From a virus: 31,507 bases of DNA. The stretch spans positions 1 through 31,507 of IMG/VR virus record IMGVR_UViG_3300032293_000762, one strand, 5' to 3'. This document shows positions 1 through 31,507 of the stretch, in pieces. Every line of letters starts with the position of its first letter. Position 1 is the first letter of the stretch. Both the position numbers and the translations under genes were made by a program. Under the pieces are notes generated by a model, which was not told where the DNA came from, made no database searches, and saw only the letters and a list, made by a program, of their open reading frames with translations.

Positions 1-335
1 ATATAGAGAATCTCATCAAATGCACGAACACGGTTTACGGCAACATATGAACAGTTATAACCAGCGGTGTTGTCACGCTTCAGTGCCTCTCCTGCGGTCA
101 TCAGTGCACGCATAGAAGGCATGATCTCAAGGTTCAAGACAGCCTGTTCAAGTTCTTGGCGAACTGCTGGTGAAACCTTATGCTTCTGATTCTCCTGGAG
201 ATGCTCTTCAAAGAAATCAAAATAACGCTTCACAGTTTCATCCCAGTGTTCCCGTCTTCCCTCTTTTTCAAGCCAACGGGAATAGCGAGAGAGGTGAATG
301 AAATCCTGATAAAGGGTAGGTAAATTCTTTGACAT
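1..335 (-). CDS. Class II (adenosylcobalamin-dependent) ribonucleotide reductase, N-terminal part
   Basis: Only the first 111 residues are visible; the gene runs off the left edge. The translation includes MPSMRALMTAGEALKRDN followed by GYNCSYVAV and RAFDEILY. This is the N-terminal pattern of B12-dependent ribonucleoside-triphosphate reductases (RTPR/NrdJ type); the Cys at residue 95 would correspond to one of the redox-active cysteines of that family. The enzyme reduces ribonucleotides to deoxyribonucleotides for phage DNA synthesis. The ATG at 333-335 is preceded by GGAG at a 6-base spacing. It follows thyX, so two nucleotide-metabolism genes are adjacent. The catalytic barrel is not in view, so assignment to class II rather than class I rests on the N-terminal motif only. 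Confidence 0.75.
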   Translation of the reverse strand, partial: MSKNLPTLYQDFIHLSRYSRWLEKEGRREHWDETVKRYFDFFEEHLQENQKHKVSPAVRQELEQAVLNLEIMPSMRALMTAGEALKRDNTAGYNCSYVAVNRVRAFDEILY

Positions 336-412
336 AAAGTACTCCAATGTATGTGCGGACAGATATCTATCGTCCAAATTGTTGTTCGGATTCAACTCCG
401 AGATAATAATGA

Positions 413-1078
413 TTAGTTGGTTTGGGTTAGTGCGATCCAAGATTTTGGGAAAATATCAGAAATGATATTGCCAACAGCCCTAGCATATTCTTGTATTTCC
501 CATTGGGCATGAGGATCGGTTCTTTGTCCATAGAACCGTGCATAAGCCGCCAGAGAGCCTGTCCACCACCATTCGGTGTAGACTCCCTGTGGAAGGATAA
601 ACCGTGCCTGTTCGGGTGCTACGCCCTTCTCTAGGAGTGTGTTGTATGCAGAAAGACACTGCTCGACAGCAAGGCTGTATAGAATATTGCAAGAATTCCA
701 TTGATCCCCATATTCCATAAATGTTTCAGAGCCTTGCTTCGCTCCATTTGTGGGTTTGGTTCTCCACCGTGGATGGTATATGTCAGGCTCATAAGAAACA
801 TATCTGCGTGAGATTTCATTCTCTACGAAACCTTGCTTGTGCTTGAAAAACTGTGTACGAATAGAAATAGGAGCCTTGATCCGCAGGGTAATCTGCGGAT
901 GGGCAAATGGGGTCCAGTGGTTGTGCTTTGCCAAATACTGGAGCAATTTTTCATCACGATCTGTGAACTCGTTTGCTTCTTTGTTGAAAGAGACACGGGC
1001 TGCATTCACCACCGTAAGGTCATCGCCCATATGGTCTACAAGTTCAACAAAACCTTCATTCAGAACTTCTATCTTCAT
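413..1078 (-). CDS. thyX: FAD-dependent thymidylate synthase ThyX
   Basis: ThyX methylates dUMP to dTMP using methylene-tetrahydrofolate and a flavin, unlike the ThyA-type enzyme (Td) of T4. At 221 residues it has the usual family length. The ThyX signature appears at residues 79-93 as KHKQGFVENEISRRY. This is a variant of the RHRxxSxxExSxR motif, with Lys for two Arg and one extra residue, a form I recall from other phage ThyX proteins. Other family blocks are HWTPFAHP (54-61), LPQGVYTEWWWTGSL (162-176) and RTDPHAQWEI (186-195). The start overlaps the end of the preceding 65-residue gene by 23 bases. It lies between the primase module and the ribonucleotide reductase, which suggests one nucleotide-supply group. 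Confidence 0.93.
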   Translation of the reverse strand: MKIEVLNEGFVELVDHMGDDLTVVNAARVSFNKEANEFTDRDEKLLQYLAKHNHWTPFAHPQITLRIKAPISIRTQFFKHKQGFVENEISRRYVSYEPDIYHPRWRTKPTNGAKQGSETFMEYGDQWNSCNILYSLAVEQCLSAYNTLLEKGVAPEQARFILPQGVYTEWWWTGSLAAYARFYGQRTDPHAQWEIQEYARAVGNIISDIFPKSWIALTQTN

Positions 1079-1253
1079 CTTCTTTGTCCTTCACATAGTA
1101 AAAAGAAACACCATCCACTTCAGTCCAATCCTTTGCATAATCAACCGCTCTTTTCCAAAGATCTGGATCCATCTCTTTCACATATTCTGCAAACTTGAAT
1201 CCAAACTCTATGATGGCAGTTGTAGTTAGGCGGGCTTTTTCCTCTTCATTCAT
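1056..1253 (-). CDS. Small acidic hypothetical protein, 65 residues
   Basis: I do not recognise this protein. It is 65 residues long, rich in Glu, Asp and Lys, with a probable helix over residues 8-40 and a very acidic C-terminal tail (KDKEDEDRSSE). No signal peptide or membrane segment is visible. It starts 4 bases after the primase stop codon; GGAAGAAGG at the end of the primase gene can serve as its ribosome binding site. Its end overlaps thyX by 23 bases. The tight fit between two certain genes on the same strand supports it as a real gene. Confidence 0.6.
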   Translation of the reverse strand: MNEEEKARLTTTAIIEFGFKFAEYVKEMDPDLWKRAVDYAKDWTEVDGVSFYYVKDKEDEDRSSE

Positions 1254-1257
1254 GTGA

Positions 1258-2271
1258 CTAAACCTTCTTCCAATAGTTGAGTTTTAGTTTTGCCTCAATT
1301 CCACGACAGACACATTCATCAATAAGATGAGTAATTTCATCTCCTGTTCGACCAGCAAGAACCATGTCGTTTATGTCTTTTTCTTGAATATCCTCTTTCC
1401 AAATGCAAACCGATACTCCACTCTCAATAAACCTTTCCATGAGAGAGACTATTTCAGCATTTCTTGGTTCATTATCCAATACAACAACAACATCCGAAGA
1501 TGCAATCTTTGGGTGAAGATTTACACCCGATGCTCCAACCATCGCCACACAATTAGGTAAAAATAGAGAATCAATCGGTCCTTCAACAACATAAACACGC
1601 TTTGAAGAATCACAGTCTCCTATACCATACCACAAGCGATCAATGGCTTTGTCTGCCTTGATTGTCATGTATCTGATATCTCTATCACTCTTGACCTCCA
1701 AGAGTCTTCCCTGAGCACCAATAGTATTTCCACCCATATCAAAAAATGGGATGACGATTCTTGGCTCTTTCTTCTTCAAATCTAGTGTTTCATCTAGAGA
1801 CATTGCATACTTTGCAAAGTCATCTGTATAATACAATCTGTTCCATCTTTCCTTTGGAATCTTTCTCTTCTTACAAAAGATAACAGCAGGATGATCTGAA
1901 GACATATCCGATATCTTCTGCAACTCACCAGGTTTGACAAACACTGGAGAAGGAACAGACAGATCTGGCTTTTGATAATTAGAATGACCAGACTCTCCGT
2001 TCTTCCAACGCTCTAGAGCATATTCCTTTGCATAGGATGGAGCAACTTGAGACAAGAAGTTGTAAAGCGTAGTGGAAAATCCACAATTGTGGCACATATA
2101 GAAGAAGTCTCCCTTCTTCTGAAAGAAAAATCCCCGTGCCTTACGCTTATTCTTGCTTGAATCTCCACAAACTGGACAAGAACAATTTGCTAGTGTAGCC
2201 TTCTTCCACTTGAAATTGCGGAGTTGAGAACTAACAAGGTCAATGTATTTCTTGTCGATATAGGTTGACAT
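1258..2271 (-). CDS. 61: DNA primase subunit, T4 gp61-like (DnaG type)
   Basis: This is the phage primase, which makes RNA primers for lagging-strand synthesis and works with the gp41-type helicase encoded just before it. At 337 residues it is close to T4 gp61 in length. An N-terminal zinc ribbon is visible: CPVC at 32-35 and CHNC at 60-63. A TOPRIM domain follows, with the conserved Glu in VVEGPIDSLF (Glu230) and an acidic LDNEPRN segment at 265-271. The start ATG follows the stop of the preceding 50-residue gene directly (TAA then ATG) and has GAGGAAGT upstream. The order helicase, small gene, primase fits a T4-type priming module. Confidence 0.88.
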   Translation of the reverse strand: MSTYIDKKYIDLVSSQLRNFKWKKATLANCSCPVCGDSSKNKRKARGFFFQKKGDFFYMCHNCGFSTTLYNFLSQVAPSYAKEYALERWKNGESGHSNYQKPDLSVPSPVFVKPGELQKISDMSSDHPAVIFCKKRKIPKERWNRLYYTDDFAKYAMSLDETLDLKKKEPRIVIPFFDMGGNTIGAQGRLLEVKSDRDIRYMTIKADKAIDRLWYGIGDCDSSKRVYVVEGPIDSLFLPNCVAMVGASGVNLHPKIASSDVVVVLDNEPRNAEIVSLMERFIESGVSVCIWKEDIQEKDINDMVLAGRTGDEITHLIDECVCRGIEAKLKLNYWKKV

Positions 2272-2424
2272 TTACTTCCTCTTCTTGAAATCTTCCTTGT
2301 GATACAGGTCATCTGTTGGTTGGTCGTGACCAAACCATTTGTTTCCCCAATCTTCCCATTCCTTTAGTTCTGCATCAATAATTACGCTCTTAATCTTCTT
2401 CTCTTCTTTCTTCTCTTCTGGCAT
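2272..2424 (-). CDS. Small charged hypothetical protein, 50 residues
   Basis: A 50-residue protein starting MPEEKKEEKK and ending EDFKKRK, with many Lys and Glu and a WEDWGNKW stretch in the middle. I do not recognise a family. A longer reading from 2490 is possible, but the ATG at 2422-2424 has a strong ribosome binding site, AAAGGAGG, 4-5 bases upstream, and lies just beyond the helicase stop at 2435. I therefore take this as the start. It fills the space between helicase and primase and ends exactly where the primase begins. Confidence 0.6.
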   Translation of the reverse strand: MPEEKKEEKKIKSVIIDAELKEWEDWGNKWFGHDQPTDDLYHKEDFKKRK

Positions 2425-2428
2425 ATTG

Positions 2429-2436
2429 CCTCCTTT
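2429..2436 (-). promoter_or_regulatory. Strong ribosome binding site deciding the 50-residue gene start
   Basis: On the minus strand this reads AAAGGAGG, 4 bases before the ATG at 2422-2424. It picks that ATG over an upstream in-frame codon inside the helicase gene. Confidence 0.6.
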
Positions 2437-3841
2437 ATACTTTCCAACCTTTGAACTTTGAATCCTTATTAAACTCGGGCTTTCTTCCAACAGAAGGCTT
2501 GAAAGCCTTTACTGGTGCTTGAGGTGCTGGTGTTGTGTCCACCAAATCCTTCTGTGCTGATTCTTCAACATCAAACAGTTTCATCTTTGCTCGGTTGATT
2601 CCAACTACAAATCGCTTGTTTGATGCAATATCGTTGTAGCGGTTCTTCAACTGTTTTACAAGCACCTGATTGAGTTTATCCATCTCTTCAGTTGCAATGA
2701 TGGCAAACATAAAATCAGCAGTTGCAGGAAGACCGAAAGATTCCGATGTGTCTTCAAGACCAACATCAGTATTAGTGAAGCCTGTTCGGTTCGTCTGTGT
2801 TGCAGAGAATATAGGAACACTCTGCTCTACAGCCAAGCCACGCAACTCCTCTGCAATAGACTTGATATACGAATACGAACCAACAGAACCTGTCATCTTT
2901 ATACGAGCAGATGCACAAATATTAAGATAGTCGATAAAGATAACATCGGGCTTGAATCGCTTTTTTAGTTTCAGTTCTTCAAGCAAGATACGAAAGTGAT
3001 TAACATTAGCCGATGCAGTTGGATACTCTTTGACAATGAGTTTACCCTGTGTCTTCTGTCGGATTCTATCCATCTTCTTGTCATAGACATCCTTTGGGAG
3101 GGACTTCAGGTCATCTAGACTGGTGTCCATGAGATTCGCATCAATACGCTCTGCAATACGCTCCTCTGCCATCTCACAGGTGATATACAGAACACTCTTG
3201 CCCAATGACAGGCAGTTTGCAGCATGGTGGCACATGAACAACGACTTACCAACACCAGTTCCTGCAAGGATAATATTCAGCGTCTTTTGTGGGACGCCAC
3301 CATTCGTAATGGTGTTGAAGTATTCAAGGTCGAAGGGGATTCTTGACTCTTTCTTGTGGTAGAAGTCATATCGTGAATCGGAGTCTTCGATGTAATCGTG
3401 TCCAATGTGTGTGTCGAAGGATACTGCAAGTGCCTTTGAGAGGATATCAGGAAGTGCAGCGGCAGTTTTGTTCTTGGACTTACCTTCGATGATATGGATT
3501 GATTCAAGGACGGCGTTGTATAGGCTTCGGTCTTTGCAGAACTTTTCTGTTTCGTTGACGAGCCAATCTTGATTTTGCTTTTCATCTGATAGTGCCTCCA
3601 CGATCTCACGGCACTTCTTGAACTGCTCTTCCGTAAGGATCTTGCTTTCTTTGACTAGAATTCCTACTGCCTCTTTGGTAGGCAGGGCTGAATATTTCCC
3701 GATGAATTCGGAGATTGCACCAAAGACAATCTTTTCGTTAGAGTCTTGAAAATAGTCTGTTGCAATGAAGGGCAATACCTTTCTGGCATACTCTTCATTA
3801 TACAGAAGTCCTTCCAAGATTATTGTTTCTATTCGCTTCAT
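2435..3841 (-). CDS. 41: Replicative DNA helicase, T4 gp41-like (DnaB type)
   Basis: Hexameric 5'-3' helicase that unwinds the replication fork and recruits primase. At 468 residues it is close to T4 gp41. The Walker A motif is AGTGVGKS at residues 193-200, and a Walker B-like DVIFIDYLN lies about 105 residues later. QTNRTGF matches the H3 region of DnaB-type helicases. The N-terminal MKRIETIILEGLLYNEEYARKV pattern resembles the gp41 start, which supports the chosen ATG even though it overlaps the preceding gene by 44 bases and has only a weak ribosome binding site. The Lys-rich, Pro-containing C-terminal tail ends in KFKGWKV. The uvsX, small gene, 41, 61 neighbourhood is that of T4. Confidence 0.92.
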   Translation of the reverse strand: MKRIETIILEGLLYNEEYARKVLPFIATDYFQDSNEKIVFGAISEFIGKYSALPTKEAVGILVKESKILTEEQFKKCREIVEALSDEKQNQDWLVNETEKFCKDRSLYNAVLESIHIIEGKSKNKTAAALPDILSKALAVSFDTHIGHDYIEDSDSRYDFYHKKESRIPFDLEYFNTITNGGVPQKTLNIILAGTGVGKSLFMCHHAANCLSLGKSVLYITCEMAEERIAERIDANLMDTSLDDLKSLPKDVYDKKMDRIRQKTQGKLIVKEYPTASANVNHFRILLEELKLKKRFKPDVIFIDYLNICASARIKMTGSVGSYSYIKSIAEELRGLAVEQSVPIFSATQTNRTGFTNTDVGLEDTSESFGLPATADFMFAIIATEEMDKLNQVLVKQLKNRYNDIASNKRFVVGINRAKMKLFDVEESAQKDLVDTTPAPQAPVKAFKPSVGRKPEFNKDSKFKGWKV

Positions 3842-4112
3842 TTGCTACTTTCACTAATCCAGAACGAACAAGTCTTTCAGAAATAAACGATACGAAGTTT
3901 CTCAACTCATCTGTGAGTGGGACTCCATTTGGATTTTTGATTATCTCGTAGTCAAAATAGAGTCTGCCACCTAAAGGTCTATCTTCAAACTTGAAGACAG
4001 TGTACCGATATTCGATTCCTTCGAATATACTACCTCTCATACGGATAGCATACCCGAAGGAATCGTTCGGCACAATATCAAAGTCTAAAGTTTCCTTTTC
4101 AAGGCAATCCAT
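3798..4112 (-). CDS. Hypothetical protein in the position of T4 gene 40
   Basis: A 104-residue protein between uvsX and the helicase. It starts 1 base after the uvsX stop, with GAGG 7 bases upstream of the ATG, and overlaps the helicase start by 44 bases. T4 carries gene 40, a small head-vertex factor, at this place. I see no convincing gp40 sequence match, so equivalence is by position only. The protein has an alternating pattern (YRYTVFKFEDR, GRLYFDYEII) that suggests beta strands, followed by a likely helix (LRNFVSFISERLVRSGLV). No membrane segment is evident. Confidence 0.6.
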   Translation of the reverse strand: MDCLEKETLDFDIVPNDSFGYAIRMRGSIFEGIEYRYTVFKFEDRPLGGRLYFDYEIIKNPNGVPLTDELRNFVSFISERLVRSGLVKVANEANRNNNLGRTSV

Positions 4113-4113
4113 T

Positions 4114-5181
4114 TTATGCCTCTTCGTTCAGAAGAACCTTCTCTGTGGTTTCTCCTTCTTCCGAAAGCCCACCACCGTACTTGAACTCTTTTGCGACTGC
4201 TTCTTCAAGTCGCTTCATCACATCTGTAGTAAAGTACTTCTCTGGATTCTCGTTGATATTCTTCTCAAATGCAGTCTTGCCATCTGGTAGTTCAATTCTG
4301 GTTGAAACCTTCTTGAAAATACCATACTTTAGAGCAACATCAAGAAGCCCATAGTACTTGTTCAAGCCACTATCATAATTCAACTGAACATCAATCTGCT
4401 GATTCTCTTTGGTCAAACGAGACTTGTACAGTTTGCAATGGATGATGTTTCCTACAACATCCCCTTCTGCATTCTTGTCTTTCTTTTTACTCAAGTATAC
4501 GATTGTTGATGCAGCGTATTTCAAACCGTCACCACCACTCATCTCTCTTGTAGGAACATAAGCACCAATAACGCTATAAGTATGGTTTGTCATAATCATA
4601 GGAATATTGGCTTTTCCTAACTTGAGAGTAAGAGTACGGAAAGTGGAACGGATAGCCTGTGAACGGGTCATATCACGAACCTCTTTACCCTCACTGGTGT
4701 CACGCATCTCTTTACTTGTTGAAAGCATACCAAGCGAGTCAAGTACAATCATTACAGGCTTTCGCTTTTCTACAGGCTCTTCAAGAATCTTATCTACGAT
4801 AGAAATAGCCTGATGGCGGAAATCTTCAATTGTAGCAACAGGGAATACCGCAACACGCTTTGGGTCCACTCCACGGGAGTGGAACATCTCTGATGTAACG
4901 GCTTGCTCTGAATCAAAGTAGAGAACAACACCTTCTTTATTGTCTTGCAAGAACTTTGACACAATTCCGATAGCAAAGTATGTTTTGCCTGTTGCAGACT
5001 CTCCTGCAAGAGCAAGAATTTTATTGCTTGCAATCCCACCATAAAGACTACCCGAAAGCAATGCATTGAGTGCATAACTTCCCGTGTCAACAAAACCATT
5101 GACATCTGCTTCTACTCCCTCTTCAACAACGCTTGCATACTTGTTTCCTGAATTCTTAATTATTGAGTCCAAGTACCCCAT
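4114..5181 (-). CDS. uvsX: RecA-like recombinase UvsX
   Basis: Strand-exchange protein for recombination-dependent replication and repair. At 355 residues its length is close to T4 UvsX. The Walker A motif GESATGKT is at residues 60-67, Walker B is MIVLDSLG about 80 residues later, and a conserved MIMTNHTY follows. [13 protein letters not shown] resembles the L2-loop region of the family. The ATG has AGAGG upstream and overlaps the preceding 71-residue gene by 26 bases. The acidic C-terminus ([16 protein letters not shown]) is like that of other UvsX/RecA proteins. Its place between 43 and 41 is the same as in T4. Confidence 0.95.
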
Positions 5182-5371
5182 TGTCTACCTCTTTCTTCAT
5201 TCTTTCTAATGCCACAATTATACTGTTGTTGAACTCCATTCCTTCAAGGATGGTATTTACATGAGACATCCCAAAGGACTTAGACTTCAATACGACTTGG
5301 TATTGATTATTGATATGCTTTTTCTTCTCTTCTAGAAGATCAAGCAAGTAGTCTATTTGTTCATTATTCAT
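5156..5371 (-). CDS. Small helical hypothetical protein, 71 residues
   Basis: I do not recognise this protein. It looks largely helical and partly coiled coil ([19 protein letters not shown], then [18 protein letters not shown]). Its ATG overlaps the stop of the Sm-like gene as ATGA, so translation is probably coupled, and its end overlaps uvsX by 26 bases. T4 has beta-gt, 42 and imm in the interval between 43 and uvsX; here there are only this gene and the next one upstream. Confidence 0.6.
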
Positions 5372-5715
5372 TCTGTGGACAACCGAAGTTTGCTGCCAAG
5401 CGCAGCCATATCAGCACCACCAATAATATCTCCAGCATCAGGTGCAATAATCTTGGAGAAAGCCTTCTCGTATTCTGCCTTCAGACGCTTTTGAGGAAGA
5501 ACAGTGAAAGCAACAATCTTCTCTGGAATATGAATTCCATCTTCTGGTGCATCTGCATATGCAAGCCAAGGAAGCATTGAGAGATTCTGTAGACTCACTG
5601 GCACAAGAAGCAGAGCATCCTTGATGAACCAGCCCCCGTCTTCAGCCGCATCGGCCTTGCAAATAATCTCTTCACCTGTAGTCAAACGAACAATACGAAC
5701 ATTATCTTTAGCCAT
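5368..5715 (-). CDS. Sm-like (Hfq/LSm-fold) candidate protein, 115 residues
   Basis: The N-terminal part reads VRIVRLTTGEEIICKAD, then GGWFIKDALLLVP. This resembles an Sm1-type strand pattern, in which a small beta barrel often starts with a LxxGEEI turn. Similar small proteins occur near replication genes in T4-like phages of aquatic bacteria and have been described as Sm-like. I infer a possible RNA-binding or scaffold role; no function is shown. The ATG at 5713-5715 is preferred over one 15 bases upstream because AAAGGAA lies directly before it. A 4-base overlap links it to the next gene. It follows the DNA polymerase gene after 38 bases. Confidence 0.6.
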   Translation of the reverse strand: MAKDNVRIVRLTTGEEIICKADAAEDGGWFIKDALLLVPVSLQNLSMLPWLAYADAPEDGIHIPEKIVAFTVLPQKRLKAEYEKAFSKIIAPDAGDIIGGADMAALGSKLRLSTE

Positions 5716-5720
5716 AGTAT

Positions 5721-5727
5721 TTCCTTT
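5721..5727 (-). promoter_or_regulatory. Ribosome binding site deciding the Sm-like gene start
   Basis: Minus strand AAAGGAA, 5 bases before the ATG at 5713-5715. It supports this start rather than the upstream ATG at 5728-5730, which has no comparable purine tract. Confidence 0.5.
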
Positions 5728-5753
5728 CATGGTATTACTGTATATAGTCGGGA

Positions 5754-8279
5754 TCAGCCAAAGAGAGACTCAAGGCTGTTTGTTTTTTCTGTCTGCCAAC
5801 CCAAGCAATCCAATATTGCCTTCAGAGGCTCAAGATATGCCTTTTCAAATTGGGTGTCATGGTCAATGTATTTCTGCAATTGTAATTCGGAAGGGATAGT
5901 GCTGACAAATGCCAGAACATTCTCACCCAATGGGTTTGGTTTCTTTAGATAGCAATACTTGATCTTGTCGCCTTCGTTGATGACAGGATACTTCTTGTCT
6001 ATCTTTAGTCTACGCAAGTGGTGATTGTATAGCAGAGAACCACGAACCGCAATAGGAGTGGACTTTCGATAGATTGTTGTTGGTTCGTGATACTCTTTCA
6101 AACCATTGCAAGAACGGGGGAAACTGATTTCCTCTGCCTTCAATGTCTTGAAACGCTTCTTGAAGTCGGCAATGTATCCGATAATATCGTCTTGTGTCCC
6201 GTTCATTATGATAGAGATGCTCTCTGTGAGTGCATCACGGACAACACGGGGAGTCGAAGAGCGAGTGGTTTCAATACCCATGATCTTCATTTCAGGGATC
6301 TTCAGAAGAACCCCATCCTCTCCAATCATAACATTGAGCATATACCGCTTCTTTGCAGTCCAAATCCCCTTGTTTGCAATAGCCTCACGCTTCATGTGCA
6401 TCTTGTTTTCATATGCATTCATCTTGCGGGAGAGTTCATCGTATTTCTTATCAATGAATGGCTGTATCAGTTCAGAGGAAACCCGCTCCAGATACTTTGC
6501 AATCTTTGCATTATCTGTTTCTGTTGGCATGACTCGCTGAACAAGATTGTCCAATCGGAGATAAATGGAATCCGTATCACTTGCGATAACATAGTCATAG
6601 TCTTCGGTCTTGAATGAAGAATTGAGAAAACTGTTCAACTGCTCTTCAATCCAACGAATAGACAACTGACCTGATACGGTGATCGCTTCTGCAAGATCCA
6701 AATCATAATAACGGAAGTATTCGTTGCCCACAGCACCGAATGCAGAATTCAACTGAATCTTACGAACCAACTGAAAGTTATGATACTTGGAGATTTCATT
6801 CTCCAATTGACGCTTGTCCAACTTTGAGAGAGAATCTTTCTGTTCCTTCAGTCTACGCTTGGACTCAAGCATCTTCTGCTTGTAGACCTTGCGCTCCTGA
6901 TACATCGTATCCATAAGGGCAGGAAGGAACCCACGAACACCCTTCACAAAAGAAACCCCGTTGGCAGCAGTGCTGTGTTCATCTGTTTCGTATGCTCCAG
7001 ACTTCAGGGAAGCCAACAGATCCTCTACAGGAATCCTGCGCTTTGACTTGCCTTTCACCTTTGTCTCTGGTGAAATGTTGTACTGCATGATAAGATGGGG
7101 ATACAGTGAATCCAAATCAAAAGACACCACCCACTTGTGCATTCCAACGAGAGGGTCTTTGACATAAGCACCAGCAAACTGCTCGGACTTGTCTCCCTCT
7201 TTCTTTGGAGGAATGGCAATCTTCTGCTCGTTTAGATGGTGATAGATGATGGAATCCCAAGTGCGAACCTGTGAGAAGACATCAGAGAAATTGACCTTTG
7301 CAGAATAGGCAAGAGCCACAGCAAGTTCAAGGAGTTTCAGTTTCTCCTCAAGCCTCTGTACAAGATGAACATCTTTAATATTATACTCAAGAAATGCCTG
7401 GAAATTCTGCTTGTAGAAGTCAGACATCTTGTCATATTCAGCATAGGATGCCTTGCGTTCGCCCAACTCTACAAATGCAATGTTATCCAACTTGTAGGAC
7501 TCCTGATTGACAAATGTAAACTTGCGATATAGGTCAAGATAGTCTAGCGAAGAGATTCCCACAATATCAAAGACTTCGTACATCTTTCCCTTCATGGAAA
7601 CATTACGGGTCTTTACATCATTCCACGGAGACAGACGCTTCACACCGTCTTCTCCAATAAGTCTTCCTATTCTGTTTACAAGATAGGGAATGTCGAAGAG
7701 TTGAGTGTTCCATCCCGTCACAATATCATAATCTTCGGCTCTCCACAACTCAATGAAAGCCTGTAGTAATTCCTCTTCATTGTCATATTCATACACTTTG
7801 GCATTTGGCTGTGGTGAAACAGCCTTACCCAAGACAAGAGAGTGGTAAATCCCACCACAGCCAAGAGTTATGACTATGACTCGCTCTTCTGCCCTGTTTG
7901 GATCGGGAAAGCCGTTCTCGCATTCTGTTTCAATATCCAAATAACAGACCTTCAAATCAGAGAAATCATACTCAATCTCCTGATAGTTCTCTGCAATGAA
8001 TTGGGCAATATAATCAGTATTTCCATACACACTCAATCCACCAACATCTTTGTATTGGTCGATGAATGCTCTGCAATCCAAGATTGTGCCTGGTTGCATA
8101 GGCTCAACAGGAATACCGTCAAGTGTTTTCCACTCGCTCGGCTTGTTTGCCTTCAAAAAGATGGTTGGTCGAAAGTCTGGATTCGCATAGTGAACCCTTT
8201 GCTTTCGACCACCAATGCTCTTGTAGCCACGAAACAGAATTCGGTTTCCACGAATCCCTATGCTTGTGTATTGATCCAC
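5754..8279 (-). CDS. 43: Family B DNA polymerase, T4 gp43-like
   Basis: Replicative polymerase with proofreading exonuclease, 841 residues (somewhat shorter than T4 gp43). Exonuclease motifs: DIETE at 115-119 (Exo I), DIVTGWNTQLFDIPYL (Exo II) and YNIKDVHLV (Exo III). Polymerase motifs: SFDLDSLYPHLIMQYN (motif A), KIQLNSAFGAVGNEYF (motif B) and ASDTDSIY (motif C, with the catalytic DTD). All key acidic residues appear present. The start codon is GTG at 8277-8279, supported by AAAGGA 5 bases upstream (8285-8290). In T4, 43 follows regA directly; here about 21 kb of other genes separate them. Confidence 0.97.
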   Translation of the reverse strand: MDQYTSIGIRGNRILFRGYKSIGGRKQRVHYANPDFRPTIFLKANKPSEWKTLDGIPVEPMQPGTILDCRAFIDQYKDVGGLSVYGNTDYIAQFIAENYQEIEYDFSDLKVCYLDIETECENGFPDPNRAEERVIVITLGCGGIYHSLVLGKAVSPQPNAKVYEYDNEEELLQAFIELWRAEDYDIVTGWNTQLFDIPYLVNRIGRLIGEDGVKRLSPWNDVKTRNVSMKGKMYEVFDIVGISSLDYLDLYRKFTFVNQESYKLDNIAFVELGERKASYAEYDKMSDFYKQNFQAFLEYNIKDVHLVQRLEEKLKLLELAVALAYSAKVNFSDVFSQVRTWDSIIYHHLNEQKIAIPPKKEGDKSEQFAGAYVKDPLVGMHKWVVSFDLDSLYPHLIMQYNISPETKVKGKSKRRIPVEDLLASLKSGAYETDEHSTAANGVSFVKGVRGFLPALMDTMYQERKVYKQKMLESKRRLKEQKDSLSKLDKRQLENEISKYHNFQLVRKIQLNSAFGAVGNEYFRYYDLDLAEAITVSGQLSIRWIEEQLNSFLNSSFKTEDYDYVIASDTDSIYLRLDNLVQRVMPTETDNAKIAKYLERVSSELIQPFIDKKYDELSRKMNAYENKMHMKREAIANKGIWTAKKRYMLNVMIGEDGVLLKIPEMKIMGIETTRSSTPRVVRDALTESISIIMNGTQDDIIGYIADFKKRFKTLKAEEISFPRSCNGLKEYHEPTTIYRKSTPIAVRGSLLYNHHLRRLKIDKKYPVINEGDKIKYCYLKKPNPLGENVLAFVSTIPSELQLQKYIDHDTQFEKAYLEPLKAILDCLGWQTEKTNSLESLFG

Positions 8280-8289
8280 TCTATTCCTT

Positions 8290-8571
8290 TCACTCTTCTA
8301 CAACAACGGCAATCCACGACTCATGGATAATATGCATACCGTCTACTTCATTCCCTGTGAACTTCTTTGAGTCCCAGTATACCACATCTCCTACATTCAG
8401 TCTCTCTTCAATACCAGGACCGACCATCTTTATCACACTCTTAACATATTGTCCTGTGCTGTCTCTTTCAGAATAGATAATACCAGCATCAGTGGTCTTC
8501 TCTTTCTTTGCTTTATCTGTAGTAACTGCGATCCACCTACCCAAGGGTTGAAATTCAGACTTCTTTTTCAT
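8290..8571 (-). CDS. GroES/Cpn10-like co-chaperonin (functional analogue of T4 gp31)
   Basis: A 93-residue protein with the Cpn10 outline: PLGRWIAV at 9-16, a mobile-loop region ending DAGIIYSE (28-35, matching the GGIVL-type chaperonin contact), VIKMVGPG (46-53), LNVGDVVYW (58-66), and a C-terminal strand IIHESWIAVVVEE. Co-chaperonins cap the host GroEL ring; T4 gp31 does this for capsid protein folding. Its ATG overlaps the methyltransferase stop (ATGA) and it ends 10 bases before the polymerase gene. Some other T4-like phages also carry GroES-type genes. The fold call is good; which client protein it serves is not visible. Confidence 0.8.
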   Translation of the reverse strand: MKKKSEFQPLGRWIAVTTDKAKKEKTTDAGIIYSERDSTGQYVKSVIKMVGPGIEERLNVGDVVYWDSKKFTGNEVDGMHIIHESWIAVVVEE

Positions 8572-9860
8572 TGCATGATCTCCTGTAGACTCATTGGAAT
8601 ATTTTCTGCGATTCTTTCTTCAGATAATTTGATATAGTCGGGATTCAATTCTAAACCAATATAGTGCCTTCCTTCTTTCAAGGCAACAACACCAGTAGTT
8701 GCAGATCCATTGAATGGATCAAGAACAGTACAAGGAACAGACTTGATTCCTTCTTTCTTCAAAGAACAAGTGCAACTAGGTTGCCATCCCTCTTGAACGG
8801 GATTCACACCCCAATGCAAAAGCGTATAACCCTTTCGCTTTAGTTCTCCTCTGCGACCGTTGGAAATAGGAACTTCTTCCCAATTCTCTGCGTGTTTCTC
8901 CCCTTCAACTGAAATACGGTAGTCACCACCATTCTCCTCAAGCCATTGCACCAGAGCAGAATCTTCGGGAGTCAACATGATTCCCTTTCGTTCAATTGCT
9001 TCAATGGGCTTCAGTGCTTCTGTAGGATTGCTTGTCTGTCTTTCAAAGGGAGAACCGCAATGTGAGCAGCAGCCTCCTTCGCTTGTTCCTGCACGAATGC
9101 AAGGACGAACGAGATCTTCTGGATACACAGCAAAGTGTGCGCCTTTGTATCCTTTGGTATTGACAGTCCAAACAGACCGCTTGTTCTTCATGGGATTCTC
9201 TTCCCATTCCTTGCCCTTCAAACCATGATGCTTCAACTTTGGATCTGTTGTTCCTTCACGCATCTCCGAGCGATCACGGGTTCCCCAATTCTGGGCTGGT
9301 TCCTTGATTGCATCGTGGTCATAGTAATAATGGGGCTTCTTTGAGAACATAAAGATGTACTCATGTGCACGGGTACAACGGTCTTGCACAGATTCAGGCA
9401 TCGGATTTGGCTTTGACCAAATGATGTCTTGACGCAGCCACCACCCATCGGCTTGCATCGCAAGAGCCACACGCCAAGGAATTCCAATAAGATCCTTGTG
9501 CTTCAAACCCTTCTGATCCCGACGATTGCTTGGCACAAAATCACTAGGCATCCCACGCTGCCCACCGATTGTCTGTGGAGGAGGAGCAACATTCTTCTGT
9601 GCCATGTAAGAATCGCCAAGATTGAGCCATAGAGTTCCATCAGGACGCAGGACACGGCGTACCTCACGGAAAACCTCGACCATCTTCTCTACATAGTCTT
9701 CTACAGTCTCCTCTTGACCGATTTCATCTTCTCCTCCATTGTAATTTCGGAGTCCAAAGTACGGAGGAGAAGTAACACAGGTATGAACGCTGTTTTCAGG
9801 CAGCGTCTTTAGAGACTTGATGCAATCACCCTGAATGATTTGGTATCGTGTGTCTTTCAT
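8568..9860 (-). CDS. Orphan site-specific DNA methyltransferase (beta class, SPPY motif)
   Basis: SAM-dependent DNA base methyltransferase of about 430 residues. The catalytic motif IV is TSPPYFGLRNY near residue 30, and the SAM-binding motif DPFNGSATTG comes near the C-terminus (about residue 381). This circularly ordered layout defines the beta class. SPPY is frequent among N4-cytosine enzymes, but N6-adenine is possible. A central segment has a CSHCG pair and a later CTC, so a zinc-binding insert is likely. No restriction endonuclease is adjacent, so it probably protects phage DNA or regulates it. ATG at 9858-9860 is chosen; a TTG 6 bases upstream is an alternative start. It overlaps the co-chaperonin gene by 4 bases. 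Confidence 0.88.
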   Translation of the reverse strand: MKDTRYQIIQGDCIKSLKTLPENSVHTCVTSPPYFGLRNYNGGEDEIGQEETVEDYVEKMVEVFREVRRVLRPDGTLWLNLGDSYMAQKNVAPPPQTIGGQRGMPSDFVPSNRRDQKGLKHKDLIGIPWRVALAMQADGWWLRQDIIWSKPNPMPESVQDRCTRAHEYIFMFSKKPHYYYDHDAIKEPAQNWGTRDRSEMREGTTDPKLKHHGLKGKEWEENPMKNKRSVWTVNTKGYKGAHFAVYPEDLVRPCIRAGTSEGGCCSHCGSPFERQTSNPTEALKPIEAIERKGIMLTPEDSALVQWLEENGGDYRISVEGEKHAENWEEVPISNGRRGELKRKGYTLLHWGVNPVQEGWQPSCTCSLKKEGIKSVPCTVLDPFNGSATTGVVALKEGRHYIGLELNPDYIKLSEERIAENIPMSLQEIMQ

Positions 9861-9890
9861 AGCCAAAGTATAACTCTTTCTGTCTACAAG

Positions 9891-10796
9891 TCAAGAAGTC
9901 TGTAGGCATTTTGCCTCAAACAACAGGTGGTCTAGATCCTCATCAGAAAATCCATGCTCATGCTTAAAATGATTTGTGATTGGGGATACATCTAATCCTA
10001 ACTCTAGAAAACCAATGTAGTAATTTTTAATTTTATCTTCATAGAATAGACGATAAGGAACACCACGGGGTCTTCGGAACCGATGTGACCATCGAAGAAA
10101 AGGCAAACACATCACCTTTGCTCCTTTCTTCCTAAATTTCTCATGTATGTACCACTCTTCTCCACCAAAGCCACGGAAGTTTTTATTGAATCCTACCCAT
10201 GCCTCTCGTCTACATGAAAACAAACCCATGCCTTGCATTGGAATTTCAAATGGTTTATCAGATGGATTCTGCCCTCTCTCATCTGCTGCCCATATTCCAT
10301 ACATTTGATTTCTCCACCTTGGCTCCATATGAGTCCAAACTGTTGCCCTGTTTGGTTCTTCCGATAGAAGAGGTCCATGCAAGAGGTCTTCTGTGTTCTC
10401 ATTGCACTGATAGTACATCAATAGTTTTGTTAGTGCGCCAGGTTCAATAAAAACATGAGAATCCATGCAGAGAACAAATGGAGTCTCTGCACTTTCAAAA
10501 ATCAACCCCTTGACAGTTGTTGCTTGGTATTGGTTAAAAGGAAGATAAGTTATTCCTAATTGCTTACAGTATTCTTCTGTTTCTTTACCCTGTCTGCTAT
10601 CAGGGTTGTTGTCTAATACCATAATTTTGACATATGGCATTGCATCTTTGTGATACATCAAGAGTGCTTGTGTGCTGAAAAAAACACCATCAAAATCATC
10701 ATAGCAAGGCATACCAACTGTTAGTAGTGCCTTTTCTGAAAAAGAATGGCTCTTTTGTGTTTGACAACAAGGAGATTGTCTCCCACAGCAACTCAC
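9891..10796 (-). CDS. GT-A glycosyltransferase, GT2/GT27-like
   Basis: A 301-residue GT-A enzyme. After a Cys-rich N-terminus (MSCCGRQSPCC) come LTVGMPCYDDFDG (25-37), a metal-binding Asp-x-His motif as CMDSH (110-114), then GMGLFSCRREAW (189-200), GFGGEEW (209-215) and SHRFRR (237-242). This order of DSH, a GGE acceptor/substrate motif and a His-Phe-Arg close resembles polypeptide GalNAc-transferases (GT27) and related GT2 enzymes. It starts with GTG overlapping the stop of the DUF1599 gene (GTGA), so the two are coupled. Possible acceptors are protein Thr/Ser, a modified DNA base or a glycan; sequence alone does not decide. No membrane segment is seen. Confidence 0.8.
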   Translation of the reverse strand: MSCCGRQSPCCQTQKSHSFSEKALLTVGMPCYDDFDGVFFSTQALLMYHKDAMPYVKIMVLDNNPDSRQGKETEEYCKQLGITYLPFNQYQATTVKGLIFESAETPFVLCMDSHVFIEPGALTKLLMYYQCNENTEDLLHGPLLSEEPNRATVWTHMEPRWRNQMYGIWAADERGQNPSDKPFEIPMQGMGLFSCRREAWVGFNKNFRGFGGEEWYIHEKFRKKGAKVMCLPFLRWSHRFRRPRGVPYRLFYEDKIKNYYIGFLELGLDVSPITNHFKHEHGFSDEDLDHLLFEAKCLQTS

Positions 10797-11116
10797 TTCT
10801 TTTCAGACTTTCCTTTAGTAAAGGCAGAAAACAATACACAGTAATTTATAATGTCAATTATTGCGTCTTCATAACTCTCATTGTCTACAGTTAGTTTTCC
10901 AGCAGAACTAAATGTAGAAAGACGAGACAACTTGTCTGTCAATCGAACAAGAAATCCTGCTTCTGTAGAGCAAATTCCCATTGCTTCGCATCTTTCAAAA
11001 TTAGCGAATGGTGTTTCTCCGCTGTTGCCAGCATAATCGTGATTCTTTTTCTTCATTAGTTCAAGAGCAGAAGTGCACAATTGCTGATGGTGTTGAAACA
11101 ATTCTTGTCTGTTCAT
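10793..11116 (-). CDS. DUF1599 / nucleotide-modification-associated domain 1 protein
   Basis: A 107-residue protein with KKKNHDYAG at 22-30, then FLVRLTDKLSRL (55-66) and a C-terminal NESYEDAIIDIINYCVLF. This matches the pattern of the DUF1599 family (Nmad1), found in phages and linked by comparative genomics to base or nucleotide modification. The ATG has GAGGAT 7 bases upstream. It overlaps the glycosyltransferase gene by 4 bases and follows dUTPase by 10 bases, which puts it in a nucleotide-metabolism context. The biochemical activity of the family is not established, so I give no reaction. Confidence 0.72.
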   Translation of the reverse strand: MNRQELFQHHQQLCTSALELMKKKNHDYAGNSGETPFANFERCEAMGICSTEAGFLVRLTDKLSRLSTFSSAGKLTVDNESYEDAIIDIINYCVLFSAFTKGKSEKK

Positions 11117-11126
11117 AGTAAAATCC

Positions 11127-11660
11127 TCAAATGGTTGACTTTAAACTGTCTGTTCCTGTAGAACCAAATCCTCCAACACGATCTGTCTTTGTCTTTGGTC
11201 TTTCATCTATGTAGCCAATAGAGCATTGGTTGCTCAAAACTAATTCTGCTTGCGCTATTCTGTCTCCATGCTTTATTACCAATTCTTTTTCGGAATTGTT
11301 TATAACAGGAATAAACAATTCTTCGACATAATCAGAATCAACAACACCTACACTGTTACAAAGACCCAATCCTTGCTTTACCGAAAGCCCTGAACGGGGA
11401 TATACCTTTACACAATGATTTTCGGGTATATCCAAGATCATTCCTGTTGGAACAAGCACTCTTGCCTTTGGAGGGATTTTTATCCAAATTCCACTATCAT
11501 CATTAACGCAAATAAAGATAACAGGTTCATTGTTTCCATAGAATCCCTTTATAGAGGGTCGATCTGCTAGACAGGCAGATAGATCAAAACAAGCAGAACT
11601 CTGCGTTCCATATCCTATTTCTGGTGTGAGGCTACTCAATTTAAAAACACGAAGATTCAT
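11127..11660 (-). CDS. dut: dUTP diphosphatase (trimeric dUTPase)
   Basis: Hydrolyses dUTP to dUMP and pyrophosphate, lowering uracil incorporation and feeding ThyX. At 177 residues it is slightly longer than the usual 140-150, due to a loop around residues 31-60. The family motifs are in order: ACFDLSA (23-29), YPRSGLSVKQGLGL (87-100), NSVGVVDSDYVEEL (102-115), GDRIAQAEL (132-140) and the C-terminal glycine-rich RVGGFGSTG (161-169) that closes the active site. AAAGGA precedes the ATG. Confidence 0.95.
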   Translation of the reverse strand: MNLRVFKLSSLTPEIGYGTQSSACFDLSACLADRPSIKGFYGNNEPVIFICVNDDSGIWIKIPPKARVLVPTGMILDIPENHCVKVYPRSGLSVKQGLGLCNSVGVVDSDYVEELFIPVINNSEKELVIKHGDRIAQAELVLSNQCSIGYIDERPKTKTDRVGGFGSTGTDSLKSTI

Positions 11661-11682
11661 AATATATCCTTTCTAAATTAGA

Positions 11683-12156
11683 TCACGACATTATCTCATA
11701 CTTTCTCTCTGATGTCAATAGTCCTTGAGAGACAAGGTAATTCATACCAGCGATTGTTGTCTCGTCGTTTGTCCAAATCTCTTGTGCTGCTTGTGCCAAT
11801 TGCATAAAATCAGCCACCGTATCATCTGTCTTAGCAGCATTTCGAAATGCCGATCTCTCTTGAGGAGTGAAACGAAGAAGAAATTCATAAGAGGTATATG
11901 CCTTTGGTTCTGGTAGGAGTTCCTCTGCTGTTTTTTGTCTCCTATTCCAAGACCGAACAACAGTGTTTCCTTGTAGAGCAACGCTTTCTTCTAATATTTC
12001 CAAAGAAGGGTCATAATTGGGCAAAGAACCATTAACAACAGGATAGTAGTACTGTGCTTTAGGATTCCCACTAGCAACAGCAGACTCATACCAAGCGTCG
12101 TCAAGGTCAATTATGTTTTGTACCAAACCTCCTATAACTAGTGCATACTTGCTCAT
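11683..12156 (-). CDS. Tail-fibre-associated hypothetical protein, 157 residues
   Basis: The N-terminus (KYALVIGGLVQNIIDLDDAW) resembles the start of many small phage proteins encoded behind tail-fibre genes. The C-terminal half (YEFLLRFTPQERSAFRNAAKT, then a helix ending YLVSQGLLT) is a helical module common in phage accessory fibre proteins. No enzyme motif is seen. It starts with an ATGA overlap on the LamG-like gene, and AAGGAG lies 6 bases before the ATG. I infer a role as fibre chaperone or small fibre component, by position and resemblance only. Confidence 0.6.
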   Translation of the reverse strand: MSKYALVIGGLVQNIIDLDDAWYESAVASGNPKAQYYYPVVNGSLPNYDPSLEILEESVALQGNTVVRSWNRRQKTAEELLPEPKAYTSYEFLLRFTPQERSAFRNAAKTDDTVADFMQLAQAAQEIWTNDETTIAGMNYLVSQGLLTSERKYEIMS

Positions 12157-13127
12157 CCGTATCTCCTTGGATGTGTTTCTGTTATTCCTGTTTGCGGATG
12201 ACCAGAGTATAGAGGAGAAACGAATGTCAATCCGCTTACAGGTAATGATGTGAATGTTGTTCCACTCTCTGGAGAGAGTGTGTAGTCTCCAACAACAGTA
12301 TTTAGATCACGAATAAGCGGAGCGTAAAATGCCAAATTCTGCGGCCTTATTCTGTCTGCTGGAACACCGGAGTAGAGAGACTGTATCTCTTGAGCCGATA
12401 GCGTTGCACCCCAAAGAGCAACCTCGGCAACATATCCCTTGAAATTGTTTTCGCATCCTGCCATTCCCCCAGCAGAAGAAGAAGAAACCTTTAGCCCACC
12501 TATAGTTGTTCGATTGAATGTGTTTCCAGCCAATTCTGGAGTATTTGCGACAGGAACTGTGACCGTAGTGTTGCTGAGCACTCCATTAACATACAACTGT
12601 AGAGTTCTTTGATTTCCTGTGGTGATACCAACAAGCCCAACAAGATGAACCCACTGACCCGTCTGTAGTGATCCTCCACCAGTTGGACCATACCATGCAG
12701 ACACACCAGCAATAGTGCTTGTTGTGTTTTGTGCACTGGCTCTTCTGAAGCGAACTCTTGGTCTAAAAACAATCGCACCTGGTGGAGTGCTATTAGCCCC
12801 AACAAATCCCAATTCATAAAAGAAATATTGTGCTGTAGTACTTGGAGCACTATTTGGCTCAAAATTCACGGTAATAACAGAACCAAATGAAGTAGAAATA
12901 AAGCCGTCTGGCATTACCCAACAAGACATTGTTAGTGGTGCACCAGTAACAACTCCTATTCCCCCTGTCGCAGATATTCTATTTGTTGCTAGTGTATCAA
13001 TAGTACCATCATAGCCTTGAACTCTACCCTTTTGTTTAACAGATATTCTAGACCTTATAGGATTTGCTGTTGTTCCTGCTGTACCTGTTGATTGATCTCC
13101 CCAAGGACCACTAAAATAGTAGGACAT
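12153..13127 (-). CDS. Concanavalin A/LamG-like domain protein (probable fibre or adhesin)
   Basis: A 324-residue, Gly/Thr/Ser-rich, beta-strand-rich protein. The middle part has the hallmarks of a LamG-type jelly roll: TMSCWVMPDGFIS, TGQWVHLVGLVG, RTLQLYVNGVLSN, then GYVAEVALWGATLSAQEIQSLYSG. These are the strand-loop features of the LamG_3/concanavalin-like lectin fold that binds carbohydrate in many surface proteins. It shares a TGATG junction with the collagen-like gene and overlaps the next gene by 4 bases. I infer a surface-exposed receptor-binding or decoration protein. No signal peptide is seen, as expected for a virion part. Confidence 0.75.
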   Translation of the reverse strand: MSYYFSGPWGDQSTGTAGTTANPIRSRISVKQKGRVQGYDGTIDTLATNRISATGGIGVVTGAPLTMSCWVMPDGFISTSFGSVITVNFEPNSAPSTTAQYFFYELGFVGANSTPPGAIVFRPRVRFRRASAQNTTSTIAGVSAWYGPTGGGSLQTGQWVHLVGLVGITTGNQRTLQLYVNGVLSNTTVTVPVANTPELAGNTFNRTTIGGLKVSSSSAGGMAGCENNFKGYVAEVALWGATLSAQEIQSLYSGVPADRIRPQNLAFYAPLIRDLNTVVGDYTLSPESGTTFTSLPVSGLTFVSPLYSGHPQTGITETHPRRYG

Positions 13128-15001
13128 CAGGTGTTCCTCAATTCTGTTGCTATGAGTTCTGCGTCTCCTATTGCCGTGTCATTCACAGCATCTGCTGCAT
13201 TTCTTGTTATCTTTAGTCTATATGCATCACCTTGGGTCAGTCCCGATGGAACTCCTATGGTTGTTCCTACTACTCGAACAAATCCAAGTGTATTTCCAAG
13301 CACACCATTGAATGTTGTTCCTGTAGTAAATGCGTCTGAAGAGAATCCGCTTACTCCTGACATTCTTTCCATTTGAGCAAGCCATGCAACCGTAGAGCCA
13401 GTTGCAGTTGTTGCAGAGAAATGCAAGTACAGCCATAAACTTGAAGAAATTGCGAAGTTGCTGGGAACTATTCCAGAGAATACAGTTGATTCTGCGACCG
13501 TTGCATCAAAATCCAACACTGGAACAGAATTTCTTGTGTCAATTGTTGCATAATTGGTTGAAGGGGGCTGCGAATCCAACGCATTGAATATTCCGATTGT
13601 TTGTGTTGGTGTCAACAGATTAGAAATACTCACTATGCCTGTCTGTCCGTTTATAGAAATAACATAGTCTCCAACAGGACCCGTGACTCCAGTGGCTCCT
13701 GTTACTCCTTGAATACCTTGAGATCCTGTAGCACCAGTGTCTCCTGTTACTCCTTGAATACCTTGAGATCCTGTAGCACCTGTGGCTCCTGTTACTCCTT
13801 GTACTCCTTGAGATCCTGTAGCACCTGTAGCACCTGTAGCACCAGTGGCTCCTGTGGCTCCTGTTACTCCTTGAATACCTTGAGATCCTGTAGCACCTGT
13901 AGCACCAGTGGCTCCTGTTACTCCTTGAATACCTTGAGATCCTGTAGCACCAGTGGCTCCTGTAGCACCTGTTGAACCTTGAATACCTTGAGATCCTGTA
14001 GCACCAGTGGCTCCTGTTACTCCTTGAATACCTTGAGATCCTGTAGCACCTGTAGCACCAGTGGCTCCTGTTACTCCTTGAATACCTTGAGATCCTGTAG
14101 CACCTGTAGCACCAGTGGCTCCTGTAGCACCTGTTACTCCTTGGATACCTTGAGATCCTGTAGCACCTGTAGCACCAGTGATACCTTGAACGCCTTGAGA
14201 TCCTGTAGCACCTGTTGGACCAGTCGGTCCAACAGAACCCGCTCCACCCAAAGAAGAAATAGTTATACCAGATACGCTACTTGTTATGCTTATATTGCTT
14301 CCTGCAAGTATCTGAATAGAGCCAGTTAATGAATTAACAGAAGAAACAGGTCCTGTTGCACCTACCAGACCAGTGGCTCCTGTTACTCCTTGAATACCTT
14401 GAGATCCTGTAGCACCTGTTGAACCTTGGATGCCTTGAGATCCTGTAGCACCTGTAGCACCAGTGGCTCCTGTTACTCCTTGAATACCTTGAGATCCTGT
14501 AGCACCTGTAGCACCAGTGGCTCCTTGAATACCTTGAGATCCTGTAGCACCTGTAGCACCAGTATTTCCTTGGATGCCTTGAATTCCTTGGATGCCTTGT
14601 GGACCAGTTGTACCTGTTGCTCCGACATTACCAGTGGCTCCAATTGAGCCAGTTGCACCTGTTGCACCAACAGCACCAGCAACTCCACTAGTTCCTGTAG
14701 CACCAATAATGTATCCAATGGTAATACCAGAACCCAACACACCGAGAGAAGAAACAGGAAATACTACAAAATTACCATTAATGAGAGTTGCACCTGTATA
14801 CCCAATTCCTGTTACACCAGTTGCACCTGTAGGACCTACAGGACCGCCAGCAGGACCTGTTGCTCCCTGTTGTCCAGTGGCTCCTGTTGGTCCCTGTGGA
14901 CCGGTTGCTCCATTTACTCCATTTATTCCTAGAGGAGTGGCTACAAGAAGAGTTTGTCCTGTTTGTGCTGTTACAACTAAAACTGATGGGTCGTTTGCCA
15001 T
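13127..15001 (-). CDS. Collagen-like Gly-X-Thr repeat fibre protein
   Basis: A 624-residue protein with three collagen-like blocks: residues about 28-70, 100-218 and 254-444. Triplets are mostly GAT, GVT, GSQ and GIQ; the segment GSQG recurs 14 times. Between blocks lie short non-collagenous stretches, including [20 protein letters not shown] (221-240), whose pattern recurs at 448-461 ([14 protein letters not shown]). Residues 445-624 form a non-repetitive, beta-rich C-terminal domain, a likely trimerisation or binding head. Thr fills most Y positions, as in glycosylated bacterial collagen-like proteins such as BclA, while Pro is rare and Lys absent from the repeats. The ATG directly follows the stop of the preceding gene. 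I infer a trimeric virion fibre. Confidence 0.88.
13670..14242 (-). repeat. Collagen-coding repeat block 3 (main block)
   Basis: In-frame repeats built on a 9-base triplet register, with a recurring core encoding [10 protein letters not shown] followed by two to five GAT triplets. Ten copies of the GSQG core occur here. At the DNA level the copies are nearly identical (for example CCTTGAGATCCTGTAGCACC on the plus strand recurs), so slippage and recombination are expected to change copy number. Confidence 0.9.
14212..14235. repeat. 10-bp perfect inverted repeat with 4-base loop
   Basis: CTGTTGGACC, loop AGTC, GGTCCAACAG. It lies at the start of collagen block 3 and encodes part of VGPTGPTG. 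The mRNA could form a stable hairpin, but no T-tract follows in the direction of transcription, so it is not a terminator. Confidence 0.6.
14348..14704 (-). repeat. Collagen-coding repeat block 2
   Basis: Second Gly-X-Y block with four GSQG cores and an IQGIQGIQG run. It shares near-identical DNA with block 3, from which it is separated by a unique segment encoding residues 219-253. Confidence 0.85.
14792..14920 (-). repeat. Collagen-coding repeat block 1, more diverged
   Basis: Short N-terminal Gly-X-Y tract ([16 protein letters not shown] and following) with more Pro and less DNA identity to the other blocks. Confidence 0.7.
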
Positions 15002-15442
15002 TTATGTTCTCGTGATTTCGCTTGTGACTTCAAAAAAACCTTCAATAAGGCGTTGAACATCACCGGTTGTGTTAATCAATTCTAAATCATAAAGGTGTCT
15101 TCCTTCGGGTACACTGCTCATTGTTATATTATCTATGTCCATATAGATTCCGCCTGTCAGCCCATTTGCACCAGTTTGACCTGTGGTGCTGGCGTTGAGT
15201 CTAATACCACCTGTTCCCTGAACTCCCCCTCCAATAGAAAAGTCACCAGTAGTGCCACCTCCTGTGACACCACTGGTGCTCATATAAAGCAGAATTTTAG
15301 GATTTTTAGAGGATCTACGAACTTGCATTCTAGATCCAAACCCGCTCAAATCAATACCATCTCCATCGCCAGTTTTATAGTGTAGATGAAGTCTAAATGT
15401 AGAGCCTTGTTCGGCTTTGATATCGTACTTTGATGCAGGCAT
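15002..15442 (-). CDS. Virion structural hypothetical protein, 146 residues
   Basis: The start, KYDIKAEQGSTFRLHLHYK, is typical of small phage proteins that precede fibre genes in T4-like and other aquatic phages; their exact role is unknown. The middle part is Gly/Thr-rich (SGVTGGGTTGDFSIGGGVQG), and the C-terminal part has predicted strands (GRHLYDLELINTTGDVQRLIEGFFEV). The ATG has GAGGG 5 bases upstream, and the stop is joined directly to the start of the collagen-like gene. I infer a fibre base, connector or adaptor. The confidence is for the gene, less for the role. Confidence 0.65.
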   Translation of the reverse strand: MPASKYDIKAEQGSTFRLHLHYKTGDGDGIDLSGFGSRMQVRRSSKNPKILLYMSTSGVTGGGTTGDFSIGGGVQGTGGIRLNASTTGQTGANGLTGGIYMDIDNITMSSVPEGRHLYDLELINTTGDVQRLIEGFFEVTSEITRT

Positions 15443-15451
15443 TATTCCCTC

Positions 15452-16768
15452 TCATCCTTTTACTCTTTCCTTGAATTTCTTCTTGTATTTAGGCTGAGAA
15501 GTTCCTAGACTTAGCGTTGTTTGGTTTGGAACAGGTATCTTTGGTTGAGAAACCGCAACAGTGCTGTTCAATACACCAGGAACTGGTTGCTGTGTTCCCT
15601 GTAACATCTTCTTTTGCTGTTCCGCCAACTCCTTTTCTGCCTTTTCGGTTTCTTCTATTTTCTTGCGATATTCAACTAGATTATTTTGAATTCTTTGGAA
15701 TTCTGATGGAGGCAATTTTCCACTTGCTATCGCCTTAACACAGGCATCATATCCCTCTTGGAAAGAATGAACATAGTAGGCAGTAGAACCGACTTCATCT
15801 AAAAGCATCCAATCGTACACATCTTGAGAAATAAACAGGATGTCGTGCTTCGGAATGGGAATTGTTAATCCCATTTTCGCATACAGATATCCAATTCGTG
15901 GATATCCATTCATTCTGTAGATACGGGCAATATGATAAAGAGGCTCGGCTCGGCACGGACGGTAATTATATGCTCCAAGGAACAGATTGATAATCTGCTC
16001 TGTAGGCTTGCCTTGCATCATTGCAATAATTGCCATTCGGAATAGAGAATAGAAAACTTCCTCTTCCCACCCACCCATCTTTGCCCGCTTTTCATAGGCA
16101 TCAAAAGACTTGTCCCACTGTTGTGAGTCAAAATAAGACTGTGCAAGATAGAACTGATAGCGTGAATTTAGAGGCTCTTTTTCTAGAGCCTTCTCAAGTA
16201 CTACGGCATCCCGTGCATACTTTTCTGTTGGAGTGATGCCCTTATTACGAGCACCACCTTCCGTGCGAGCCTCAACATGGTAGCCAGGAATATCCAATTT
16301 TGCTAGAGAGAGATCAGGCTTGTTTGGGCAATGGGCATACTCATGCAGTACTCCCTCATAGCACCAGCCTATACCCGTCTTGAATATCTGATTTCTCCAC
16401 CACTCAAAGTTTCCACGCTTGATGCGAACAGAATATCCATCAAAATTTAACTGGTGGGGGAAGTTCATCTCTCCAACAAGATAGTCATCGGCATCAATCA
16501 TCCAGGCATAGTCGCCCTTACCGTCGCACAGTTTAAGCGCAGCAGAACGATTGGTGGCAAAGTCTTGCCATTCATGTTGGTGGAGTTCACCAGGAATACC
16601 CTTTTCGGCAAAGTACTGCTTGATAAGTTCCTGTGTTCCGTCAGTTGAACCTGTATCACAGATAACCCAGTAATCAATGAATTTATAAAGAGAATCAAAG
16701 CACTCTTTGATAATGTGCGTTTCATTCTTCACAATCATTGACAAGACAATCTTCTTCTTTTCACTCAT
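15452..16768 (-). CDS. GT2 glycosyltransferase with C-terminal TPR-like helical region
   Basis: A 438-residue enzyme. The N-terminal GT-A domain starts IVLSMIVKNETHIIKECFDSL, with CDTGSTDGT (38-45) and the metal-binding DADD at 92-95. Residues from about 170 to 340 are helical, with TPR-like repeats (SRYQFYLAQSYFDSQQWDKSFDAYEKRAK). A charged, coiled, low-complexity tail (EETEKAEKELAEQQKKML) ends in Lys-rich sequence. TPR fusion is usual for protein- or LPS-directed GT2 enzymes and may hold a protein acceptor. Base composition is like the phage core genes, unlike the AT-rich genes that lie beside it at higher coordinates. Confidence 0.87.
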   Translation of the reverse strand: MSEKKKIVLSMIVKNETHIIKECFDSLYKFIDYWVICDTGSTDGTQELIKQYFAEKGIPGELHQHEWQDFATNRSAALKLCDGKGDYAWMIDADDYLVGEMNFPHQLNFDGYSVRIKRGNFEWWRNQIFKTGIGWCYEGVLHEYAHCPNKPDLSLAKLDIPGYHVEARTEGGARNKGITPTEKYARDAVVLEKALEKEPLNSRYQFYLAQSYFDSQQWDKSFDAYEKRAKMGGWEEEVFYSLFRMAIIAMMQGKPTEQIINLFLGAYNYRPCRAEPLYHIARIYRMNGYPRIGYLYAKMGLTIPIPKHDILFISQDVYDWMLLDEVGSTAYYVHSFQEGYDACVKAIASGKLPPSEFQRIQNNLVEYRKKIEETEKAEKELAEQQKKMLQGTQQPVPGVLNSTVAVSQPKIPVPNQTTLSLGTSQPKYKKKFKERVKG

Positions 16769-16826
16769 AGTGTATTCCTTTAGTTGGTGTCTATCGCATA
16801 CCGAATATATGTATCAAGTTTTTACA

Positions 16827-17399
16827 TCATTGAATCAATTTCAACTCTACAATACCAGGACTATCCATAGATACGCCAATAATTTTATATTTCGTTTCAT
16901 TCACAAAATCCATAACAGCAGTTGTAACATCTGCACAAAATGTCCAATCATCTATCAATAAATGCGGAATACCCAATCTGTTGCATTCTCTTAAGTCAGA
17001 TAAACAAACTTCATATGAATGATCGCCATCTATCCATGCACAATCAAAACTCTCATCAATACTCTTCATAGTATGAAGAGTGTTTCCTTGTATGAAGTTT
17101 ATACCCTCTGTGCTAGTTTCTTGAAGAACCATATTCACCATATCCTGACACCACTCATGTACATCTAGTGTTGTTATTTTACAATTTGGAAATAGAAGTT
17201 TTACAATGTAGCAAAACTGTGCTTTGTTTGTTCCAGTTTCAAGAAGTTTTGTAGGTTTAATTTGGTTTAACCACTTAATCTTGTATTCCAAATGAGGACC
17301 AGATCCCATTCCCTGTGCATACAGGGTAGAACCTTCTCCTCCTTTTTGATTCAATCTGTTTACAAACTCATAGTTTATTTTTATTGGCATTGATGTCAT
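16827..17399 (-). CDS. Class I SAM-dependent methyltransferase (Methyltransf_24-like)
   Basis: A 190-residue Rossmann methyltransferase. Motif I is KLLETGTNKAQF (51-62), the acidic end of strand 2 is TTLDVHEW (77-83), and AWIDGDHSYEVCLSDL (121-136) is the hallmark of the Methyltransf_24 family often found in glycan clusters. DDW after strand 5 is also present. The ATG has AAGGAACACC before it. It probably O-methylates a sugar or a nucleotide-sugar product; the substrate is not visible. About 58 bases without a gene separate it from the TPR glycosyltransferase; I see no clear promoter there. Confidence 0.8.
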   Translation of the reverse strand: MTSMPIKINYEFVNRLNQKGGEGSTLYAQGMGSGPHLEYKIKWLNQIKPTKLLETGTNKAQFCYIVKLLFPNCKITTLDVHEWCQDMVNMVLQETSTEGINFIQGNTLHTMKSIDESFDCAWIDGDHSYEVCLSDLRECNRLGIPHLLIDDWTFCADVTTAVMDFVNETKYKIIGVSMDSPGIVELKLIQ

Positions 17400-17412
17400 T
17401 GGTGTTCCTTAA

Positions 17413-18228
17413 TTAAGATAAATGGTTCAAAGATTCTTCTATTCGTTTAGCCATTGCTTCTGCGCTATATTTTTCTTTGTAAAATGCATTACCTCTCTCT
17501 ACTAATTCCTGCTTTTCTTTGTTACTCATGTTGTTTATAGATAACACAAGATTTGGAATTTCTCTAGGATCATCATATTCTATAAATGGATGTCCTTTAT
17601 AAAAAGGATAATTTGGTCTTCTGCTTGTAACAATTATATTTCCTGCGACTAGTGCTTCGTGTAGTCGTGCTATCTCTGGACTCATGTAACCAGAGCAACA
17701 AACAGAAACAACGCTGTTTCTCATTTCTTCTTGATATTCTGTAAATGGCAATCCCTTTGCAAATCCATCATTCCACATTATTCTACAATCTTCTCTGCTC
17801 TCTAAAGAAGAGAGAGCATCTCTTACTGCCATTCTTGCTGGAGAAAGCCATAGAGAGGAAAACAAGAGATATTTTCTCTCTTCTATTGTTTTTTGTTGCT
17901 TGAATGGATATTCGTGGTTAAAAACCACAGGCATTGGTATTATCTTTTTGAATCTAAAATAATCAAAAGGAGCATAGTCCTTTAAAATCAACACAACATC
18001 ATCTCTATTATAGTAATAATGAAGACGATGCCATTCATCTTCATGGTCAAAAATTATCTTTGGTTTATTTGAGATTGGTAATGCTGCTATTGTATCGGAT
18101 CTAGTGGGATGGGAAGATACACTATAGAACTCAAACCTTTCCTTTATTTCTTGTGAAAGGGCATCACACATCCTGCTCGTATAATCAGAACGGGGATACT
18201 CTTTGGGAATAATATTGGTGTATTCCAT
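17413..18228 (-). CDS. GT-B-type glycosyltransferase, GT47/exostosin- or GT1-like
   Basis: A 271-residue protein without a GT-A DxD motif. The C-terminal half reads VVSVCCSGYMSPEIARLHEALVAGN in outline (173-197), then IIVTSRRPNYPFYKG, a pattern of GT-B sugar-nucleotide binding (a conserved Glu with EALxAG). Exostosin-like and spore-envelope glycosyltransferases show similar blocks. It ends with helices (NKEKQELVERGNAFYKEKY), usual for GT-B enzymes. It starts 3 bases after the RfbH-like gene. The family call is a resemblance; linkage and sugar are unknown. Confidence 0.65.
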   Translation of the reverse strand: MEYTNIIPKEYPRSDYTSRMCDALSQEIKERFEFYSVSSHPTRSDTIAALPISNKPKIIFDHEDEWHRLHYYYNRDDVVLILKDYAPFDYFRFKKIIPMPVVFNHEYPFKQQKTIEERKYLLFSSLWLSPARMAVRDALSSLESREDCRIMWNDGFAKGLPFTEYQEEMRNSVVSVCCSGYMSPEIARLHEALVAGNIIVTSRRPNYPFYKGHPFIEYDDPREIPNLVLSINNMSNKEKQELVERGNAFYKEKYSAEAMAKRIEESLNHLS

Positions 18229-18231
18229 CGT

Positions 18232-19575
18232 TTATTGCTTTCCACTGATAGTAAAGTATTCGTTAACTTTTGATTCTATGTAGTCCATTTGAACATCTGT
18301 GATAACAGGACTTGTCCCAAGAAAGAAAGTATCCGTTGTTATTTTAGTAGATATTGGGAAATCTCTTTTTGCATCGCCAGAATAAACACCAGAGTATGCT
18401 GGTTGTAGTAAAACATTGCCACCAAAGTAGTTTCTTGTCTGTATCTTATTGTCCTCAAGATACATTGTGAATTCATTTCTCTTCATCTTTACTCCATCTC
18501 TAATTGTCAACGCAAAAGCAAACCAAGAGGGATCTGCCTTATCTGTTGCCTTTGGAAGATGGAAGATATCTTCATACTTTGAGAATACAGAATAAAGACG
18601 ATTGAAATTCTTTTTGCGTAGTTCGATCATCTTATCCAATTTCTTTAGTTGGACAAGACCTATCGCTGCCTGCAAATCTAATGGCTTTATATTATAGCCT
18701 ATCTCTTCATAGACATACTTGTGGTCAAATATTTCGTCTGGAAACTCTGGCAACCAATTGCTAAATCTCTTCTTGCACATACCGTTCTTTAGACAAGAAG
18801 CACCCTTACCAGAACAATAACAACCTCTTCCCCATTCTCGTAGGCTTTTAACGACCATTTCTTGTTCTTCTGTTCTACACGCTACAAATCCACCTTCACC
18901 CATAGTCATGTGATGTGCTGGATAGAAAGAACAAGAGGAAAATTGACCGAAAGAACCAAGAAGTTTTCCGTCATATTTACTACCAAGTGCATCACAACAA
19001 TCCTCTAATAGAATCAAATCGTATCGTTCAACGATATCCATTAGACGATCCATATTTGGAGGATTACCCAATACATGAGCAAATGCTAGAACTCTAGCAC
19101 CATTTTTTGCGGCAGCCTCCACTTGGTCTAGATTTAGATTTAGTGTGTCTAGATCAATGTCAACAAATACTGGTTGGAATCCATTCTGTATAATGGGATT
19201 TATTGTTGTAGGAAAGCCAGCGGCTGGAGTAATTATCTTTGTTCCTGGCTGTAGATTGTATAATTTTCTAGACTTTAGAGCAGAAACCATCAATAGATTT
19301 GCACTTGATCCGCTATTTGTAAGCGCACCATAGTTCTTTCCAAGTCTGCCTCTAAACTGTCTTTCAAAACGGATACCATTATCTCCGAGTGCTAACCAAC
19401 CATCAAGAAAGCATTCAATACCAGCAACAAATTCTTCATCATCAAAATAAGATCCAGCGTATTGAACCGGATCCTTTCCTGGTGTCCAAGATTTTATTTG
19501 TCGCTTTCTTTTAAGTTCTACTAATTCTCTAATCTTGCGATCAATATCATCATTTTCAATATTCACATCAATCAT
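18232..19575 (-). CDS. RfbH/E1-like NDP-4-keto-6-deoxyglucose 3-dehydrase (PLP, His type, Fe-S candidate)
   Basis: DegT/DnrJ/EryC1-fold PLP enzyme of 447 residues. The usual PLP-Lys motif (S-F-Y-P-T-K) is SFYPAHHMTMGEGG here, so His221 replaces the Lys. That exchange marks the C-3 deoxygenating E1 (RfbH/DdhC) and ColD enzymes, which bind PLP/PMP without a Schiff base. A Cys-rich stretch C252, C254, C261, C267, with C193/C194 about 58 residues earlier, fits the [2Fe-2S] cluster of E1 and is absent from ColD. DHKYVYEEIGYNIKPLDLQAAIG agrees with RfbH. It should remove the 3-hydroxyl of a CDP- or dTDP-4-keto-6-deoxyhexose. No E3-type reductase is seen in the window. It overlaps the epimerase gene by 8 bases. 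Confidence 0.88.
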   Translation of the reverse strand: MIDVNIENDDIDRKIRELVELKRKRQIKSWTPGKDPVQYAGSYFDDEEFVAGIECFLDGWLALGDNGIRFERQFRGRLGKNYGALTNSGSSANLLMVSALKSRKLYNLQPGTKIITPAAGFPTTINPIIQNGFQPVFVDIDLDTLNLNLDQVEAAAKNGARVLAFAHVLGNPPNMDRLMDIVERYDLILLEDCCDALGSKYDGKLLGSFGQFSSCSFYPAHHMTMGEGGFVACRTEEQEMVVKSLREWGRGCYCSGKGASCLKNGMCKKRFSNWLPEFPDEIFDHKYVYEEIGYNIKPLDLQAAIGLVQLKKLDKMIELRKKNFNRLYSVFSKYEDIFHLPKATDKADPSWFAFALTIRDGVKMKRNEFTMYLEDNKIQTRNYFGGNVLLQPAYSGVYSGDAKRDFPISTKITTDTFFLGTSPVITDVQMDYIESKVNEYFTISGKQ

Positions 19576-20341
19576 GGTTTAACCTTTTATAAGTTTCCTT
19601 TATACCAAAAAAAAGACCAATCTCATTTATACCACAGCCATGTGGATTTCCACAATAGAATTCCAACTCTTTGCTTTCTTCAACAAGAATAGGAACTGTA
19701 TGTGTATCTAGACTGTTTATGAACTTCGCAATCTCCAACAAGGTATACTTTTGTTCATAAGAACAGTTTATTGTTTTAGGAAGACTTGAATTAGTCAGAT
19801 AAAATTTGACTAAACTTACAAGATCTTCCATATAGTAAAAATCCATGATTTTATTTGAGTGAACCATCATCGGTTGTTTATTGATATACCGTATGATATT
19901 GCTCTTTATAAATCTAGTAGACAATTCATCATGGTCAAATACACCAAATATCCTAATATTGTGGCATTTTTCATCTCTATCAATCTGATCTGCAATCCAT
20001 TTTTTGCTCTTTCCATATGGGGTTTCAATAGAGAATATTTCTGCCCCTGATCCAAACGATATCAATCTGTCAAATTTATCTCTATTATTCATAATGTTTT
20101 TGAACATCAGAACATTATCTTCGTAGACTTTTTCATCATCTTTTTTAAGCCTACTTCCACCAGAAATAGCAGTATGAATAACAACATCAAATTTTTTATC
20201 AATGAACCACCCATTGATAGAGTCGCTATTCAATAGATCAAAGTCATCTCTTGTTATTGTTGTAACTTCATATAAATTTGATAGGGATGGTACTAGACTT
20301 CTGCCAAGATATCCTTTGCTACCTGTCACAAGTATTTTCAT
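19568..20341 (-). CDS. NAD(P)-dependent epimerase/dehydratase (extended SDR)
   Basis: A 257-residue nucleotide-sugar SDR. The dinucleotide motif is TGSKGYLG (6-13 from the chosen start), and the active-site YGKSK gives Tyr-x-x-x-Lys; ISFGSGAEIF supplies the Ser. FDVVIHTAISGG replaces the more usual HLAA. The ATG at 20339-20341 is preferred over one 9 bases upstream because it overlaps the ThDP-enzyme stop as ATGA. It lies between the 3-dehydrase and the ThDP enzyme, so it probably reduces or epimerises the 4-keto sugar made there. That step is inferred from position, not from specificity residues. Confidence 0.82.
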   Translation of the reverse strand: MKILVTGSKGYLGRSLVPSLSNLYEVTTITRDDFDLLNSDSINGWFIDKKFDVVIHTAISGGSRLKKDDEKVYEDNVLMFKNIMNNRDKFDRLISFGSGAEIFSIETPYGKSKKWIADQIDRDEKCHNIRIFGVFDHDELSTRFIKSNIIRYINKQPMMVHSNKIMDFYYMEDLVSLVKFYLTNSSLPKTINCSYEQKYTLLEIAKFINSLDTHTVPILVEESKELEFYCGNPHGCGINEIGLFFGIKETYKRLNHD

Positions 20342-22065
20342 CCAAGCCACCTTATTTCATTGAGTTCACCAGGAATAAATTTCCCATCATCTCCCAATTT
20401 AGCAACAACCTTTGGTTCGTGGTATTCTTCTGGATCAGTAAACACTTCACATACACACGGACCTTCTTTTGACAAGAAATCTTTTAGAACCGAATCTATC
20501 ATCCGATTATTGCTTATTTTACAATAAGGTATATCATATGCATTGATTATTCGTTCAAAGTTTGGAAATGAAACTCCACTATTTTTTTCCGATGCAACAT
20601 ATTTGCCCCCAAAGAAGGCATTTTGCGTGGTCTTGATGGAAAGATATCCTTCATTGTTTAGAAGAATCAGTTTGATTGGTAAATCGTAATGCTTCATCGT
20701 TTGTAGTTCGTGAATGTTTAGATGAAGACTACCATCCCCTTCTATGCAAATAATTTTATGCTTTATCGAAGCCCCCAATGCAGCAGGAAGACCATATCCC
20801 ATCGGAGCACATCCTGTATTTGTAAACAGTCTTTGATTATTTTTTAGATTCAAAACTTGCATGGTGACTATATTTGCAGAACCATCGCTGGTCACGATAT
20901 GACAATCTGTCGGTAGCATTTCAGATAATCTTTCTATAAATGCATAGTGACTGACATACTTTGTTTTGTTTCTATGCCTATCCAACACCTTTGGTGTCTT
21001 ATTAAGACTATTACACTCGTCAAGCCAATCTGATGGTGTTTTGGGAATATCAAATTTGAGCAATGCTTCTATAAATTGCTTTGCATCAGAATGTATTGCC
21101 ATATGCGGAAAAATAGTTGGCTTTGATAATTCTGCTGAATCTATATCAACATATACACGATGTGCTTGTTTTGCAAATCCTTTGAAATTGTAACCAGTTT
21201 GACGAACATATAGTCTTGACCCTATTGATAGCAAGAAATCACACTCACTTAATAGATTGTTTGCACATATTTGTGCGTGTGTTCCAAAACGACCACAGTA
21301 ATAACGATAATCGCTATTTACGATATCATTTCCATTTACAGCAGATATCACTGGTATGTCTGTTCTTCTTAAGAGTTCTTGTAAATGTTCTTCTGCTTTA
21401 CCAAGCCTAATTCCATTACCAACAATCAAAAGAGGCTTCTTTGCTTTTTCCCATTGGTGTATCACTTCTACGATTTCATCTTCTGATGCATTAGGAATCT
21501 CTATTGGTTCTGTAAAACCAACAAGAGCATCTGGTTCTATATTTTCTGATTGAATGTCTAAAGGAATATCAACCCAAACAGGACCAGGTCTTCCAGATGT
21601 AGCCAATGCACAGGCTTTTTCTAAATGAAAACGAATTTCTTTAGAATCATTAACCTGAACAGCATATTTTGTCATATTCTTAACAGACTCAACTATATTA
21701 AACTCTTGATCTCCTAATTGACGCAAACCAAGACCTGTGTGATTGGTTGTCATATTTTTATTAACTTGTCCACTGATTACAATCACAGGAATAGAATCAA
21801 GCCAACTACAAAGAGTACCTGTCATTGCATTAGTGCCACCAGGTCCACTAGTGACTACACAGGCTCCCAACTTATTGTTGATTCTTGCATATCCCTCTGC
21901 TGCAATAGAGGCTGCTTGTTCGTGATGGGTAGCAACATATTGAACTCCCTCTGTTTTGCCAAGAGAATCTATCAAAAAAATACAGCCACCACCAGATACC
22001 GTAAATATTGTATCTACTCCATATTTGTCACGAAGAAATTGAATTACATAATCAGATAGACGCAT
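20338..22065 (-). CDS. Thiamine diphosphate enzyme, acetolactate-synthase-like (possible YerE-type sugar-branching enzyme)
   Basis: A 575-residue ThDP enzyme. The catalytic Glu is Glu49 in HHEQAASIAAEGYAR; VTSGPGGTNAMTG and GDQEFN follow, as in the acetolactate synthase family. The ThDP/Mg motif begins GDGSLHLN at 443 and ends NN near 471. A stand-alone catabolic or branched-chain role is unlikely inside a sugar cluster. In Yersinia, YerE is a related enzyme that adds a two-carbon unit from pyruvate to C-4 of a CDP-3,6-dideoxy-4-keto sugar, the product of the RfbH-type step. The same pairing is present here. AGAGGAAG precedes the ATG; it overlaps the cyclase gene by 14 bases. Substrate is inferred. 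Confidence 0.85.
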   Translation of the reverse strand: MRLSDYVIQFLRDKYGVDTIFTVSGGGCIFLIDSLGKTEGVQYVATHHEQAASIAAEGYARINNKLGACVVTSGPGGTNAMTGTLCSWLDSIPVIVISGQVNKNMTTNHTGLGLRQLGDQEFNIVESVKNMTKYAVQVNDSKEIRFHLEKACALATSGRPGPVWVDIPLDIQSENIEPDALVGFTEPIEIPNASEDEIVEVIHQWEKAKKPLLIVGNGIRLGKAEEHLQELLRRTDIPVISAVNGNDIVNSDYRYYCGRFGTHAQICANNLLSECDFLLSIGSRLYVRQTGYNFKGFAKQAHRVYVDIDSAELSKPTIFPHMAIHSDAKQFIEALLKFDIPKTPSDWLDECNSLNKTPKVLDRHRNKTKYVSHYAFIERLSEMLPTDCHIVTSDGSANIVTMQVLNLKNNQRLFTNTGCAPMGYGLPAALGASIKHKIICIEGDGSLHLNIHELQTMKHYDLPIKLILLNNEGYLSIKTTQNAFFGGKYVASEKNSGVSFPNFERIINAYDIPYCKISNNRMIDSVLKDFLSKEGPCVCEVFTDPEEYHEPKVVAKLGDDGKFIPGELNEIRWLG

Positions 22066-23077
22066 ACACTTCCTCTAATACTTCCAATACTAAAGAATGA
22101 TCTTGTATTTCTGTAACAAATGGTTTATTTCCATTCATCAAAACCATTGTTAGTTTTCCTGTACTCTTCTTATCAGCAAGAACTAATGGTAAAAGTTTTT
22201 CGAAATCAAACCAACTCTCTTCAAATTTTAGTTGACTCTTTGATAAGAGATTAAATCCATTTTTGTCGATAATATCATATTGCTCATTTTGATAGCCGAA
22301 CTTTTTTGATATTCTCATTGCAATAATTGAACCAACTATAACTGCTATTCCATGAGGAATTTTATAGTTAGAGATAGATTCTATGCTATGTCCAAATGTG
22401 TGTCCAAAATTTAGAAATCTTCTATTTCCTCTATCGAACTCATCATCTTCGATGATACTGATTTTATATTCAAGCCCATCATGTACCATCTTTAAAATGT
22501 CACCATCAATATCAAAAGAATCCATCTTATTTTGAAGAATATGAAATTTGTATATTTCTCCAAATCCACTGATTACATCAAGAGTTGACAGAGTTTCTAT
22601 AAATTTTGGACAAACGATAATCTCATCTGGTGGATAAAATGTACCTAGAATATTTTTTCTACTTAAATGATTCAATGATGTCTTTCCACCAATGCAACTA
22701 TCAGCCTGAGAAAGAAGTGTTGTTGGTACTAATGTATAGTCAATCCCTCTACAATATGTTGATGCACAAAATCCAACAAGGTCTTGTAGAATGCCACCAC
22801 CAATAACAACTAGTTTGGTATTAATGTTTGCTCTTTTCTCTATAAGACGATTATAAATCTCAATTGCACCATCTATGTTTTTTCTATCCTCTATACACTC
22901 TACGATTATTGGATCTTTCAAAGAAAGAGAGGGATATAAATTAGCAACATTGGAGTCTATAACTGTAATGATTCTATTCTGATTTAGAATATCAGCAATA
23001 TCCCCAATACTATCGGTAAATTCAACCGAGTATCTTTTCATTTTAGAATCAACAGATAATCTCAATGAGCCGTACAC
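22052..23077 (-). CDS. 3-dehydroquinate-synthase-like sugar phosphate cyclase
   Basis: A 341-residue member of the DHQS fold, which uses NAD+ and a metal to cyclise a keto-sugar phosphate. VVIGGGILQDLVGFCASTYCRG, LVPTTLLSQADSCIGGKT and NILGTFYPP are the family cofactor and phosphate blocks. The metal ligands are Glu174 and, 16 residues apart, His226 and His242; Lys177 follows the Glu as in AroB. HGI replaces the HGE of true AroB proteins, and no other shikimate gene is near, so a cyclitol- or valiolone-type product is as likely as dehydroquinate. The start is GTG, with GGAGG 6 bases before it; an ATG 36 bases downstream has no such site. Confidence 0.85.
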   Translation of the reverse strand: MYGSLRLSVDSKMKRYSVEFTDSIGDIADILNQNRIITVIDSNVANLYPSLSLKDPIIVECIEDRKNIDGAIEIYNRLIEKRANINTKLVVIGGGILQDLVGFCASTYCRGIDYTLVPTTLLSQADSCIGGKTSLNHLSRKNILGTFYPPDEIIVCPKFIETLSTLDVISGFGEIYKFHILQNKMDSFDIDGDILKMVHDGLEYKISIIEDDEFDRGNRRFLNFGHTFGHSIESISNYKIPHGIAVIVGSIIAMRISKKFGYQNEQYDIIDKNGFNLLSKSQLKFEESWFDFEKLLPLVLADKKSTGKLTMVLMNGNKPFVTEIQDHSLVLEVLEEVYASI

Positions 23078-23697
23078 TGATAACCTCCATCAATTCTAAT
23101 ATTCTGACCAGAAATGAATGTATTTTTGATTGTCAAAAAATAAACAAGTTCTGCTACTTCTTCGGGCAATCCTAATCTTTTTACAGGAACAATATTAGAC
23201 AAACGAATCAGTTCTTCTGAAGAATTATTTTTACGAGTTAAATCTGTTTCTATAAACCCAGGAGATACTGTATTTGAAAGAATACCCATAGATGCATATT
23301 CTGCGGTCAAAGATAATGTCATAGAATGAAGAGCAGATTTGCTTGCAGCATACGCTGATCTTTTTTCTTTAGCCAAATCAATCCATATGCTTCCTATATT
23401 GATGATTCTACCAAATCTTCTCTCCACCATATGAGGAATGCACTGTTGAATAATCTCTAAAGGAGATAGATAATTTACTCGCATTACTTCAGTAGAAGAA
23501 ATTTCACAAAATTTCTTCAGTGGGTTAATACCGGCGTTATTTATTACTATGTCAAAAGAACAGTCATTCAAAACTACAGGATGAGAAAGATCGAGTTCTT
23601 CTCTAGTTGGACAATAAACATCATGTCCATCACAAATAAATCTTTCTACTATAGCCTTTCCTATTCCTCTAGACCCACCAGTAATCAATACTCTCAT
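23062..23697 (-). CDS. Classical short-chain dehydrogenase/reductase
   Basis: A 211-residue SDR of the FabG type. It has TGGSRGIGKA (6-15) for NAD(P), NNAG (53-56), an active-site Ser103 in INIGSIW, and Tyr116-x-x-x-Lys120 in YAASK. The C-terminus ends in the usual DGGY block. It is short compared with the typical 240-260 residues, with a brief N-terminal linker region, but all catalytic residues are there. Its start overlaps the aldolase-like gene by 4 bases (ATGA) and its end overlaps the cyclase by 16. It probably reduces a keto intermediate of the same pathway, possibly the ring ketone left by the cyclase. Confidence 0.88.
   Translation of the reverse strand: MRVLITGGSRGIGKAIVERFICDGHDVYCPTREELDLSHPVVLNDCSFDIVINNAGINPLKKFCEISSTEVMRVNYLSPLEIIQQCIPHMVERRFGRIINIGSIWIDLAKEKRSAYAASKSALHSMTLSLTAEYASMGILSNTVSPGFIETDLTRKNNSSEELIRLSNIVPVKRLGLPEEVAELVYFLTIKNTFISGQNIRIDGGYQCTAH
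23084..23088 (-). promoter_or_regulatory. Ribosome binding site supporting the GTG start of the cyclase
   Basis: Minus strand GGAGG, 6 bases before the GTG at 23075-23077. It lies inside the codons for the C-terminal Gly-Gly-Tyr of the preceding SDR, so part of the match may reflect coding constraint. Confidence 0.4.
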
Positions 23698-24509
23698 CCT
23701 TTGTCCTCTCCTAGAGAGGAGATGGACTGATTGATTCTATCTTGTATCATCTGTATTCTCTTTATATCTTGATTTGCCAGAGAGAGATAATATTCATGCT
23801 TTGCCTTAAGCCATTCGTATTCTAACATTTGTCCTTTAGACAAAGCCCGTGAAAGATTCTTTAGAGAAATAGAAGGATCGTAGATCGCATATCTTGTCTC
23901 AAACTTGTCCAACAAACCTTCTGAATGAAGTCTGCGAAGAAAATCCAAAGAATCAATAGATACGGCTCCACCCAAGCAGAGTTTCAAGCCCTTTTCTTTT
24001 GCTTTGACAAAGACATTTCTAGTCAATGTGTAAATTTCTTCACTATTTACATAAGACCTATCTTTTCCCATTGAAGACACCAAATCTACTCTACCAACAG
24101 TCACTCCATAAAGACTATCTGCTTCTTTTGAAGAGAGCATCTTTTCTGCGTTTTGTATAGCAGATATGGTTTCAATATTGATGTTGAGTTGAATAGAAGA
24201 AAGATTGTCTTCAGAAATATGAGCCTTTGTTGCCTGTATGAATTTCTTTAAGCCAAATTCAGATTCAACCATAGGTGCAACGATACCCTTTACTCCTATA
24301 ATAATTGCATCTTTCATATCTCTGATTGCTTCTGGACCACCAATCTTTAAAGTCAATTTAGTTTTTGCTTCATTGCATATTTGCTTAAGACGAATAGTCT
24401 CATTGAAAGAAGCACCTTCATCTTCAAACGATGTTTTAATTCCAACCAAACCTTCATTTTCAATAAGGTCTGTCATTATCTTTACGCATTTAAATTCTCT
24501 TGTGTTCAT
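23694..24509 (-). CDS. HpcH/HpaI aldolase/citrate lyase family protein
   Basis: A 271-residue TIM-barrel candidate. The pattern GVKGIVAPMVES (about 74-85), then LNINIETISAIQNAEKML, and VTVGRVDLVSSMG fits the metal-dependent HpcH/HpaI class, in which Glu and Asp at such places hold the metal. LCLGGAVSIDSL follows as a late barrel strand. A helical C-terminal tail with EYYLSLANQDIKRIQMIQDRIN is extra. These enzymes make or break C-C bonds with pyruvate- or oxaloacetate-like substrates, so it may supply or attach a 2-keto-acid unit. It overlaps the SDR by 4 bases. The reaction here is unknown. Confidence 0.75.
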   Translation of the reverse strand: MNTREFKCVKIMTDLIENEGLVGIKTSFEDEGASFNETIRLKQICNEAKTKLTLKIGGPEAIRDMKDAIIIGVKGIVAPMVESEFGLKKFIQATKAHISEDNLSSIQLNINIETISAIQNAEKMLSSKEADSLYGVTVGRVDLVSSMGKDRSYVNSEEIYTLTRNVFVKAKEKGLKLCLGGAVSIDSLDFLRRLHSEGLLDKFETRYAIYDPSISLKNLSRALSKGQMLEYEWLKAKHEYYLSLANQDIKRIQMIQDRINQSISSLGEDKG

Positions 24510-24528
24510 ATTATTTTTCCTTGCAATA

Positions 24529-25482
24529 TCACCAAATAAATGATCTTGTGTAATATTTGACTATATCAACTAAAGTGTCGTCAAATTTGACAGATGCACT
24601 CCAACCTAAATTTTTCAATTTTGTATCATCAAGAGCATAGCGAACATCTTGTCCAGGTCTACTGCATGACCAATCAATATACCTGTCTAAATCACTTGAG
24701 TCAAGCCCATATGCATTAAGAAGTTTGACAACAACATCAATGTTCTTTTGCTCATAACCACCACAAATATTGTATATCTCGTTTTTCACACCAGCGTCAA
24801 CTATAGTCATAACTGCTCTAGCGGTATCTTCTGCATGAAGCCAATTTCGTATAGGAGATCCATTATTATGGAGTGGAATTTTTCTTCCCAAAGAAAGGTA
24901 TTTGCAAGTCTTTGGAATCAATTTTTCTACATACTGACCTATTCCATAGTTGTTTGTTGGTCTAACAATGACATAAGGAATACCATATGTTCTTGCCCAT
25001 GCCAGTATCAACATATCAGCAGCAGCCTTGGTAGCCGAATATGGATTAGATGGCTTTAAGATGTCATTCTCCGAATGAGCACCTTCGATGATATCACCAT
25101 AAACTTCATCAGTGCTAAAATGCAAAAGAGTTGGCATTTTCCCTGTCTCTTGTCTGTAATTTCTCATCAACTCTAATATCTTATGCACACCATTGATATT
25201 TGAATGGACAAAATCTGCGCTATTTGCTATGGAGTTTCCAACATGAGTTTCTGCGGCTGTATTGATGATGTAGTCACAATCATATAGAAATTTAAGATCG
25301 TTGATATCGCAATGAACAAACGAAAAGTTTTCGTACTGTTCAAACTCCTTCAGCAAATTTTTGTTGGCGGCATATGTGATTTTATCAACACCTTTGACAA
25401 ACCATCCTCTTTGTAAACAAAGACGGGTCACATACGAACCAATAAAGCCAAGACATCCTGTAACATAGACAATTTTCTTCAT
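24529..25482 (-). CDS. dTDP-glucose 4,6-dehydratase-like enzyme (RmlB-like)
   Basis: A 317-residue extended SDR. It has TGCLGFIGS (8-16) for NAD, NTAAETHVGNS, the catalytic Thr-Asp-Glu in STDEVYGD (123-130), and Tyr148-x-x-x-Lys152 in YSATK. RPTNNYGIGQYVEKLIP and RNWLHAEDTARA are the RmlB substrate blocks. The triad Thr-Asp-Glu is diagnostic for 4,6-dehydration, giving an NDP-4-keto-6-deoxyhexose, the natural substrate type of the RfbH-like enzyme. Whether the nucleotide is dTDP, CDP or another is not readable here. It starts with an ATGA overlap on the next epimerase. No nucleotidyltransferase is seen in the window, so the activated sugar probably comes from the host. Confidence 0.88.
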   Translation of the reverse strand: MKKIVYVTGCLGFIGSYVTRLCLQRGWFVKGVDKITYAANKNLLKEFEQYENFSFVHCDINDLKFLYDCDYIINTAAETHVGNSIANSADFVHSNINGVHKILELMRNYRQETGKMPTLLHFSTDEVYGDIIEGAHSENDILKPSNPYSATKAAADMLILAWARTYGIPYVIVRPTNNYGIGQYVEKLIPKTCKYLSLGRKIPLHNNGSPIRNWLHAEDTARAVMTIVDAGVKNEIYNICGGYEQKNIDVVVKLLNAYGLDSSDLDRYIDWSCSRPGQDVRYALDDTKLKNLGWSASVKFDDTLVDIVKYYTRSFIW

Positions 25483-26339
25483 ATTGATTCTTTCTCGTAG
25501 AAGTCCACAAGTCTATGTATCACCCCATCAATATCGTAGTTTGCCCTAAATCCATAAGATGTTAACTTACTTATATCCAAATAAGAATGCCTTACTTGTA
25601 CTATGTTGTGAAATTGAGTTGGTTCTATCTGTATTATCTTTGATGTGGAGTTAGAGTAGTCTATTGCTTTCTGAACAAGATCACCCAACATATTAGGTTC
25701 TCCACTGCCTATGTTGATAATCTGATTCGTTGGAGCATGGTCAACACAATGCTTTATTGCAGCACAAACATCATCAACATAGATGTAATCTCTTAAAACT
25801 TTTCCGCCATAGTAGAGTTCAATATCTCTGTTTTGTGAAACTTCTTTGATTAGATATTGCAATGCATTTTTCTTTTTAGAAATCTTTCTATCACCTTCAC
25901 CCAATACATTAGCAAGACGAAATATTCTATACTTGATGTTGAATGTATTGCAAAAAGAAACTAGCAACTGTTCTGCACAGTGCTTTGTGATAGAATAAAA
26001 GCCTGTAGGATTGCATACAGAAAAATCTTCTCTAAATGGAATCTCGTTATTTTGCCCATATACAAACCAAGAACTGACAAAGTTGAAAACAGTATCAGAA
26101 TTTCTAGGAGTATTTTCTAAAACTTTCATCAATACCTTTAGATTAGTATCAATGTCAATATGAAGATCTGTATGAACATTATAATTATCAACTGTACTTA
26201 TCAGATACAGTATATCGTTGGTTTTTGGTACATAATCCATTCTTTCAATACGAGTGATATTGTTTGGGTACATCTGACAGAATCGTTGTCCTATGAATCC
26301 ACTGCTACCAAATAACGAAATTGGTTTTTCTATTTTCAT
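25479..26339 (-). CDS. NAD-dependent epimerase/dehydratase (extended SDR)
   Basis: A 286-residue nucleotide-sugar SDR. Its cofactor motif is FGSSGFIG (10-17), the active-site Tyr115-x-x-x-Lys119 is in YSITK, and VSSWFVYGQ carries the Ser. RLANVLGEGD and RDYIYVDDVCAAI are typical of the GDP/UDP-sugar epimerase branch. The ATG at 26337-26339 is favoured; a GTG 9 bases upstream is possible. It overlaps the RmlB-like gene by 4 bases, so the two are probably translated together and may act one after the other on the same nucleotide sugar. Confidence 0.83.
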   Translation of the reverse strand: MKIEKPISLFGSSGFIGQRFCQMYPNNITRIERMDYVPKTNDILYLISTVDNYNVHTDLHIDIDTNLKVLMKVLENTPRNSDTVFNFVSSWFVYGQNNEIPFREDFSVCNPTGFYSITKHCAEQLLVSFCNTFNIKYRIFRLANVLGEGDRKISKKKNALQYLIKEVSQNRDIELYYGGKVLRDYIYVDDVCAAIKHCVDHAPTNQIINIGSGEPNMLGDLVQKAIDYSNSTSKIIQIEPTQFHNIVQVRHSYLDISKLTSYGFRANYDIDGVIHRLVDFYEKESI

Positions 26340-26352
26340 AATAAACACTCAT

Positions 26353-27129
26353 TTATAAAATAACTTTATCAAACTTTGCTATATTATGTTTATTCTTCTG
26401 TACAAAGTCTTCATATGGATATTGCTGATAGTCTGGAATGACCTTAACTATAGGAGTTGGATTCATTCCACAAATTCCATCTGGATGTTCCTTGTATGCC
26501 AATTTGGCAAACTCTCTATTGAATCTTGGCTTATTTTGTTGAAATACTTCAATTTTATCATTTTTCAAATCATATGCTGCTTTATTGTATAGATTTGGTA
26601 TGGATATACTTGGTATAGTTCGTCCAAACATTTTAATAAATCTATGAACAATATCTCCGTCTTCTTCACCAAAGCCGCACAATCTTTCGTCAAAATATCC
26701 AAGTTTATACATGATTGATTTCGTACAAACAAAATGAGAAAATTCATTATTGATTTTGAAAAATTCTTCTTTGGTATTTTCTATATGAGACTGTATAATT
26801 TCGTATGCATTCTTATTTTCAAACGCAACATCATCACACAATATCAAATTGTATTCTGTCTTACTGAAAATAACAATAGTATTCCAAAGTTTTGCTAGGC
26901 TTTTGAATTCTGCACAAAATATAGGATAAACGCTTTTGTATTTCTTTGTCAGATCAAGCATCTCTTGTCTATATTCTTCAGTCATTTCTTCATCATTATT
27001 TCCATTTATTATTAGAACTATGTCAGCATAATCTGGAATAGATGATTTCAGTTTACCCAAAAGGTCTTTTATCATCTCTTTTCTTTGTTTAAAGGTGACT
27101 ATTCCTATAGTCATTTCAATCTTATTCAT
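26353..27129 (-). CDS. Glycosyltransferase-like protein, GT-A (GT2-like)
   Basis: A 258-residue protein that starts MTIGIVTFKQRKEMIKDLL in its second segment, the beta-alpha start of GT2 enzymes. A metal-binding acidic pair lies in LILCDDVAFE (Asp99-Asp100), and GYFDERLCGFGEEDGDIVHRF is the GT2 acceptor/base region. The C-terminal region has HPDGICGMNPTP and many aromatic residues. It is strongly AT-rich at the DNA level. The nearby ATG has AAAGGAGAG some distance upstream. Sugar donor and acceptor cannot be read. Confidence 0.75.
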   Translation of the reverse strand: MNKIEMTIGIVTFKQRKEMIKDLLGKLKSSIPDYADIVLIINGNNDEEMTEEYRQEMLDLTKKYKSVYPIFCAEFKSLAKLWNTIVIFSKTEYNLILCDDVAFENKNAYEIIQSHIENTKEEFFKINNEFSHFVCTKSIMYKLGYFDERLCGFGEEDGDIVHRFIKMFGRTIPSISIPNLYNKAAYDLKNDKIEVFQQNKPRFNREFAKLAYKEHPDGICGMNPTPIVKVIPDYQQYPYEDFVQKNKHNIAKFDKVIL

Positions 27130-27137
27130 AATATAAT

Positions 27138-27989
27138 CTACTCTCCTTTATCATTTTGGTGTATTCCCATACCCCAATCATTTAAATTAGGAATATTGTA
27201 TCTCTTGATATTTTCTTGAATAAACTTGTACTTGTAGTTGTTTTCTTTATTCAAATTTTTGTAGATATTTGAATCTACCTTTAGTGGAAAATCAAATTGT
27301 TCGTATGTCCATGCAAAGTTATTAACAGATGCATCATATGCACTGGCTGAAACTGTATGTCCACCAAATTTAGTTCTAGTGATGAAGTCACGAATCTTCC
27401 AATAATACTGCTTGATTGCTACAGTTTCTTTGTCCAACCATTGTAGATGAGCAATGAATAATTGTGGTACTCGTATCATTACTTGGTTACTCGGAACAGG
27501 AAGATGTTCAGAATGCATTTGTGCTGGCTTAAACAAGCACCGACTGGTGTAGGAACCTATCCTATCCTTTAGATTGAATTTCCAAGGACCATCTGTTCTT
27601 ATTTGATTTATATTTGTGTATTGAATCCATTGAAGATGAATAAGAGTATCCCTATTATTTGTAAGGATTTCTTCAAGTTGTAATTTTGTAATACTACCAT
27701 CTAGATATTCATCAGTATCAAGACATATGATGTGTCCAGAGTGCTTAAATGCTTCATCAAAAAGTCGTTGTCTTATATTAGATTCGATATCAAGAATATC
27801 TTCTGTTTTATTGGACTTCAATACTGCAAGAATATTGTATTTCTCTCTGTTGTCCATCAAATATTCATAAGTACCATCATCAGATTCATCATCCATAAAA
27901 ACAAAACCATCGGCATATTTTTGCCATATTGGTAACATTTCTTTTAGAAGAAACAGTTCATTTTTTATCAATGTCATTTGAACTATCAT
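27138..27989 (-). CDS. Glycosyltransferase family 2-like protein (Glyco_tranf_2_4 type)
   Basis: A 283-residue GT-A enzyme. It begins MIVQMTLIKNELFLLKEMLP, has FMDDESDDGTYEYL (31-44) in the nucleotide-binding region and the metal motif as CLDTDEYLD (89-97). LFIAHLQWLDKE resembles the His/Trp-containing C-terminal part of this branch, where enzymes often read short glycan chains. GGAGATACA precedes the ATG. The gene is AT-rich like its lower-coordinate neighbours and forms one end of the AT-rich cassette. Confidence 0.8.
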   Translation of the reverse strand: MIVQMTLIKNELFLLKEMLPIWQKYADGFVFMDDESDDGTYEYLMDNREKYNILAVLKSNKTEDILDIESNIRQRLFDEAFKHSGHIICLDTDEYLDGSITKLQLEEILTNNRDTLIHLQWIQYTNINQIRTDGPWKFNLKDRIGSYTSRCLFKPAQMHSEHLPVPSNQVMIRVPQLFIAHLQWLDKETVAIKQYYWKIRDFITRTKFGGHTVSASAYDASVNNFAWTYEQFDFPLKVDSNIYKNLNKENNYKYKFIQENIKRYNIPNLNDWGMGIHQNDKGE

Positions 27990-28001
27990 TGTATCTCCGA
28001 T

Positions 28002-28628
28002 TTATCGGTAATCTGCCATTGGCATTGAAGTTACAAGATTATTTCTGCCATCATCTTGAAAGAACATAGGATAGTTTGTGCAGTAAACATTATGATTCTT
28101 CATATCGGTTGCAATACACTCATCGCAATATTGTTCTAATGCATTGCATTTCAATAGATTTTGTATAGTATGTTGAACATAATCTTCATTCAGATAGAGT
28201 ATTGCATGGATACCAAGCATATCTTCTACCTTACAGTAATCCTCGTCTACTGCCTTCTTTTTTGTTCCCCAACAGACAGATTGTCCTTCGTTCATTCCCC
28301 ATACAGAAGAGCCAAGATAAATGCAATCTGCATCTAGAGGAATATTGATATCACTTTTGAAGTGTGAATCTATAACACCAATATCATCTTCAAGAATAAT
28401 AAAAGGTGGCTTAAACATTTGCATCGCCTTAATATGGGCATTTGCAACAAGAGCAGACTTCTTCTTTTGAATTTCAATGAAAGACAGTCCTGTTTTATCC
28501 AATATCTTTCCATTTATCTGATGGGTATTTGTAAATCCAAATTTGGAGAAGATTTCAGACATCTTTTGATGTCGATCTTTTGCAGATTCTATTGTGATCC
28601 ACAAAACAGGCAATGAAGTTATATTCAT
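28002..28628 (-). CDS. GT25-like glycosyltransferase (LPS/collagen galactosyltransferase superfamily)
   Basis: A 208-residue protein. It reads PVLWITIESAKDRHQKMSEIF at the start, as in GT25 enzymes (an N-terminal strand, then a conserved Arg and helix), has the metal motif as IILEDDIG (Glu80-Asp82), and has a preceding helix ALVANAHIKAMQMF typical of the family (S/C-H-x-x-a pattern). GT25 contains bacterial LPS galactosyltransferases and animal collagen galactosyltransferases. Base composition is near the phage core level, unlike the AT-rich genes that follow. It starts with an ATGA overlap on the GT32-like gene. Confidence 0.72.
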   Translation of the reverse strand: MNITSLPVLWITIESAKDRHQKMSEIFSKFGFTNTHQINGKILDKTGLSFIEIQKKKSALVANAHIKAMQMFKPPFIILEDDIGVIDSHFKSDINIPLDADCIYLGSSVWGMNEGQSVCWGTKKKAVDEDYCKVEDMLGIHAILYLNEDYVQHTIQNLLKCNALEQYCDECIATDMKNHNVYCTNYPMFFQDDGRNNLVTSMPMADYR

Positions 28629-29254
28629 CGAACCGCTCCATATTCATAACCACTTCCAGGAGTTGTTCCCCAATACTGCATAGCATATATCTTTCCCTTT
28701 CCACTATACTGTAATCCAGAATAGTGTCTTGGAATAAAGTAATGGCTAGGGTAAATAGTCATCTTGTTATAGCGCATCTTGCAAACTGTAGAAGTGAGCA
28801 GAGCAGGACCAGTTATCTCCCATGTTTGGAGCGGATGGTAATTCATGTCCTGTCGTTGACCTATTTGGTTTATCATTTCCCAAAGAAACTGATTCTTTGG
28901 CATTGAAGCAAGATATCCATTCGACATTAATCCAGGTCGAACATACTCATTCTCAAAGCAACAGAAAGCCTCGTTGTCCACAAGATCATCATCAAGAGGT
29001 CTAATGCACTCGGCATCAGCATCAATAAAAAAGCCTCCTTCTTGGTGAAGAAGTTGGTATCGAAGGATGTCTGCTTTTCCTGCAAGAGAGGGACATTGGT
29101 CAAAATGTCGCTTGATCCAAGATGTTGGCATATTCTCTTCGGTCCACAATTTGTGTTCCCAAGTTGGGTTCAAGTCACGCCATGTATTGATAAAGCGATC
29201 AGGTCGCTTGGACTGATCGCCTAACCAGATTTGATGAATAATCTTCGGTATCAT
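28625..29254 (-). CDS. GT32-like glycosyltransferase (DXD sugar-binding type)
   Basis: A 209-residue enzyme starting IPKIIHQIWLGD, the hallmark of GT32 (OCH1/capsular polysaccharide) enzymes. ADILRYQLLHQEGGFFIDAD (61-80) contains the conserved Arg and the DxD metal motif (Asp78, Asp80). The end (YAMQYWGTTPGSGYEYGAVR) has the late His/Trp-like aromatic block. GAGG lies 8 bases before the ATG. It is the first accessory gene read after regA in the order of transcription from 45... 25 bases separate it from the regA stop. Composition is core-like. Confidence 0.85.
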   Translation of the reverse strand: MIPKIIHQIWLGDQSKRPDRFINTWRDLNPTWEHKLWTEENMPTSWIKRHFDQCPSLAGKADILRYQLLHQEGGFFIDADAECIRPLDDDLVDNEAFCCFENEYVRPGLMSNGYLASMPKNQFLWEMINQIGQRQDMNYHPLQTWEITGPALLTSTVCKMRYNKMTIYPSHYFIPRHYSGLQYSGKGKIYAMQYWGTTPGSGYEYGAVR

Positions 29255-29278
29255 AATATAGACCTCAATGTAGGGAGT

Positions 29279-29707
29279 TTATCTCTTGCTTTTATCCTTA
29301 CCTATATGGTATTTAGGCTCCAATGTCCACTCTTTCTTCTCGGAGTGGGAAAGTATCTTTATCTGATTGATTTCACAAGCAGAAGACGCTTTGGCTGCAT
29401 CCACAACCTTTACCAAGCCCCACTCCTCCAAGAGCAGGGCAATCTTGTTTCTGCGCTGTAGGTCTTCCTCTCCCAAGTTTGTAGGCAAACCATCCAAAGC
29501 AAACAATTCCTTGAAATGGGTAATATAGTACTTGCCACGCTTATGGAGTATATGGCACGATTGCCAGAGTTTCTTGTCTTTGTTTGAGCAGACCCCTATG
29601 CGAGTCAGAGTCTCTTTTACCTTTAGAAAGTTGTCGGGTGTCGGCAACTGTACTTCAAGCAAATCAGACACTTCAATATCAATGTATTTCTCTTCCCGTT
29701 CACTCAT
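29279..29707 (-). CDS. regA: RegA translational repressor
   Basis: T4 RegA binds early mRNAs near their start codons and blocks translation, including its own. This 142-residue protein has the strongly conserved core FLKVKETLTR, then NKDKKLWQSCHILHKRGKYY and THFKELFALDG, close to the T4 sequence as I remember it; it also has the LLEEWGLVKV segment and a C-terminal WTLEPKYHIG. It is longer than T4 RegA (122) by an acidic N-terminal extension and a basic C-terminal tail. ATG at 29705-29707 is chosen because GAGGG lies 8 bases upstream; a GTG 9 bases further up is the alternative. Confidence 0.95.
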   Translation of the reverse strand: MSEREEKYIDIEVSDLLEVQLPTPDNFLKVKETLTRIGVCSNKDKKLWQSCHILHKRGKYYITHFKELFALDGLPTNLGEEDLQRRNKIALLLEEWGLVKVVDAAKASSACEINQIKILSHSEKKEWTLEPKYHIGKDKSKR

Positions 29708-29719
29708 AATTTTCACCCT

Positions 29720-29757
29720 CTAAAAGAAAATAACCGTCTCCATATGTAGGAAAACGG
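29720..29757 (-). terminator. Terminator- or attenuator-like hairpin between 62 and regA
   Basis: Minus strand CCGTTTTC, 8-base loop, GGAGACGG forms an 8-bp stem (two G-T pairs), followed by TTATTTTCTTTT. The stem is moderate and the T-tract is interrupted, so it may only reduce read-through or form the leader that RegA acts on. It occupies most of the 72-base gap between the 62 stop and the regA start. Confidence 0.35.
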
Positions 29758-29779
29758 GTATTTCTCTAAATGTGAAGAA

Positions 29780-30151
29780 TTACTTGTGGGCTTCCTCGTA
29801 CTGTTTGCGAATAGCCTCCCTATCGCTCTCCTTCAGAAGACCCAAGCATTCCTCGGCTTTGGTCTGTGAAAGCCCGTAGAACCAAGCCACAGCCTCTCTA
29901 TGGGGATTCTCGGCGGCTTTCTGCCACGGAGAGAACCGCTTACGCTTCCGTAGAGAGTGGAAGAGATAGTCGTAGTGCATCTTCCTGTCTGTCACCACAC
30001 GGCTATTCAATTCGTTTGCATGGAAGATGGTATCAGGAAAATTAGAAAAACACCGTGCCACAATGAATGGAAGGTAGGCTTTCTCGTTTTCCCGTGTAAT
30101 AACGGGTTCCTTCCCTGTGTTTATAGAATTGAGAATATCTCCTAATTTCAT
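29780..30151 (-). CDS. 62: Clamp loader small subunit, T4 gp62-like
   Basis: Non-ATPase subunit of the gp44/62 clamp loader, which opens the gp45 ring onto DNA. At 123 residues it is much shorter than T4 gp62 (187). HYDYLFHSLRKRKRFSPWQKAAE aligns with the central gp62 block (a YLM-x-RGKRYGKWAK type segment). YLPFIVARCFSNFPDTIFHANEL precedes it, as in gp62 (ALSQFPE region). Its ATG overlaps the gene 44 stop as ATGA, the same coupling as in T4, which sets subunit ratio. A 72-base gap follows before regA. Confidence 0.85.
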   Translation of the reverse strand: MKLGDILNSINTGKEPVITRENEKAYLPFIVARCFSNFPDTIFHANELNSRVVTDRKMHYDYLFHSLRKRKRFSPWQKAAENPHREAVAWFYGLSQTKAEECLGLLKESDREAIRKQYEEAHK

Positions 30152-31098
30152 TCGAATTCACACTCCATCATCAGATGGACAAGACAAGCCGTAAGGTTGA
30201 TTTCAGAGTCTGCGACAAATGCTGCCTTGTACTGGTAATCAGAAAGGATAAGGACAGCCTGTGGGATAGACTGTGGCTTGAAATAGGTATAGAGGTTGTC
30301 GTAAACCTGGCGGAAGATTCGGCTCTGATCGTTGTCTAGATTCTGCACAACCCACTTTCTGACCTCGTTGAAGTTCTTCTCCCGCATGAATCCAACAAGT
30401 TCCTTTACCCGTATCTCGCCAACAGACTGTAGAATCCCAACATCAATCTCTCCACCAACAGAGTATCGCTGCAATTCATTCAAGACCTTACGAAAGTCTG
30501 GGAAGTACCGCATGATGAGTTCGGCAACAATCTTCTCATCGTACTTTACCCCTTCATCATGGAGAATACTCTTCACACGATCCATGAATTCTTTTGCCAG
30601 ACGGGGCTTCTCCTTTTGTGGAATGGAGAATTCAACCGTTGTGCAACGAGAGTGCAGAGGTTCGATAATGCGGTTCTTGAAGTTGCAAGTAAGGATAAAT
30701 CGACAGTTTGCAGCAAACTCTTCAATAAATCCACGAAGTGCTGGCTGTGTTGACTGTGCATTAGAATAGTCAAACTCGTCTAGGATAACCACCTTCTTGC
30801 CACCACCCAACGAAACAGTCGAGGCAAAGTTGCGAATCTTTGTTCGCAGAGTGTCGATATTCCCGTCTTCAGAGCAGTTGATTAGAAGAAAGTCGCAGCC
30901 CAATTCATCACAGAGAGCCTTGGCAATTGTTGTCTTGCCTGTTCCTGCTGAACCAGACAAGAGGAGGTTATGAACCTCCCCCGTGTCTACCATCTGCTGA
31001 AATGTCTTCTTGATGCCCGAAGGCAATACACAATCCTGAACACGCTTTGGTCGATACTTCTCAACCCAAAGCAAGTCCTGTAGATACGAAGCAGTCAT
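30148..31098 (-). CDS. 44: Clamp loader ATPase subunit, T4 gp44-like
   Basis: AAA+ ATPase of 316 residues, near T4 gp44 (319). It starts LWVEKYRPKRVQDCVLP, the usual clamp loader N-terminus. Walker A is GSAGTGKT (49-56), Walker B is VVILDEFD (103-110), sensor 1 is FILTCNF (134-140), and the SRC arginine-finger motif is at 150-152. AGGAG lies 6 bases before the ATG, directly behind the gene 45 stop. It is translationally linked with 62. Confidence 0.95.
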   Translation of the reverse strand: MTASYLQDLLWVEKYRPKRVQDCVLPSGIKKTFQQMVDTGEVHNLLLSGSAGTGKTTIAKALCDELGCDFLLINCSEDGNIDTLRTKIRNFASTVSLGGGKKVVILDEFDYSNAQSTQPALRGFIEEFAANCRFILTCNFKNRIIEPLHSRCTTVEFSIPQKEKPRLAKEFMDRVKSILHDEGVKYDEKIVAELIMRYFPDFRKVLNELQRYSVGGEIDVGILQSVGEIRVKELVGFMREKNFNEVRKWVVQNLDNDQSRIFRQVYDNLYTYFKPQSIPQAVLILSDYQYKAAFVADSEINLTACLVHLMMECEFE

Positions 31099-31101
31099 CT
31101 A

Positions 31102-31507
31102 TTACTCCTGGTCTTCGGCCTTGTAATCCATTGCAATGTAGTACTTTAGAGGCTCTGTTTTGTGAGTGAACAGAGAAACGATATTCTTGGAGATCTCAAC
31201 AGTATAGTCTCCAGGAATCAACTTGAGGGTTTCAACCTTGAAAGAAACAGAGAAAGCATCGTCTCCGTCACAAGACATTTCTACCGTATATTCGTTTGTA
31301 GACGGATCGCTCTTATCAAATAGAACAGCCTGTGCAGTTCCATTTCCCTTTGACTTGATCTTCAGATTGGGCAACTGCATAACTGCCGATGCCTTCAGCA
31401 ATTCAGCCAAACGCTGACTTGTGAGATCTAGAGTTGCAACAATACCAGGCATTGACAACTTCTTTGTCACAGGCTGAACGATTGCAGGATCAGAGTACCA
31501 ATACTTG
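31102..31507 (-). CDS. 45: Sliding clamp, T4 gp45-like, C-terminal part
   Basis: The gene runs off the right edge; about 134 residues of the C-terminal portion are visible, ending YKAEDQE. The reading frame stays open to 31507 (KYWYSDPAIVQPVTKKLSMPGI in the first visible residues). It lacks strong short motifs, but the strand pattern (NEYTVEMSCDG, SVSFKVETLKLIPGDYTVEI, SLFTHKTEPLKYYIAMDYK) and its place directly before 44 identify the trimeric DNA polymerase processivity clamp. A GTG at 31468-31470 would be an internal start, but the open frame beyond it and the usual 220-230 residue length argue against it. Confidence 0.88.
   Translation of the reverse strand, partial: KYWYSDPAIVQPVTKKLSMPGIVATLDLTSQRLAELLKASAVMQLPNLKIKSKGNGTAQAVLFDKSDPSTNEYTVEMSCDGDDAFSVSFKVETLKLIPGDYTVEISKNIVSLFTHKTEPLKYYIAMDYKAEDQE

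Follow-up and report, generated by a model that had tools for sequence, protein, structure and literature searches.

In the yersiniose A pathway of Yersinia pseudotuberculosis, RfbF, RfbG and RfbH together make CDP-4-keto-3,6-dideoxyglucose. This ketosugar is the acceptor for YerE and for ErwE, two ThDP enzymes that take different donors: YerE prefers pyruvate, and ErwE uses 4-hydroxy-2-oxo acids and refuses pyruvate (reviewed in PMC12247030). In the erwiniose pathway of Pectobacterium atrosepticum, to which ErwE belongs, and in the caryophyllose type (MMAR_2332), YerE-like ThDP enzymes take hydroxylated keto acids whose chains exceed that of pyruvate (PMC12247030). Our literature search found no report linking either pathway to the DHQS-like enzymes of family TIGR04425 or to the HpcH family described below, and none of the gene combination presented here. 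TIGR04425 (AroB-related putative sugar phosphate phospholyase, cyclizing) is listed by NCBI as a hypoth_equivalog with a putative function. Among phages, marine cyanophages carry gene islands for surface sugars, for example Synechococcus phage RN05-S.

The run of eight phage genes analyzed here would have in common with the yersiniose A pathway a 4-keto-6-deoxy sugar, an E1-type 3-dehydrase and a YerE-like ThDP enzyme. Yersiniose A synthesis uses RfbG, whereas the phage lacks RfbF and RfbG and encodes an RmlB-like dehydratase. Furthermore, pyruvate is the only donor for yersiniose A, whereas here an HpcH aldolase gene, together with a short SDR and a DHQS-like gene or with a HAD gene, always accompanies the ThDP gene. 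The RN05-S island contains homologues of RfbH (43%) and of the first SDR of the run, SDR1 (47%), among glycosyltransferases, but no HpcH, DHQS-like or YerE-like genes. We consider it probable that the eight genes form a phage-borne cassette whose product is a deoxy sugar with a long chain branching from C4, made by a variant YerE/ErwE-type pathway and of the erwiniose or caryophyllose type.

Gene run and phage setting

The window is a whole IMG/VR virus record of 31,507 bases. It contains homologues of gp45, gp44, gp62, regA, gp43, uvsX and gp41, in T4-like order, with the sliding clamp, gp44, gp62 and regA at one end and gp43, UvsX and the gp41 helicase at the other. By this replication set the virus is a T4-like phage. 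Glycan-related cargo sits between regA and the DNA polymerase gene gp43 and has a GC content of about 30–37%, compared with 39–48% for most flanking phage genes. The cargo genes discussed below are listed in descending coordinates; the eight genes of the run are transcribed in the order SDR1, RmlB-like, HpcH, short SDR, DHQS-like, ThDP, SDR, RfbH.

26353..29254, minus strand: four glycosyltransferase-like genes (two GT2-like, one other GT-like, one Gly_transf_sug)
25479..26348, minus strand: SDR1, extended SDR (epimerase/reductase), accessory; PF01370, E 1e-27
24529..25482, minus strand: RmlB-like NDP-glucose 4,6-dehydratase; TIGR01181, 310 bits
23694..24509, minus strand: HpcH/HpaI-fold aldolase; PF03328 (HpcH_HpaI), E 3e-10
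23062..23697, minus strand: short SDR, FabG-like, 211 aa; PF00106, E 2e-34
22052..23077, minus strand: DHQS-like sugar-phosphate phospholyase/cyclase, TIGR04425 type; PF01761 (DHQ_synthase) and TIGR04425, 318 bits
20338..22065, minus strand: YerE-like ThDP carboligase; three TPP domains, 382 bits to JanthE 8rph
19568..20350, minus strand: SDR, RmlD/epimerase-like; PF01370, E 1e-16
18232..19575, minus strand: RfbH/E1-type 3-dehydrase; NF011936, 476 bits (cut-off 423)
17413-18228, minus strand: GT-like gene, downstream
16827-17399, minus strand: methyltransferase, downstream
15452-16768, minus strand: GT2 with TPR, downstream

All eight ORFs are intact and co-directional, at the places where the sequence-only reading had put eight consecutive sugar genes, and profile scores bear out the families it had named (RmlB-like, HpcH/HpaI, DHQS-like, ThDP, RfbH and three further SDRs). 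Six of the seven gene junctions overlap by 4–16 bases, and a 19-base gap separates RmlB from HpcH. The overlaps, from which joint expression had been deduced, are compatible with a single transcript and translational coupling but prove neither. Around the cassette are 6–7 glycosyltransferase-like genes, a methyltransferase, a collagen-like fibre gene and a lectin-like gene; among the four glycosyltransferase-like genes of 26353..29254, only 28625-29254 passes its curated cut-off (PF04488). The window gp43 is 50% identical to that of Synechococcus phage ACG-2014f, which prompted us to consider a cyanophage. A cyanobacterial host is not supported, because no psbA-family gene was found in the 19 cassette-bearing records searched.

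Enzyme families and catalytic residues

The ThDP enzyme has its nearest solved relative in JanthE (8rph), a YerE-like enzyme with tertiary alcohols as products (PMC12188165); the match scores 382 bits, compared with 243 bits to acetolactate synthase II and at most 243 to any acetolactate synthase. Profile comparison likewise places the YerE-like family over acetolactate synthase (505 versus 364). These sequence scores put the enzyme nearer the characterised YerE-like group than the acetolactate synthases. It has the canonical GDG motif, the corresponding motif in JanthE being CDG, and lysine 567 of JanthE aligns with a nearly invariant Lys in an HEPK stretch. The gene is encoded together with a route to a 4-keto-deoxy NDP-sugar, represented by RmlB and RfbH in the window and by RfbF-RfbG-RfbH in bacteria. 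A housekeeping role as acetolactate synthase was rejected on score and context.

RfbH is closest to E1 (3bcx, 365 bits). The catalytic His of the YPAHH motif is kept, and both YPAHHMTMGEGG and the Cys-rich stretch CYC...C...CKKRF align with 3bcx. The predicted protein has the features of the RfbH/E1 group, a catalytic His replacing the PLP lysine and a conserved Cys stretch. The yersiniose-like character suggested by the sequence-only reading is upheld by JanthE and E1 as nearest relatives; the likeness to acetolactate synthase on which it had also drawn falls about 140 bits behind JanthE. The RmlB-like protein stays below the TIGR01181 cut-off (310 versus 365 bits). Its best solved relative is 2hun (243 bits), and the catalytic stretch STDEVYGD is intact (DE/YxxxK).

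The best family for the DHQS-like protein is TIGR04425, with 318.5 bits, below the cut-off of 400. It scores 235 bits against the aroB equivalog, also below the cut-off (305), and a housekeeping AroB role was rejected on score and context. The AlphaFold2 model has a pLDDT of 92.4, and its best structural matches are DHQS folds. We checked 14 active-site positions, corresponding to R130, D146, K152, N162, E194, K197, K250, R264, N268, H271, H275 and H287 of the A. nidulans enzyme, in what we take to be its numbering (spacings were checked by hand), and the lysines of the DKK motif. All 14 are invariant among 22 viral sequences and 6 bacterial homologues. Two basic residues among them are presumably carboxylate ligands in DHQS, and their retention would fit a 2-keto acid substrate.

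The HpcH protein gave no match among PDB sequences and no clear relative among viral structure models, and it lies far from any characterised aldolase in sequence. Its AlphaFold2 model (pLDDT 94.6) has as nearest solved folds the class II pyruvate aldolases (7et9, 4b5w and others), with 14% identity and TM 0.5–0.6. E113 and D142 are invariant and occupy metal-site positions, equated with metal ligands by motif rather than by superposition. The predicted fold and the metal-site Glu and Asp match the HpcH/HpaI class II pyruvate aldolases. Compared by eye at 14% identity, the protein has no His at the place of the HpaI His/Asp dyad, and because the dyad does not align, any substrate named for it is a guess. 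HpcH/HpaI aldolases make products of the 4-hydroxy-2-oxo acid type.

A joint pathway had been said to become unlikely if active sites were broken. The residues tested in the DHQS-like, RfbH and RmlB-like proteins are intact.

Recurrence of the core and exchange of its parts

Scanning IMG/VR with the HpcH protein gave 45 contigs at 63–87% identity, and nearly all complete ones retain the order RmlB, HpcH, short SDR, DHQS-like, ThDP, SDR. About 30 non-redundant viral contigs share this six-gene core with its order unchanged, which is far beyond chance. When ORFs from 37 non-redundant contigs (window included) were clustered, the six core families were present in 29–36, whereas glycosyltransferases, SDR1 and the position of RfbH varied. 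The RmlB-like gene adjoins HpcH or is near it in most viral loci, and the last SDR follows ThDP in almost every complete one. RfbH is absent from about half of the viral loci and SDR1 is present in only part of them; SDR1 copies, 47–48% identical, adjoin RfbH in two marine phage records. Thus, RfbH and SDR1 are movable parts among phages, and the aldolase and cyclase are not. Scattering of the genes among relatives had been named as the result that would weaken the joint pathway; instead, the core is syntenic.

The cassette comes soon after gp45-gp44-gp62-regA in the window and in L007, L014, L020 and L043. Elsewhere it lies near UvsX or gp41 (L045, L003), beside more distant gp44 types (L038–L040), and in one 358-kb record (G007/L034), and it looks to have spread across phage lineages. 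The HpcH gene was found in none of 50,697 GenBank phage records, in which DHQS and ThDP matches, at 29–35%, resemble host housekeeping genes. When the DHQS protein alone served as query for a pattern search of IMG/VR, no relatives were returned; this type of search overlooks fast-evolving proteins, and the HpcH query later gave dozens of contigs.

In bacteria, a GTDB pattern scan detected one close relative, in Arsenicibacter rosenii, where genes for RfbF, RfbG, HAD, ThDP, HpcH and RfbH adjoin. An HpcH profile search of 793 further bacterial genomes gave 16 strong matches (about 2%, two centre genomes included). Their neighbourhoods read RfbF-RfbG-RfbH-ThDP-SDR-DHQS-HpcH-SDR, or have HAD replacing SDR and DHQS. 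These are O-antigen-type clusters whose gene orders differ from the viral order and in which RfbH, accessory in phages, is standard. In bacterial locus L074, RfbF, RfbG and RfbH score 458, 487 and 722, above their cut-offs of 300, 278 and 423, and the DHQS-like protein, encoded beside HpcH and ThDP, reaches 452 bits against TIGR04425, above the cut-off of 400 that the window protein does not attain. Distant HpcH relatives in L050–L053, L087 and Ilyobacter were assigned to other subfamilies, which occur without ThDP. The sequence-only reading had placed the cyclase and the aldolase outside the yersiniose-type route and had allowed for two interleaved pathways. The first statement does not hold, as bacterial clusters contain the DHQS-like, short SDR and HpcH genes together with RfbF, RfbG, RfbH and the YerE-like ThDP gene; because of this clustering, one pathway is likelier and interleaving is unlikely.

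A strict exchange is seen among complete, ThDP-carrying HpcH loci. The short SDR and DHQS-like genes are present without HAD in 44 (36 viral, 8 bacterial), and HAD is present without SDR and DHQS in 13 (8 viral, 5 bacterial); no locus has both and none has neither. The short SDR always accompanies the DHQS-like gene and never HAD. Every locus compared was found via HpcH, and every complete HpcH locus of this group contains ThDP. An independent HAD motif scan agrees, with two sorts of exception: L024, L033 and L041 contain small ORFs with HAD motifs that are unrelated, and the scan overlooked one HAD in L042, which is frameshifted. At least three kinds of HAD gene occur: a 131-aa viral protein, which keeps all four HAD motifs and is recognised by motif only (Pfam E 0.017–0.15), a 222-aa HAD_2 type (L049) and HAD-IIA proteins of 254–264 aa.

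After near-copies were dropped, the HpcH tree comprised 37 SDR+DHQS rows and 13 HAD rows, the latter including L082, in which tblastn did not find ThDP. The best tree has at least seven changes of state, and well-supported branches by themselves require five, with bootstrap values not fully settled. We estimate at least five swaps, most likely seven. Between L074 and L075 the swap has taken place while ThDP remains 86% and HpcH 83% identical.

The simplest reading of this pattern is that HAD and SDR+DHQS would share one function and one intermediate. From the strictness of the exchange, HpcH probably supplies both with a phosphorylated keto acid. As the alternatives are a phosphatase and a sugar-phosphate phospholyase, a phosphate ester is the probable intermediate; HAD folds are also found in enzymes other than phosphatases. 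We asked whether the operon could instead yield two products, with the ThDP enzyme using pyruvate for a yersiniose-type sugar and HpcH with DHQS and SDR (or HAD) making another residue for that glycan, either a carbocycle or an ulosonic acid. In favour of this, cyclisation is the normal reaction of DHQS-type enzymes, every DHQS catalytic position is retained here, and the distant HpcH relatives of L051–L053 lie beside ulosonate-type cytidylyltransferase-like genes. However, HpcH and ThDP of this group are never apart in complete loci, the core conserves no enzyme that would activate an acid product, and ThDP hardly differs when HAD replaces DHQS+SDR, all of which make two products unlikely. 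Still less probable is a branch that bears or derives from a true cyclitol, for which the ThDP enzyme would have to act as cyclohexane-1,2-dione hydrolase or IolD do and open or ligate a carbocycle made by the DHQS-like protein. The intact DHQS fold and residues would allow it, and CDH, a ThDP relative, is reported to ligate ketones once mutated (PMC12247030), but bacterial HAD variants without the cyclase use a near-identical ThDP enzyme.

Proposed pathway, product and destination

From the gene content, its conservation, the intact residues, the exchange and the nearest relatives, we infer the following substrates, order of steps, product and destination for a single pathway. The RmlB-like enzyme would form an NDP-4-keto-6-deoxyhexose (CDP, dTDP or other), from which RfbH, in this phage, would remove the C3 hydroxyl. 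HpcH would condense pyruvate with a phosphorylated aldose to a 2-keto-3-deoxy acid phosphate. The DHQS-like enzyme would take off the phosphate by oxidation and elimination chemistry, with the short SDR then reducing what is formed; sister loci would use a HAD phosphatase for this step instead. On this model, the branches made by bacteria of the L074 and L075 types would not be alike at their far end. After decarboxylating the keto acid, the YerE-like ThDP enzyme would transfer the acyl unit onto the keto-sugar C4, giving a new branch ketone for the last SDR to reduce. The flanking glycosyltransferases would then place the sugar on its target, for which a host surface glycan or the virion is likeliest.

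Caryophyllose is a 3,6,10-trideoxy sugar of 12 carbons. We conjecture that its skeleton would be matched carbon by carbon if the acid had seven carbons and the eliminated intermediate were reduced rather than cyclised, because six dideoxyhexose carbons and six acid carbons would then be joined with deoxy positions at C3, C6 and C10. Known enzymes of the DHQS superfamily cyclise their product. Cyclisation of this kind would leave no keto acid for the ThDP enzyme and counts against a caryophyllose skeleton. We put forward only tentatively, as a rather doubtful extension, that a TIGR04425-type enzyme is the phosphate-removing step for the donor keto acid of a YerE-type enzyme, that its paired SDR reduces the product in place of cyclisation, and that the resulting route to caryophyllose-like 12-carbon sugars is a mobile cassette in many uncultured phages.

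Phage genes of this sort usually target a host surface glycan. It is possible, if not what we expect, that the sugar decorates phage DNA or virion proteins instead, with the same chemistry. T4-like phages are known to glycosylate their DNA, the collagen-like fibre and lectin-like genes lie closely downstream of the run, and a borderline DUF1599 nucleotide-modification domain is present at 10793-11116. On the other hand, the bacterial homologues reside in O-antigen-type clusters with RfbF, RfbG and RfbH, and the thymidylate-synthase gene encodes ThyX rather than a dCMP hydroxymethylase. Because it is ThyX, the window gives no indication of hydroxymethylated cytosine, and glycosylation of that base was rejected.

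Through the natural exchange of HAD for DHQS+SDR, one pathway would join four enzyme families so far hard to place: the TIGR04425 DHQS-like enzyme, this HpcH clade, the YerE-like ThDP enzyme and the paired SDR. The origin of the long side chains of erwiniose and caryophyllose becomes testable with a few purified enzymes, and new C-C bond-forming enzymes for biocatalysis would result. For the phages, the finding means that a near-complete pathway for an exotic sugar travels among uncultured T4-like and other viruses.

Nucleotide metabolism genes and a co-chaperonin candidate

The product of window 413-1078, labelled thymidylate synthase in PHROGs, is the flavin-dependent enzyme ThyX (PF02511, E 7e-47; top PDB match 6j61). 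Further genes of the window are as follows.

8290-8571: Cpn10-like ORF (PF00166, E 2e-4)
8568-9866: N6/N4 DNA methylase, near the small ORF at 10793-11116
10793-11116: small ORF, borderline match to DUF1599 (nucleotide modification associated domain 1)
11127-11660: dUTPase-like gene, neighbour of the same small ORF

The Cpn10-like ORF is possibly a gp31-type co-chaperonin.

Fibre and lectin genes beside the sugar genes

The glycan cargo of the window adjoins both a collagen-like tail fibre gene and, following it, a gene whose product has a lectin domain of the Laminin_G_3/ConA-like type (12153-15001). There may be a functional connection between the tail fibre and the sugar genes.

Distant HpcH relatives

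In L051, an Altibacter MAG contig (NZTP01000088) from a bacterial bin, a 377-aa HpcH relative neighbours NAD-epimerase and cytidylyltransferase-like genes. The contig has the appearance of a phage fragment, its first gene being T4-like (gp32-like), and is probably misbinned. Members of a distant HpcH clade lie immediately after an SpsF/NeuA-like cytidylyltransferase gene in two other loci (L052, 9938-10720; L053, 2035-2823), a pairing that hints at another ulosonic-acid-type pathway.

Variation of the cassette among viral loci

In one viral contig (L042, 8381-14599), the RmlB, HpcH, ThDP and TPR glycosyltransferase copies are frameshifted or broken, each matching in several tblastn pieces, which reflects either decay or assembly error. 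In the viral loci L010, L013, L018, L019, L022 and L037-L041, an ordinary DegT-family protein (~380 aa, aminotransferase-like) takes the place of RfbH, so the phages probably do not all use the same acceptor sugar.
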